DNA of 64,000 nt from contig JAEBUN010000002.1 in NCBI GenBank assembly GCA_023014365.1, forward strand, positions 2,604,001-2,668,000, given 5' to 3'. Numbering within the stretch: position 1 is the first letter of the stretch; the number at the start of each line of letters is the position of its first letter. Under the pieces are notes generated by a model. That model saw only the letters and a program-made list of their open reading frames with translations. It was not told where the DNA came from and searched no databases. The position numbers were made by a program, and so were the translations under genes. Origin of the DNA: Lepiota brunneoincarnata. Taxonomy: Eukaryota; Basidiomycota; Agaricomycetes; Agaricales; Agaricaceae. This document shows positions 1-64,000 of the stretch, one piece after another.

Positions 1-106
1 CAGGATGACAGGTCTTCTATCTATTTATATTACTTGGGTGCTTCTGATAAGAGTTCCTTCTGGTGAGGTTCCTGATAAGGGGAGTTTAAGGGGACTTCTG
101 ATAACA
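1..106 (-). repeat. Partial 3' LTR of Gyp-A1
   Basis: These 106 bases match 7497-7602 exactly and end in TGATAACA. On the minus strand this is the start (U3 side) of the LTR; the remaining roughly 312 bases lie before the window. The bases just to the right (107-125), read on the minus strand, give a purine-rich stretch ending GGGGTAA, a plausible polypurine tract. Confidence 0.95.
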
Positions 107-185
107 TTACCCCGTTTCTAAGGTTATATTCCACTATAACCGTTTATGTCTTTTTCTTCTTCTGTTTGTGTTTTTAAGTGGAGTT

Positions 186-1208
186 TTAGAAATCTCCTAC
201 TGGTTCTCCGCATATATTGGACATGGCGATATTATCGTATCCGTCGTCGAAGTCGTCTTCCTCAGGGTATTCAAGTCCTGAATATTGGTAATGGGTGGAT
301 GGGATATTTTGGGGTTGAGTTACCATAGGTCTGTTGTATGGTGTATGTCTCGTTCCTTTCGAGGGACATTCGGTTCGTTTGTGGTGGGGTTGGAATACTC
401 CGCAGTGTGGGCATCTATATTTGATGCAATCGTATGAGTAATGACCCGGGGCATATTGTTTGCAACCGAGGCATGCGAATTGGGGGCAGTCCATCGCCCA
501 GTGTCCAATTTGTTTGCATTGAATGCATCGGGATCTGTCGTTGGGTTTAGGGTTTGGAATTTGTTGGATAGGGGCAGGGGAATTCCGTATTGGGGTTGGT
601 TTGGTGGCATTTTTGCGGAAGGGGTTATTATTTCCGACAGGGTTCTTCCTTCCTGACGTGGGGGTTGGAGTGTTTTTGTTGGGAGTTGCCATATTGGTTT
701 GTTTCTTTCTTGGCATTTGGGATATGAGTCCTTGACGAGTGAGGAGGAATGCCTCATAGTTTTCGGTCCACTTTCGTTGGGCGTGGAAGGCGTCGTGGAG
801 GAGTTTTGTCTGTTTGACGTGATGGGTGTAGTTCGACCATATTTCTCGGTCGTAGTCGCTGATGGGGGCTTTGTTGACTTTGTCGGTAAGGAATTGAGTA
901 GAAGCGATGGTGCGTAAGTCTTCTACGTTTGTTGTGATTGGTTCGATGTTCTTTACTCCGGCTGTGTGGAAGTGAATGGGTAAGGCGGCTACTGGTTCTG
1001 GTTCAGGTGTAGCGTTGGGATCAGGAGTTTCGTCTCTGACGTTGATGAAGGCGTTGGAGGGCGTGAATGGGCATGGCCTTGGGATTGGAGTCGGGGAGTT
1101 TCTTTCGACATTGGGGTCGTCAATGATGATGACGGAAGAGGTAGTGGAGGAGGAGGAAAAGGGGGGAGTGGATTGGGGACGGACGAGGTCGAGGTTGTTC
1201 ATGGACAT
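186..1208 (-). CDS. Gyp-A1 ORF3: zinc-knuckle protein downstream of pol
   Basis: This is a 340-residue ORF in the position where retroviruses keep env. It shows no signal peptide or membrane segment. The N-terminal third is Ser/Pro-rich and holds an acidic-flanked hydrophobic patch (VIIIDD) that resembles a SUMO-interaction motif. Around residues 225-285 lie three tandem Cys/His knuckles: CIQCKQIGHWAMDC, CLGCKQYAPGHYSYDC and CPHCGVFQPHHKRTEC. The C-terminus is acidic and ends in SNICGEPVGDF. Homologous ORFs sit in the same place in Gyp-B and Gyp-C and end in the same SNI(T/C)GEP(V/C)G motif. The start ATG overlaps the pol stop: the pol TGA and the second ATG of ORF3 form ATGA, which suggests termination-reinitiation. 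The knuckles suggest nucleic-acid binding; the actual role is unknown. Confidence 0.8.
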   Translation of the reverse strand: MSMNNLDLVRPQSTPPFSSSSTTSSVIIIDDPNVERNSPTPIPRPCPFTPSNAFINVRDETPDPNATPEPEPVAALPIHFHTAGVKNIEPITTNVEDLRTIASTQFLTDKVNKAPISDYDREIWSNYTHHVKQTKLLHDAFHAQRKWTENYEAFLLTRQGLISQMPRKKQTNMATPNKNTPTPTSGRKNPVGNNNPFRKNATKPTPIRNSPAPIQQIPNPKPNDRSRCIQCKQIGHWAMDCPQFACLGCKQYAPGHYSYDCIKYRCPHCGVFQPHHKRTECPSKGTRHTPYNRPMVTQPQNIPSTHYQYSGLEYPEEDDFDDGYDNIAMSNICGEPVGDF

Positions 1209-4200
1209 TGTTGGGTACGTTTGGTAGAGCGAAGTTGCTTCTGGTAGGTTCTGGGTAGTTCCTGGTCGTTGCTGTTGAGTTGATGTATCTCTTTATACTC
1301 TTCCAAGTATTCATCGGCGTTATTGCGGAGTTCTTCTTCGGATATCCATTGGTTCTCCGTGTGGGAGTATCCTTTCCAATGTACGTAGTATTGGAGTCTT
1401 CCTCGATATCGGCGGTGGTTGAGAATAGCTTCTATTTCATATTCTTCTTCTTCATTGATGATGTCTGGTGGTGGTGGCGTCGGATGAGGTCCGTATGCTT
1501 CTGTTTCATTGTATGGGGTTAAGAGGTTTCGGTGGAACACCGGGTGTATCTTCCATTTGATCGGAAGTTTTAATTTGTATGTGAGTGGCGATAAGACTTC
1601 CAAAATAGGGAAAGGTCCTAGTCGTTTTGGGGATATTTTGTTGGAGATGAAGGGAAGTTTGAGGTTCTTGGCTTCTAGCCATACTTTCTGATGTGTTTCA
1701 AGGGGTTTGACAGCTCTTCTGGTTCTTTGTTTCATAATGTCGGCGGAGAGTTGGTGTGCCGCGTGTGCTTCTTTTCTGGCATCATCAAGGAGTCTGATGC
1801 GTTCGTCTACTGATGGAAAGTTCGAAGTTTCCATTACCGTGGGTATCGGTGGAGGGTTATATCCCATGATTAGTTCGAATGGGGATTTCTGCCTCGAGGC
1901 ATGTATTTTGGAGTTGTGTGCGAATTCGGCAATAGGGAGGGTTTCTGACCAGTCAAGGGGATTCCTGGTGCAATATATGGCGAGATAAGTCTCGATTTCT
2001 TGATTGTATCGTTCTGTGGAACCATCTGTCTGGGGATGGTATGCGGTTGAAAATGCTTGTTGGATGTTAAGGCGTTTGGCTAGTTGTTGGAGGGAGTTGG
2101 CAGCGAATCTGGGGTCTCGATCTGATATGATTTTGTCGGGTAGTCCGAATCTGGTAAAGACTTTTTCTATTAATAGTCGTCCGATGTCATCGGCGTTTGA
2201 TCGATCTGAGGTTGGGATGAAAATTACCCCCTTCGTAAGGCCGTGGTCCACCACGGACAATATCGCATTATGACCGGCGCTAGGCGGTAGACCGGTGATA
2301 AGATCCCATGAGATCTGGGCAAATGGGCGTTTAGAGGATGGTGGGGGGATCGGTTGAGTTGGTGCGCGATCCGGTCTGCGTATGATTTTGTGTTGCTGAC
2401 ACTCTGGACAGCCTTTGACGTAGTTCTTTATGAACGTCGACATTCCTGGCCAATATACTTCTTTCTTGGCGAGGCGGTATGTTTCTTGTTCTCCAGGGTG
2501 GCCACGTGTAGGGTGGTCGTGGTATCTTGCGATGACATCGCGTCTGAGTTGGAGGTCTTCTGGAATGATGACACGTTCTTGGAACGTGAGGAGTGAACCG
2601 TTCGGGGTTGGGACTGTTCCGAAGTCCTTATCGGCGGTGTTAGGGTGGGCTTCTTTTAGGAGTTTGAACGCTTCGGTGGTTCTAGCGTCGTATTTTGGTG
2701 ATTCCGTGATTCTTTCTTGGAGTTCCATATCGACGGTGGCGATAAAGAGGTGTTCTGGGAATATTGTGATCAGGTTTTGATCTTCTATGTCGGCGGTGGC
2801 GACAAAGAGGTTTCTTGGAAGTATGGTGACATCTTCATTATCGTTATCCTCGTCAGGGATGTGGTCTGGACGTCTTGACAGTGCGTCTGGTGCGGGGATC
2901 TTCGATCCTGGAACGTGTTCTAGTTTGAAATTGTAGTCCGCAAGGGTTTGTACCCATTGTGCTTGTCGGCGGTTGATTTTCTGGGGTTTACGCCAGTAGG
3001 TTAGGTTTTGGTGATCCATTTTGATACGGACCGTATGGGGGCTGCCAAGGAGGTAGTGGCGCCATTCTTCGAGGGCTCGGATAATAGCGAGGAGTTCCCT
3101 GTCGTAGATGTCATAATTGCGTTCCGCTGGCCCGAACGTCTTTGAATAGAATGATACGGGTTTCCGTATTCCGTTGATGTCGTATTGATACAGGACAGCT
3201 CCTGATGCGAATTTAGAAGCATCGGCTTCTATTTCGAAGGGTTTTGTGGAGTCAGGCATGAGGAGTACCGGTTCCTTTAAGAATTCGTTTTTGAGCGTTT
3301 CAAACGCTTTCTGTTGTTCTTCTTTCCATTCGAATTTGTTTGATTTGGAAAGGAGTTGGTTCAGGGGTTTGGTGTGATGGGAGTAGTTGCGGATGAACTT
3401 CCGGTAGAAGTTGCAGAATCCGATGAATTTTCGAATATGTCGGACTGTCTTTGGTACTGGCCAGTCTTCTATTCCCTTGAGTTTTCCGGGATCCATTTTG
3501 ATTTCGTCTGGCGTGATGATCATGCCGAGGTATTCGAGTCGTTGTTTGTTGAACTCGCATTTTTCCGTTTTAAGGTAGAGGTCGTTTTCCTGCAGGATCT
3601 GCAGTACTTTTTCCGTGAGTCGGTCGGTTTCCTCTTGGGTTTTACCATAGATTAGGATGTCATCCATGTATATGATGATTCCTCCTTTCTCCATTATTTC
3701 GGAGAATAATGTGTCCATCATATGTTGGAACGTCACGGGACTGTTGCAAAGTCCGAAGAACATAACAGTCGGTTCGAAAAGACCCATAGGAGTCTTGAAC
3801 GCTGCTTTCCATTGATCGCCATCTTTGATTCTGACGTTATTGTATCCTAGGCGGACGTCGAGCTTAGTGAAGTACTTAGCTCCTTTGAGTTTGTCCATGA
3901 TAGAAGAAATCATGGGGATTGGGTAGGCGTTTTTGACGGTGTGATCGTTTAGATAACGATAGTCTTGGCAGGGTCGGAGGTCTCCTCCTTTCTTGGCAAC
4001 GAAAAAGAAGGGTGATGCCATAGGGGACTTTGAAGGGCGGATGTAGCCTTTTCGAAGGTTTTCGTCTATGAATTCCTTCAGTGCTTTTTCTTCGGCAGGT
4101 GCCACTTGATAAGGTTTCATTGATTTTGCTTCGAATGTCGGTTTTAGTTCGATTTCGTGATCAAACGTTCTTGATGGTGGGAATCGTTCGGAGGCTTTCT

Positions 4201-4867
4201 TGTTGAATATTTTAGCCCATCGGGCGAATCTCCGAGGGATCTCGGGTGGTTCTTTGTTTGATTCCGGTTGTTTTCCTTTTTGGTTTGCCGATTTTGTCGG
4301 ATTGTGTTGCTCATTGTGGAGCGTTGTGGCGTGTGTTGCTTTGGCGTTTACTTCTAATGGGGTTAGAAGCATTGGGTTCATTTCTCTTTCTAAAGAGAAG
4401 GTGTCGAGGTCAACATTTGACAGGTTGACGTATTCTTCGGGGTTTTCCTCGGGTTGAGAGGTTTTTCCAGCCATTATGTCCATGGCAATGGAGTTAAGTT
4501 CGACGGGTCGTCGTAGGGTTCTGAGGAGTTTCGAGAAGTCCTGGTGATCGATTTGAGGTTTCCAAGAGAATGTTTTGGTCTTCCAGTTGATGTCGGGATT
4601 GTATTGTTCCAACCAGGGAAATCCGATGATGAGGTCCTTCTCACCAGTGTTTGTGACGTACGCTTCTAGCGTGCAATCTCTTCCATCGATGATGGTTCTG
4701 ATTTTGATGTATTCATGGATCTTGCCATGTTGATTGTCAGTTCCGTCCACGTTGCTGAGAGGGATTGGTTGGTCCAGCCGTTTGGTTTGATAACCATGTC
4801 GTTCAACGACTTTGTGGGAGATGAAGTTCCCTTGAGCTCCTGAGTCTATCAGGGCGGTGATGGCCAC
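1199..4867 (-). CDS. pol: Gyp-A1 Pol polyprotein (PR-RT-RNase H-IN-chromodomain)
   Basis: The open frame has 1222 codons from a GTG, but the true reading enters from gag by a -1 shift at 5038-5044. The frame has no stop between there and 4867. The aspartic protease has DSGA near residue 8 and the downstream IIGFPW motif. RT spans about 245-420 with LDVRLGYN and the catalytic YMDD near 400. RNase H spans about 535-650 (EADAS, REL, DHQNL). Integrase has the HHCC zinc domain near 760-810 (ending CPECQQHK). Its DDE core is near 850-960: a first Asp in SWDLITGLP, a second in ISDRDPRF, and Glu in STERYNQEIE. A GPF module follows, then a chromodomain near 1130-1190 (EYEIEAILNHR, YYVHWKGY). No stop or frameshift is visible, so the element may be autonomous. 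Pol is about 97% identical to Gyp-B by eye until mid-chromodomain, where divergence rises sharply. Confidence 0.97.
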   Translation of the reverse strand: MAITALIDSGAQGNFISHKVVERHGYQTKRLDQPIPLSNVDGTDNQHGKIHEYIKIRTIIDGRDCTLEAYVTNTGEKDLIIGFPWLEQYNPDINWKTKTFSWKPQIDHQDFSKLLRTLRRPVELNSIAMDIMAGKTSQPEENPEEYVNLSNVDLDTFSLEREMNPMLLTPLEVNAKATHATTLHNEQHNPTKSANQKGKQPESNKEPPEIPRRFARWAKIFNKKASERFPPSRTFDHEIELKPTFEAKSMKPYQVAPAEEKALKEFIDENLRKGYIRPSKSPMASPFFFVAKKGGDLRPCQDYRYLNDHTVKNAYPIPMISSIMDKLKGAKYFTKLDVRLGYNNVRIKDGDQWKAAFKTPMGLFEPTVMFFGLCNSPVTFQHMMDTLFSEIMEKGGIIIYMDDILIYGKTQEETDRLTEKVLQILQENDLYLKTEKCEFNKQRLEYLGMIITPDEIKMDPGKLKGIEDWPVPKTVRHIRKFIGFCNFYRKFIRNYSHHTKPLNQLLSKSNKFEWKEEQQKAFETLKNEFLKEPVLLMPDSTKPFEIEADASKFASGAVLYQYDINGIRKPVSFYSKTFGPAERNYDIYDRELLAIIRALEEWRHYLLGSPHTVRIKMDHQNLTYWRKPQKINRRQAQWVQTLADYNFKLEHVPGSKIPAPDALSRRPDHIPDEDNDNEDVTILPRNLFVATADIEDQNLITIFPEHLFIATVDMELQERITESPKYDARTTEAFKLLKEAHPNTADKDFGTVPTPNGSLLTFQERVIIPEDLQLRRDVIARYHDHPTRGHPGEQETYRLAKKEVYWPGMSTFIKNYVKGCPECQQHKIIRRPDRAPTQPIPPPSSKRPFAQISWDLITGLPPSAGHNAILSVVDHGLTKGVIFIPTSDRSNADDIGRLLIEKVFTRFGLPDKIISDRDPRFAANSLQQLAKRLNIQQAFSTAYHPQTDGSTERYNQEIETYLAIYCTRNPLDWSETLPIAEFAHNSKIHASRQKSPFELIMGYNPPPIPTVMETSNFPSVDERIRLLDDARKEAHAAHQLSADIMKQRTRRAVKPLETHQKVWLEAKNLKLPFISNKISPKRLGPFPILEVLSPLTYKLKLPIKWKIHPVFHRNLLTPYNETEAYGPHPTPPPPDIINEEEEYEIEAILNHRRYRGRLQYYVHWKGYSHTENQWISEEELRNNADEYLEEYKEIHQLNSNDQELPRTYQKQLRSTKRTQQCP

Positions 4868-5034
4868 GGGTTTTGATGTCCGTTCACTCCAAATCTCGAT
4901 GGGTAGGTAGAGAGAGCGTTTATTCGGGGAGAGTCGTAGTTGTACAGAATTTATCGAGAAAGTGTCCTTCTGAGAGTGAGAATATATAGTGTCTTTCTGG
5001 GAACGAGCAGGGGCGCATCGGTCTGTGTTCCGTT

Positions 5035-6222
5035 TTAAAAATCCTGGAAGGGACGCATCTCCGGGTCTTCGGCTAGCGCAGAGTGGAGTTCCTGTTGGAG
5101 TTCTGGATCAAGGTCATCAACCATTTGGCGCATCTGAGATGCAACTTCTGCGACGGCAAGGGAGTACTTGCGTTGCGGTGATTGTTGGGCGTTCCGGTTC
5201 GGGAATCCGGGACGAGTGTTTTGTTGTCCTGGGAAGGGACGGTTGGGGTTTCTCGCAGGGCGAGGGGGATTTGTACGCATTCCTGAGAAGCGTTTTGCTT
5301 GAGAGGGTTGAGGGCATTTGCTAACCCAATGGTCTTTAGCTCCGCATCGGAAGCATTCTTGGTTCTGGTAGGCTTTGATTTGTTGTCCGGTGACAACGGC
5401 ATCTATCTCCAAGGAGTTTTGAAGTTCTTCTTCGGCATAGTCCGGTTGAGGGATTTCTGGGTAAGGATCTTCGAATCCTTCTCCTATTTCGGCATGGTCT
5501 ACTTCCATGGCATGTGGGTCGCGTGGGGTAAATCGTGGAGCGTTGCTCCTTTGGTAGAATTGTGCGTAGGGCACATTGTTGTTTGGACGGTTTGGTCCGC
5601 GGTTGGGTTGGTATTGGTTCCTTTGAGGGAACGTGGTTCTGGGAACACCGTAAAGGGCATTGATTCGACGGAAATTATCGTCGAGTTTATTGGCTCGGGT
5701 ATACCAAGCAGTGATGGTTGTCGGAGGATTTTCTGATTCGTCAATCTTCATGGCGATTCGGCGGTCGATTGCTTTGCGGTATAGATCGATTAGAGTTCGA
5801 TCTTCTGTGAGTCCGGATTGACGGACAAGTTCCTTGAACTGAGCATTGAATTCAGTCATTGGTTTGCCTGTTTGGTGCAGGGTCTGGAGTTTGGTATGCG
5901 CGTACGCATGTTCGTCTGCTGGGGTGAAGTCGGCCCTAAGTCGGGCGGTGAAGTTGTCCCATGATTCCATGACTATGGGTTGTCCTGGTGGAGTTTGGGC
6001 GTTTCTTTCGTGGAGGTATTGTCTAGCCCAGGCTCGGGCATCTCCTGATTGCATTGTCGAAAGGACGAATAGAGTCCTAGCGAGGTCGGTGTTGTAAGTG
6101 GTCGCATTGGCGAGCACGTAAACTTCACATTGGAAGATCCAATCTTCGAATAATCTTCTGCTTCCATCGAAGGCAATGGGTTTGAGGAGTCCTAACTCCT
6201 TTGGGGTAGCTGCGGCGGCCAT
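5035..6222 (-). CDS. gag: Gyp-A1 Gag, from first AUG
   Basis: This 395-residue Gag starts at ATG 6220-6222, the first in-frame ATG of the transcript. The first half is a Retrotrans_gag-type capsid domain (FDGSRRLFEDWIFQCEVYV, then RADFTPADEH and FNAQFKELVRQSGL). The second half is Pro/Asn/Arg-rich with one CCHC knuckle, CFRCGAKDHWVSKC, near residues 290-305. It forms the virus-like particle in the cytoplasm and packages element RNA. It ends CAG-GAT-TTT-TAA, and the bases GGATTTT are the likely -1 slip site into pol. The same reading frame stays open upstream for about 209 more codons without an ATG (separate entry). Confidence 0.95.
   Translation of the reverse strand: MAAAATPKELGLLKPIAFDGSRRLFEDWIFQCEVYVLANATTYNTDLARTLFVLSTMQSGDARAWARQYLHERNAQTPPGQPIVMESWDNFTARLRADFTPADEHAYAHTKLQTLHQTGKPMTEFNAQFKELVRQSGLTEDRTLIDLYRKAIDRRIAMKIDESENPPTTITAWYTRANKLDDNFRRINALYGVPRTTFPQRNQYQPNRGPNRPNNNVPYAQFYQRSNAPRFTPRDPHAMEVDHAEIGEGFEDPYPEIPQPDYAEEELQNSLEIDAVVTGQQIKAYQNQECFRCGAKDHWVSKCPQPSQAKRFSGMRTNPPRPARNPNRPFPGQQNTRPGFPNRNAQQSPQRKYSLAVAEVASQMRQMVDDLDPELQQELHSALAEDPEMRPFQDF
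5038..5044 (-). other. Putative -1 ribosomal frameshift site, gag to pol (Gyp-A1)
   Basis: The minus-strand bases GGATTTT read as G-GAT-TTT in the gag frame, followed at once by TAA. Pol is in the -1 frame and is open across this point. The Phe tRNA can re-pair on TTT after a one-base slip. GGAUUUU is, from memory, a known -1 heptamer in dianthoviruses. The same seven bases lie at the gag end of Gyp-B and of the diverged Gyp-C. Confidence 0.7.
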
Positions 6223-6849
6223 TATTTGTAGTTGTCCGGGTGGCGGCGGCGGTGGTGGTGATGGAGGTTGTATTGGTCGGAAAGGTGGAGCCGGTAGGGC
6301 TAAGAGTGCGGTTGGTGCTGGTAAGGCGGGTGGTTGAGGATCGGGATCCGATTGGTTGTCGTCTGTTATATAGACGTCGGAGTCATTGTCTGTTTGGGGA
6401 GTTTTTTCCTGATTTACGGTGTATTCGTGGCGCGTGAGTAAGTTTTCTTCTGATGCGGAAAGTCCTCTTGGTTGTTTGAGGGCGTTCTTAAGTCTTTGGA
6501 GTTCGTAGTCGTTTAATGGATCTACTTTGGCGTGATATTCTTCGGCTTGCTTGCGTTTCTTTTCTTCTTGTTCGTAGTGTTCTTTTAATTCTTTTTCGTG
6601 TTGTATTCTTTGTCGTTCTGCTAGTTCGTCAGCAAAACTTGTTCTTGTACGTGTTGATGTACTTGGAGTGGGTGAGTCGAATGGGGATGGAGGATAGAAT
6701 GGCGATGGTGTTTGAGTGGGGATAGGGTTTCTTCTGGGATCCGGGTTTTTGGTTCCTGATCCTGAGATTCTGGCTCTCGATTTGGGAGGAGGGGGAGGTG
6801 ATGGGGATTCTCGGGCCGAGAATTTCTTTGGTGGCGTGGTGGCGGGTGT
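6223..6849 (-). CDS. ATG-less N-terminal extension of the Gag frame (Gyp-A1)
   Basis: About 209 codons lie in frame with Gag between a UAG (6850-6852) and the Gag ATG, with no stop and no ATG. The product would be Pro/Ser-rich (PPPPPKSRARISGSG, SPFYPPSPFDSPTPSTS), then a charged, probably coiled-coil stretch (ELAERQRIQHEKELKEHYEQ), then a poly-Pro tract just before Gag. Compared with Gyp-B, the two indels I see are 6 and 3 bases, so both keep frame, and the protein is well preserved. It is therefore coding-like, yet has no conventional start. It could be reached by UAG readthrough, non-AUG initiation, or splicing that uses the CTAG at 6850-6853 as acceptor. Confidence 0.6.
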
Positions 6850-6870
6850 CTAGCGATCAATTATCGCTAG
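6850..6870 (-). other. Perfect hairpin ending in the UAG that separates the leader frame from Gag
   Basis: CTAGCGAT (6850-6857) and ATCGCTAG (6863-6870) are perfect 8-bp inverted arms around a 5-base loop. On the coding strand the last three bases of the hairpin are the UAG. Gyp-B has the same arms with one loop change (50190-50210). Candidate roles are a recoding signal or an RNA dimerisation/packaging stem. Confidence 0.55.
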
Positions 6871-7107
6871 AAGTATGAAAATTTGAAGGGCGGCGATGGA
6901 TATTCCTGAGTACAGGTTCCACGATCTGACGACACAGCAGTGGCAGGGGCACGTGATCTGTTCGAGTTCTAGGTTGATGATTCTGTAGGCAAGGAGGGTG
7001 GCAGTTGTCGTGAAGACGAATATGAGGAGGTGAGCCAGGTTTGCTGGCAGGAGGGGAATGGATAGGATCGTAGCAGCAGCTACAGAGAACGTCGCAATTG
7101 GCGACAC
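6850..7107 (-). CDS. Leader frame encoding a two-membrane-segment, Cys-rich peptide (Gyp-A1)
   Basis: I know no family for this. The frame is open from inside the LTR (a TAG near 7235-7240) to UAG 6850-6852 and contains no ATG; the given start is a GTG. The conserved core is two hydrophobic segments (HLLIFVFTTTATLLAYRII and ISIAALQIFILLAII) separated by a Cys cluster (CPCHCCVVRSW). Gyp-B preserves 51 of the 59 core residues, although I count about 26 base differences over the same stretch. Most changes are therefore synonymous, which argues for selection on the peptide. It is in the same frame as the Gag extension and Gag. Possible roles are membrane targeting of a Gag variant or a small viroporin-like product. 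Confidence 0.5.
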   Translation of the reverse strand: MSPIATFSVAAATILSIPLLPANLAHLLIFVFTTTATLLAYRIINLELEQITCPCHCCVVRSWNLYSGISIAALQIFILLAIIDR

Positions 7108-7171
7108 AGAGTACCTCGACGCGTTCAGTACATCGGCAGAGCAGAGGGCGAGCAGAGGATAAGCAGCAAAG

Positions 7172-7183
7172 TATCTTAGTGTT
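7172..7183 (-). other. Primer binding site, self-priming type (Gyp-A1)
   Basis: The 12 bases TATCTTAGTGTT (plus strand) sit one base inside the 5' LTR and are the exact reverse complement of AACACTAAGATA at 7344-7355 within the same LTR. The transcript would then start with a sequence complementary to its own primer site, as known for Tf1/sushi-type elements, instead of using a tRNA. This also places the R region start near 7355. Confidence 0.75.
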
Positions 7184-7184
7184 T

Positions 7185-7602
7185 TGTTACCCGGGTTAGG
7201 GGTTCGCTCTTGAGTAGCACGGCGTTCGTGGCAAGATGTCTATACAGACTTGGTCTTGTCCTACTAGGCGTGACTTAGAGACGACGGAGCACTATAGTCC
7301 AGCCGGTTTAAGGGCAAAGAGGTATAGGAGGCAAGAACTGTATAACACTAAGATAAGGACACAAGGGTATGGTACAGTATCCTTATATACTACTATGTGT
7401 GGCTGTGCTCCTACTATATATGTCTGGACCCAGGTAAGTGAGTCATATCCTTATCTATCTAAGTATAGATTGTTCTGATAGTTCTTCTGATGGTTTCAGG
7501 ATGACAGGTCTTCTATCTATTTATATTACTTGGGTGCTTCTGATAAGAGTTCCTTCTGGTGAGGTTCCTGATAAGGGGAGTTTAAGGGGACTTCTGATAA
7601 CA
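7185..7602 (-). repeat. 5' LTR of Gyp-A1 (418 bp)
   Basis: On the plus strand it starts TGTTACCC and ends TGATAACA, so it has TG...CA ends. The R-U5 half (7185 to about 7420) is almost the same as in Gyp-B, while the U3 half is clearly different and has a different length. Confidence 0.95.
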
Positions 7603-8573
7603 CCGGACCCCAGAATCAACTTAGACTCTAACCTGGCTTAGTCAGTCAGGAGAACTGACAGAGGATTTAGTGCACTCGAGCCAGGTCGTGGGAGACTATC
7701 CCGGCCCGCTATGGCTCATGCTTTGCCAGGGAGTTAGTATAGAGCCCCGGTTACTGGGCTTCCCGTTCCTGGGCAGGTGGTTCACTGAAGCCAACTGGCA
7801 TGGATCCCCACCTGTCCCAGGTCTCTGCCTCGCCCACAGCCAACCACATTGCACTCCCAAAGGTCCGTGGACCAGTGGCATGGAGTTGTTTCAGCACCCT
7901 AAGCCTGCGCCGCCCACTTCGGACAGAACACCCATGGGGGATCTAACCCCAGGGCATGCCCAGATGCAGACTCACCCAGAGCACCAAGGTCTGGGTGGCA
8001 GACCTCCCCAATCAGCAACCCCTATGGGAGAAGCCATGGGTAACCCCAAAGCCCCAGTGCCCCACCCTTTGCCACCCAACCAGATACCTACTACCATGGA
8101 CTATGTAACAACCGGTACTTACTTGGCTTAAGCCGGCAGCACCCAGACCAAGCGTTCCCATGTGGGGGGTTACCTAGCCCCTTATCGGGACGTTCGATCT
8201 GTTTTTGTTAGAATTCCCCTACTTACTGCGCCCTGTGCTTTTGCTCCCTTATCAGGCACAGCCGATCTGGTCTGATCGAGATTGATCCAGATCCGCCACT
8301 TTGGGCTTCAATGATCTCTCCCCCAGATTTACCCCAGATCAGCAATTGCCAGTCGCCAAATCGAGAACTGAGATCAAGGAGACTGCCAAATTTCCTTGGA
8401 GATAGTTTACCCACCCAAAGAACTAAGCACATGGTAGTATCCGATGACAACTGCACAACCTTTCCCCACTTCACAGGTATAGAGAATGAGAGGGAATCAA
8501 ACCCCCAACCTTTCCGGCAGCTGTGCGTAGCCACCTCTCCCCATCTTTAGTGATTGAAACCACTGGGCTAGAG
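7603..8573. other. Non-LINE sequence between Gyp-A1 and the first LINE; no convincing gene
   Basis: A 153-codon ORF (7670-8131, plus) has no recognisable domain and a composition like random Pro/Gly-rich reading, so I do not call it a gene. The right end holds a tRNA-like promoter arrangement on the minus strand (next entry). This block may be one SINE-like unit or several repeats. Confidence 0.5.
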
Positions 8574-8577
8574 GGGC
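8480..8577 (-). repeat. Possible tRNA-derived SINE head (pol III A and B boxes)
   Basis: On the minus strand TAGCCCAGTGG matches the A-box consensus. About 65 bases on, GGTTTGATTCC matches the B box with one change. I cannot fold a proper cloverleaf with a paired acceptor stem, so it is not a functional tRNA gene. The spacing fits a long-variable-arm or degenerate tRNA ancestor. It abuts L1 sequence at about 8575-8580. Confidence 0.35.
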
Positions 8578-8580
8578 CCC

Positions 8581-9234
8581 TGGCCTGCCTGACCAAGTGC
8601 CCACCTACAAACATGCAAGCCGCCAAAACAGCCTGCAGCCTCCCACACAGCAGCTGGTGGGCACCAGCTGCTATGCAAGCAGATGATGGGTCAGCCTGTG
8701 CCCTCCAGATGGAGGCGTGCAGGCATCGAGATGCTGTTGCTTTGAATCCCCCTCTGGATCAATGGTGTATAGCATGAATTTGATCCACTCCAAAAAGTGG
8801 TCCAAAAGTCGGAGACCTGGCCTGTTCTTGTCTGCAAACAGGCTGAATGGCTCAGTAAGCTGCGGAAGCATGTTCTGTACTTCCATGAGAGCATTCTTCA
8901 CCTTGGGCTGCAGCACCGGGGTGAGAGATGAAATAGAGTGAGGGTGCGCCAGAGTGCTCCCTCTGAACTCATGGCCCAGCAAGGGCCGAAGTGGGTGATT
9001 CACTGCAAGTGTGGCAACCCGGAATATCATTCGGGAGGCCAGCTTCTTGAGATGCAGCCAGAAGGGCAGAAGGCCTGCAAGGGCCTCTGCCCCCCCAGAG
9101 GGAGATGTGCAGAATGCACCAATGATCCAGTTACTGGCTTGCCGCTGCATGGAGTTAAACATCTTGAGGATTCCCTTGTTATGGAAACCCTTGTGATACC
9201 ACATGCAAAATCCATACATGGCAATAGGAACCAC
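8581..9234 (-). pseudogene. L1-a: fragment of LINE family L1 (end of RT to start of RNase H)
   Basis: The minus-strand frame 8671-9234 (187 codons) matches the segment after the RT palm in the other L1 copies (MWYHKGFHNKGILKMFNSM, LPFWLHLKKLAS). It is truncated at both ends: it runs into the SINE-like block on the left, and head-to-head into the 5' end of L1-b at about 9235. No catalytic motif is present. Confidence 0.85.
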
Positions 9235-9962
9235 ACATCGCTTCTTGATCTGGTACTACTACCAGCAACGTGCACAACCACAACCACTTTGTTGCTCAAC
9301 CTCTTGTCCTGCGCACCCCCACTGTTGGATCCCTCCAGTAGTACTCACAACCTCACATGTCCTCCTTGGCCTCTCAACAGGCAGCGCGAGGAGGGGCAGA
9401 TCGTGGTGGATCCCGTGGTTCAGGCTGTGGTCCCTCCCCTACCCCCTCCACCAACCCACTGGATGTCCTGTCCCCCAGCTCCCTGAGGAGCCCTCTCCAA
9501 GAGCCTGCTGGCTGCTACAGTACAGTGGCAAGCATGCACGCAGCGGTTTCCCGACCTTGTGGGATGGCCGTCAACCCGGTGGAGATGCTGCGACAGACTC
9601 GACCTGTCTCTCGCCTCTCTGCATTTTCTAACGACTTGCGATCATCATCCAAACAGCCACAGTGTAACTCTAGTGAAGGGGGTCACCCCCTCTTTGCCCC
9701 CCCTGCAATCTCCTCCCTGTGGGTTGACTTGGATGCCTCCCCAGATGGCGACAGTCAGGCTGATCACCTGCAGGCGATAGCGGAATCGCTCAAACTTGCC
9801 ACAGAGTACTTCATGAAGCACACTGAGGTGCTGATGGTGGGCCCCTCTTGGGAGAGGGCCTGGTATGCTTTCAAGGATTTCCTGTAGCGCACCGGGTGCT
9901 GTGGATTCCTGGACTATGGTCTGAAGCATGATGGGGGGGCCAAGCCAACCCTCCATCAGGTC

Positions 9963-11495
9963 TTTTTTTTTTTTTTTTGTTTTTTGAAATCAACAATTTA
10001 TAACGCGGTGCTTGAACGCAGTCCACGTGCACTAGCTACATACAAGGCAACTAATACATGGTATAACTACCAATAAAGGTAGGGAAGGGAGTCCTGCTGA
10101 CTCAAAAGACTACACTCCGTAAAGAAGTGCATGTGGGTGAAGAGCTCGCTACCCCAACGAAAGCCAGGGTGCGAAAGATAAGGGGTGGATAGGGCCAACA
10201 GGTCCCCACCCCTAGGAGTGTTAGGAGTCAGTTCTCCGCAAATCCCTACACCCTGCAGGCCAAGGCTCTAAGAGCTTCGGGTCTCCGCCGCAAGGGCGTT
10301 AGGAGTTAATTCTCTATAAATCGCTACACCCCACCCAAGGGTGGGGGGTGAATAACTGTCAGCTCCTTGAGACCGAAGCTCACGAGGGGGGAATAACCTG
10401 AAGGCCCTCCCCAGTTATCCCACCCCTTGGGGCCAGGATAGGAATGCAAACGCAGAGGGGTTGCATTCCAGAAAGCCCAGAAGGGCGTCAAGGTCGCAGG
10501 GTAAGCCACTATGCTGCATATACTCTGGACAGGAGGTGAGGATGTGAGTGCAGGTTTGAAGCCGCAATCCACAAGGACAGGAGTGATCCTCCTGGGGGTG
10601 GAATCTAGTGCGGTACTCCCCTATGGGGGTGTGACCAAGTATAGTGTGGACCGCCTGCACCGTGCCAGCGACAGACATCCAAGGACCGATCTCCCAGAGC
10701 CAGGTATCTCTGGAGAGGTATGAGGGTTGGAGAGGCCTCCCAAAGGAGTCCAACAGGGGGAGGAAATTCCTACCCCAATACAAGGGTGAGCGAAACATAT
10801 TCACCCACTCGTTGATGCACCCCCTCATGACCTCAGCACAGAGGGAGTCAATGGTAGTCGCCAGACAAGCACCCAATGATACGCAGAGCTCCTTTGCCAT
10901 CGCAACAGCATTGGAGTGAACCTCTGCAATAGAGCCTGAGGGCACCTGCCAGAAAGTGATGGTCCGCTGGGCCTTGGCAGACAGCCAGCGATCCAGAGAT
11001 CGGCACACTTCCAGGGAATGAGCCTGGCCTGCGTGCACAGAAGGATCAACAGCTCTGTGGGTGGAGCCCGCAGAGCTGGTGCATACAAAGATGTGATCAG
11101 TTTCAGCACAATCCAAGACCATGCCTACTCCCAGTTGAATGGAGTGGAGCTCCATGTCAGCAAGCAGAACTCTCCCCGCAGCCTGCCTGGCCTGCTTGAC
11201 CAAGCACCCACCTGCAAACATGCAAGCTGCTGAAACAGCCTGCAGTCTCCCGCATGGCAGCCGGTGGGCACCAGCTGCTATGCAAGCAGACAATGGGTTG
11301 GCCTGCACCCTCCGGATAGAGGCATGCAGTCCATCAAGATGCCGTTGCTTTGAATCCCCCTCTGGATCAATGGTGTAAAGCATAAATTTGATCCACTCTG
11401 GAAAGCGGTCCAAAAGCTGGAGACCTGGCCTATTCTCATCCATAAATGGGCTGAATGGCTCAGTAAGCTGTGGAAGCACGTTCTGTACCTCTATG
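9963..11495 (-). mobile_element. 5'-truncated L1 insertion inside L1-b, 15-bp TSD
   Basis: The TSD ACCCTCCATCAGGTC is present at 9948-9962 and at 11496-11510. The insert begins with a poly-T (the poly-A on the minus strand), then the 3' UTR with its tandem hairpins. It runs back to the RNase H region, with the minus-strand frame at 10415-11479. RNase H and the C-terminal finger (CPCGLRLQTCTHILTSC) are readable. Clean target duplication and truncation are the signature of target-primed reverse transcription. Confidence 0.93.
10415..11479 (-). pseudogene. RNase H and C-terminal part of L1 pol in the nested copy
   Basis: There are 354 open codons, starting inside the connection between RT and RNase H, so there is no RT. 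The RNase H alignment with L2 shows AGAH where TDGS is expected and CTSS where FTDS is expected. Two catalytic Asp are absent, while the Glu of the DMELHSIQL segment is kept. The same loss is seen in every L1 copy here. A CCHC-type finger closes the protein. Confidence 0.8.
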
Positions 11496-12607
11496 ACCCT
11501 CCATCAGGTCAGGGGTGCTAAGCACTCCTTTGCTCAGGTGGCCGCCACCCCCCCGGTCTCTAGGGATGGCGATACCAAGGTCGTGGAGGCTATCGCTACT
11601 ATGGTGAGGGCCTTCCCCCACCTCTCCCCTGCGGACATCCTCCACACTGTTGGAAGGGGGTCCCCCACTCCCTTGTCTGGGAGGCCTTGCAACACTACTT
11701 CTGGCCCCATGAGGTGCCAGGTCATCATCCTGTTCGTAGGCCCTAGGCCCCCGGTCAAGGACTTATGTATCCCAGGTTGTCACGGGAGCTAACAGAGCCC
11801 TCCTCAACACGAAGTCCTCTCTTAACATCACGTCTGCCTCTCCGGCATATGATGGCTTGTCTCTCGCGACTGACCCAGTCATGTCCACCACGGATCTGAA
11901 CGTGATCCAGAACTGGGCATCCCGGTTCTTCCCAGCAGGGTCAAAGCCTACGGCAACAGTCCCCTCCTCCAAGTCCTTCATGAAGGTGTCGGACGTCCCT
12001 TTCTTTGCCCCTGATGGGTCCTGCATCACCAGTCAGTGGATCGAGAACATCATGTGGCAATTGTTGTATTGAGGCTTTCAGAACCTCCAGGGCCCTCCCT
12101 GGGTCAGGAGGAACTCCGACAAATCAGACACAGCGACTGTCTGGTTTGAGATATGAGACTTGCAGACCGGGTCCTCCTCCAAGTCAATGATCAGAAGGTT
12201 GTTGGCCATTGGGCCCTGTGCTTGCCCCATAAGTGCAGCCTCCCAGCGGGTTGGGACGTCTCTCTGCTGCTGTTGCTGGCAGTGGGGGCACCCAACTAAT
12301 GTCTGCAGAGCGAGATTCCTGACCTGCCCTATCTGCTCCAAGCCCCACAGTGAGGAGAATCATCGGTCGATGGCGGGGTGCTGTAAGGCCCACCCCAATG
12401 TGAACCCACCGGTTGTCGGTACTGCTGAGGGCACTCCGTGCCCTCACCAGCCCCACTGTAGGAACTGTGGCAGTCCCCATGCCGCCCACGACAAGAAATG
12501 CCCTTTCTAGCGCAAGCGTTTTGAGGATGGTTGGGCCAAGAAGAGATATCAGGAGGTATGTGGCTCGTCTGCCACCCCCAGGGTCCTGCTAACTCAACCC
12601 AGGAGTA

Positions 12608-13711
12608 ATGCCTAGGTTCCGGAATGAGTTATGCATATGGTCTCAGAATGTAAATCGTAATTACATTTTGTTGGACAATTATCTCAAGTTGTATAAAGAT
12701 GACTTTGACGTCCTGTTTGTGCAAGAACCCCCTTGGCAAAACCTCCGTAAGGCTTCTTCCACCATCAGTAAGGATGGTGAGGGTGTTGTAGGCACTCCAC
12801 TCCATCTGGAGTGGACTTGCATCTGGAACCCTCAGCTGGGTGACCTGTTCTCATGAGTGTTGGCTTATGTCCACTCAAGGCGGAAGCTTTTGCGGCCGTC
12901 CCTCCATAGGGATCTGGTCAACCATTGTGACATTATAGTGGTGTCCATGTGGCAGGGGGGGCACACCTATAATCTTATGAACGTCTATTCGGATGACCGG
13001 CACACTGCCATTCTGGCCCTTCGGGGACTGGTGGATTCCCTGCCTGCCATGACATACATGGCAGGCGACTTCAACTGCCACTCAGAGTGGTGGGATCCAA
13101 ATTGGGTCTCGCATCCAGGGATTGCCCAATCTCTTTTGGAGGTTGGGATGGATCTGGGACTTGACTTGGCACTACCGGTGGTTCCGGGCCCGACTCACTT
13201 CCCACATGATTCAAATCTTTCACTATCAGTGATCGATCTCGTCTTCTTCCCGATGGCTTGAGATCCGAATCTCAGGCCCCTGATTGATCTGGAGAAGCAC
13301 AGTCCTTCGGACCATGCTCCTCTTGCCCTGGTTCTCCCGGTCACTTGTTTTATGACCAGCGTGATCCATCATGTTCTGAAGCCCAATAGTGACAAGGAGT
13401 TGAAGTTCGTGGCACAGATATGTGAGGGGCTGGCCACAGTGTGGCTGCCCCTGGACACACCTGCGGAGGTGGAAGCTGCAGCCCAGGCCATGGCTCGTAT
13501 CATCTCCCAGGCTTGGGATGCCTTCTCTAAGGAGGTATTCATTGTGGGGCACTCCAATCCATGGTGGAATGATGAGTGCACCACTGTCATTCAGGCATAC
13601 CAGGCAGTGCCTTCGGGGGACATGTGGTTTGAGTTCTGATGCATTGTCAAGGCCATCAAATGCAAGTTCTTCGATGAGAAGATCAAGGAAATTGCCTCTG
13701 CAAACAAGCAC
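12608..13711 (+). pseudogene. L1-b EEP endonuclease region
   Basis: Apurinic-type endonuclease motifs are readable: SQNVNRNYILLDNYL, the catalytic Glu in FVQEPPW, GDFNCHSEWW near 13065, and SDHAPL (in the copies) near 13310. Stops break it, including TGA near 12856 and TGA near 13260, so the pol reading frame is lost. The intact enzyme would nick the target DNA to prime reverse transcription. Confidence 0.85.
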
Positions 13712-13743
13712 CCCTGGGACCGGTTAAACAGCGCAAGCTCCCC

Positions 13744-16453
13744 GTGTGTGATGTGATCCAGCACAATGGTGTGCCATGTCACAACATGGACTTCCTCTGG
13801 GATGTCCTCCACGGGACCTACAATGTGGCCTCTGGCCATGTTGTGGATCCCTCTGTATTGGATGCTCTCCCTGTGCAGGCAGAAAGGGCGTGGTACCCAT
13901 TCTTGATCCTGGAGCTTGAGGATACCTTGCATTCTTGCGTGAAGAGGTCTGCCCTGGGCCTGACCATGTTACGTGGTCTTACCTGAAGGACATTGTGGCG
14001 GATCAAGTGTCCTGCCACATGTTCGTCAATCTCGCCAATGCCTGCCTGGTGGCAGGGCATTGGCCAGATTATTTCAAGGAGTCTAACTCAGTAGTCATAC
14101 CTAAACTGGGGAAGCCCTCTTACTCTACGCCCAAGGCTTTCCGGCCGATTGTGTTGTTGAACGCGTTGGGTAAGCTTGTGGAGAAGATGATCTCCAACTG
14201 CCTCCAATTTGACTGCGTTAAGTGGGGGTGTTTCATCCCAACCAGGTTGGTGGTATTTGCCAGAAGTCCACTGAGGATGTCAGGTTGATCCTCACCCATC
14301 TTGTTTGTGCAGGGTGGGCTCAAGGGCTGCGAACGAGCGTTGTTGCTTTTGACATTGCTTAGTTCTTTCCTTCGCTGAATCATGACATGATTCTTGCGGT
14401 GCTTTCACAGTCGGGGTTCATGCTAGAGCTGGTGCAGTTCTTTGGCTCCTACCTGGTCAGGAAGTCTACCACTTACTTGTGGAATTCCTTCCAGTTGGAT
14501 CCCAGACAGGTGGATGTGGGTGTGGGGTAGGGCTCAGCTCTGTCTCCGGTCCTATCAGCCTTGTATCTTGCCCCCCTGGTGTATCTGTACTACCAGAGGA
14601 CCCCCAGCCTTGGTGTTGACATGCTCTCGTATGTTGACGATGGGACCCTTATAGTCCAGACCAAGACCTGGGAGGACAACATATCTGCCCTGCAGGTGGC
14701 TTATCACTGCCTGCATGGGCTCTTTGATTCTTTTGGCCTCACGCTTGAACACACCAAGTCTGAGGTCTTCCACTTCCCTCACAACCCAAGGGACACCAAT
14801 CCACCCATTGACCTGGGCTTCCATCCATATACAGGGGTTACCCCTTTGAGGCCCAAGCCGTTCTGGTGGTACTTGGGCTTCTATTTCGACTGTGCTCTCA
14901 CTTTCCGCAAGCACGTGCGTTACTATTCTACCAAAGCTTTCTCCATGGTTGGTACAATGGGGATGCTTGGTAATTCAACCTGGGGGCTTCTTCTCAACCA
15001 GAAGCACCTCCTCTACTGGTCCTGCGTGGTTCCCATTGCCACGTATGGGTTCCGTATGTGGTATCACAAGGGTTTCCGTAACAAGGGGATCCTCAAGATG
15101 TTCAATTCCATGCAGCAGCAAGCCGCTAACTGGATCATTGGTGCATTCCGCATGTTCTCCTCCAGGGGGGCAAAGGCCCTGGTGGGCCTTCTGCCCTTCT
15201 GGCTGCATCTCAAGAAGCTGGCCTCCCAAACAATATTCCGGGTTGCCACACTTGCAGCGAATCATCCGCTTCAACCCTTGCTGGGACATGAGTTCAGGGG
15301 GAGTGCCCTGGTGCACCCTCAGTCTATTGCATCTCTCACCCTGGTACTTTGGCCCAAGGTGAGGAGTGCCCTCATGGAAGTACAGAACGTCCTTCTGCAG
15401 CTTACTGAGCCATTCAGCCCATTCGCAGATGAGAACAGGCCAGGTCTCCAACTCCTGGACCGCTTCTCAGAGCAGATCAAGTTCATGCTATACACCATTG
15501 ATCTGGAGGGGGATTCAAAGCAACAGCATCTTGACGGACTGCATGCCTCTATCCGGAGGGCACAGGCCGATCCGTTGTCTGCTTGCATAGCGGCTGGTGC
15601 TCACCGGCTGCTGTGCAGGAGACTACAGGCCATCTTGGCAGCCTTTGTGTTTGCAGGCGGGCACTTGGTCAGACAGGCCAGGCAGGCTGCAGGGAGAGTT
15701 CTGCTCGCTGATGTGGAGCTCCATTCCATTCAATTGGGAGTAGGCATGGTCTTGGATCGTGCTGAAACTGATCACATCTTTATATACACCAGCTCCGCAG
15801 GCTCCACCTGCAGAGCTGTTGATCCTTCTGTGCACGCTGGCCAGGCTCATTCCCTGGAGGTGTACCGGTCTCTGGATCACTGGTTGTCTGCCAAGGCCCA
15901 GCAGACCATCACTTTCTGGCAGGTGCCCTCAGGTTCTGTTGCAGAACTTCACTCCAATGCTGTTGCGATGGCAAAGGAGCTCTGCATCTCACTGGGTGCT
16001 CGCCTGGTGACCACCATTGATTCCCTTTGTGCTGAGGTCATGAGAGGGTGCATTGACAAGTGGGTGAATATGTTTTGCTCACCCTTGTATCGAGGCAGGA
16101 ACTTCCTCCCTCTGTTAGACTCCTTTGGGAAGCCTCTCCAACCCTCGTACCTCTCTGGTGGTACCTGGCTCCGAGAAATCGGTCCTCGGATGTCTGTTGC
16201 TGGTACAGCATGGGCAGTCCACACTATACTTGGTCACACCCCTATAGGGGAGTACTGCATTAGATTCCACCCCCAGGAGGATCACTCCTGTCCTTGTGGG
16301 TTGCGGCTTGAAACCCACACTCACATTCTCACCTCCTGTCCAGAGTACACATGGCATGGCGGCTTACCCTGTGACCTTGACACCCTTCTGGGCTTTCTGG
16401 AACGCAATCCTTCCACGTTTGCATTCCTATCCTGGCCCCAAGGGGTGGGATAA
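13744..16453 (+). pseudogene. L1-b reverse transcriptase and RNase H region
   Basis: RT blocks are recognisable: FRPIVLLNALGKLVEKM near 14140, FDIA-stop-FFP near 14355 (the TAG replaces Gln), G-stop-GSALSPV near 14530 (the TAG replaces Gln), and the catalytic YVDD near 14630. From 14561 the frame is open for 630 codons to 16453, through the thumb, the RNase H lacking two catalytic Asp, and the C-terminal finger CPCGLRLETHTHILTSC. It ends LSWPQGVG. At least two CAG-to-TAG changes disable RT. Confidence 0.9.
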
Positions 16454-16901
16454 CTGGGGAGGGCCTTTGGGTTATTCCCCCCTTGTGGGTTTCAGCCTCG
16501 AGGAGCTGGTGGTTATTTGCCCCCCACCCTCTAGGCAGGGTGTAGCAATTTATGGGGAATTGACTCCTAACGCCCTTAGGGGTGGAGACCCAAAACTCTT
16601 AGAGCCTTAGCCTACGGGGTGTAGGGATTTACGGAGAATTGACTCCTAACCCCCTTCGGGGGAAGGACCTGTTGGCCCTATCCACCCCTCATCTGTCCCG
16701 CCCCGGTCTCTGTCAGGGTAGTAAGCTCTTTGCCCATGCACACTTCTTTATGGAGTGTGGCCTTTTGAGTCAGCAGGACTCTCTTCCCTATCTTTATTGG
16801 TAGTTATACCATGTATTAGTTGCTTTGTACATAGCTAGTGCACATGGACTGCGTTTGAGCACTGCATTATAAATTGTTGATTTCAAAAAAAAAAAAAAAA
16901 A
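16454..16901 (+). other. L1-b 3' UTR with tandem stem-loop motif and poly-A
   Basis: A motif TGTAG-N-ATTTAYGG-G-AATTGACTCC occurs twice (about 16541-16570 and 16620-16650). GGAG/CTCC can pair around the loop AATTGA. The second copy is followed by CCCCCTTCGGGGG, a stem with a UUCG-type loop. The end is ATAAATTGTTGATTTC plus poly-A. Confidence 0.7.
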
Positions 16902-18145
16902 CAAAAGAGAGAGAACTCCATGGTGGTGGAAGTTGATAATTAAGAGGGAACAGCCTCTTGGCAAATTGCAAGGGAACTGCTGGTTGCATTCCCACGCAAA
17001 TAATAGGACAGAAGTGCATTAATGTGCACTACACACCTGTAAAATTAGGCGCTAAGTGCCCAAGAAATATGTGGTACACAGCCCCATTACTCTGGAGAGC
17101 AATTAGGGCCATGTCTGAAAAAGTGGTGTTGTGGCCAAATGAGTGGGCACAGCTGCATGTGATCAAGGGGTTAGGAGGAGTACTAGGACCCCTACCATCC
17201 TGTAAAATATGGGCCAAGCACCCACCGAATGAGTTCTAAACGAGCCCTGCAATTCTGAGAAGCAGGGCTGTCAGAGAGGAAACACCCCATAAAAGGTGTG
17301 ATAGATCAACGAGATCAGCCCAGAACAGGCTGAGACTCGCTGAGAATGGTCTGAGCATGCTCCCAAGCATTCGCTGAGCAAGGGAGAAGCAGCCGAGCCA
17401 GGGAGCTGGCAGAACAACTGCAGATGCACAGAAGATAGGCTTCTTGGGGGGGATGCCCCCAAAGAAGTGAATGTCGAGGCTGCCCCCGTGGGCACAGCTG
17501 CGTATAAACGAGGGATCTAAAGCGGCCCCTAGGCCCCTACAGTCCTGTAAAGATTCAGCCAGAACGGCCAAGGAACAAGCTCTGAACGAGCTCCGCAATC
17601 TGAGGATCACAGAGAGGTTAGAGGAGAAACACATGAAAAGTGTGATAACTCAGCAAGATCAGCTCGGAACAAGCTGAAACTTGCTGAGGGTGTGCCCAAA
17701 GCTCCTGTGCATGCTTTGTTACCCAGTCCAGTGCTGTGGGACAAGATGTAGCCCCCCCGGAGTGATGGGGGAGGCTGGAGGAGGTGAGATATGCTTGGGC
17801 ATGCTCAAAGTGTCAGTGGAGGTGCCATAGCCTGGCACAACCACTGAAAATGGTGTGTGAACACCCTGATAGTGCTTGCCTTCAACCTAGACCTCAGACC
17901 AGCAATTTGGAACCCTGCAGAGCCTCCAATCCTTCCCCACAGCATTTCCTACAAAAAGGGTGAATTGTTGGTGACCCCCTTGATGGATCAACTCGAATTT
18001 TGGTACATGGGAGGGCACATAGGGCCGCTACTACCATGCCAAATTAGAAGAAAAACAGACAAGAGGAAGGCCATGAATAGGCCTCCCAACTTGAGAGGAA
18101 GTGCAATCTGACCAAATATGGTAATGGTTACTGATAAAGGAGCTG
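16902..18145. repeat. famD repeat region with an internal diverged tandem duplication; no gene
   Basis: The segment at about 16990-17410 recurs, reversed and diverged, at 29828-30190. Within this region the unit 17150-17370 (CAGCTG..., CTACCATCCTGTAAA, GATCAGCCCAGAACAGG) is repeated as a diverged copy at about 17500-17700 (CTACAGTCCTGTAAA, GATCAGCTCGGAACAAG). Short ORFs show no known domain. 17830-18145 resembles nothing else in the window. Confidence 0.65.
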
Positions 18146-19008
18146 TATGAGGGGGTGCATCGATGAGTGGGTGAATATGTTTCGCTTGCCCTTGTACCAG
18201 GGTAGGAACTTCCTCCCCCTGTTGGCCTCCCGTGGGAGGCCTCTCCAACCCTTGTACCTCTCTGGCGGTACTTGGCTCTGAGAAATCGGCCCTCGGATGT
18301 CTGTAGCTGGCACAGCTTGGGCAGTCTGCACTATACTCAGTCACACTCCTATCGGGGAGTACTGCACTAGATTCCATCCCCAGGAGGATCACTCCTGTCC
18401 TTGTAGGCTGCGGCTTGAAACCTGCACCCACATTCTCACCTCCTGTCCGGAGTACATGTGACATGGCGGCTTACCCTGTGACTTCAATGCCCTTCTGGGC
18501 TTTCTGGAATACAATCCCACCACATTTGCATTCCTATCCCGGCCCCAAGGGGTGGGATAACTGGGGGGGGCCTTCAGGTTGTTCCCCCCTCGTGGGCTTT
18601 GGCCTCAAAGAGCTGACGGTTATTTGCCCCCCACCCTTTGGGCAGGGTATAGCAATTTATGGAGAATTGACTCCTAACGCCCTTGTAGCGGAGACCTGAA
18701 GCTCTTAGAGCCCTAGTCTGTGGGGTATAGGGATTTACGGAGAATTGACTCCTAACCCCCTTCGGGGGGGGGGGATCTGTTAGCCCTATCCACCCCTTGT
18801 CCGTCTTGCCCTGGTTCCCATCGGGGTAGTGAGCTCTTCACCCATGCACACTTCTTTACGGAGTGTAGCCTTTCGAGTCGGCAGGACTCTCTTCCCTACC
18901 TTTACTGGTAGTTATACCATGTATTAGTTGCCTTGTACATAGCTAGTGCATGCGGACTGCATTCAAGCACTACGTTATAAATTGTTGATATCAAAAAAAA
19001 AAAAAAAA
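18146..19008 (+). mobile_element. L1-c: 5'-truncated L1 (C-terminal finger, 3' UTR, poly-A)
   Basis: It begins in the RNase H C-terminal region (DEWVNMFRLPLYQGRNFLP in translation, with changes). It contains the finger and the double stem-loop 3' UTR and ends in a poly-A at 18993-19008. It abuts the truncated 3' side of L1-d directly. No TSD is found. Confidence 0.9.
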
Positions 19009-19028
19009 GCCCCCCTGGAGGGGGATGT

Positions 19029-19663
19029 GTGGAACACACCGATGATCCAATTAGCAGCGCACTACTGCATGGAGTTGAACATCTTGAGGATCCCCTTGTT
19101 ACAGAAACCCTTGTGATACTACATACGGAACCCATACGTGGCAATGGGAACCACACAGGACTGGTAGAGGAGGTGCTTCTGGTCAGGAAGCAGCCCCCAG
19201 GTCGAATTACCAAGCACCCCCATCGCTCCAACCATGGAGAATGCCTTGGTAGAATAGTAGCATATGTGCTTGCGGAAAGTGAGAGCATGGTCAAAATAGA
19301 AACCCAAGTACCACCAAAACGGCTTAGGTTTCAAAGGAGTGTTCCCCGTGTATGGATGGAAGCCCAGGTCAATGGGCAGGTTAGCATCCCTCGGGTTATG
19401 AGAGAAATGAAAGACCTCAGACTTGGTATGCTCAAGCGTGAGGCCAAAAGAATCAAAGAGCCCTGCCCCATGCCCACATCCACCTGCCTAGGGTCTGACC
19501 AGAAGGAGTTCCACAAATACATGGTAGACCTCCCAACCAGGTAGGAGCCAAAGAATTGCACCAGCTCCAGCACAAATCCCAACCGAGAGAGCACCACAAG
19601 AATCATATTATGATTCAGTGAAGGAAAGAACTGAGCAATGTCAAAGGTGACAATGCTCGTCTG
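19029..19663 (-). pseudogene. L1-d RT C-terminal half (split by L2-a)
   Basis: The minus frames 19119-19334 (PKPFWWYLGFYFDHALTF) and 19331-19606 read the region around and after the palm. The sequence between about 19465 and 19480 lacks the YVDD segment, so the catalytic core is deleted. It continues at 21173 beyond L2-a. Confidence 0.75.
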
Positions 19664-21172
19664 CTGGTTGGGGCTACAGCAGCGATCTCCAGTCTCACAT
19701 CCAGTCCATAGCCAGGCTCCCTCCCCACAAGTTGGTCAAGGTGAAGGGGCCTGTTGTCAACACTAACCAGTGTCTTGCCACCCTTGCTAGGTCCTTCAAT
19801 GCTGTTGCACTGGAGGCTTGGCCAGGGTGCCATCTCTTGGATGTGTACCTGGGGAGGGTTCACTTCCACTCTTACAACTGAGGGGCAGAGAACGCCCTTA
19901 CAGCCCATGTTGCAGCTCTCGACTGGGTTCTTGCCCAGGTGCAGGCTGATCTGGGGGTTCTGGTAGCAGCGACAGATGGGAGTCTGCTGCCCCACTGGAT
20001 CCACCAGGCGGTTTCGGCTGCCCAGGTTTTCCAGGGGCTGGACTGCATTCATGTGGTCCGGCTTCCAGGGGGGAAGGTTATGGCTCCGGAGGCTGAACTT
20101 TTTGCCATCCAGCTGGCAGTGTCCAAGGCAGTTTCTGTTGGGGGTGCTGCTGGTCTTGTCTTGTTCACTGACTCGATGGCTTTGGCTAGGCGGGCAGTGG
20201 ATCTGTCGGTGCACTCCGCCCAGGGTTATTCCTTGGTAGTCTGTCGCCTCCTTGCTGAGTGGTTTGCCAGGGGTCTGGCCCGCTCAGTTCATTTCTGGGA
20301 GGTCCCTTTGCATGTGAAATGGCCTTTCCATACTCAGGTGCACGACTTCGCTCAGTTGTTGCCTCCCATTGGGGTAGGGGCCCATCCCCGGGCCTCGCTT
20401 GACTACCTCCACAAGGAGGAAGTATGTTCATGTCAGGACTGCTGGATCGATTTGTTCCAGGATCCTGACTATCGCGGACATGGTTTCCTCCAGCTTGCCA
20501 GGGACGATGACCATCCCCTGCAGCCCACATATCTCCACGGTGGGGCCTGGATCCCGCACACTCACTCAGTGTTAGTGATGGCCCAAATAACATGTGCTAT
20601 TCTTAACCATGTGCTGATAGGGAGCTATCGGAGGCGCTTTTTCCCACAGGAGGACTATTCCTGTTGCTGCGGATTTTGGGAGGAGACTTGTGAGCATGTG
20701 TTCCGGAGTTGCCCTGGGCACTCCATGGCGGGGGTCCCAGCTACAGTTGAGGCTCTCATTGCTTTCCTTAAGGTGTCTCCAACTGTGTTCGCATTTGCCA
20801 AGAGGGCCGGGCCCCCTCTGGGGGGTATTGGCTAGTAGCTCTGCCTGGCACTGGTTATTCCCCCACTGCCTTTGGGCGGTGTGTAGGGATTTATGTGGGA
20901 ATTGACCCCTAACCCCTGATAAGGGGGGGAACTTGCCTCGGTTTGGTTCTTGTGCCATGCGCTGGGTGACAGCTGTCTTCCCACCTCCATTTGTTCGGGG
21001 CAGCTTTGTCCTGGGCATGGGGAAATGCATGCCCATATCTGCGGTCATGCATTGTATGTACAGATACCCTGTAGTGTATGGCTTGGTCATTTGTACTGTA
21101 GTATGTTGCTGCATGCAGCCTCCCTATGTGGCCCATGTAATAAATTGGAGATTTAAAAAAAAAAAAAAAAAA
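19664..21172 (+). mobile_element. L2-a: 5'-truncated LINE of family L2, 13-bp TSD
   Basis: It is flanked by CAATGCTCGTCTG (19651-19663) and CAATGCTCATCTG (21173-21185), a TSD with one mismatch. It contains the RNase H region, a 3' UTR with one GGGAATTGACCCC stem-loop and a CCCCTGATAAGGGG hairpin. It ends ATAAATTGGAGATTT plus poly-A. Confidence 0.92.
19939..20835 (+). CDS. L2-a pol fragment: RNase H and C-terminal CCHC finger
   Basis: This 298-codon frame ends RAGPPLGGIG. RNase H has a full set of acidic residues: ATDGS near residue 11, EAELFAI near 55 and FTDS near 83. The C-terminus has CCCGFWEETCEHVFRSC, the usual LINE finger. It is cut at the 5' side by insertion truncation, so it is a fragment, not an expressed gene. 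It is the best reference here for the RNase H residues missing in L1. Confidence 0.8.
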   Translation: MQADLGVLVAATDGSLLPHWIHQAVSAAQVFQGLDCIHVVRLPGGKVMAPEAELFAIQLAVSKAVSVGGAAGLVLFTDSMALARRAVDLSVHSAQGYSLVVCRLLAEWFARGLARSVHFWEVPLHVKWPFHTQVHDFAQLLPPIGVGAHPRASLDYLHKEEVCSCQDCWIDLFQDPDYRGHGFLQLARDDDHPLQPTYLHGGAWIPHTHSVLVMAQITCAILNHVLIGSYRRRFFPQEDYSCCCGFWEETCEHVFRSCPGHSMAGVPATVEALIAFLKVSPTVFAFAKRAGPPLGGIG

Positions 21173-22160
21173 CAATGCTCATCTGCAGCCCCTGAGCCCA
21201 CCCCACACAAACAAGATGGGTGAGGATCAACCCAGTGTCCTCGGTGGACTTTTGGCAGATACCACCAACCTGGTTGGGATGAAACACCCCCCATTTGACA
21301 CAGTAAAACTGGGGGTGGTTGGAGATCATCTTCTCCATAAGCTTGCCCAGCGTGTTCAACAACACAATCGGCTGGAAGGCCTTGGGTGTAGAGTAAGAGG
21401 GCTTCCCTGGCTTAGGTATGACCACCAAGTTAGACTCCTTGAAGTAATCTGGCCAATGTCCTGCCATCAGGCAGGCATTGGTGAGATCAATGAACATGCG
21501 GCATGACACTTGGTCCACCACAATGTCCTTCAGGTATGACCACATAACATGGTTGGGCCCAGGAGCAGACCTCTTTATGCAGGAATGTAACGCATCCTCA
21601 AACTCCAAGGTCGAGAATGGGTTTTTTTTTTTTTTTTTGAAATCAACAATTTATAATGCAGTGCTCAAATGCAGTCCGCGTGCACTAGCTACGTACAAGG
21701 CAACTAATACATGGTATAACTACCAATGAAGGTAGGGAAGAGAGTCCTACTGACTTGAAAGGCTACACTCCAGTCGAGAATGGGTACCACGCCCTCTCTG
21801 CCTGTGCAGGGAGAGCATCCAATACAGAGGGATCCACAGCATGGCCAGAGGCTGCGTTGTAGGTCCTGTGAAGGGCGTCCCATAGGGAGTCCATATTGTG
21901 ACACGGCACACCATTGTGCTGGATCGCATCACAAGCAGGGAGCTTGCGCTGTTTAACCCAGGCCATGAGGTCCCAGAGGCGCTTGTTTGCAGAAGCAATC
22001 TCCTCAATCTTCTCATCAAAGAACTTGTGTTTGACGGCCTTAACAATATGCTGGAACTCGAACCATGTGTCCCCCAAAGGAGCCACCCGGTACGCCCAAA
22101 TGGCAGCGGTGCACTTGTCATTCCACTAGGGATTAGAGCACCCCACAATGAATACCTCCT
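21173..22160 (-). pseudogene. L1-d RT N-terminal half and EEP-RT linker
   Basis: Minus-strand readings include KAFQPIVLLNTLGKLMEKM and SAPGPNHVMWSYLKDIV. Upstream, read beyond the nested L1 tail, comes FEFQHIVKAVKHKFFDEKIEEIASANK. The copy is broken by insertions and by shifted frames. Its sequence stops at the solo LTR and resumes at 22827. Confidence 0.8.
21622..21772 (-). mobile_element. Minimal L1 3' tail insertion (151 bp) with 12-bp TSD
   Basis: The TSD GTCGAGAATGGG lies at 21610-21621 and 21773-21784. The insert is poly-T plus the last roughly 135 bp of L1, a very short 5'-truncated retrotransposition event. Confidence 0.93.
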
Positions 22161-22821
22161 TGTTAGAGCTAGTACGGGTCAGGACCGAAGCGGAGGGTCA
22201 GGGTGGTATCCTTGATATGAGGTAACCGGGGGACAGAGCAAAGTCAGTACGTAGACTTTGGGACTGAGGCGGAGTACGTCGGGCGGGGGGTTGGACTTGC
22301 GGCCTCAGCATATGTGCTGTGCCCTCCTACTGTCCTAGTCTGTATTTCAGGAAGTTGGGGCCGAAGCGGAGCGAGGCAGAAGAGAGGAGAGGATAGAGAA
22401 CAGGGAGCTGGTTCACTGCTCGATTCGATTATCAGACTGAGGAGTACAAGCCAAGTACCTACAGTATATATACTACCGGCCTTACAAACTATGACTCGTA
22501 CTGACTACGTGCAGAGCGAAGCGGAGACCGATCTGGTTACAAATGGATTACAAACGGATTATGAATGGAATGGAAACAGGTACAGGTATGGAGACTAATA
22601 ATGTATCTTGACTACGGACAGGAAATGGAGACGGGGGTATGAGACACCAAGGGTCAGGTGACTATGGCACGTGTGGAGGTGGTCGCATGATTGGGGCAGT
22701 GGGTTGCAGTTGGAGCAGGTCAGGGCTGAGTCGGAGGGCAGAGGGTTGTTGTGTGGAACACACATGGAGTTGAGAAGCCGAAGTTTAAATGATTAGACTC
22801 TGAGTTGGCATGGATATGACA
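22161..22821. repeat. Solo LTR (661 bp) of a third LTR-retrotransposon family
   Basis: It starts TGTTAGAG and ends ATGACA, with a 5-bp TSD CTCCT on both sides (22156-22160 and 22822-22826). It interrupts L1-d, whose sequence continues on either side. It resembles neither Gyp LTR. A TATA-like ACAGTATATATACTACC is near 22460. Orientation cannot be fixed without an internal region. Confidence 0.85.
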
Positions 22822-22826
22822 CTCCT

Positions 22827-23745
22827 CAGAGAAGGCATCCCAAGCCTGGGAGATGATATGAGCCACAGCCTGGGCCACAAGCTCCACCTCCACAGGGAAG
22901 TCTAAGGGCATCCACAGAGTGGCCAGCCCCTCACATATCTGTGCCACAAACTTCGACTCCTTGTCACTATTGGGCTTCAGAACTCGATGGATCACACTGG
23001 TCATAAAGCGAGTGACCAGAAGAACCAGAGTTAGAGGAGCGTGGTCCAAAGGGCCATGCTTCTCGAGGTTGATCAAGGGCCTAAGATTCAGATCTTGGGC
23101 CATCAGGAGGAAAACAAGATCGATCACTGATGGTGAAGATTTGAATTGTGTAGGAAGTGAGTTGGGCCTGGAACCACTGGAAGTGCCAAGTCAAGTCCCA
23201 GATCTATCCCAACCTCCAAAAGAGATTGGGCAATCCCTGGATGCAAGACCCAATTAGGATCCCACCACTCCGAGTGGCAATTAAAGTCGCCTGCCATGTA
23301 CATCATGGCGGACAGGGAATTCACCAGTCCCCGGAGGGCCAGAATGGCAGTGTGGCAGTCGTCTGAGTAGATGTTCATGAGATTATAGGTGTGCCCCCCT
23401 TGCCACATGGACACAACCATAATGTTGTGGTGGTTGATCAAATCCCTCCAGAGGAATGGTCGCAGCAACTTCAGCCTCAAGTGGACATAAGCCAACACTC
23501 ACGGGGATGAATCACCCAGCTGAGGATTCCAGATGCATGTCCACTCCAGGTGGAGCGGCATGCCAACAACACCCTCACCATCCCTAGAGACGGTAGAGGG
23601 AGCTTTTCTTAAATTTCACCAAGGCGGTTCTTGCACGAAAAGGATGTCAAAATCACTTTTATATAATTTGAGGTAGGAGTCCAGCAGAATGTAGTTACGA
23701 TTTACATTCTGAGAGCATATACATAACTCATTGAGGAACCTAGGC
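22827..23745 (-). pseudogene. L1-d EEP endonuclease region
   Basis: The minus frames 22720-23127 and 23124-23498 read AGDFNCHSEWWDPN, LDLALPVVPGPTHF and DLEKHGPLDHAPL. The SDH motif reads LDH here. The N-terminal SQNVN segment lies near 23700. Frame breaks lie near 23125 and 23500-23640. Confidence 0.82.
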
Positions 23746-23762
23746 ATTACTCCTAGACTGAG

Positions 23763-25233
23763 TTAGTGAGACCTTGGGGGTGGTAGGGGAACTGTGTACC
23801 TCCTGGTATCTCTTCTTGGCCCAACCGTCCTCAAAACGCTTGTGCCAGAAAGGGCATTTCTTGTCGTGGGCAGCAGGGGGGCTGCCACAGTTCCTACAAT
23901 GGGGCTAATGAGGGCATGGAGTGCCTTCAGCAGTGCTGGTGACCAGTGGGTTCGCATTGGGGCGGGCCTTGCAGCATCCTGCCATCGACTGATGGTTGTC
24001 CTTGCTGTGGGGCTTGGAGCAGATGGGGCAGGTTGGGAATCTTGCCCTGCAGACATTAGTCAGGTGCCCCCACTGCCAGCAACAGTGGCAGAGAGACATC
24101 CCAACCCACTGGGAAGCTGCACTTATAGGGCAAGCACGGGGCCCAACAGCCAACAATCTTCCAATCATTGACTTGGATGAGGACCTGGTCTACAAGTCCC
24201 ATATTTCGAACCAGACAGTCGCAGTGTCTGATTTGTCGGAGTTCCTCCTGACCTGTGGTGGGCCCTGGAGGTTCTGAAAGCCTCGATGTGACAACTGCCA
24301 CATGATGTTCTTGATCCACTGACTGGTTATACGAGACCTGTCAGGGGCGAAGAAGGGGACATCTGACACTTTCATGAAGGACTTGGAAGAGGGGACCGTC
24401 GCTGTAGGCTTTGACCCTGCTGGAAAGAACTGGGATGCCCAGTCCTGGATCACATTGAGATCCATGGTGGATGCGACTGGGTCGGTTGCAAGAGACAGGC
24501 CATTGTATGCCGGGGAGGCAGACGTAACGTTGAGGGAGGACTTTGCATTGAGGAGGGCCCTGTTGGCTCCTGCAACAACCTGAGACAAATCCTTGATTGG
24601 AGGCCTAGGGCCCACAAACAAGATGACGACCTGGTGCCTCATAGGGCCAGAGGTAGTGTTGTGAGGCCTCTTGCAGGGCCTCCCAGACAAGGGAGTGGGG
24701 GACCCCCTTCCAACAGTGTGGAGGATGTCCACAGGGGAGAGGTGGGGGAAGGCCCTCGCCATAGCAGTGATAGCCTCCGCAACCTTGGTATCACCATCCC
24801 TAGAGACCGGGGGGGCGGCGGCCACCTGAGCGAAGGAACGCTTAGCGCCTCTGGGCTTGGTGGAGAGATTGACCTTTAGCGGTGGCAGGAAAGCTGTCCA
24901 CATGTAGGACATGCCTGCCTGCGACAGGCCTGGCCCCAGTGGGTTAGGTGGCGGCGCTGGGGGAGGGGGGGCCTTGTCCTTGCCCTTGGATTTGGAGGAC
25001 TTGGCCACACCCGACACTGCAGCTGAGGTGGCATTGGAGTCGGGGGCCGTGTCTATGGGGGCCGGTGCTATGGCCAGCCGGGAGGGTGGGGCAGTCGCAG
25101 TAGGTTTGACCCGACCGGGACCTCCAACAACCTCTGAAATGTCTGGGATGTTCCTCCCAAAAGGGTGCATCCTGTCAATGATGGACTGACAGAGGGTGGA
25201 CTCAGCATGCACTCCTTTCCCTCTTACCACCAT
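23763..25233 (-). pseudogene. L1-d ORF1 with zinc knuckles
   Basis: The frame 24190-25233 (347 codons) carries AKRSFAQVAAAPPVSRDGD and FPHLSPVDILHTVGRGSP. After a shift, 23905-24168 reads CHCCWQWGHLTNVC and CPICSKPHSK. The ORF1 start is beyond the chimeric insertion, at 26709-26986. Its readable Gln at the first knuckle (CAG) is useful, because the same codon is TAG in both arms of the big inverted repeat. Confidence 0.85.
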
Positions 25234-26395
25234 AATCCCCCTCTTATATTATTTTCTACTCCTAATCTACAGGCAGCTGTCCTGTTTTTAGTGGGTTGGC
25301 TACACTATTCCACCTCTCTTCACCCTTCTGGAGCATCCTGGGGCTGTCTGGGGTTGTTGGGGAGTTGGGTGTGCCCTTGGCAAAGGTGCTTAATGGTCTG
25401 GTATGCTGGCCACCTGATGAGCTGGTGATTCTGGGTGGTCTCTGCTGGGGTCAGTGGATCCCTGGCTGGCCAAAATGGGTTAGGAGTCCCCCTGGGCATG
25501 TCCTGGGTGGGTTCGCAGTAGGACAACCACACTCCTCACCAAGCTCTCGCAAAACCTGTAGTGAGTGCACTTCCCCCCAAATACCCCCTTGCGAGTAGGG
25601 AGTCTCCTGCTTGAAAATGAGGGCACGCCCGCAAGGGACTGAGAGGATAGGGGACAGTAAGAGGGGGCATTGCCATGAAAACAAGCTGACTGGGAGGACA
25701 GGCCACCCCCCTCCTGCATTCCAAGCAAGTAAAGCTCAGCCAGGTGCAGGACATTAGTAGGGATCACCCAAACTCCGGGGCAGCTCTCACGCTGCGACTT
25801 CCATCCTGGTAGTGGCCCCTGCAAGACAGTAAGCCCAGACAGTTATATGGGGATCCGTGCTTATTGCAGATCTGGGCAACCAGATCTTGATCACAAACCA
25901 GCTGCTGGGTAATGGGAAGGTAGTCTGGGGGTCACGCCCTGGGTAGCCACTGGGCCGTAGTGGTTCATTCAGAGAATGGCAAACTGGCTCAAGAGATCAA
26001 GATCTGCTGTCGATCAATCCCAGGTAAGATCCAGGTTTATCGGTTTGAGTTGTTACCATGTCAGTGGTTCTAGCGTGAGCCTGTGAGTTGAGTGGCAGAG
26101 TTTAGCCTGCCTTGTACACCCTTTAGGAAGGCTTCACGCCGACCCATTACCCCAGGGATTACCTAGTTGGGAGGGCAACAGGTTTGGGGTGTTCTGCATT
26201 TTTGCACTGCCTCATGTAAGTCCGGCCTGCTGGCTTTAGTGCCGCACCAATTAGGGAGGCTGTTAGTGTGCCGACCCATGCCCCCAGGCGCACCACCTAT
26301 AGGGGAGGCCCCCACTTGTGTCTATGGCAAGTAAAGCTCAGTCTGGCATGGGAGTAACGGGCGCCACAGCCCTCATCTTACGCCAAGCGGGCCAT
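25209..26395 (-). repeat. famC copy 1, unclassified dispersed repeat
   Basis: It is about 1.2 kb, related to 28476-29500 and to 42060-42750 plus 50935-50982. The best frame (25480-25824, minus; GWKSQRESCPGVWVIPTN) is partly shared with the other copies but has no known domain and is not held open throughout. It is probably non-coding, and no terminal inverted repeats are seen. Confidence 0.7.
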
Positions 26396-26708
26396 GTTGG
26401 GATCATGCGGAGTTTGCCCGCAAGGGGCTCCTTGGACGGGAGAACTGACTCCTAACCCCCTTCGGGGGGAGGACCTGTTGGCCCTATCCACCCCTTGTCT
26501 ATCGCACCCCAGGTTTTGTTGGGGTAGTGAACTCTTCACTCATGTGCACTTCTTTACGGAGTGTAGCCTTTCAAGTCAGCGGGACTCTCTTCCCTACCTT
26601 TACTGGTAGTTATACCATGTATTAGTTGCCTTGTACGTAGCTAGTGCACATGGACTGCATTCAAGCACCGTGTTATAAATTGTTGATTTCAAAAAAAAAA
26701 AAAAAAAA
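25209..26708 (+). mobile_element. Chimeric retrocopy: famC + L2 fragment + L1 3' UTR, 18-bp TSD
   Basis: AGAGGGTGGACTCAGCAT is present at 25191-25208 and 26709-26726 (its first A may belong to the tail). Between the duplications lie famC (to about 26395), about 40 bp matching the 5' part of L2-b (26396-26438), and an L1 3' UTR with poly-A (26439-26708). One TSD pair encloses all three parts, so they inserted as one RNA-derived unit. Confidence 0.75.
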
Positions 26709-26986
26709 AGAGGGTGGACTCAGCATCCCCCTCGCACTTCAATCCGTAGTCTAGGAACCCACAGCGCCCAGTGTGCCACAAGAACCCATCATAAGCGAGC
26801 CAGGCCCTCTCTCACTAGGGGCCCATCATCAACACCTCGGTGTGCTTCACCAAGTACTCCGTGGTGAGCTCAAACAACTCTGCTATCGCCTGCAGGTAGT
26901 CCGCCTGACTGTTGCCATCCAGTTCAGCAGCTAAGTCAACCCGCAGGGGGGAGATCGCAGGGGGGGCAAAGAGGGGATGACCCCCT

Positions 26987-28475
26987 TACTGAGCCGTTCA
27001 GCCCATTCGTGGACGAGAACAGGCCAGGTCTCCGACTTTTGGACTGCTTTTCAGAGTGGATCAAATTCATGCTTTACACAGTTGATCTGGAGGGGGATTC
27101 GAAGCAACAGCATCTAGATGGACTGCACGCCTCTATTTGGAGGGCGCAGACTGACCTGTCATCTGCATGCATAGCAGCTGGTGCCCATTGGCTGCCATGT
27201 GGGAGACTGTAGGCTGTTTTGGTGGCTTGTGTGTTTGCAGGTGGGCGCTTGGTTAGGCAGGCTGTGGAGAGAGTTCTGCTCACTGATGTGGAGCTCCACT
27301 CCATTCTATTGGGAGTAGGCATGGTCATGGATTGTGCCGAAACCAATCACATCTTCATCTACACCAGCTCTGCGGGCGGAGCCCACAGAGCTGTTGATCC
27401 GTCTGTGCATGCCGGCTAGGCTCATTCCCTGGAGGTGTGTCGGTCTTTGGATTGCTGGTTGTCTGCCAAGGCCCAGTGGACTGTCACTTTCTGGCAGGTG
27501 CCTTCAGGCTCTGTTGCAGAACTTCACTCTGATGCTGTTGCGATGGCGAAAGAGCTTCGCATCTTGCTGGGCATTTGTCTGGTGACCACTATCAACTCCC
27601 TCTGGGCTGAGGTCACAAGGGGGTGCATTGATGAGTGGGTGAACATGTTTCGCTCACCCCTGTATTGGGGTAGGAATTTCCTCCCCCTGTTGGACTCCCT
27701 CGGGAAGCCTCTCCAACCCTCGTACCTCTCTGGGGGTACTTGGCTCCAAGAAATCAGTCCTTGGATGTCTGTCACTGGCATAGCACAGGCAGCCCGCACT
27801 ATACTTGGTCACGCCCCTATAGGGGAGTACTGCACTAGATTCCATCCCCAGGAGGATCACTCCTGTCCTTGTGGGTTGTGGCTTGAAACCCATACTCACA
27901 TTCTCACCTCCTGTCCGGAGTACACATGACATGGCGGCCTACCCTGTGACCTCAATGCCCTTCTGGGCTTTCTGGAACGTAATCCTACCACATTTGCATT
28001 CCTATCCCAGCCCCAAGGGGTGGGATAACTGGGGAGGGGCCTTTGGGTTGTTCCCCCCTTGCAGGCTTCAGCCTCAAGGAGCCGATGGTTATTTGCCCTC
28101 CACCCTCTGGGTGGGGTGTAGTGATTTATGGAGAATTGACTCCTAATGCCCTTGTGGCGGAGACCTGGAGCTCTTAGAGCCCTAGTCTGTGGGGTGTAGG
28201 GATTTACAGAGAATTGACTCCTAATTCCCCTCAGGGGGAGGACCTGTTGGCCCTATCCACCCCTCGTCTGTCACACCCTAGTTTTCATTGGGGTAGTGAG
28301 CTCTTCACCCACGTGCACTTCTTTATGGAGTGTAGCCTGTCAAGTCAGTGGGACTCTCTTTCCTACCTTCATAAGTAGTTATACCATGTATTAGTTGCTT
28401 TGTACGTAGCTAGTGCACGCGAACTGCATTTGAGCACCGCATTATAAATTGTTGATTTCAAAAAAAGAAATAAAA
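26987..28475 (+). mobile_element. L1-g: 5'-truncated L1 (RNase H to poly-A)
   Basis: It joins L1-d at a short overlap (CCTTACTGAG) and ends in an A-rich tail near 28460-28475. The frames 27009-27212, 27219-27419 and 27435-27929 together read RNase H and the C-terminal finger, with stops between them. RNase H again shows IAAGAHW and YTSS in place of the catalytic Asp. No TSD is found. Confidence 0.88.
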
Positions 28476-29500
28476 GCACCCAGGGGCATGGGTCAGCACA
28501 CTAACAGCCTCCCTAATTGGTGCAGCACTAAAGCCAACAGGCTGGACTTACATGAGGCAGTGCAAAATTGCAGAACACCCCAAACCCATTGCCCTCCCAA
28601 CTAGGTAATCCCTGGGGTAGCAGGTTGGCATGAAGCCTTCCTAAAGGGTGTACAAGGCAGGCTAAACTCCACCACTCACCCCACAGACTCACACTAGAAC
28701 TACTGACATGGTCTTGACCTCTCGAGCCGGTTTGCCATTCTCTGAACAAACTGCTATGGCCCAGTGGCTACCCAGGGCATGACTCCCGGACCACCTTCCC
28801 GTTACCCAGCAGCTGGTTTATGATCAAGATCCAGTTGCCCAGATCTGCAATAAGCACGGATCCCTGTATAACTGTCCAGGCTTACTGTCTTGCAGGAGCT
28901 GCTACCGGAATGGAAGTCACAGCGTGAGAGCTGCCCTGGAGTTTGGGTGATTCCTACTAACATCCTGCACCCAGCTGAGCTTTACTTGCTTGGAATGCAG
29001 GAGGGGGGTGGCCTGTCCTCTTGGTCAGCTTGTTCTCACCTCAATACCCCCTCTTACCGTCCCCTATCCTCTTGGTCCCTTGCGGGCATGCCCTCACTTT
29101 CAAGCAGGAGACTCCCTACTCACAAGGAGGTATTTGGGGGAAGTGCACTCGCTACAGGTTTCGCAAGAGCTTGGCAAGGAGCACAGCTGTCCCACTGCAA
29201 ACCCACCCAGGACATGCCCAGGGGGACTCCTAACCCATTTTGACTAGCCAGGGATCCACTGACCCCAGCAGAGACCATCCAGAACTGCCAGCTCATCAGG
29301 TGGCTAGCATACCCAGCCATTAAGCACCTTTGCCAAGGGTGCACCCAACTCCCCAATGACACCAAACAGCCCTGGGACGCTTCAGAAGGGTGAAGAGAGT
29401 AGGAATAGTGTAGACAGCCCACTAAGAAAGGGACAGCTGCTTGTAGATTAAGAGTAGAAAATAATGTAAAGTGGAGATGATGGTGGTAAGAGGGAAAGAA
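28476..29500 (+). repeat. famC copy 2
   Basis: It follows the L1-g tail and reads in the opposite direction to copy 1. It includes CACACTAACAGCCTCCCTAA and ends GGTGGTAAGAGGGAAAG. It lacks the L2 part seen in copies 1 and 3. Confidence 0.7.
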
Positions 29501-29506
29501 GCGATG

Positions 29507-29822
29507 CACCACAAGGGTGGCGACCCAGAATATCGTTTGGGAGGCCAACTTTCTGAGATGCAACTGGAAGGGCAGAAGGCCTGCCAGGGCCTCTGCCCCC
29601 CTGGAAGGGGATGTGCGGAACACACTGATAATCCAATTAGTGGCTTGCTGCTTCATGGAGGTAAACATCTTGAGGATTCCCTTGTTATGGAAACCCTCAT
29701 GATACCACATGCAGAATCCATACATGGCAATAGGAACCATGTAGGATTGATAGAGGAGATGCTTCTGGTCAGGAAGAAGCCCCTGGGTTGAATTACCAAG
29801 CATTTCCATCACTCCAACTGTG
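29507..29822 (-). pseudogene. L1-h: short L1 fragment (post-palm RT region)
   Basis: It reads LGNSTQGLLPDQKHLLYQS and MWYHEGFHNKGILKMF on the minus strand and is truncated at both ends. A longer apparent ORF (29120-29812) results from chance fusion with antisense famC. Confidence 0.85.
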
Positions 29823-29827
29823 GAGAA

Positions 29828-30190
29828 TAGGCTTGGCTGCTTCTCCCTTGCTCAGCAAAGGCTTGGGAGCATGCACAGACCATTCTCAGCAAGTTTCAGC
29901 CTGTTCTGGGCTGATCTCGTTGATTTATCACACCTTTTATGGGGTGTTCCCTCTTTGATAGCCCTGCTTCTCCGGATTGCAGGGCTTGTTTAGAACTTGT
30001 TCAGCAGGCACTTAGCCCCATATTTCACAGGACGGTAGGGGTTCTAGTACCCCTCCTATCCCCTTAATCGCATGTGGCTGCACTCACTCATCCAGCCACA
30101 ATGCCACTTTTTCGGACATGGCTCCAAATGCTCTCTATGTAGAGTAATTGGACTGTGTGACACATTTTGCTTGGGTGCTTGACACCTAAC
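29828..30190 (-). repeat. famD copy 2
   Basis: It is the reverse complement of about 16990-17410, with many scattered differences (for example CAGCAAGTTTCAGCCTGTTC against the famD core). It is non-coding. Confidence 0.7.
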
Positions 30191-30841
30191 CTTCTTTATT
30201 CTGTATGGGCTACTATTACAGTAGTCAGGGCTTCCCTTGATGCCCAGGATGCCCCTCATCACTGACATTGCAGTTGACCTTTTCCCTTCTCTTTGAGAAG
30301 TTTACCTTGCTTCTATGGTTATTGTCCACCTACATAGGCATTTGTGGTGAATTAACATTGTCATACTATGTGCATGGGGACCATAGACCCTTGTTTATTT
30401 AGCAGGTCTTCAGACCTGCCCTTCTGCATTGGGCTCCCAGGGCCTGCAGACTCTATTCTTACAGGAATTCCCTGTAGTCTGCAATGGGCCCTTTTTAGGT
30501 TCCAGTATTTGTCTGGAGGGGAGTATGTAGTACATACTCCCTGCTCCAGCCACTGTCCTCTAGGATGGTGTAGTAGCAGAGTGGGCTACTGGGTGGGACC
30601 CCATGCGTCTGGTGCCCTTCAGGTGCAGGCATGTGCTAACCACTGGGTAGTTTCCCACTTGTTTCTCCACTTCTTGCAGGCGGTTCCCTCTTGAGCTTGG
30701 GGTGATGCAAGCTTGCATTGGCAGGTATGCCAGTATGTAGGGTGGACTTTGTAGCTACTTGCCCTCTGTAGTAGGTAGTTGCATGCAACCTCCTATCACA
30801 GCCCACATTATAAATTGCAGATTTAAAAAAAAAAAAAAAAA
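30191..30841 (+). repeat. Unclassified retrosequence with L2-like 3' tail and poly-A
   Basis: It ends with GCATGCAACCTCC..., then ATAAATTGCAGATTT plus 17 A. The last 50 bases are clearly related to the L2 3' end (GCATGCAGCCTCC..., ATAAATTGGAGATTT), while the sequence above that is not. It could be an L2-dependent SINE or the tail of another LINE family. No ORF is convincing. Confidence 0.55.
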
Positions 30842-30894
30842 GACTACGTTTGAGCACTGCATTATAAATTGTTGATTAAAAAAAAAAAAAAAAA
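30842..30894 (+). mobile_element. About 50-bp L1 3' stub with poly-A
   Basis: ACTACGTTTGAGCACTGCAT, then the L1 terminus ATAAATTGTTGATT plus poly-A, directly after the previous poly-A. It is the shortest L1 insertion in the window. Confidence 0.8.
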
Positions 30895-30914
30895 GATAGT
30901 TTACTCTTTTTCTC

Positions 30915-31657
30915 TTTTTTTTTTTTTTGAAATCAACAATTTATAACGTGGTGCTCGAATGCAGTCCATGTGCACTAGCTATGGCAACTAATACATGGTA
31001 TACATAACTACCAATAAAGGTAGGGAAGAGAGTTCTGCTGACTTGAAAGGCCACACTCCATAAAAAAGTGCACATGGGTGAAGAACTTGCTACCCCGACA
31101 GAAACCAGGGCACGACAGACAAGGGGTGGATAGGGCCAACAGGTCCCCCCCCCCCGAAGGGGGTTAGGAGTCAATTCTCCATAAATCCCTACACCCTGCA
31201 GACTAAGGCTCTAAAAGCTTTGGGTCTCCACCCTTATTGGGCGTTAGGAGTCAATTCTCCATAAATTGCTACACCCCGCCCTTTGGGCAGGGGGCAAATA
31301 ACCGTCAGCTCCTCAAGGCTGAAACCCATGGGGGGGGGAACAACCTGAAGGCCCTCCCCAGTTATCCCACCCCTTGGGGCTGGGATAGGAACACAAATGT
31401 GGTAGGATTGCATTCCAGAAAGCCCAGAAGGGTGTTGAGGTTGCAGGGTAAGCCGCTACATCATGTATACTCCGGACAGGAGGTGAGAATGTGGGTGCAG
31501 GTTTCAAGCCACAACCCACAAGGACAGGAGTGATCCTCCTGGGGATGGAATCTAGCGCGGTACTCCCCGATAGGGGCATGACCGAGTATAGTGTGGACTG
31601 CCTGCACTGTGCCAGCGACAGACATCCAAGGGCCAATTTCTCGGAGCCAAGTACCTC
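30915..31657 (-). mobile_element. L1-i: 5'-truncated L1 tail
   Basis: It starts with poly-T, has the double stem-loop 3' UTR, and ends inside the C-terminal finger region. Frames are broken. The following 31658-31789 shows no similarity to other parts of the window and no gene. Confidence 0.88.
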
Positions 31658-32159
31658 AGTGGGCCTCTGAGGTGTATGGTCCATCCAGGCTGAGCACCAC
31701 TACCCCTGCACAAGGGAAGGGCAAATGGCTGGACTCTGCTGCAGCTGCTGTCTCTATCAGGGTAGCAGGTAGTATGCATGCCCCCTCTCTTTTTTTTTTC
31801 TTTTTTTTTTTTTTTAAATCTCCAATTTATTACATGGGCTGTGTAGGGAGGCTGTGTGCAGCAACGTACTACAGTACAAATGACCAAGCCGTATACTACA
31901 GGGTATCTGTACATACAACGCATGACCGTGGATGTGGGCATGCATTTCCCCATGCCCAGGACAAAGTCACCCCAAACAAACGGAGGCGGGAAGATGGCTG
32001 CTGCCCAGCGCGCGGCACGGGAACCAAACCAAAGCAAGGTCCCCCCCCTTATCAGGGGTTAGGGGTCAATTCCCATGTAAATCCCTACACACCACCTGAA
32101 GGCAGTGGGGGAATAACCAACACCCTGGCCAGGACCCAACTGGGCACCAGGCAGAGCTA

Positions 32160-32640
32160 CTAGCCAATACCCTCTGGGGGGGGCCCAGCCCTCTCAGTGA
32201 ACACAAACACAGTCGGCGATGCCTTGAGGAAAGCAATGAGGGCCTCGACTGTAGCCAGGACCCCTGCCATGGAGTGCCTAGGGCAGCTCCAGAACACGTG
32301 CTCACAGGTCTCCTCCCAAAACCTGCAGCGACAGGAATAGTCTTCCTGAGGGAAAAAGCGCCTCCGATAGCTCCCTATCAGTGCGTGGTTAAGAATAGCA
32401 CACGTCATCCAGGCCATCACTGACACTGAGTGAGCATGCAGGATCCAGGCCCCACCATGGAGATATGTGGGCTGCAGGGGACAGTCATCATCCCTGGCGA
32501 GCTGGAGGAAACTATGCCTGCGATAGTCAGGATCCTGGAACAAATTGATCCAGCGGTCCTGACAAGAATGTACTTTCTCCTTATGGAGGTAGTCAAGTGA
32601 GGCCTGGGGATGAGCCCCTACCCCAACGGGGGGCAGTGAC
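32160..32640 (-). pseudogene. L2-b pol C-terminus (RNase H tail and CCHC finger)
   Basis: The frame 32160-32543 reads CRCRFWEETCEHVFWSC and ends RAGPPPEGIG, as in L2-a. It is the downstream half of the RNase H region cut by Gyp-C. Confidence 0.8.
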
Positions 32641-33339
32641 TGTTATGATCTGTGCTCCTTCTGTATCCGAGGATAACTGGAGACGGCCTTCAATCACTCT
32701 ACAAGGTGTCCGAGACGGTTGGCCTTATAGAGCTTAGTGGATCGCGCTCAATGAGATAACGAGGGAAGACGCCAAGTTAAGGCAGAGAGGTAAACGACCG
32801 CTGTTAACAAGATTAAAGCTTGAGGCTTTTAATCTCTACTTGTACAGGCCTTATATACCTATGAGATGCTATATACTCGTTATAGGTTACTTGGCTGTTC
32901 TACTGGTCGTGCGCAGTCCTGACCATGATGCACATCCTGGCTGATGGCATCCTAGCGTTATTTATATTACAATGAGTCAGTACTCTCGCTACTGCTGTGC
33001 GATGTTCCATCGCTTTCCTCTGACTCATAATCTCCTTCTCCCGATTGTATCTCCATGGAGTCTTCTCCATTCTCGCTCTCCATTCTCTCGGTGCTTCCAT
33101 CCGTATCGGAGGTTGGATCGGTTGATCCATGGTTATCTTCCTCGTCCTCGGGGTATTCCAATATATCCTCCAAGGTTATCTCCATTCCTGCTTCTCTCGC
33201 CAGGTCCTGCATGGCGGTGTAATATTCCCCTTCCTCGTCTTCGTATTCTTGTGCCCGTAGTTGGTCTGTAGTCTCCTGTACCCATCTTGTAAAGTCGAAC
33301 AATAATTCTTGTTCCTCCCGGTCTGGACTGTTCGTAACA
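32641..33339 (-). repeat. 3' LTR of Gyp-C (699 bp)
   Basis: It starts TGTTATGATC and ends GTTCGTAACA. It carries a 115-codon acidic frame that continues from the internal region (see ORF4). Next to it, the minus-strand GAAGGGGATAA is a likely polypurine tract. Confidence 0.96.
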
Positions 33340-34538
33340 TTATCCCCTTCATAAGGTCTGATGTCCTCATCAGACATATCCTCAGTATAGTCCGACAGGC
33401 TCTCCTGTAATATTTGATTCGGCGATGGGGTCCCAGTCGAAGTAAGGGTCGGGTTCTGGGGAGTCGCTTCGGTAGCTTGGTGGTCTGGGGATGGCGGGTC
33501 TTGGGTGAGGTCGATGACGATGGGTTCTCTGGAGTGAATGGTGGCGGGTGTGCCGAAGGATCGATTCAGGAAGTCGGTGGCTTCCACTAGCAGATGTGGT
33601 GGTGGCGTTGGTGGTCGGAATGACGACGGGGGCATTTTGAATTCGGGTGCGGAGGGGTCTGGCTGAAGCGGGGCGCTGCTCGGTGCTTGCAACAATGTGT
33701 CGAATATTGTTGTTTGTGGTTTCGCGTGTGAGGGATCGAGCTCTGCTTGGTATTCCTCGTGGGCGGCGATACAGGCCAGGTACCATACTTGCGGGTTGAT
33801 GCTGGTAAGGGTTTCTCTCGCAGTGCTTCTCGTAATGGCCTGGGGCAATCTTTCGGCAATATCGACATTGGTAGCGCGGGCATCCTGCTTTGATATGGCC
33901 GAGTCGACGGCAGCAATTGCAGCGAGTTCGGGTGGTGGATAAGTGAGTGGTGGTAGTCCCGATGGGGGCGTCATTAGAAGCAGATATAGCTTGTACAACA
34001 CTTGATGGTTGGTTACTCGTATCCACCATGGGAGGGTTGGGAGGTTGGGTGGTGGTCCCGATAGGTAGGATAGGGCGGTCCTGACTTCCGCTTCCATTGC
34101 TCGGGCTTGGGATCGGACTCTCGAACGGGAATTCGGTGAGAGCGGTTGATAGCATGGCAGAAATGGTATTGCGGTCCTGTTCCTCTGTTGCGCTAGAAAG
34201 AATAGTGGTGCATAGTTTTTCGAATTCTGTTGCTCGGTCGTGGACGAGGCGCTTGTGATACAGAAGAGCAGTAAATGTCTTCCAGCAGGTGTCGACCAGG
34301 GGTACCATCGCTGGACTGCGTTTAAGACGGGTTCCGGTAATATGAAAGGGAACTTCGTGTAAAAGGATGGATCGTATCTCGGGTTGGTTGGAGGGAAGGA
34401 AGGTATGCCGGATGATATAAGGACTGTTGGTCCTGTCTGGTTGGTCGTCAGCGGTATCGGTGGCAGGGTTAGGTTGGCTATTTCCTTCGACGCGGTTCGC
34501 CAGGGATATGATTCTTTCCCGGATGAGAAGGCGTCCAT
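32967..34538 (-). CDS. Gyp-C ORF4: overlapping acidic frame running into the 3' LTR
   Basis: There are 523 codons in the +1 frame relative to ORF3, which they overlap for most of their length. They then continue beyond the ORF3 stop into the LTR. The first half has mixed composition and may be only a shadow. The last roughly 180 residues are strongly acidic (EYEDEEGEYY, LEDILEYPEDEEDNHGS, EGDYESEESDG). Near residue 345 is PIVIDLTQDPP, which looks like a SUMO-interaction motif. The LTR part is open in both LTRs. It could be the C-terminal continuation of ORF3 by a frame change, an independent product, or an accident of base composition. Confidence 0.35.
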   Translation of the reverse strand: MDAFSSGKESYPWRTASKEIANLTLPPIPLTTNQTGPTVLISSGIPSFPPTNPRYDPSFYTKFPFILPEPVLNAVQRWYPWSTPAGRHLLLFCITSASSTTEQQNSKNYAPLFFLAQQRNRTAIPFLPCYQPLSPNSRSRVRSQARAMEAEVRTALSYLSGPPPNLPTLPWWIRVTNHQVLYKLYLLLMTPPSGLPPLTYPPPELAAIAAVDSAISKQDARATNVDIAERLPQAITRSTARETLTSINPQVWYLACIAAHEEYQAELDPSHAKPQTTIFDTLLQAPSSAPLQPDPSAPEFKMPPSSFRPPTPPPHLLVEATDFLNRSFGTPATIHSREPIVIDLTQDPPSPDHQATEATPQNPTLTSTGTPSPNQILQESLSDYTEDMSDEDIRPYEGDNVTNSPDREEQELLFDFTRWVQETTDQLRAQEYEDEEGEYYTAMQDLAREAGMEITLEDILEYPEDEEDNHGSTDPTSDTDGSTERMESENGEDSMEIQSGEGDYESEESDGTSHSSSESTDSL

Positions 34539-34596
34539 CGTTGTCTGGCTCTGGGAGGTCTGGAGTGGTTGCTCGAGTGTTGGGTGGTTGGGTCAT
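33382..34596 (-). CDS. Gyp-C ORF3: zinc-knuckle protein after pol
   Basis: There are 404 residues. The N-terminal half includes LIRERIISLANRVEG and a stretch that may form helices (CWKTFTALLYHKRLVHDRA). Around residues 225-260 are two knuckles, CNCCRRLGHIKAGC and CRYCRKIAPGHYEKHC. The long Pro/Ser/Thr-rich tail ends SNITGEPVGLY, the same terminal motif as in the Gyp-A/B ORF3. It starts about 119 bases before the pol stop, in another frame. The function is unknown; the conserved knuckles suggest RNA or DNA binding. Confidence 0.78.
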   Translation of the reverse strand: MTQPPNTRATTPDLPEPDNDGRLLIRERIISLANRVEGNSQPNPATDTADDQPDRTNSPYIIRHTFLPSNQPEIRSILLHEVPFHITGTRLKRSPAMVPLVDTCWKTFTALLYHKRLVHDRATEFEKLCTTILSSATEEQDRNTISAMLSTALTEFPFESPIPSPSNGSGSQDRPILPIGTTTQPPNPPMVDTSNQPSSVVQAISASNDAPIGTTTTHLSTTRTRCNCCRRLGHIKAGCPRYQCRYCRKIAPGHYEKHCERNPYQHQPASMVPGLYRRPRGIPSRARSLTRETTNNNIRHIVASTEQRPASARPLRTRIQNAPVVIPTTNATTTSASGSHRLPESILRHTRHHSLQRTHRHRPHPRPAIPRPPSYRSDSPEPDPYFDWDPIAESNITGEPVGLY

Positions 34597-37500
34597 TGGT
34601 GGGGTTGTCTAGTTTGTGGGCCCTTTTATATTCTTCAATGACTTCCTTGGTGTTCTCCAGGTTTGCTTCTGGCTCCCAGGAATCCTCAGTGGGAAGGTAT
34701 CCTTTCCATCTGACTAGGAATTGATGCTTGTTCCGGAATTTTCTGTGGCGCAGTATTGACTCGACCTCGTATTCTTCTTCTCCATTTACAAGGTCGGGTG
34801 GTGGGGCTGTGTTGTATTCCCCATGTGTGTCGTTCTCTTCTGCAGGCATTAGGAGGCTCGCGTGAAACTTGTTGTGGATCTTCCATTTGGTGGGTAATTT
34901 TAGTTCATAGGTAACAGGTCCGAGTTTTCTTGTTATGGTGAAGGGACCTTCTCGGCGTTGGGCCAGTTTCTTTGAGGCGTACTGAATTGGGAGGTTGCGG
35001 TTGTCAAGCCAAACCTTCTGTCCAACTTTTAGATTGATATCTGGCCGGTTATATCTTGCAGCCATTTTTAGTCTGGCTTGTTCATGCGCAGTTTGGGCTT
35101 CTTGGCGTATCTTGGCGAGGTATTTAAACTTCTCTCCTATTGCTGGAATGTTTGTTGGCTCCTCGGAGGTCGGAAATCCTTTGGGGCTTGATCCATAGAG
35201 GAGTTCAAATGGGGTATGTTGGTGTTCGGCATGTGTTTTCGAGTTGTGGACATATTCCAGGAGTGGGAGTGCCTTTACCCATTTGTTCGGGTTCGATGAG
35301 CAATAGATGCCAAGGTAGAGTTCTATTTCTTGATTGAATCGCTCTGTTTGTCCGTCTGTCTGGGGGTGGTAGGCGGTAGAGAGTGCTTGTTCGATTCCGA
35401 GTTGTTTGTAGAATTCTTTCATGGATTTGGCAGCGAATCTGGGGTCGCGATCACTGAGAACTTTCTCGGGAAGGCCAAATCTAGAGAATAGCCGTTTGAT
35501 AAGAATTTCGGCGATCTTGTCCGCGTTGGCGGTTTTCGCAGTAGGTTCTAGAATTATCCCCTTCGTAAGCTGGTCGACCACGACCAGTATAGAATCATGG
35601 GGTCCGTCCGGGGGTAGGTCTGTGATAAGATCCATCGAGATGTTCGAGAATGGACGGGTAGAACGGGGTCCAGGGATAGGTTGAAGCGGTGGTTTTAGGG
35701 GGTGGCGATTGATCTTGTATTGTTGGCAAGCACCACATCCTTTGACGTAGTTTTTGACAAATGATCGCATCCCGGGCCAGTAGGCGTATTCCTGGAGTTT
35801 TCTAGTTGTTTCTGCGATTCCAGGGTGTCCTGCGGTGGGTGAGTCGTGTACTCTTTGCAGTAAGCGGCGTCTGAGGTGTAAATCTTGTGGTATAAATAGT
35901 TTTCCTTGAACACGTGGGTGTCCTGAGTCGTCTTCTTGGGCGATGTCGGTCTGCTTCCTTTTCTTCCACAGCTCTTTTATTTCCCGCTTAGTATTTTCGT
36001 CGATAATATGGATATGTTGTGGCTGTTCTGGGGTGAAGAATTTGTCAGGGAGTGCAACGACCTGTTTGTTGTCTCTTGTCTTGGGTTCATGATCGGGTCG
36101 TCTGGAAAGGGCATCTGCTGGTCCATTTTTCTTTCCAGGGATATGTCGGATTTCGATGTCAAATTGTTGCATGTAGGCAATCCATCGGGCTTGTCTTCTG
36201 CTGAGGTCTTCAGGTTTTCTCCAGCGGCGAAGGTTGTCGTGATCTGACCATACGATGGTCTTGTGTGATGATCCTTCTATGTGGTGACGCCATTCTTTGA
36301 GTGCTCGGATAATGGCGAAGAGTTCCTGTTCGGAGCAATGATAGTTGCGTTCGGCTGGTGAGAATCCTTTCGAGAAGTATGCGACTGGGTGTTTAACTCC
36401 ATTGTTGTCGCGTTGAAGTAGGACTGCTCCTGATGCAAATAGCGATGCGTCGCATTCGATTTCGAAGGGTTTGTCTCGGTCGGGGACCATTAATACCGGT
36501 TCGCTTTGGAATTTTCTCTTGAGAGTATCGAAGGCGTTCTGGCATTCTTCTGTCCATTCAAATTTCTTGGTTTTGGACATTAGGGCATTGAGAGGTTTTG
36601 CCCATGTGGCGTATTGGTGTATGAATTTTCGATAGAAGTTGCAAAATCCTATGAATTTTCGTACGTCGCGCGGGGTAGTTGGTGTTGGCCATTCAGCGAT
36701 GCCTTTGAGCTTTGCTGGGTCCATCGATACTGAGTCGGGAGTGATAATAACTCCTAGATATTCGAGTCGTTGTTGTTCGAATTCGCATTTCTCGGTTTTG
36801 AGGTATAGATCATTGTCCTTGAGTATCTTGAGTACTTCTCTTGTGAGGCGTCGAAGTTCTTGTTTTGTTTTTGCGTGAATGAGGATGTCGTCCATGTAAA
36901 CGATTACTCCTCCATTGTCGATGAGTTTTCGGAATAATGAGTCCATCATGGTTTGGAATGTTGCTGGGGAGTTACACATTCCAAAGAACATAACCGTGGG
37001 TTCGAATAATCCTCGGGGTGTCCTGAAGGCTCCTTTCCATTCATCTCCTTTGCGTATGCGGATGTTGTTGTATCCTGCTCGTACGTTGAGTTTGGTAAAG
37101 TATTTTGATCCTCGGAGTTTGTCGAGAATATGAGAGATGAGGGGGAGGTTGTATGCATTTTTGACGGTATGCTCGTTGAGGTACCTGTAGTCTTGACAGG
37201 GGCGTAGTTTTCCATCTTTCTTTCCTACGAAGAAGAAAGGTGATGCCATTGGCGATTCAGATGGTCGAATGTATCCCTTTTGAAGGTTTTCTTCTAGGAA
37301 CGTGTCGAGTTCCTTTTCTTCATTGAGGGAGAGTCGGTAGGACTTCATGGCAATTGGTTTGAATGATTCCTTGAGTTCAATTTTGTGATCCCATGGTCGT
37401 TGTGGGGGGAATCGTTCGGCTTGTTTCTTGCTAAATACTGGGAGGTATTCGTGGAATTCCGTGGGTACGACTTTTCTTGGGTCGTCGTTTTTCTTTTCTC

Positions 37501-37972
37501 CGTGTTGTACGGCAAGGAATTGTGATGCGGAGGTTTTGAAGTTGATTTCTTCGAAGCTTGTGGGCTCTAGTGTGGAGATGTGGTTGAGTTGGTCGTTGCA
37601 GATCCAATCGGGTTCCATGGATTGGATGAGTTCTCGGAATATAGTGTTGTCCCAACGTTCGTTTCTCCAGCGTAGTTGTTTGGCATCCCAGTCGATGTCT
37701 GGGTTGTGTTCTGCAAGCCAAGGGAATCCAAGGATGAGTCTTGGGCTTCCGAGGGAGACTACTTTTGGTTTGATCTCCATATTCTTCCCGTTAACCGTTA
37801 GGTTGAGGGTCGTGTAGTGGGTGGCTGTTCCATTTTCGTTAACAGATCCATCAGCATTTCGTACTTTGATGGGTCGATCGAGGGGTGTTGTTTTGAATGA
37901 ATGTTGTTTGACCATTCCGGGGTCAATGAAGTTTCCTGCTGCTCCTGAGTCGAGTAGGGCGAGTAGTTCCAC
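34478..37972 (-). CDS. pol: Gyp-C Pol polyprotein with chromodomain
   Basis: There are 1164 codons from a GTG; the frame is open back to the gag end at 38146. Protease DSGA is near residue 8. RT has LNVRAGYN and the catalytic YMDD near 345. RNase H has ECDAS, EQELFAIIRAL and DHDNL. Integrase has HHCC ending CGACQQYK and DDE residues (SMDLITDLP, LSDRDPRF, TERFNQEIELYL). A GPF module (RREGPFTITRKLGPVTYELK) follows, then the chromodomain (EYEVESILRHRKFRN, FLVRWKGYLPTEDSWEPE). The first element of RT reads LNVR where Gyp-A/B has LDVR, meaning an Asp that normally coordinates metal is Asn. This could impair RT and is worth checking against relatives. Confidence 0.96.
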   Translation of the reverse strand: MELLALLDSGAAGNFIDPGMVKQHSFKTTPLDRPIKVRNADGSVNENGTATHYTTLNLTVNGKNMEIKPKVVSLGSPRLILGFPWLAEHNPDIDWDAKQLRWRNERWDNTIFRELIQSMEPDWICNDQLNHISTLEPTSFEEINFKTSASQFLAVQHGEKKNDDPRKVVPTEFHEYLPVFSKKQAERFPPQRPWDHKIELKESFKPIAMKSYRLSLNEEKELDTFLEENLQKGYIRPSESPMASPFFFVGKKDGKLRPCQDYRYLNEHTVKNAYNLPLISHILDKLRGSKYFTKLNVRAGYNNIRIRKGDEWKGAFRTPRGLFEPTVMFFGMCNSPATFQTMMDSLFRKLIDNGGVIVYMDDILIHAKTKQELRRLTREVLKILKDNDLYLKTEKCEFEQQRLEYLGVIITPDSVSMDPAKLKGIAEWPTPTTPRDVRKFIGFCNFYRKFIHQYATWAKPLNALMSKTKKFEWTEECQNAFDTLKRKFQSEPVLMVPDRDKPFEIECDASLFASGAVLLQRDNNGVKHPVAYFSKGFSPAERNYHCSEQELFAIIRALKEWRHHIEGSSHKTIVWSDHDNLRRWRKPEDLSRRQARWIAYMQQFDIEIRHIPGKKNGPADALSRRPDHEPKTRDNKQVVALPDKFFTPEQPQHIHIIDENTKREIKELWKKRKQTDIAQEDDSGHPRVQGKLFIPQDLHLRRRLLQRVHDSPTAGHPGIAETTRKLQEYAYWPGMRSFVKNYVKGCGACQQYKINRHPLKPPLQPIPGPRSTRPFSNISMDLITDLPPDGPHDSILVVVDQLTKGIILEPTAKTANADKIAEILIKRLFSRFGLPEKVLSDRDPRFAAKSMKEFYKQLGIEQALSTAYHPQTDGQTERFNQEIELYLGIYCSSNPNKWVKALPLLEYVHNSKTHAEHQHTPFELLYGSSPKGFPTSEEPTNIPAIGEKFKYLAKIRQEAQTAHEQARLKMAARYNRPDINLKVGQKVWLDNRNLPIQYASKKLAQRREGPFTITRKLGPVTYELKLPTKWKIHNKFHASLLMPAEENDTHGEYNTAPPPDLVNGEEEYEVESILRHRKFRNKHQFLVRWKGYLPTEDSWEPEANLENTKEVIEEYKRAHKLDNPTNDPTTQHSSNHSRPPRARQRWTPSHPGKNHIPGEPRRRK

Positions 37973-38133
37973 GCTTTCGGGTCCTTCCTTAGTGAACTTG
38001 TGTTTTCGGATTCGACAGGGTAGATGTATTACGCGTGCTGACGATTCCTGTAACTTTACAACATTAATATTATTTTGTGAATAGGAAAGGGAAGGAGGTC
38101 TTTGTGGAGGGCTAGACGTGGTGGCTAGTCTCC

Positions 38134-39258
38134 TTAGGCAAAATCCTTAACCAGAGGGGCATCTGGGTGGTTGGATTCGTTTGCAAAATGTTCGTAGATG
38201 TCCTCGACTTCTTCGTCGGTTGCATCTTCTAGTATGTTGTATAGCGAGTTCTTTTTCCTGTAGCTTGCTTGTCTTCTTCTGGATATCGCATTTGACCGGT
38301 TTCTGGCATCCAAATTGCGGGGTAATTCGGATCGGCGATATATTGTCTTCTTGATGGGGCATTCGCGGGCGAAGTGTCCAGTCTTGCGGCAGTTGAAGCA
38401 TCTCTTTTCTTTGAGATCCTTTCTTTGGGCGTCCGTGAGGATTGCATTGAGGGCTTCGCGGGTGCGTTCTTGTACCAACTGGTGGAGTCTGTCTTCTTCG
38501 GTCTCCTCGTCTTCATCAGCTTCCTCGGCGAGTAGATCTGGCTCGTCCTCAAAGTCGAGGTTGTAGACTGCTTCGGCGAGTTGGTCAATATCCATTGCGT
38601 TAGGGTCTGTTGCTTGATAGGGCAGTGGGACACGGCGCGTAAAAGCATTTCTTTTCCCTTTAAATGGGCAAGTGCGCGAAGTCGTTGGAAACGAGGGAGT
38701 TCCTCGAGTTTGCATATAGTCGCGTTGAGTTTGTAGTATTTGATATGCTGTTCGAGCTTGTTTGAACCAGTCGCTGAGTTTGTTTCCTGGATTGAGGCTA
38801 ATTGTCTTGATTGCGACGGGGCGATCCAGCCCGTTCTTGAAATAGTTGACCGCCGCCACTCCATCTCCAAGGTCGGCCTGATAGGCAAGTATCTGGAACT
38901 GGGATATGTAATCATTGATATATCGTCCATTCTGTTTGAGGTGGCGGATTCTGTCCATTGCATCGGCGGGGACATTGTTTGGGGCGAAGGATGTATCGAG
39001 TCCTTCGAGAAATTTCTTCCATGTCGGAAGGGTCTGGCTTCCATCAAGTTCTTTGTTTGATTCCAAGAATGCTCCTCTCCATGTTGCGGCGGGGCCGGTG
39101 GACATGTATGAAAGGGCGAATTGTATCTTGGTCTTGTCATCGGAAAAGGCTCCTGGTTTTGCATCGATGTATAGTTGTACTGCATCCTTCCAGAGGCGGA
39201 AATAGTCGGTCTCTCCATTAAAGGTTGGGGGTGTATTGATTTTTGCGGAGGAGGCCAT
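38134..39258 (-). CDS. gag: Gyp-C Gag
   Basis: There are 374 residues from ATG 39256-39258, the first ATG of the whole transcript. The capsid-like domain includes FNGETDYFRLWKDAVQLYI and FLEGLDTSFAPNNVPADA. The CCHC knuckle CFNCRKTGHFAREC is near residue 295. It ends GAT-TTT-GCC-TAA with the GGATTTT slip site just before. The Gag frame is also open upstream for about 164 codons (to a TGA near 39752) with Ser/Pro-rich sequence (PPRTFSPLTSPLGSPVHSPP) but no ATG. Confidence 0.93.
   Translation of the reverse strand: MASSAKINTPPTFNGETDYFRLWKDAVQLYIDAKPGAFSDDKTKIQFALSYMSTGPAATWRGAFLESNKELDGSQTLPTWKKFLEGLDTSFAPNNVPADAMDRIRHLKQNGRYINDYISQFQILAYQADLGDGVAAVNYFKNGLDRPVAIKTISLNPGNKLSDWFKQARTAYQILQTQRDYMQTRGTPSFPTTSRTCPFKGKRNAFTRRVPLPYQATDPNAMDIDQLAEAVYNLDFEDEPDLLAEEADEDEETEEDRLHQLVQERTREALNAILTDAQRKDLKEKRCFNCRKTGHFARECPIKKTIYRRSELPRNLDARNRSNAISRRRQASYRKKNSLYNILEDATDEEVEDIYEHFANESNHPDAPLVKDFA
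38140..38146 (-). other. Putative -1 frameshift site of Gyp-C
   Basis: The minus-strand bases GGATTTT lie two codons before the gag stop. Pol is open in the -1 frame through this point. The match to the Gyp-A1 and Gyp-B sites is exact, although neighbouring sequence differs. Confidence 0.65.
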
Positions 39259-40171
39259 ATTGTTAATGTCAGAGGTTGTGGATTCCTCGTCGGAAGTGTG
39301 AATAGACCCGGTAGTGGGGCTAACTTCGGATGGTTCGGATTGTACAGGGGAACTGGATCGAGGCGGTGAGTGTACCGGTGATCCAAGTGGTGATGTGAGG
39401 GGTGAGAATGTTCTTGGGGGTTTCTGTTGCGAAGTGTTGTCGCTAGTTCTTGTACTTGTTGAGGGTTGAGGACTGGAGGATGGGATAGATGTTCTATGAA
39501 TCGGCTCCCCGAGCTTTGAGCGGGTAGAGGTGGCAGTTCTTTCAGGTGGTGGTTGTTTGGGTAGGGATTGAAGAACTGATGCTGGGGGTGCTGGGTATCC
39601 TGGGTCTTCTGTTCGACGTTGAACTCTCTCGGTAGGTTGTGTAGGGTACGGTGCGGAACCAGAGGGTGAACGAGTGAGGGGTATAGGTTTTGTTTTCTTT
39701 TTAGGGTCCGTGGTGGAGGGGGTGTGAAGTCGGGTTCGGAGTCGGTTGTCGACCAGTCAGAACTGTTGGATTCTTCGTAGTCGGTGGCAAGGGGGTCGTT
39801 TCGGTTTGTAGACAGGGTGAAGAGGGAAGAAGTCGAAGGTGAAGGTGAGGGTGAATAAACAACGCTTGCGGGTGCGTTATCCCAATCGACGCTTGAAGGT
39901 GCGGATGACCTGTATACAACGCTTACGGGTGCGTTATCCCAATCAACACTTAAAGGTGTGGATGACCTATCAACGCTTTCGGTGCGTCTGACCAAGGGTG
40001 CAGAGGGTATGGTGGCCTGCTCTACGGGGGTGTATCACCGGACAGCGACAAGGCGTGTCGTCAGATACGGTTGGCACTCGGATAGCGATAAAGCGTATCG
40101 TCTGCCGGTGTGGAAGGGTAGCGACAAGGCGTACCGATACCACGGGGTGTACGATGGAGGTTGTCCAAAGG
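39259..40171 (-). other. Gyp-C leader: AUG-free, with open frames and short tandem repeats
   Basis: From the predicted transcript start near 40366 to the gag ATG I find no ATG in any frame. Two frames are open over long stretches: the Gag frame up to about 39749, and another frame to 39995. The latter begins with a 57-bp tandem duplication (39859-39971) that translates as RSSxPxSVDWDNAPxSVVY twice. Farther up, 40034-40140 has three diverged copies of a GACAGCGACAAGGCGT-like unit. Confidence 0.6.
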
Positions 40172-40183
40172 AAGCTTTAATCT
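40172..40183 (-). other. Primer binding site of Gyp-C, self-priming type
   Basis: AAGCTTTAATCT (plus strand), two bases inside the LTR, is the exact reverse complement of AGATTAAAGCTT at 40355-40366 within the LTR. It is the same logic as Gyp-A1 and Gyp-B with an unrelated sequence. Confidence 0.72.
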
Positions 40184-40185
40184 AA

Positions 40186-40884
40186 TGTTATGATCTGTGC
40201 TCCTTCTGTATCCGAGGATAACTGGAGACGGCCTTCAATCACTCTACAAGGTGTCCGAGACGGTTGGCCTTATAGAGCTTAGTGGATCGTGCTCAATGAG
40301 ATAACGAGGGAAGACGCCAAGTTAAGGCAGAGAGGTAAACGACCGCTGTTAACAAGATTAAAGCTTGAGGCTTTTAATCTCTACTTGTACAGGCCTTATA
40401 TACCTATGAGATGCTATATACTCGTTATAGGTTACTTGGCTGTTCTACTGGTCGTGCGCAGTCCTGACCATGATGCACATCCTGGCTGATGGCATCCTAG
40501 CGTTATTTATATTACAATGAGTCAGTACTCTCGCTACTGCTGTGCGATGTTCCATCGCTTTCCTCTGACTCATAATCTCCTTCTCCCGATTGTATCTCCA
40601 TGGAGTCTTCTCCATTCTCGCTCTCCATTCTCTCGGTGCTTCCATCCGTATCGGAGGTTGGATCGGTTGATCCATGGTTATCTTCCTCGTCCTCGGGGTA
40701 TTCCAATATATCCTCCAAGGTTATCTCCATTCCTGCTTCTCTCGCCAGGTCCTGCATGGCGGTGTAATATTCCCCTTCCTCGTCTTCGTATTCTTGTGCC
40801 CATAGTTGGTCTGTAGTCTCCTGTACCCATCTTGTAAAGTCGAACAATAATTCTTGTTCCTCCCGGTCTGGACTGTTCGTAACA
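40186..40884 (-). repeat. 5' LTR of Gyp-C (699 bp)
   Basis: It is the same as 32641-33339 except for two substitutions. It is followed by the GTGAC target duplication. Confidence 0.96.
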
Positions 40885-40889
40885 GTGAC

Positions 40890-42046
40890 CTAGCAAAGTT
40901 GTGCACCTAAGTATGGAAAGGCCACTTCACATGTGAGGGGACCTCCCAGAAATGGACTGAGTGGGCTGGACCTCTGGCAAACCACTTGGCAAGAAGGCAA
41001 CAGACTACCAAGGAGTGACCCTGGGCAGAGTGCACTGATGGGTCCACCGCTCACCTGGCCGAAGCCATCGAGTTGGTGAACAAAACAAGACCAGCGGCAC
41101 CCTTGACAGTAACTGCCTTGGACACCGCCAGCCGGATGGCAAAAAGCTCAGCCTCAGGAGCCATAACCTTCCCCCCCAGAAGCCAGACCACATGGACACA
41201 GTCCAGCCCCTGGAAAATCTGGGTGGCTGAAACCGCCTGGTGAACCCAGTGGGGTGGCAAACTCGCGTCTGTCACTGCCACCAGAACCCCCAGATCAGCC
41301 TGTGCCCAGGCAAGAACCCGGTTGAGAGCCGTGACGTGGGCTGCAAGGGTATCCTCCGCCCCCCGGTCGTATGAGTGGAAGTGGACCCTCCCTGGGTACA
41401 CATCCAAGATACGGTGCCCTGGCCAAGCTTCTGGTGCTACAGCGTCGAAAGGCCTGGTGAGGGCAGCAAGATGCTGGTTAGCATCGACAACAGGCCCCTT
41501 CACCTTGATCAACTCACAGGGAGGGAGCCTGGCTATGGACCAGATGTGAGAATGGAAATCGCCACTGTAGCCCCAGCCAAGGAGGGCACAAACGGGATGG
41601 CCCAGAGCAAGCGTGGCATACCTCAACTTGGCATGGTCACAAAGCTTTCGGAGATGAAGATGAATGGGGATCAGGCCTGCAATGGCCCCGACCCCCCCAT
41701 TGGGCGATGTCCTAAAGGCACTGGTGATCCAGAGTGCAGCCCAATGCTGCATCTGGCGAAGGTGGTCCAGAGTGCCCTTACACCTGATGCCCTGGTAGTA
41801 CCACAAGCAAAAGCCATACATGGCAATAGGAACCATGCATGACCGATAAAGAAGGCACTTCTGATCAGGCAGAAGCCCCTGGATGGAGTTACCAAGCATT
41901 CCCATGGCCTTAACCATGGAAATAGCCTTGGTAGAGTAGAAGCAAACATGCTTCTTAAATGTAAGGGTACAATCGAAATAGAAGCCCAAGTACCTCCAAT
42001 AGGTCTTGGGCCTGTCCAAGGAGCCCCTTGCGGGCAAACTCTGCAT
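40890..42046 (-). pseudogene. L2-b pol fragment: end of RT and N-terminal half of RNase H
   Basis: The frame 41051-42046 (331 codons) reads YLGFYFDCTLTFKKHVCFYS after the palm, the linker, and RNase H with VAVTDASL and EAELFAI. FTNS replaces FTDS, the last catalytic Asp being changed to Asn in this copy. The continuation lies beyond Gyp-C, at 32640. Confidence 0.82.
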
Positions 42047-42059
42047 GATCCTAATATGG

Positions 42060-42750
42060 CCCGCTTAGTGTAAGATGAGTGCTACAGTGCCCGTTACTCC
42101 CATACCAGACTGAGCTTTACTCACCATAGACACAGGCAGGGGCCTCCCCTATAGGTGGTGCACCTGGGGGTATGGGTTGGCACACTAACAGCCTCCCTAA
42201 TTGGTGCGGCACTAAAGCCAACAGGCCGGACTTACATGAGGCGGCGCAAAATTGCAGAACACCCCAAACCTGTTGCCCTCCCAACTAGGTAATCCCTGGG
42301 GTAGCGGGTCAGCACAGAAGGCCTTCCTAAAGGGTGTACAAGGTGGGCTAAACTCCACCACTCAACTCACAGGCTCACGCTAAAACCACTGATGTGGTAA
42401 CAACTCAAATTAATAAACCCGGATTTTACCCAGGATTGATCGATAGCAGATCTTGATCTCTCAAGCCAGTTCACCATTCTGTGAATGAACTGCTATGGCC
42501 CAGTGGCTACCTGGGGTGTGACCCCCGGACCACCTTCCCATTACCCAGCAGCCAGTTTGTGATTGAGATCCAGTTGCCCAGATCTGCAATAAGCACAGAT
42601 CCCCGTATAACTGTCCAGGCTTACTGTCTTGCAGGGGCTGCTACCAGGATGGAAGTCACAGTGTGAGAGCTGCCCCAGAGTTTGGGTGATCCCTACTAAC
42701 GTCCTGCACCTGGCTGAGCTTTACTCGCTTGGAATGCAGGAGGGGGGTAG
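42060..42750 (+). repeat. famC copy 3, left part (split by Gyp-B)
   Basis: It is similar to famC copies 1 and 2 (CACACTAACAGCCTCCCTAA near 42182). It is cut at GGTAG by Gyp-B and resumes at 50940 to about 50982. Confidence 0.75.
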
Positions 42751-43136
42751 TGTTACCCGGGTTAGGGGTTCGCTCTTGAGTAGCACGGCGTTCGTGGCAA
42801 GATGTCTATACAGACTTGGTCTTGTCCTACTAGGCGTGACTTAGAGACGACGGAGCACTATAGTCCAGCCGGTTTAAGGGCAAAGAGGTATAGGAGGCAA
42901 GAACTGTATAACACTAAGATAAGGATACAAGGTATTGTACTGTATCCTTATATACTTCTAAGTGTGGCTGTGCTCCTACTATAATAATCCAGACCGGGGT
43001 AACTATGAGTCAGAGATAAGAGAACATGAGGCGTATACTAAGAATAGTCCTTCTGATGTACACTACTGATAGTTTCATAGTGACATGGGAATGTGAGCTA
43101 AAAATAACTGTCCTTCTGATGTGGTTTCTGATAACA
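42751..43136 (-). repeat. 3' LTR of Gyp-B (386 bp)
   Basis: It starts TGTTACCC and ends TGATAACA. Its R-U5 half matches Gyp-A1; its U3 half does not. Confidence 0.97.
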
Positions 43137-43417
43137 TTAGGTCCGTTTCTAGAGTTGTCTTCCATACAACTCGTTAGTTTCCTTCTTCCGGGTATTCGGC
43201 TAAGTAGTTTGGCTCGTAGTAATCGATCTGGGGTAGGTCGGTAGAGTCTGGTCTGGGGGGAATGACGGGGGAGAAGGTAGGAGTGGGGGTTCTGTGAAGA
43301 TCGAGTGCGGTGGCGGTGTCTGGGGATGGGGGCTGTCCTGGGTAAAAGATATCATAGAGAAGGCGTCTGAAACGGGGACTTTCGATTCTTTCTTCTGATG
43401 GGGCGAGTTGGTTTGTT

Positions 43418-44542
43418 TCAGAAGGAACCGCATGGTTCTCCTGTGATGTTTGATTCGGCCACGTCGTCGTAGCATTCCTCGTAATAGTCGTCGTGGGTGA
43501 GGTCGATGTATCGATGGTGAGTTGTGGGAGTGGTCAAGGGACGGGCTGTAGGATTTCTGGAGTAGGGGGCGTGTCGAGTCTTTCGACTTGGGCATTCGGT
43601 CCGTTTGTGGCGTGGTTGAAAGACAGCGCAGTGGGGGCATCTGTATTTGATGCAATCGTATGAGTAGTGCCCTGGGGCGTATTGTTTACATCCGAGGCAG
43701 GCAAATTGGGGGCAATCCATGGCCCAGTGTCCTGTGTGTCTGCATTGAATGCAGACCGATCTGTCGGTGGTTCGGGGGTTGGTTCGCTGGTGAATGGGGT
43801 TGGGGGAGTTCCGAATCGGGATGTTGTTATTGGTGACGGTGTGGGTGGTGTCCTTGGTGGGGGTGAGAAGTCTGAAGGGATTTCTGATACTGGCGGGCTT
43901 TCTTCCCTTACTGGGGGCGGTGGTGATGATAGCGGCAGTGGTCGTCGTGGTAGTGGTGGGGATGGTTGTGGTGGGGGGCTGCGAGGTATGTACCTCATTT
44001 CGTTTGGGTAGGTTCTTCGACACCTCGGACATGAGGCCCGATCTTGAGCGGAGAAGTCGCTCGAGTGATTCTGCCCAGGCACGTTGCATATTGTACGCAG
44101 TAGCGAGAGCCTTAGTCTGTCGTACGTGGTGGGTATAGTCGTACCAGAGTTGTCGGTCGTATTCTGAAATTGGAGTGTGTTCCAATTTAATCGTAAAGGC
44201 TCCGTCGGTGGCAGCCTCGCGCAGATCTCCGTCAGAAGGGTGATCTGGTCCATATGATCGTACTCCAGCTGTATGGTATCTAAGGGAGGCAGCTGGGGCG
44301 GCTGTTGGTTCTGGGGTGTCATTGGGGTCGGGGGTCTCGTCCCTGGGGGAGGTGTATGTTGCGGCGAAGGTGTGAGAGGGGGTGTAGGGAGACGGGGCCG
44401 GAACGGGAGTTGTTTGAAGTGTTGTATGTTCGACGCTTGCATTGTTTATGATGACGACAGAGGATGATGAGGAGGTTGGTGAAGGTGTTGTTGAAAAAGG
44501 GGGAGTAGTTTGGGGGCGAGTGAGGTCGAGGTTCATGGGCAT
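43418..44542 (-). CDS. Gyp-B ORF3: zinc-knuckle protein after pol
   Basis: There are 374 residues. Three knuckles (CIQCRHTGHWAMDC, CLGCKQYAPGHYSYDC, CPHCAVFQPRHKRTEC) near residues 245-305 match Gyp-A1. Outside them the protein is only loosely similar to the Gyp-A1 ORF3, although pol of the two elements is nearly identical. Near the C-terminus is YIDLTHDDYYEE, a SUMO-interaction-like motif in acidic context, then SNITGEPCGSF. The ATG lies two bases after the pol TAA. The 280 bp between this ORF and the LTR contain a further open +1 frame of about 80 codons, of doubtful meaning. Confidence 0.8.
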   Translation of the reverse strand: MPMNLDLTRPQTTPPFSTTPSPTSSSSSVVIINNASVEHTTLQTTPVPAPSPYTPSHTFAATYTSPRDETPDPNDTPEPTAAPAASLRYHTAGVRSYGPDHPSDGDLREAATDGAFTIKLEHTPISEYDRQLWYDYTHHVRQTKALATAYNMQRAWAESLERLLRSRSGLMSEVSKNLPKRNEVHTSQPPTTTIPTTTTTTTAAIITTAPSKGRKPASIRNPFRLLTPTKDTTHTVTNNNIPIRNSPNPIHQRTNPRTTDRSVCIQCRHTGHWAMDCPQFACLGCKQYAPGHYSYDCIKYRCPHCAVFQPRHKRTECPSRKTRHAPYSRNPTARPLTTPTTHHRYIDLTHDDYYEECYDDVAESNITGEPCGSF

Positions 44543-44544
44543 TT

Positions 44545-47500
44545 TTAAGTACGTTTGTTGTGGGAGCGAAGTTGTCTTTGGTTAGTTCTGGTGGGTTCCT
44601 GTTCTTTCTGGAGAATTCCATGAGCTTCTTTATACTTGGTCAAGTATTCTTTGGCGTTTTCATGAAGTGTTTCGTCGGTGATCCATTCGTTTTCCGTGTG
44701 GGAGTATCCTTTCCATTTGACGTAGTATTGGAGTTTTCCACGATGTTGTCGGTGATTTAGAATGGCTTCTATTTCGTATTCTTCTTCTTCATTGATGATG
44801 TCTGGTGGTGGTGGAGTCGGATGAGATCCGTATGCTTCTGTTTCGGTGTATGGAGTTAGAAGGTTTCTGTGGAATATTGGATGTATCTTCCATTTGATCG
44901 GAAGTTTTAGTTTGTAGGTGAGCGGTGATAGGACTTCTGTGATAAGGAAGGGTCCTAGTTGTTTTGGGGATATTTTGTTGGAAATGAAAGGAAGTTTGAG
45001 GTTCTTGGCTTCTAGCCATACTTTTTGACGTTCTTCAAGGGGTTTGACAGTTCTTCTGGTTCTTTGTTTCATAATGTCAGTGGAGAGTTGATGTGCCGCG
45101 TGTGCTTCTTTTCTGGCATCATCAAGGAGTCTGATGCGTTCGTCTACTGATGGAAAGTTCGATGTTTCCATTACCGTGGGTATCGGTGGAGGGTTGTATC
45201 CCATGATTAGTTTGAATGGGGATTTTTGCCTCGAGGCATGTATTTTGGAGTTGTGTGCGAACTCGGCGATAGGGAGGGTTTCTGACCAGTCAAGGGGATT
45301 CCTGGTGCAGTATATGGCGAGATAGGTCTCGATTTCTTGATTGTATCGTTCTGTGGAACCATCTGTCTGTGGATGGTATGCGGTTGAAAATGCCTGTTGG
45401 ATGTTAAGGCGTTTGGCTAACTGTCGGAGGGAGTTGGCGGCGAATCTGGGGTCTCGATCTGATATGATTTTGTCGGGTAGTCCGAATCTGGTGAAGACTT
45501 TTTCTATTAATAGTCGTCCGATGTCATCGGCGTTTGATCGATCTGAGGTTGGGATGAAAATTACCCCCTTCGTAAGGCCGTGGTCCACCACGGACAATAT
45601 CGCATTATGGCCGGCGCTAGGTGGTAGACCGGTGATAAGATCCCATGAGATCTGGGCAAATGGGCGTTTAGAGGATGGCAGAGGGATCGGTTGAGTCGGC
45701 GCGCGATCCGGTCTGCGTATGATTTTGTGTTGCTGACACTCCGGACAGCCTTTGACGTAATTCTTTATGAATGTCGACATTCCTGGCCAATATACTTCTT
45801 TCTTGGCAAGGCGGTATGTTTCCTGTTCTCCAGGGTGACCACGTGTAGGATGGTCGTGGTATTTTGCGATGACATCGCGTCTGAGTTGGAGGTCTTCTGG
45901 AATGATGACACGTTCTTGGAACGTGAGAAGTGAACCGTTCGGGGTTGGAACTATTCCGAAGTCTTTATCGGCGGCGTTAGGGTGGGTTTCTTTTAGGAGT
46001 TTGAACGCTTCGGTGGTTCTAGCGTCGTATTTTGGTGATTCTGTGATTCTTTCTTGGAGTTCCATATCGACGGTGGCGATAAAGAGGTGTTCTGGGAATA
46101 TTGTGATCAGGTTTTGATCTTCTATGTCGGTGGTGGCGACAAAGAGGTTCTTTGGAAGTATGGTGACATCTTCGTTATCGTTATCCTCCTCAGGGATGTG
46201 GTCTGGACGTCTTGATAGTGCGTCTGGTGCGGGGATCTTTGATCCTGGAACGTGTTCTAGTTTGAAGTTGTAATCCGCGAGGGTCTGTACCCATCGTGCT
46301 TGTCGGCGGTTGATTTTCTGGGGTTTACGCCAGTAGGTTAGGTTTTGGTGGTCCGTTCTGATACGGACAGTATGGGGGCTGCCAAGGAGGTAGTGGCGCC
46401 ATTCTTCGAGGGCTCGGATAATAGCGAGGAGTTCTCTGTCGTAGATGTCATAATTGCGTTCCGCTGGTCCGAACGTCTTTGAATAGAATGATACGGGTTT
46501 CCGTATTCCGTTGATGTCGTATTGATACAGGACAGCTCCTGATGCGAATTTAGAAGCATCGGCTTCTATTTCGAAGGGTTTTGTGGAGTCGGGCATGAGG
46601 AGTACTGGTTCCTTTAAGAATTCGTTTTTGAGCGTTTCGAACGCTTTCTGTTGTTCTTCTTTCCATTCAAATTTGTTTGATTTGGAAAGGAGTTGGTTCA
46701 GGGGTTTGGTATGGTGGGAGTAGTTGCGGATGAACTTCCGGTAGAAGTTGCAGAATCCGATGAATTTCCGAATATGTCGGACTGTTTTTGGTACTGGCCA
46801 GTCTTCTATTCCTTTGAGTTTTCCGGGATCCATTTTGATCTCGTCTGGCATGATGATCATGCCGAGGTATTCGAGTCGTTGTTTGTTGAACTTGCATTTT
46901 TCCGTTTTAAGGTAGAGGTCGTTTTCCTGCAGGATTTGCAGTACTTTTTCTGTGAGTCGGTCGGTTTCCTCTTGGGTTTTTCCATAGATTAGGATGTCAT
47001 CCATGTAGATGATGATTCCTCCTTTCTCCATTATTTCGGAGAATAGTGTGTCCATCATATGTTGGAACGTCGCGGGACTGTTGCAAAGTCCGAAGAACAT
47101 AACAGTCGGTTCGAAAAGACCCATAGGAGTCTTGAACGCTGCTTTCCATTGATCGCCATCTTTGATTCTGACGTTATTGTATCCTAGGCGGACGTCGAGC
47201 TTGGTGAAATACTTAGCTCCTTTGAGTTTATCCATGATGGAAGAAATCATGGGGATTGGGTAGGCGTTTTTGACGGTGTGATCGTTTAGATAACGATAGT
47301 CTTGGCAGGGTCGGAGGTCTCCTCCTTTCTTGGCAACGAAAAAGAAGGGTGATGCCATAGGGGACTTTGAAGGGCGGATGTAGCCTTTTCGGAGGTTTTC
47401 ATCTATGAATTCCTTCAGCGCTTTTTCTTCGGCAGGTGCCACTTGGTAGGGTTTCATTGATTTCGCTTCGAACGTCGGTTTTAGTTCGATTTCGTGGTCG

Positions 47501-48204
47501 AATGTTCTTGATGGTGGGAATCTTTCGGAGGCTTTCTTGTTGAATATTTTTGCCCATCGGGCAAATCTCCGAGGGATCTCGGGTGGTTCCTTGTTTGATT
47601 CTGGTTGTTTTCCTTTTTGGTTTGCCGATTTTGTCGGGTTATGTTGCTCATTGTGGAGCGTTGTAGTGTGTGTCGCTTTGGCGTTTACTTCTAATGGGGT
47701 TAGAAGCATGGGATTCATTTCTCTTTCTAGAGAGAAGGTGTCGAGGTCAACATTTGACAGGTTGACGTATTCTTCGGGATTTTCCTCGGGTTGAGAGGTC
47801 TTTCCAGCCATTATGTCCATGGCGATGGAGTTAAGTTCGACAGGTCGTCGTAGGGTTCTGAGGAGTTTCGAAAAATCCTGGTGGTCGATTTGTGGTTTCC
47901 AAGAGAATGTCTTGGTCTTCCAGTTGATGTCGGGGTTGTATTGTTCCAACCAGGGAAATCCGATGATGAGGTCTTTCTCACCAGTGTTTGTGACGTACGC
48001 TTCTAGCGTGCAATCTCTTCCATCAATGATGGTTCTGATTTTGATGTATTCATGGATCTTGCCATGTTGATTATCAGTTCCGTCAACGTTACTGAGTGGA
48101 ATTGGTTGGTCCAGCCGTTTGGTTTGATAACCATGTCGTTCAACGACTTCGTGGGAGATAAAGTTCCCTTGGGCCCCTGAGTCTATCAGGGCGGTGATGG
48201 CCAC
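44545..48204 (-). CDS. pol: Gyp-B Pol polyprotein with chromodomain
   Basis: There are 1219 codons from a GTG; the frame is open back to the slip site at 48384-48390. The domains are as in Gyp-A1: DSGA protease, RT with LDVRLGYN and YMDD, RNase H, HHCC and DDE integrase, a GPF module and a chromodomain (INEEEEYEIEAILNHRQHRG, YYVKWKGYSHTENEW). Identity to Gyp-A1 is about 97% by eye, until it falls abruptly in the second half of the chromodomain. No inactivating change is visible. Confidence 0.97.
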   Translation of the reverse strand: MAITALIDSGAQGNFISHEVVERHGYQTKRLDQPIPLSNVDGTDNQHGKIHEYIKIRTIIDGRDCTLEAYVTNTGEKDLIIGFPWLEQYNPDINWKTKTFSWKPQIDHQDFSKLLRTLRRPVELNSIAMDIMAGKTSQPEENPEEYVNLSNVDLDTFSLEREMNPMLLTPLEVNAKATHTTTLHNEQHNPTKSANQKGKQPESNKEPPEIPRRFARWAKIFNKKASERFPPSRTFDHEIELKPTFEAKSMKPYQVAPAEEKALKEFIDENLRKGYIRPSKSPMASPFFFVAKKGGDLRPCQDYRYLNDHTVKNAYPIPMISSIMDKLKGAKYFTKLDVRLGYNNVRIKDGDQWKAAFKTPMGLFEPTVMFFGLCNSPATFQHMMDTLFSEIMEKGGIIIYMDDILIYGKTQEETDRLTEKVLQILQENDLYLKTEKCKFNKQRLEYLGMIIMPDEIKMDPGKLKGIEDWPVPKTVRHIRKFIGFCNFYRKFIRNYSHHTKPLNQLLSKSNKFEWKEEQQKAFETLKNEFLKEPVLLMPDSTKPFEIEADASKFASGAVLYQYDINGIRKPVSFYSKTFGPAERNYDIYDRELLAIIRALEEWRHYLLGSPHTVRIRTDHQNLTYWRKPQKINRRQARWVQTLADYNFKLEHVPGSKIPAPDALSRRPDHIPEEDNDNEDVTILPKNLFVATTDIEDQNLITIFPEHLFIATVDMELQERITESPKYDARTTEAFKLLKETHPNAADKDFGIVPTPNGSLLTFQERVIIPEDLQLRRDVIAKYHDHPTRGHPGEQETYRLAKKEVYWPGMSTFIKNYVKGCPECQQHKIIRRPDRAPTQPIPLPSSKRPFAQISWDLITGLPPSAGHNAILSVVDHGLTKGVIFIPTSDRSNADDIGRLLIEKVFTRFGLPDKIISDRDPRFAANSLRQLAKRLNIQQAFSTAYHPQTDGSTERYNQEIETYLAIYCTRNPLDWSETLPIAEFAHNSKIHASRQKSPFKLIMGYNPPPIPTVMETSNFPSVDERIRLLDDARKEAHAAHQLSTDIMKQRTRRTVKPLEERQKVWLEAKNLKLPFISNKISPKQLGPFLITEVLSPLTYKLKLPIKWKIHPIFHRNLLTPYTETEAYGSHPTPPPPDIINEEEEYEIEAILNHRQHRGKLQYYVKWKGYSHTENEWITDETLHENAKEYLTKYKEAHGILQKEQEPTRTNQRQLRSHNKRT

Positions 48205-48380
48205 GGGTTTTGATGTCCGTTCACTCCAAATCTCGATGGGTAAGAAAAGGGATCGTTTATTTGGGGATAGTCGTAATTGTACAGAGTTTATCGAGAAAAT
48301 GTCCTTCTGGGAGTGAGAGTACGAAATGTCCTTCTGAGTTCTGGAACGTGCAGGGGCACATCTGTCGACAGCGTTCCTTT

Positions 48381-49610
48381 TTAAAAATCCTGGAATGGAC
48401 GCATCTCCGGATCCTCGGCTAGCGCGGAGTGGAGTTCTTGTTGGAGTTCTGGATCGAGGTCATCAACCATTTGGCGCATCTGAGATGCAACTTCTGCGAC
48501 GGCAAGGGAGTACTTGCGTTGCGGTGATTGTTGGGCGTTCCGGTTTGGGAATCCGGGACGAGTGTTTTGTTGTCCAGGGAAAGGACGGTTGGGGTTTCTC
48601 GCAGGGCGAGGGGGATTAGTGCGCATTCCTGGGAAGCGTCTGGCTGGCGGTGGTTGGGGGCATTTGCTGACCCAATGATCTTTGGCTCCACATCGGAAGC
48701 ATTCCTGGTTTTGGTATGATTTCATTTGTTGTCCGGTGACAACGGCATCTAACTCCAATGGTTCTTGTGCGGAGTTTTCTTCGGTGTATTCCGGTTGTGG
48801 GATTTCGGGATAAGGGTCTTCGAACCCTTCTTCTATGGTGACATGGTCTACTTCCATGGCATGTGGGTCGCGTGGTGTGAATCGTGGAGCGTTGCTCCTT
48901 TGGTAGAATTGTGCGTAGGGCACGTTATTGTTCGGGCGACTTGGTCCTCGATTGGGTTGGTATTGGTTTCTTTGGGGAAACGTGTTTCTGGGGGTGCCGT
49001 ACAGGGCGTTAATTCGGCAGAAATTGTCGTCGAGTTTGTTTGCTCGGGTGTACCAAGCGGTGATTGTTGTCGGAGGATTTTCTGATTCATCGATTTTCAT
49101 GGCAATGCGGCGATCGATTGCTTTGCGGTATAGATCGATCAGAGTGCGATCTTCGTTTAATCCGGATTGTCGGACAAGTTCTTTGAACTGAGCGTTGAAC
49201 TCGGTCATTGGTTTGCCTGCTTGGTGCAGGGTTTGAAGCCTGGTATGCGCGTACGCATGTTCGTCTGCTGGGGTGAAGTCGGCTCTTAGTCGAGCGGTGA
49301 AGTTGTCCCATGATTCCATGACTATGGGTTGTCCTTGTGGAGTTTGGGCATTTCTCTCGTGGAGGTATTGTCTAGCCCAGGCTTGGGCATCTCCTGATTG
49401 CATTGTCGAGAGGACGAATAAGGTCCTAGCGAGGTCGGTGTTGTAGGTGGTCGCATTAGCGAGGACGTAAACTTCGCATTGGAAGATCCAATCTTCGAAT
49501 AGTCTTCTAGTTCCATCGAAGGCGATGGGTTTGAGGAGTCCTAACTCCTTTGGGGTAGGTGCGGCGGCCATTATTTGTAATTGTCCGGGTGGCGGCGGCG
49601 GTGGTGGCAA
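48381..49610 (-). CDS. gag: Gyp-B Gag
   Basis: The first ATG is at 49569-49571; the longer limit given here is a TTG 13 codons upstream. About 396 residues from the ATG, with the same capsid domain and CFRCGAKDHWVSKC knuckle as Gyp-A1. It ends GAT-TTT-TAA with GGATTTT at 48384-48390 as the -1 slip site. It is continuous upstream with the ATG-less extension. Confidence 0.95.
   Translation of the reverse strand: MPPPPPPPGQLQIMAAAPTPKELGLLKPIAFDGTRRLFEDWIFQCEVYVLANATTYNTDLARTLFVLSTMQSGDAQAWARQYLHERNAQTPQGQPIVMESWDNFTARLRADFTPADEHAYAHTRLQTLHQAGKPMTEFNAQFKELVRQSGLNEDRTLIDLYRKAIDRRIAMKIDESENPPTTITAWYTRANKLDDNFCRINALYGTPRNTFPQRNQYQPNRGPSRPNNNVPYAQFYQRSNAPRFTPRDPHAMEVDHVTIEEGFEDPYPEIPQPEYTEENSAQEPLELDAVVTGQQMKSYQNQECFRCGAKDHWVSKCPQPPPARRFPGMRTNPPRPARNPNRPFPGQQNTRPGFPNRNAQQSPQRKYSLAVAEVASQMRQMVDDLDPELQQELHSALAEDPEMRPFQDF
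48384..48390 (-). other. Putative -1 frameshift site of Gyp-B
   Basis: GGATTTT just before the gag TAA, as in Gyp-A1. Pol continues in the -1 frame as TTT-TTA-AAA-AGG. Confidence 0.7.
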
Positions 49611-50189
49611 TGGAGGTTGTGTTGGTCGGAAAGGTGGAGCCGGTAGGGCTAAGGGTATGGTTGGTGCAGGTAATGCGGGTGGTTGTGGATCGGGGTCTGA
49701 TTGGTTGTCGTCTGTTATATAGACGTCGGAGTCGTTGTCTTCTTGGGGTTTTCCTTGATTTACGGCGTATTCGTGGCGTGAGAGTAAATCTTCCTCTGAT
49801 GTGGAAAGTCCTCTAGGTTGTTTGAGGGCGTTTTTAAGTCTTTGGAGTTTGTAGTCGTTTAATGGGTCTACTTTAGCACGGTATCCTTCGGCTTGTTTGC
49901 GTCTTCTTTCTTCTTGTTCGTAGTGTTCTTTTAATTCTTTTTCGTGTTGTAGTCTTTGTCGTTCTGCTAGTTCGTCAGCAAAGCTAGTCCTTGTTCGTGT
50001 TGATGTATTTGGGATGGGTGAGTCGAATGGGGATGGAGGGTAGAATGGGGATGGTGTTTGAGTGGGGATAGGGTTTCTTCTGGGATCCGGGTTTTGGGTT
50101 CCTGATCCTGAGATTCTATTTCTCGATTTGGGAGGGGGTGATGGGGATTCTCGGGCCGAGAATTTCTTTGGAGGCGTGGTGATATTTGT
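49572..50189 (-). CDS. ATG-less N-terminal extension of the Gag frame (Gyp-B)
   Basis: I translated the frame from UAG 50190-50192 to the Gag ATG and found no stop and no ATG. It reads TPPKKFSARESPSPP, SPFYPPSPFDSPIPNTS, ELAERQRLQHEKELKEHYEQ and ends in a poly-Pro run. The two indels against Gyp-A1 are 6 and 3 bases. This supports real coding of the frame in both elements. Confidence 0.6.
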
Positions 50190-50519
50190 CTAGCGATCGA
50201 TTATCGCTAGAAGTATGAAGAATTGGGTGGCGATTATGGATATCCCTGAGTATAGATTCCACGATCTGATGACACAGCAGTGACAAGGGCACGTGATGCG
50301 TTCGAGTTCTAGGGTGATGATTCGATAGGCAATGAGGGTGGCAGTAGAGGTGAAAACGAAAATGAGTAGATAAGCCAGGTCTTCTGGCGGGGAGAGGTTG
50401 AAGGACGTAGCGATGGCTACACAGAGAGGCGGTTTTCTTTCGCACGTCGTTTTGAACGACCAGAGTACCTCGACGCGTTCAGTACGTCGGTGGAGTAGAG
50501 CAGAGTAGAGGGCGAGCAA
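50190..50519 (-). CDS. Leader frame encoding a two-membrane-segment, Cys-rich peptide (Gyp-B)
   Basis: It is open from a TTG (no ATG) to UAG 50190-50192. The core has LLIFVFTSTATLIAYRII, CPCHCCVIRSW and ISIIATQFFILLAII, matching Gyp-A1 with conservative changes. The N-terminal portion (50349-50519) is not conserved, which suggests that only the core matters. It is in frame with the Gag extension after the UAG. The UAG is the foot of the hairpin at 50190-50210. Confidence 0.5.
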   Translation of the reverse strand: MLALYSALLHRRTERVEVLWSFKTTCERKPPLCVAIATSFNLSPPEDLAYLLIFVFTSTATLIAYRIITLELERITCPCHCCVIRSWNLYSGISIIATQFFILLAIIDR

Positions 50520-50535
50520 GAGATAAGCAGCAGAG

Positions 50536-50547
50536 TATCTTAGTGTT
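50536..50547 (-). other. Primer binding site of Gyp-B, self-priming type
   Basis: TATCTTAGTGTT, one base inside the LTR, is the exact reverse complement of AACACTAAGATA at 50708-50719, identical to Gyp-A1. Confidence 0.75.
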
Positions 50548-50548
50548 T

Positions 50549-50934
50549 TGTTACCCGGGTTAGGGGTTCGCTCTTGAGTAGCACGGCGTTCGTGGCAAGA
50601 TGTCTATACAGACTTGGTCTTGTCCTACTAGGCGTGACTTAGAGACGACGGAGCACTATAGTCCAGCCGGTTTAAGGGCAAAGAGGTATAGGAGGCAAGA
50701 ACTGTATAACACTAAGATAAGGATACAAGGTATTGTACTGTATCCTTATATACTTCTAAGTGTGGCTGTGCTCCTACTATAAAAATCCAGACCGGGGTAA
50801 CTATGAGTCAGAGATAAGAGAACATGAGGCGTATACTAAGAATAGTCCTTCTGATGTACACTACTGATAGTTTCATAGTGACATGGGAATGTGAGCTAAA
50901 AATAACTGTCCTTCTGATGTGGTTTCTGATAACA
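50549..50934 (-). repeat. 5' LTR of Gyp-B (386 bp)
   Basis: It is identical to 42751-43136 apart from one T/A difference. It is followed by GGTAG. Confidence 0.97.
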
Positions 50935-51106
50935 GGTAGCCTGTCCTCTTGGTTGGCTTGTTTTCACAGTAATGCCCCCTCTTACATCGCTTCTTGATCT
51001 GGTACCACCACCAGTAACGTGCACAGCCACACCCACTTCCTCGCTCATCATCTTGTACTGCACACCCCCACTGTTGGATTTGACCAGTGGTACCTTCATC
51101 CTTACA

Positions 51107-53090
51107 TGTCCTCCTCGGCCTCACAACAGGCAGCGTGAGGAGGGGTGGATTGTGGCAGATCCCGCGGTTCAGGCTGTGGCCCCCCCCCCTACCCCCTTCA
51201 CCAACCCACTGGATGGCCTGTCCCCTGGCTCCCCAAGGAGCCCTCTCCAAGAGCCCACTGGCCACTATGGTACAGTGGCAAGCATGTATGCAGCGGTTTC
51301 CCCACCTTGTGGGATGGCTGTTGACCCAGTGGAGACACTTAGGCAGGCCCGTCCTGTCTCCCACCTCTCTGCGTTTTCTAGCAAATCTTGGTCATCTTCC
51401 AAGTGGCCGAGGCGTAATTCCAGTGAAGGGGGTTGTCCCCTCTTTTCCCCCCCTGCGATCTCCCCCCTGTGGGTCGACTTAGCTGCTGAACCAGACAGTG
51501 ACAGTCAGGTGGACCACCTGCAGGCGATAGTGGAGTTGCTCAAGCTGGCCATGGAGTACTTGGTGAAGTACACTGAGGTGTTGATGATGGGCCCCTCATG
51601 GGAGAGGGCCTGGCTCGCTTATGATGGGCTCCTGCAGTGCACTGGGCACAGCGGGTTCTTAGACTATGGGTTGAAGTGTGAGGGGGACGCCGAGTCCACC
51701 CTCTGTCAGTCCATTATTGACGGGATGTGCCCTTTTGGGAGGAACATCCCAGATGTCCCAGAGGTAGTTGGAGGTCCTGGCTGGGTCAAACCTGCCACGA
51801 CTGCCCCACCCTCCCAGTTGGCCATCGGGCTGGCCCCCATTGACATGGCCCCCGACTCCAATGCCACCTCGGCTGCGGTGACAGGTGGGGCCAAGTCCTC
51901 CAGATCCAAGGGCAAGGGCAAGGCCCTCCCTCCTCCTGCACTACCACCTAACCCAGTAGGGCCAGGCCCATTGCAAGCAGGCATGTCCTACATGCAGATG
52001 GCTTTCCCGCCACCGCCGAAGGTCAATCTCTCCACCAAGCCCAGGGGTGCCAAGCGCTCCTTTGCTCAGGTGGCCACCACCCCCCTGGTCTCTAGGGATG
52101 GCAATACCAAGGTTGCGGAGGCTATCGCTGCTATGGCAAGGGCCTTCCCCCACCTCTCCCCTGCAGACATCCTCCACACTGTTGGAAGGGGGTCCCCTAC
52201 TCCCTCATCTGGGAGGCCCTGGAAGAGGCCTCACAACACTACCTCTGGCCCCACAAGGCACCAGGTCATCATCCTGTTCATGGGCCCCAGGCCCCCAGTC
52301 AAAGATCTATCCCAGGTTGTTATGGGAGCTAACAGAGCCCTCCTCAACACAAAGTCCACACTCAACGTCACGTCTGCCTCCCCAGCGTACGATAGTCTCT
52401 CCCTCGCGACTGACCCGGTCGTGTCCACTATGGATCTCAATGTGATCCAGAACTGGGCTTCCCAGTTCTTCCCTGTGGGTTTGAAGCCTATGGCGATGGT
52501 CCCCTCCTCTAAGTCCTTCATGAAAGTGTCGGACATCCCCTTCTTTGCCCCTGACAGGTCCCACATCACTAGTCAGTGGATCGAAAACATCATGCAGCAG
52601 TTGTTGCATCGAGGTTTCCAAACCCTCCAGGGCCCACCCTGGGTCAGGAGGAACTCTGACAAATCAGATACTGCGACTGTCTGGTTCAAAATCTGGGACT
52701 TGCAGACTGGGTCCTCCTCCAAGTTGATGATCAGAAGATCATTGGCCATTGGGCCCTGTGCTTGCCCCATAAGTGCAGCCTCCCAGCAGGTCAGGACGTC
52801 TCTCTGCCACCATTGCTGGTAGTGGGGACACCCAACTAATGTCTGCAGGGCGAGATTCCCGACCTGCCCCATCTGCTCTGAGCCCCACAGTGAGGACAAT
52901 CATTGGTCAATGGCAGGGTGCTGCAAGGCCCACCCCAACATGAACCCACCAGTCACCAGTACTGCTGAGGGCACTCCATGCCCTCATCAGCCCTGTTGTA
53001 GGAACTGCGGCAGCCCCCATGCTGCCCATGACAAGAAATGCCCGTTCTGGCGCAAACATTTTGAGGATGGTTGGGCCAAGAAATGATATC
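51107..53090 (+). pseudogene. L1-f ORF1
   Basis: It is open for about 570 codons to a TAG after CHHCW near 52820. That codon is CAG in L1-b and L1-d, so it is a C-to-T change. The remaining knuckles (CPICSEPHSEDNH, CRNCGSPHAAHDKKC in translation) lie beyond, to about 53090. It has the usual ORF1 motifs AKRSFAQVA and FPHLSPADILHTVG. Confidence 0.85.
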
Positions 53091-53147
53091 AGGAGGTACA
53101 TGGCTCATCTGCCACCCCCAAGGTCTCGCTAACTCAGTCTAGGAGTA

Positions 53148-54527
53148 ATGCCTAGGTTCCTTAATGAGTTATGTATATGCTCTCAGAATGTAAATTGTAA
53201 CTACATTCTGCTGGACTCTTATCTCGAGTTATATAAAAGTGACTTTGACATCTTTTTTGTGCAAGAACCCCCTTGGCAAAACCTCCATAAGGCTCCCTCC
53301 ACTGTTAGTAAGGATGGCAAGGGTGTTGTAAGTGCTCCACTCCATCTGGAGTGGACTTGCATTTGGAACCCTCAGCTGGGCGATTCATCCCCACGAGTGT
53401 TGGCTTACATCCACTTGAGGCTGAAGCTACTGCAGCCATCCCTTCGTAGGGATTTGGTTGACCATTGTGACATTATGGTTGTGTCCATGTGGTAGGGGGG
53501 GCACACCTATAATCTCATGAATGTCTATTCTGACGACCGCCACACCACCATTCTGGCCCTTCGGGGGCTGGTGGATTCTCTGCCTGCCATGATGTACATG
53601 GCAGGCAACTTCAATTGTCACTCGGAGCGGTGGGATCCAAATCAGGTCTCACATCTGGGAATTGCCCAATCTCTCTTGGAGGTTGGGATGGATCTGGGGC
53701 TTGACTTTGCACTTCCAGTGGTTCCGGGCCCAACTCACTTCCCACATGATTTGAATCTATCACCATTGGTGATCGATCTTGTTTTCCTCCCAATGGCCCA
53801 AGATCCTAATCTTAGGCCACTGATCGATCTCGAGAAGCGTGGCCCTTCGGACCATGCTCCTCTAACTATGGTTCTTCCAGTCACTCATTTTATGACCAGT
53901 GTGATCCGTCAAGTCCTGAAGCCCGATAGCAATGAGGAGTCGAAGTTCATGGCATCAATATGTGAAGGGTTGGCTGCGTTGCAGCTGCCCTTGGACACCC
54001 CTGCAGAGGTGGAGTCTGCGGCCCAGGCTGTGGCTTGCATCATCTCTCAGGCCTGGGATGCCTTCTCTGAGGAGGTATTCATCATGGGGCACTCTAATCC
54101 CTGGTGGAATGACAAGTGCACCGCTGCCATTTGGGCATACCGGGTGGCTCCCTCAGGGGATGCATGGTTCGAGTTCTGGCATGTCGTTAAGACTGTCAAA
54201 TGCAAATTCTTTGATGAGAAGATCGAGGAGATTGCTTCTGCGAACAAGCACCCCTGGGACCTTATGGCCTGGGTCAAACAGTGCAAGCTCCCCATGTGTG
54301 ATGCGATCCAGCACAATGGTGTGCCGTGTCACAACATGGATTCCCTCTGGGATGTCCTTCATGGGACCTACAATGCGGCCAGAGGCCGCGTTGTGGATCC
54401 CTCTGTATTGGATGCTCTCCCTGCACAGACAGAGAGGGCATGGTACCCATTCTTGACCTTGGAGCTTGAGGATGCATTGCGTTCTTGCACGAAGAGGTCT
54501 GCCCCTGGGCCTGACCACATTATGTGA
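53148..54527 (+). pseudogene. L1-f EEP endonuclease and linker
   Basis: The frame 53148-53495 has SQNVNCNYILLDSYL and FVQEPPW and ends at a TAG that is CAG in other copies. The frame 53517-54527 has AGNFNCHSERW (GDFN in better copies, so Asp to Asn) and SDHAPLT. It ends in a TGA where L1-b has TGG. Confidence 0.87.
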
Positions 54528-54569
54528 TCGTACCTGAAGGACATCGTGGCGGACTGAACATCCTGCCAT

Positions 54570-55920
54570 GTGTTCGTCAGTCTTGCCAATGCCTGCCTGG
54601 CGGCAGGGCATTGGCTGGATTATTTCAAGGAGTCTAACTCGGTGGTCATACTTAAGCTGGGGAAGCCCTCTTACTCTATGCCCAAGGCTTTTTGGCCAAT
54701 TGTGTTATTGAACATGTTGGGCAAGCTTGTGGAGAAGATGACCTCCAACCACCTCCAGTTTGACTGCATCAAGTGGAGGGTGTTTCATCCCAACCAAGTT
54801 GGCGGTATCCACCAGAAGTCCACTGAGGACACCGGGTTGATCCTCACCCATCTCATTCATGTGGGGTGGGCTCAAGGGCTGCAGACAAGCATTGTTGCAT
54901 TTGACATTGCTCAGTTCTTTCCTTTGCTGAATCATGACATGATTCTGGTGGTGCTTTCACGGTCGGGGTTCACACCGGAGCTGGCGCGATTCTTTGACTC
55001 CTATTTGGTCAGGAGGTCTACCACTTATTTGTGGAATTCCTTCTAGTCGGGCCCCAGGCAGGCAGATGTGGGCATGGGGCAGGGCTCAGCTCTGTCTCCG
55101 GTCTTGTTGGCCTTGTATCTGGCCCCCCTGGTGTACCTTTACTACCAGAGGACCCCCAGTCTTGATGTTGACATGCTGTTGTATGTCGACGACGGGACCC
55201 TCATAGTCCAGTCCAAAACATGGGAGGACAATGTGTCTGCCCTGCAGGTGGCTTACCGCTGCGTGCATGGGCTCTTTGACACCTTTGGCCTCACACTTGA
55301 GCATACCAAGTCTGAGGTCTTTCATTTCTCTTGTAACCTGAGGGATGCTAACCTGCCCATTGACCTAGGCTTCCATCCATATACAGGGGATACCCTTTTG
55401 AGGCCCAAGCTGTTCTGGTGGTACTTGGGTTTCTACTTTGACCATGCTCTCACTTTCCGCAAGCATGTGTGTTACTATTCTACCAAGGTGTTCTCCATGG
55501 TTGGAGTGATGGGGATGCTTGGTAATTCAACCCAAGGGCTGCTTCCTGACCAGAAGCACCTCCTTTACCAGTCCTGCGTGGTTCCTATCGCCACATATGG
55601 ATTCCGCATGTGGTATCACAAGGGTTTCCGTAACAAGGGAATCCTCAAGATGTTCAACTCCATGCAGCGGCATGCCACCAATTGGATCATCAGTGCTTTC
55701 CACACATCCCCCTCCAGGGGGGCAGAGGCCCTTGTGGGCCTTCTGCCCTTCTGGTTGCACCTCAAGAAGTTGGCCTCCCAAACGGTATTCCGGGTTGCCA
55801 CGCTTGCAGCAAACCACCCACTTTGGCCCTTGCTAGGCCATGAATTCAGGGGGAGCTCCCTGGTGCACCCTTGTTCTATCTTGTCTCTCACCCCAGCACT
55901 TCAGCCCAAGGTGAAGAGTG
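54570..55920 (+). pseudogene. L1-f reverse transcriptase
   Basis: It includes LLNMLGKLVEKM, FDIAQFFPLLNHDMI, GMGQGSALSPVLLALYLAPL and the catalytic YVDD near 55185. A TAG near 55046 splits the frame. It is truncated after the palm by the junction with L1-j. Confidence 0.88.
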
Positions 55921-56367
55921 CTTTTTTTTTTTTTTTTGAAATCAACAATTTATAACATGGTGCTCGAATGCAGTCTGCATGCACTAGCTACATACAAGGC
56001 AACTAATATAGGGTATAACTACCACTAAAGGTAGGGAAGAGAGTCCCACTGACTCAAAAGGCTACACTCCATAAAGAAGTGCGTGTGGGTGAAGAGCTCG
56101 CTACCCCGACGAAAACTGGGGCATGACAAACAAGGGGTGGATAGGGCCAACAGGTCCTCTCCCCAAAGGGGGTTAGGAGTCAGTTCTCCGTAAATCCCTA
56201 CACCCCGCAGGCCAAGGCTCTAAGAGCTTCAGGTCTCTGCCGCAAGGGTGTTAGGAGTCAATTCTCCATAAATCGCTACACCCCGCCCAGAGGGCAGGGG
56301 GCAAATAACTGTCGACTCCTCAAGGCCAAAGCCCACAAGGGGGGAACAACCTGAAGGCCCTCCCCAG

Positions 56368-58305
56368 TTATCCCACCCCTTGGGGCCAGGATAGGAACAC
56401 AAACGTGGAGGGATTGCGCTCCAGAAAGCCCAGAAGGGCATCGAGGTTGCAGGGTAAGCTACCACATTGCATGTACTCCAGACAGGAGGCAAGAATGTGA
56501 GTGCGGGTTTCAAGCCGCAGCCCACAAGAACAGGAGTGATCCTCCTGGGGATGGAATCTAGCGTGGTACTCCCCAATAGGGGTGTGACCAAGTATAGTGC
56601 AAACTGCCCACGCTGTGCCAGCGACAGACATCTGAGGGCTGATTTCCCAGAGCCAAGTACCCCCAGAGAGGTACAAGGGTTGGAGAGGCTTCCCAAGGGA
56701 GTCCAACAGGGGGAGGAAGTTCCTACCCCGGTACAAGGGCGAGCAAAACATATTCACCCACTTGTCGATGCACCCCCTCGTGACCTCAGCATGGAGGGAG
56801 TTGATGGTAGTTGCCGGGCGGGCACCCAGCGATATGTGGGGCTCCTTTGCCATTGTAACAGTGTCAGAGTGAAGTTCTGCAACAGAGCCCAAGGGCACCT
56901 GCCAGAAGGTGACAGTCCGCTGGGCCTTGGCAGACAACCAGCGATCCAGAGACCGACACACCTCCAGGGAGTGAGCCTGGCCGGCATGTACAGACGGATC
57001 AACAGCTCTGTGGGCAGAGCCTGCAGAGCTGGTGTAGATGAAGATGTGATCAGTTTCAGCACAATCCAAGACCATGCCTACTCCCAACTGAATGGAGTAG
57101 AGCTCTGCATCAGCAAGCAGAACTCTCTCTGCAGCCTGCCTGGCCTGTCTGACCAAGTGCCCGCCTGCAAACACGCAAGCCACCGAGATGGCCTGCAGCC
57201 TCCTGCACGGCAACTGGTGGGCACCAGCCGCTATGCAAGCAGACGATGGGTCAGCCTGTGCCCTCCTGATAGAGGCCTGCAGGCCATCAAGGTGCTGTTG
57301 CTTCAAATCCCCTTCCAGATCAATGGTGTACAGCATGAACTTGATCTGCTCTGAGAAGCAGTCCAAGAGCCTGAGACCTGGCCTATTCTCGTCTGCAAAC
57401 GGGCTGAATGGCTCAGTAAGCTGTGGGAGCACATTCTGTACTTCCATGAGAGCACTCTTCACCTTGGGCTGAAGCGCTGGGGTGAGAGACAAGATAGAAC
57501 AAGGGTGCACTGGGGAGCTCCCCCTGAATTCATGGCCTAGCAAGGGCCAAAGTGGGTGGTTTGCTGCAAGCGTGGCAACCCGGAATACCGTTTGGGAGGC
57601 CAACTTCTTGAGGTGCAACCAGAAGGGCAGAAGGCCCACAAGGGCCTCTGCCCCCCTGGAGGGGGATGTGTGGAAAGCACTGATGATCCAATTGGTGGCA
57701 TGCCGCTGCATGGAGTTGAACATCTTGAGGATTCCCTTGTTACGGAAACCCTTGTGATACCACATGCGGAATCCATATGTGGCGATAGGAACCACGCAGG
57801 ACTGGTAAAGGAGGTGCTTCTGGTCAGGAAGCAGCCCTTGGGTTGAATTACCAAGCATCCCCATCACTCCAACCATGGAGAACACCTTGGTAGAATAGTA
57901 ACACACATGCTTGCGGAAAGTGAGAGCATGGTCAAAGTAGAAACCCAAGTACCACCAGAACAGCTTGGGCCTCAAAAGGGTATCCCCTGTATATGGATGG
58001 AAGCCTAGGTCAATGGGCAGGTTAGCATCCCTCAGGTTACAAGAGAAATGAAAGACCTCAGACTTGGTATGCTCAAGTGTGAGGCCAAAGGTGTCAAAGA
58101 GCCCATGCACGCAGCGGTAAGCCACCTGCAGGGCAGACACATTGTCCTCCCATGTTTTGGACTGGACTATGAGGGTCCCGTCGTCGACATACAACAGCAT
58201 GTCAACATCAAGACTGGGGGTCCTCTGGTAGTAAAGGTACACCAGGGGGGCCAGATACAAGGCCAACAAGACCGGAGACAGAGCTGAGCCCTGCCCCATG
58301 CCCAC
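56368..58305 (-). pseudogene. L1-j RT C-terminal half, RNase H and finger
   Basis: There are 645 open codons: GMGQGSALSPV, YVDD, YLGFYFDHALTF, then RNase H with IAAGAHQLP and YTSS where L2 has ATDGSLLP and FTDS, and the finger CSCGLRLETRTHILASC. The upstream RT half (58327-58803) is separated by a TAG. It gives the clearest full view of the family's C-terminus. Confidence 0.88.
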
Positions 58306-58326
58306 ATCTGCCTGCCTGGGGCCCGA

Positions 58327-60225
58327 CTAGAAGGAATTCCACAAATAAGTGGTAGACCTCCTGACCAAATAGGAGTCAAAGAATCGCGCCAGCTCCGGTG
58401 TGAACCCCGACCGTGAAAGCACCACCAGAATCATGTCATGATTCAGCAAAGGAAAGAACTGAGCAATGTCAAATGCAACAATGCTTGTCTGCAGCCCTTG
58501 AGCCCACCCCACATGAATGAGATGGGTGAGGATCAACCCGGTGTCCTCAGTGGACTTCTGGTGGATACCGCCAACTTGGTTGGGATGAAACACCCTCCAC
58601 TTGATGCAGTCAAACTGGAGGTGGTTGGAGGTCATCTTCTCCACAAGCTTGCCCAACATGTTCAATAACACAATTGGCCAAAAAGCCTTGGGCATAGAGT
58701 AAGAGGGCTTCCCCAGCTTAAGTATGACCACCGAGTTAGACTCCTTGAAATAATCCAGCCAATGCCCTGCCGCCAGGCAGGCATTGGCAAGACTGACGAA
58801 CACATGGCAGGATGTTCAGTCCGCCACGATGTCCTTCAGGTACGATCACATAATGTGGTCAGGCCCAGGGGCAGACCTCTTCGTGCAAGAACGCAATGCA
58901 TCCTCAAGCTCCAAGGTCAAGAATGGGTACCATGCCCTCTCTGTCTGTGCAGGGAGAGCATCCAATACAGAGGGATCCACAACGCGGCCTCTGGCCGCAT
59001 TGTAGGTCCCATGAAGGACATCCCAGAGGGAATCCATGTTGTGACACGGCACACCATTGTGCTGGATCGCATCACACATGGGGAGCTTGCACTGTTTGAC
59101 CCAGGCCATAAGGTCCCAGGGGTGCTTGTTCGCAGAAGCAATCTCCTCGATCTTCTCATCAAAGAATTTGCATTTGACAGTCTTAACGACATGCCAGAAC
59201 TCGAACCATGCATCCCCTGAGGGAGCCACCCGGTATGCCCAAATGGCAGCGGTGCACTTGTCATTCCACCAGGGATTAGAGTGCCCCATGATGAATACCT
59301 CCTCAGAGAAGGCATCCCAGGCCTGAGAGATGATGCAAGCCACAGCCTGGGCCGCAGACTCCACCTCTGCAGGGGTGTCCAAGGGCAGCTGCAACGCAGC
59401 CAACCCTTCACATATTGATGCCATGAACTTCGACTCCTCATTGCTATCGGGCTTCAGGACTTGACGGATCACACTGGTCATAAAATGAGTGACTGGAAGA
59501 ACCATAGTTAGAGGAGCATGGTCCGAAGGGCCACGCTTCTCGAGATCGATCAGTGGCCTAAGATTAGGATCTTGGGCCATTGGGAGGAAAACAAGATCGA
59601 TCACCAATGGTGATAGATTCAAATCATGTGGGAAGTGAGTTGGGCCCGGAACCACTGGAAGTGCAAAGTCAAGCCCCAGATCCATCCCAACCTCCAAGAG
59701 AGATTGGGCAATTCCCAGATGTGAGACCTGATTTGGATCCCACCGCTCCGAGTGACAATTGAAGTTGCCTGCCATGTACATCATGGCAGGCAGAGAATCC
59801 ACCAGCCCCCGAAGGGCCAGAATGGTGGTGTGGCGGTCGTCAGAATAGACATTCATGAGATTATAGGTGTGCCCCCCCTACCACATGGACACAACCATAA
59901 TGTCACAATGGTCAACCAAATCCCTACGAAGGGATGGCTGCAGTAGCTTCAGCCTCAAGTGGATGTAAGCCAACACTCGTGGGGATGAATCGCCCAGCTG
60001 AGGGTTCCAAATGCAAGTCCACTCCAGATGGAGTGGAGCACTTACAACACCCTTGCCATCCTTACTAACAGTGGAGGGAGCCTTATGGAGGTTTTGCCAA
60101 GGGGGTTCTTGCACAAAAAAGATGTCAAAGTCACTTTTATATAACTCGAGATAAGAGTCCAGCAGAATGTAGTTACAATTTACATTCTGAGAGCATATAC
60201 ATAACTCATTAAGGAACCTAGGCAT
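58327..60225 (-). pseudogene. L1-j EEP and N-terminal RT
   Basis: The frames 59878-60225, 58846-59856 and 58327-58803 are the mirror images of L1-f, with the same three separating stops. Motifs: FVQEPPW, AGNFNCHSERW, SDHAPL, FDIAQFFPLLNHD. Confidence 0.87.
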
Positions 60226-60282
60226 TACTCCTAGACTGAGTTAGCGAGACCTTGGGGGTGGCAGATGAGCCATGTACCTCCT

Positions 60283-62266
60283 GATATCATTTCTTGGCCC
60301 AACCATCCTCAAAATGTTTGCGCCAGAACGGGCATTTCTTGTCATGGGCAGCATGGGGGCTGCCGCAGTTCCTACAACAGGGCTGATGAGGGCATGGAGT
60401 GCCCTCAGCAGTACTGGTGACTGGTGGGTTCATGTTGGGGTGGGCCTTGCAGCACCCTGCCATTGACCAATGATTGTCCTCACTGTGGGGCTCAGAGCAG
60501 ATGGGGCAGGTCGGGAATCTCGCCCTGCAGACATTAGTTGGGTGTCCCCACTACCAGCAATGGTGGCAGAGAGACGTCCTGACCTGCTGGGAGGCTGCAC
60601 TTATGGGGCAAGCACAGGGCCCAATGGCCAATGATCTTCTGATCATCAACTTGGAGGAGGACCCAGTCTGCAAGTCCCAGATTTTGAACCAGACAGTCGC
60701 AGTATCTGATTTGTCAGAGTTCCTCCTGACCCAGGGTGGGCCCTGGAGGGTTTGGAAACCTCGATGCAACAACTGCTGCATGATGTTTTCGATCCACTGA
60801 CTAGTGATGTGGGACCTGTCAGGGGCAAAGAAGGGGATGTCCGACACTTTCATGAAGGACTTAGAGGAGGGGACCATCGCCATAGGCTTCAAACCCACAG
60901 GGAAGAACTGGGAAGCCCAGTTCTGGATCACATTGAGATCCATAGTGGACACGACCGGGTCAGTCGCGAGGGAGAGACTATCGTACGCTGGGGAGGCAGA
61001 CGTGACGTTGAGTGTGGACTTTGTGTTGAGGAGGGCTCTGTTAGCTCCCATAACAACCTGGGATAGATCTTTGACTGGGGGCCTGGGGCCCATGAACAGG
61101 ATGATGACCTGGTGCCTTGTGGGGCCAGAGGTAGTGTTGTGAGGCCTCTTCCAGGGCCTCCCAGATGAGGGAGTAGGGGACCCCCTTCCAACAGTGTGGA
61201 GGATGTCTGCAGGGGAGAGGTGGGGGAAGGCCCTTGCCATAGCAGCGATAGCCTCCGCAACCTTGGTATTGCCATCCCTAGAGACCAGGGGGGTGGTGGC
61301 CACCTGAGCAAAGGAGCGCTTGGCACCCCTGGGCTTGGTGGAGAGATTGACCTTCGGCGGTGGCGGGAAAGCCATCTGCATGTAGGACATGCCTGCTTGC
61401 AATGGGCCTGGCCCTACTGGGTTAGGTGGTAGTGCAGGAGGAGGGAGGGCCTTGCCCTTGCCCTTGGATCTGGAGGACTTGGCCCCACCTGTCACCGCAG
61501 CCGAGGTGGCATTGGAGTCGGGGGCCATGTCAATGGGGGCCAGCCCGATGGCCAACTGGGAGGGTGGGGCAGTCGTGGCAGGTTTGACCCAGCCAGGACC
61601 TCCAACTACCTCTGGGACATCTGGGATGTTCCTCCCAAAAGGGCACATCCCGTCAATAATGGACTGACAGAGGGTGGACTCGGCGTCCCCCTCACACTTC
61701 AACCCATAGTCTAAGAACCCGCTGTGCCCAGTGCACTGCAGGAGCCCATCATAAGCGAGCCAGGCCCTCTCCCATGAGGGGCCCATCATCAACACCTCAG
61801 TGTACTTCACCAAGTACTCCATGGCCAGCTTGAGCAACTCCACTATCGCCTGCAGGTGGTCCACCTGACTGTCACTGTCTGGTTCAGCAGCTAAGTCGAC
61901 CCACAGGGGGGAGATCGCAGGGGGGGGAAAAGAGGGGACAACCCCCTTCACTGGAATTACGCCTCGGCCACTTGGAAGATGACCAAGATTTGCTAGAAAA
62001 CGCAGAGAGGTGGGAGACAGGACGGGCCTGCCTAAGTGTCTCCACTGGGTCAACAGCCATCCCACAAGGTGGGGAAACCGCTGCATACATGCTTGCCACT
62101 GTACCATAGCGGCCAGTGGGCTCTTGGAGAGGGCTCCTTGGGGAGCCAGGGGACAGGCCATCCAGTGGGTTGGTGAAGGGGGTAGGGGGGGGGGGCCACA
62201 GCCTGAACCGCGGGATCTGCCACAATCCACCCCTCCTCACGCTGCCTGTTGTGAGGCCGAGGAGGA
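60283..62266 (-). pseudogene. L1-j ORF1
   Basis: The frame 60551-62230 is followed, after the shared TAG, by the remaining knuckles. Homopolymer differences from L1-f near 61921-61928 and near 62186-62196 (G runs) shift the N-terminal frame. They may be sequencing errors or real. Confidence 0.83.
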
Positions 62267-62390
62267 CATGTAAGGATGAAGGTACCACTGGTCAAATCCA
62301 ACAGTGGGGGTGCACAGTACAAGATGATGAGCAAGGAAGTGGGTGTGGCTGTGCACATTGCTGGTGGATGTACCAGATCAAGAAGCGTGT

Positions 62391-63461
62391 GGACCACTGG
62401 ATCACACCACCAAATTGGTTTGGATGGAACACGCCAAACTTGACAGCTTCGAACTGCAAGCAGCGTGAGATCATTTTCTTGATAAGCTTACTGAGAGTAT
62501 TGAGAAGGATGATCAGTCTGAATGCCTTTGGAGTAGCATAGGAGGGCTTACCAGGCTTCGGTATGATAACCAACATGCTCTCCTTAAAGTAATGAGACCA
62601 GTGCCTGCACTCCATGCAGGCATTGGCGGTCCAACAGACCAAATGGGTAACTGTCGGGCCTGCCAGAATGGACTTGAGGTGCATCCACATGATGTGGTCC
62701 AGACTGGGCAAGGACAAGGAGGAGCACACATGCAGGGCCTCATGCATTTCCAGGTCGGAGAAGATTGGCCACTCCCGTGGTGGAAGCGGATCAATCTGAT
62801 CAAGAACCCTGACATTGACTGGATGGTCATTGGCAGCATTGTAAGAACTGTGGAGCCCTTCCCAGAGCTCCTCAAGTGTGTTGCAAGGACAATCATGGTA
62901 GCAGATTGCCTCACAGGGAGGCAACTTGCACGCCCTGACCCAGTCCATCAGGTCCCAGGGGCACTTGTTGGTAGAAGCAATCTCCTCGATGCACTCATCA
63001 AAGAGCTTTTGCTTGGTGGTCTTCCAGGTCCACTTGAATGTGTGAGTGTCCTCCCAGTCCCAAGGCCAAGAATATGCTGCATAAGTGCATGAGCACTCGT
63101 CATCCCACCATGGTTTAGACCACGAGACAATGCAGATCTCCTTGGAGTGGGCAAGCCATGCCTTGGAGAAGACTGCTGAGATAGCTGAGGCCACCTTGTC
63201 AATCCTGCCGGATGAGCCCAGGTCTGGATAATCCAGACCCACAAGCCCCATCAAAACCTCAGCTAGGAATTTGGCCTCCTCATCCAAATCCCCCTTCAGC
63301 AAGTGCCTGGACACAGCCTCCTCAAAGGCCTCCAGGGGGACAGTGATCTGAAGGGGGCAATGGTCAGATTGACCCCACAGATCGGGACACTGCATGGGAA
63401 GTGGCAAGTGGCCTGCAGTCACCCCTGTAAACACAAGGTCGATCACAGTAGAAGCAAGCCC
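62391..63461 (-). pseudogene. L2-like fragment: EEP C-terminus, linker, RT N-terminus
   Basis: The minus frame (stop at 62292, after chance fusion with L1-j) reads IDLVFTGV, SDHCPLQITV and PWWDDECS. It goes on to KPGKPSYATPKAFRLIILLN and FGVFHPNQFGGV, the region before the RT palm. It is diverged from L1 and probably the upstream part of family L2. It does not overlap L2-a or L2-b, so the assignment is inferred. Confidence 0.75.
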
Positions 63462-64000
63462 CTTGCCCACTCCAAGGAGATCTGCGTTGTCTCACAGTCT
63501 AAGCCGTGGTAGGATGATGAGTGCTCACACACTTATGCAGCATATTCTCAGTCTTAGGACCAGGAGAACACTTGCACATTTAAGTGGACCTGGAAGACTG
63601 CCAAGCACAGGTTCTTTGATGAGTGCATTGAGAAGATTGCTTCTACCAACAAGTGCCCCTGGAACCTGATGGATTGGGTCAGGGCACACAAGTTGCCTCC
63701 CTGCAAGGCAATCCGCTACTGCAATTGCCCCTGCAATACTCTTGAGGAGCTCTGGGAAGGGCTCCACGGCTCTTACAACACTGCCAATGATCACCCAGTC
63801 GATGTCAAGGTTCTTAATCAGATCGATCCACTCCCACCATAGGAGTGGCTGGTCTTCTCCAATTTGGAGATGCACAAGGCCTTGCATGCATGCTCCTCCT
63901 TATCTTCACCCGGTCCTGACCACATCATGTGGACACACCTCAAGTCCGTTCTGGCAGGCCCAACAGTTACCCATTTGGTCTGTCGGATTGCCAATGCCTG
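63462..64000 (+). pseudogene. Second L2-like fragment, head-to-head with the previous, cut by window end
   Basis: It is the plus-strand counterpart of about 63165-62625, with many substitutions, starting GCCCACTCCAAGGAGATCTG. The reading HSKEICVVSQSKPW, then NKCPWNLMDWVRAHKLPPC, is interrupted by stops (for example TAG near 63512 and near 63840). Older than the L1 palindrome, judging from its divergence. Confidence 0.75.

Follow-up and report, generated by a model that had tools for sequence, protein, structure and literature searches.

AUG-poor leaders with a predicted membrane ORF and a putative non-AUG Gag extension in gypsy elements of Lepiota brunneoincarnata

Results

The window analyzed here, a 64-kb stretch of the 55.6-Mb L. 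brunneoincarnata assembly (C14:2604001-2668000), contains three gypsy elements (A, B, and C), all on the minus strand. Their main features are as follows:

About 1-7602, minus strand: element A, its 3' LTR cut by the start of the window
7185..7602, minus strand: 5' LTR of A (TG...CA), inner edge placed by homology to the LTR pair of B, outer edge approximate
1199..5107, minus strand: Pol frame of A (Pfam on four pieces)
42751-50934, minus strand: element B, LTR to LTR
50549..50934, minus strand: 5' LTR of B, 386 nt, 99.7% identical to 42751-43136
42751..43136, minus strand: 3' LTR of B
LTRs beginning at 32641 and 40186, minus strand: element C

By LTR pair (B), Gag domain (A and C), and pol order (A only), the elements fit the Ty3/gypsy chromovirus type. 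The LTR pair of B has the TG...CA ends expected of chromoviruses (TGTTA.../...TAACA), and positions 7497-7602 in the 5' LTR of A are 100% identical to positions 1-106, the top end of its 3' LTR. The Retrotrans_gag domain is matched above the cut-off in A (E = 1.7e-11) and C (E = 4.4e-10), and the CCHC knuckle of chromovirus Gag is found above the cut-off in C and below it in A. The pol of A follows the chromovirus order of RVP_2 protease, RVT_1, RNase H, integrase (H2C2, rve), and Chromo, where H2C2 and Chromo (E = 2.9e-14) score above the cut-off and the integrase core rve below its own. A third ORF lies downstream of pol at 186-1292 (minus strand) in A and 43418-44581 (minus strand) in B, with CCHC-like knuckles below the Pfam cut-off (E = 0.008 and 0.034). 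Elsewhere in the window, an inverted repeat (51428-55922/57451-61945; 4495 nt, 100% complementary, arms 1528 nt apart) is either a recent inverted duplication or an assembly artifact.

Both A and B have many relatives in the genome. At least 105 scored matches to the A Gag were found among 1103 candidates, and at least 150 matches to a small upstream ORF (the core, described below) among 351 candidates. The A/B-type copies analyzed here number 64, all from this one genome, and consist of 44 closer copies and 20 diverged ones, the latter chosen from the core matches for low identity or unusual open frames. A, B, and these copies share ancestry and are thus non-independent witnesses. For C, 20 copies were taken from at least 110 listed, 16 of them low and four high in the list; L114, at first a candidate for a second C subfamily, turned out to be a C copy carrying a deletion. 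Among proteins, where the candidates sharing most words were scored, the A Gag has two relatives, one of them in Postia placenta (P0002), and the C Gag has four; a search with P0004 as query returned the C copies once more. No relative of Gag was found among the viral contigs. Thirty-five hydrophobin-like matches in the assembly, together with the Gag relative in P. placenta, indicate a basidiomycete, probably one that forms mushrooms.

The RNA of self-priming elements begins at a 12-mer complementary to the primer-binding site. In A, B, and C, the 12 nt just past the inner edge of the 5' LTR match exactly, in reverse complement, a 12-mer that lies about 35 nt beyond the start of a TATATAAGG box. 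The complements are exact over 11-12 nt and correctly placed in all three elements, which therefore look self-priming, with a Tf1/sushi-like layout. This layout predicts RNA 5' ends at 7355 (A), 50719 (B), and 40366 (C). The features of this region, in which the primer-binding arrangement of A recurs in B and C, are as follows:

7381..7389, minus strand: TATA-like box TATATAAGG of A, first base 34 nt before the predicted start
7344..7355, minus strand: predicted 5' end of the A transcript, self-primer TATCTTAGTGTT, reverse-complementary without mismatch to the nucleotides that follow the LTR
7172..7183, minus strand: AACACTAAGATA, primer-binding site of A, complementary to the 5' end of the same RNA
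6223..7355, minus strand: leader of A, 1133 nt, 2 ATGs
49572..50719, minus strand: leader of B, 1148 nt, no ATG
39259..40366, minus strand: leader of C, 1108 nt, no ATG

R, U5, and the primer-binding site of A and B (7169-7358 and 50533-50722) are identical over about 190 nt and U3 and the remaining leader clearly differ, as if this segment had been exchanged in reverse transcription.

The leaders are strongly depleted of ATG. As the earlier note had observed, B has none and A only two (at 7133 and 6386, opening ORFs of 2 and 6 codons); the leader of C, likewise free of ATG, extends that observation. Dinucleotide shuffles predict 9.4, 8.4, and 6.9 ATGs for A, B, and C, slightly fewer than the "ten or more" that had been supposed for A and B, and none of 1000 shuffles was as ATG-poor as the leader in any of the three. 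The depletion is significant upstream of an in-frame ACG, at which a Gag extension appears to begin (P = 0.001-0.004), and not significant within the extension alone (P = 0.09-0.69 by dinucleotide and 0.08-1.0 by synonymous shuffles). The extensions of A, B, and C (205, 202, and 151 codons) contain no Met at all, compared with 10, 11, and 5 in the respective short Gags (P = 0.018, 0.019, and 0.33, Fisher's exact test).

Among 44 distinct A/B-type copies, an upstream ATG is absent in 17 of the 43 that could be measured; L042 has no Gag anchor, and three copies with an upstream ATG (L025, L031, and L044) have a displaced predicted start. Between a CUG at the upstream edge of the core and the Gag AUG (the ACG codon excluded), the closer copies carry 1.14 ATGs on average and 23 of them none, whereas the 20 diverged copies carry 6.05 and only one has none. 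The number of ATGs is negatively correlated with CpG content across copies (rho = -0.85). Decayed copies gain ATGs while losing CpG, so the absence of ATG looks maintained in the lineages that spread. The 20 C copies have no ATG in five cases, one in fourteen, and two in one. An AUG-free leader is not common to all gypsy families here, since in a sister self-priming family, D, the long Gag begins at AACCATGG, 51 nt past the first base of the primer-binding site (L081).

Two coding units can be read in the leader and Gag of A and B, and the second of them in C:

6850..7038, minus strand: membrane ORF of A, CUG (7038-7036) to UAG (6852-6850), 62 codons (dN/dS, codon table, AF2)
50190..50378, minus strand: membrane ORF of B, CUG to UAG
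5035..6837, minus strand: long Gag of A, putative start ACG at 6837-6835; its short Gag begins at AUG 6222
48381..50177, minus strand: long Gag of B, putative start ACG at 50177-50175; its short Gag begins at AUG 49571
38134..39711, minus strand: long Gag of C, putative start ACG in TCC ACC ACG GAC CCT AAA AAG; its short Gag begins at AUG 39258
6807..6823, minus strand: 7-bp hairpin ATTCTCG-GCC-CGAGAAT in A, with its first base at nucleotide 15 when counted from the ACG

The earlier note described a single reading frame that sets out in the LTR, crosses the core and a single UAG, and continues for about 209 codons into Gag. The frame is indeed open over this whole distance, with the UAG at 6852-6850 and 209 codons up to the Gag ATG at 6222, yet it does not behave as one constrained unit: upstream of the core, indels of 10 nt and 1 nt put A and B in different frames. 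In the core itself, the reported 59 residues with 26 base and 8 residue differences between A and B become, when counted from the CUG, 62 codons that differ in 29 bases (17 of these at third positions) and 9 residues, and the constraint that these counts were taken to indicate holds. Over the 61 codons after the CUG, dN/dS is 0.11-0.24 in all five A-vs-B pairs (shifted frames, 1.27-3.80) and 0.03-0.34 over all ten pairs. The extension from ACG to AUG gives 0.15-0.22 in all five A-vs-B pairs (shifted frames, 0.58-3.59) and 0.12-0.32 over all ten. Values near 1, named beforehand as evidence against a coding function, were thus seen in neither unit. As had been noted, the indels by which A and B differ in the extension have lengths divisible by three.

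If the leader were kept free of AUG merely to let ribosomes scan to the Gag AUG, the open frame could be a by-product without any additional protein. Scanning alone suffices for AUG depletion, and no hydrophobic ORF was seen by eye in three frames of the C leader. This explanation predicts neither a dN/dS of 0.1-0.2 across about 800 nt of a single frame nor the loss of constraint in the core frame just before the CUG, and we consider it highly improbable. Splicing, or transcripts that start elsewhere, could also provide AUGs for the two units, given that the transcript ends used here are predicted from sequence. The RNA 5' ends expected from the self-priming layout are 7355, 50719, and 40366, no GTRNGT splice donor (the only donor form scanned) is present in the A, B, or C leaders, and the constraint of the core up to its UAG leaves little space for an intron, which together make such AUGs very unlikely.

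The core is Cys-rich, with two predicted helices and ITCPCHCC at the turn between them (in A). An AF2 model gives a helical hairpin (helices 2-27 and 33-61) at moderate confidence (pLDDT 71.8, pTM 0.41), and the first helix is borderline in 19-residue hydropathy (1.6-1.8). Across 36 distinct core sequences, the four Cys of CPCHCC, W40, G45, and other residues are invariant, and no cluster of K/R was seen by eye. If the CUG is the start, residue 2 is Ala in 64/64 copies, and the core does not carry the MGxxxS/T myristoylation motif. A small membrane ORF under purifying selection thus lies upstream of gag, its membrane character being predicted. No Pfam match was found up to E = 1, no relative among 25 candidate proteins, and no confirmed one among 33 pattern matches in genome contigs outside this genome; fold searches gave nothing significant (best E = 1.3 for viral structures and 2.8 for PDB). 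A match of residues 19-40 to a viral contig (L113; 54% identity, E = 3e-5, calculated against the 27 candidate stretches only) was taken for chance.

The upstream edge of the core is marked by a CTG in 64/64 copies, whereas 7 of the 8 other positions that usually encode Leu vary synonymously. In the copy rows inspected, this codon has a purine at -3 and G at +4, a strong context of the form (A/G)A(C/U)CUGG. Part of the invariance could be explained by a 5-bp hairpin, GCCAG/CTGGC, which holds the CUG in its 3' arm and of which the left arm is kept in 55/64 copies. In the 60 nt ending at the CUG, dN/dS in the core frame rises to 2.0-3.0 in the five A-vs-B pairs; another frame of the same 60 nt gives 0.39-0.46 (13-14 differences, five A-vs-B pairs), which counts against the model. 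The membrane ORF could also start elsewhere and still give the same products, for example at several near-cognate codons or at an ACG that lies in frame ten codons upstream of the CUG and is found in 48/64 copies. Profiling of murine leukemia virus (MLV) indicated other starts near its CUG (PMC5778647). The codons before the CUG are nonetheless unconstrained in the core frame between A and B, and 9 of the 10 vary in residue among the 64 copies, which makes a different start rather unlikely.

At its downstream end, the core is closed by a UAG kept in 61/64 copies. A spacer of 12 nt follows, constant in length in the copy rows inspected and differing between A and B at 4-5 of its 12 nt, and constraint resumes at an ACG in ACC-ACG, from which the Gag extension runs for about 205 codons. 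The extension is proline-rich, charged, and hydrophilic (maximum 19-residue hydropathy, 0.88), and its length is a multiple of three in 60/64 copies (exceptions L041, L042, L067, and L069). The conserved UAG, the variable spacer, the constraint resuming at a strong-context ACG, and the hydrophilic extension favor taking the core as a small membrane protein in its own right over taking it as a part of Gag. These edges also argue for reading the single frame of the earlier note as two units. It had concluded that the element makes two Gags, one normal and one membrane-anchored or N-extended; the N-extended form likely exists beside the AUG-started one, judging from the protein-level constraint on the leader, and the conserved UAG and hydrophilic extension speak against the anchored form. 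A membrane-anchored Gag would be made if ribosomes read through the UAG and fused the core to Gag, and the shared frame of core and extension, the spacer length kept in the rows inspected, and the precedent of MLV glyco-Gag as an extended, membrane-inserted Gag all suit it. It is difficult to reconcile with the retention of the UAG, the divergence of the spacer, and the renewed constraint at the ACG; moreover, the base after the UAG is A, a context that we take to contain no recognized readthrough motif. Such a fusion is quite improbable.

In one copy (L073, C34:127307-128609), the UAG reads TCG and the ACG reads ATG, and one frame of 574 codons is open over the core; the Gag match of this copy has three TGA stops.

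The codon at the ACG site is ACG in 42 of the 64 copies, ATG in 15, and ACA in 7. On a tree built without this codon, ATG requires 12 changes (9 forced) and ACA 7 (6 forced), scattered over the tree, and ACG is the simplest ancestor, as ATG and ACA are each one CpG step away. Of the 20 diverged copies, though, 11 have ATG and 4 have ACG. CpG sites elsewhere are lost at similar rates, indicating that the ACG is not specially preserved in decaying copies. The ratio of ATG to ACA is 15:7 at this codon versus 4:13 at a core Thr ACG (P = 0.0095, Fisher's exact test, a comparison chosen post hoc), and 9:7 at the ACG ten codons before the CUG. In C, the putative start codon of the long Gag is ACG in 19/20 copies, which are too alike for a test of constraint. 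The putative start is followed by different residues in the two types: ACC-ACG-G and then DPKKK in C, ACC-ACG-CC and then PPKKF in A and B.

The 7-bp hairpin behind the ACG is present in A and B and absent in C, with a frequency of 4.5% by synonymous shuffle. In old copies it shows CpG decay, in our reading without clear covariation. A critical zone in which a stem at nucleotides 12-18 is reported to help weak starts is ascribed to Kozak (PMC2001202). In A and B the hairpin, a perfect one, begins within that zone at nucleotide 15, and it is only a hint of such a start aid. No comparable hairpin was found behind the CUG.

Discussion

AUG depletion, protein-level constraint of both units, their edges near the CUG and ACG, the invariance of the CUG, and the self-priming sequence layout are directly supported. 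From these we infer start codon use, leaky scanning, the products and their amounts, and membrane insertion. Probably, a CUG-started membrane protein, an ACG-started long Gag, and an AUG-started short Gag are made from one RNA by leaky scanning. Ribosomes would scan the unspliced, self-priming RNA from its 5' end, meeting no or nearly no AUG before Gag. A minority would start at the CUG in (A/G)A(C/U)CUGG and make a 62-residue, two-helix membrane protein ending at the UAG; ribosomes passing the CUG would start at the ACG in ACC-ACG and make Gag with an N-terminal extension of about 205 residues, and the remaining ones would reach the AUG and make the short Gag. Leaky initiation at CUG, then ACG, then AUG would account for the AUG-poor leader, the two constrained units with their edges, and the Met-free extensions.

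Each step of this mechanism has a published precedent elsewhere. The MLV extension forms one continuous protein with Gag, which is inserted in the membrane. In the elements described here, by contrast, a conserved UAG lies between the membrane protein and the hydrophilic extension, which has an ACG of its own, and no membrane segment continuous with Gag is found (UAG in 61/64 copies). The putative in-frame non-AUG extension of Gag fits the glyco-Gag pattern in coding constraint and ACG context. The parallel to MLV drawn in the earlier note suits the proposed start mechanism and not the product. MLV glyco-Gag starts at accCUGg, in a long leader and in frame with the Gag AUG, giving two Gags from one RNA (PMC5778647).

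A closer likeness to the core itself is sORF2 of the Drosophila MDG1 group, a membrane ORF of about 70 amino acids upstream of gag in Env-less elements, with low dN/dS (PMC11952523). Its description there gives a single transmembrane domain and a basic patch, plus an N-myristoylation motif in four of six cases, and the survey relied on canonical starts (PMC11952523). The short ORF before gag and its purifying selection are shared with the core; in contrast, the core is predicted to form two helices (2-27 and 33-61) around a CPCHCC turn, has a putative CUG start and neither Met-Gly at the start nor a cluster of basic residues, and lacks the single helix with a juxtamembrane polybasic stretch of sORF2 and FAST proteins. 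The elements therefore fall into neither the MLV glyco-Gag nor the sORF2 class: the membrane part is unfused, and there is no single helix, polybasic stretch, or myristoylation motif. The aquareovirus FAST protein NS22 (SMReV) is also a small membrane protein with a CUG start, in AUCCUGG (PMC3135578); unlike the core, it belongs to another virus class, is larger, and causes syncytia. In the basidiomycete Cryptococcus, LeuRS has an N-extended isoform from an ACG in gccaccACG (PMC7049704), and conserved ACG, CUG, and AUU starts are described in fungal leaders, including that of Neurospora cpc-1 (PMC7049704, PMC5487733). Those fungal dual-start genes are host genes, whereas the present ones belong to mobile elements; no report of such expression in a fungal element was found in the open-licence literature searched.

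The most likely role of the small protein, proposed tentatively, would be to recruit Gag particles or the RNA of the element to a membrane, or else to act on one. More specifically, the CUG-started protein might move env-less particles or RNA across membranes, between hyphal compartments or partners, as an independent fungal counterpart of sORF2 with the long Gag recruiting the particles; this scenario is unlikely.

If the proposed expression is true, a fungal mobile element expresses a membrane protein and two Gags from a single RNA by way of three start codons, CUG, ACG, and AUG. Such genes would escape surveys limited to AUG starts as well as standard gene searches, and env-less elements with membrane proteins could be more common than thought. 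Gags annotated from AUG may then be about one third too short (in A, by 205 of 600 residues).

A second frame was also observed in C, 601 codons long (38229-40034, minus strand), open across the leader and overlapping Gag. Within Gag it has 1 stop where 10.3 are expected, and none of 2000 synonymous shuffles had an open stretch as long; it is possibly an overlapping gene, the leader part of which has no ATG.
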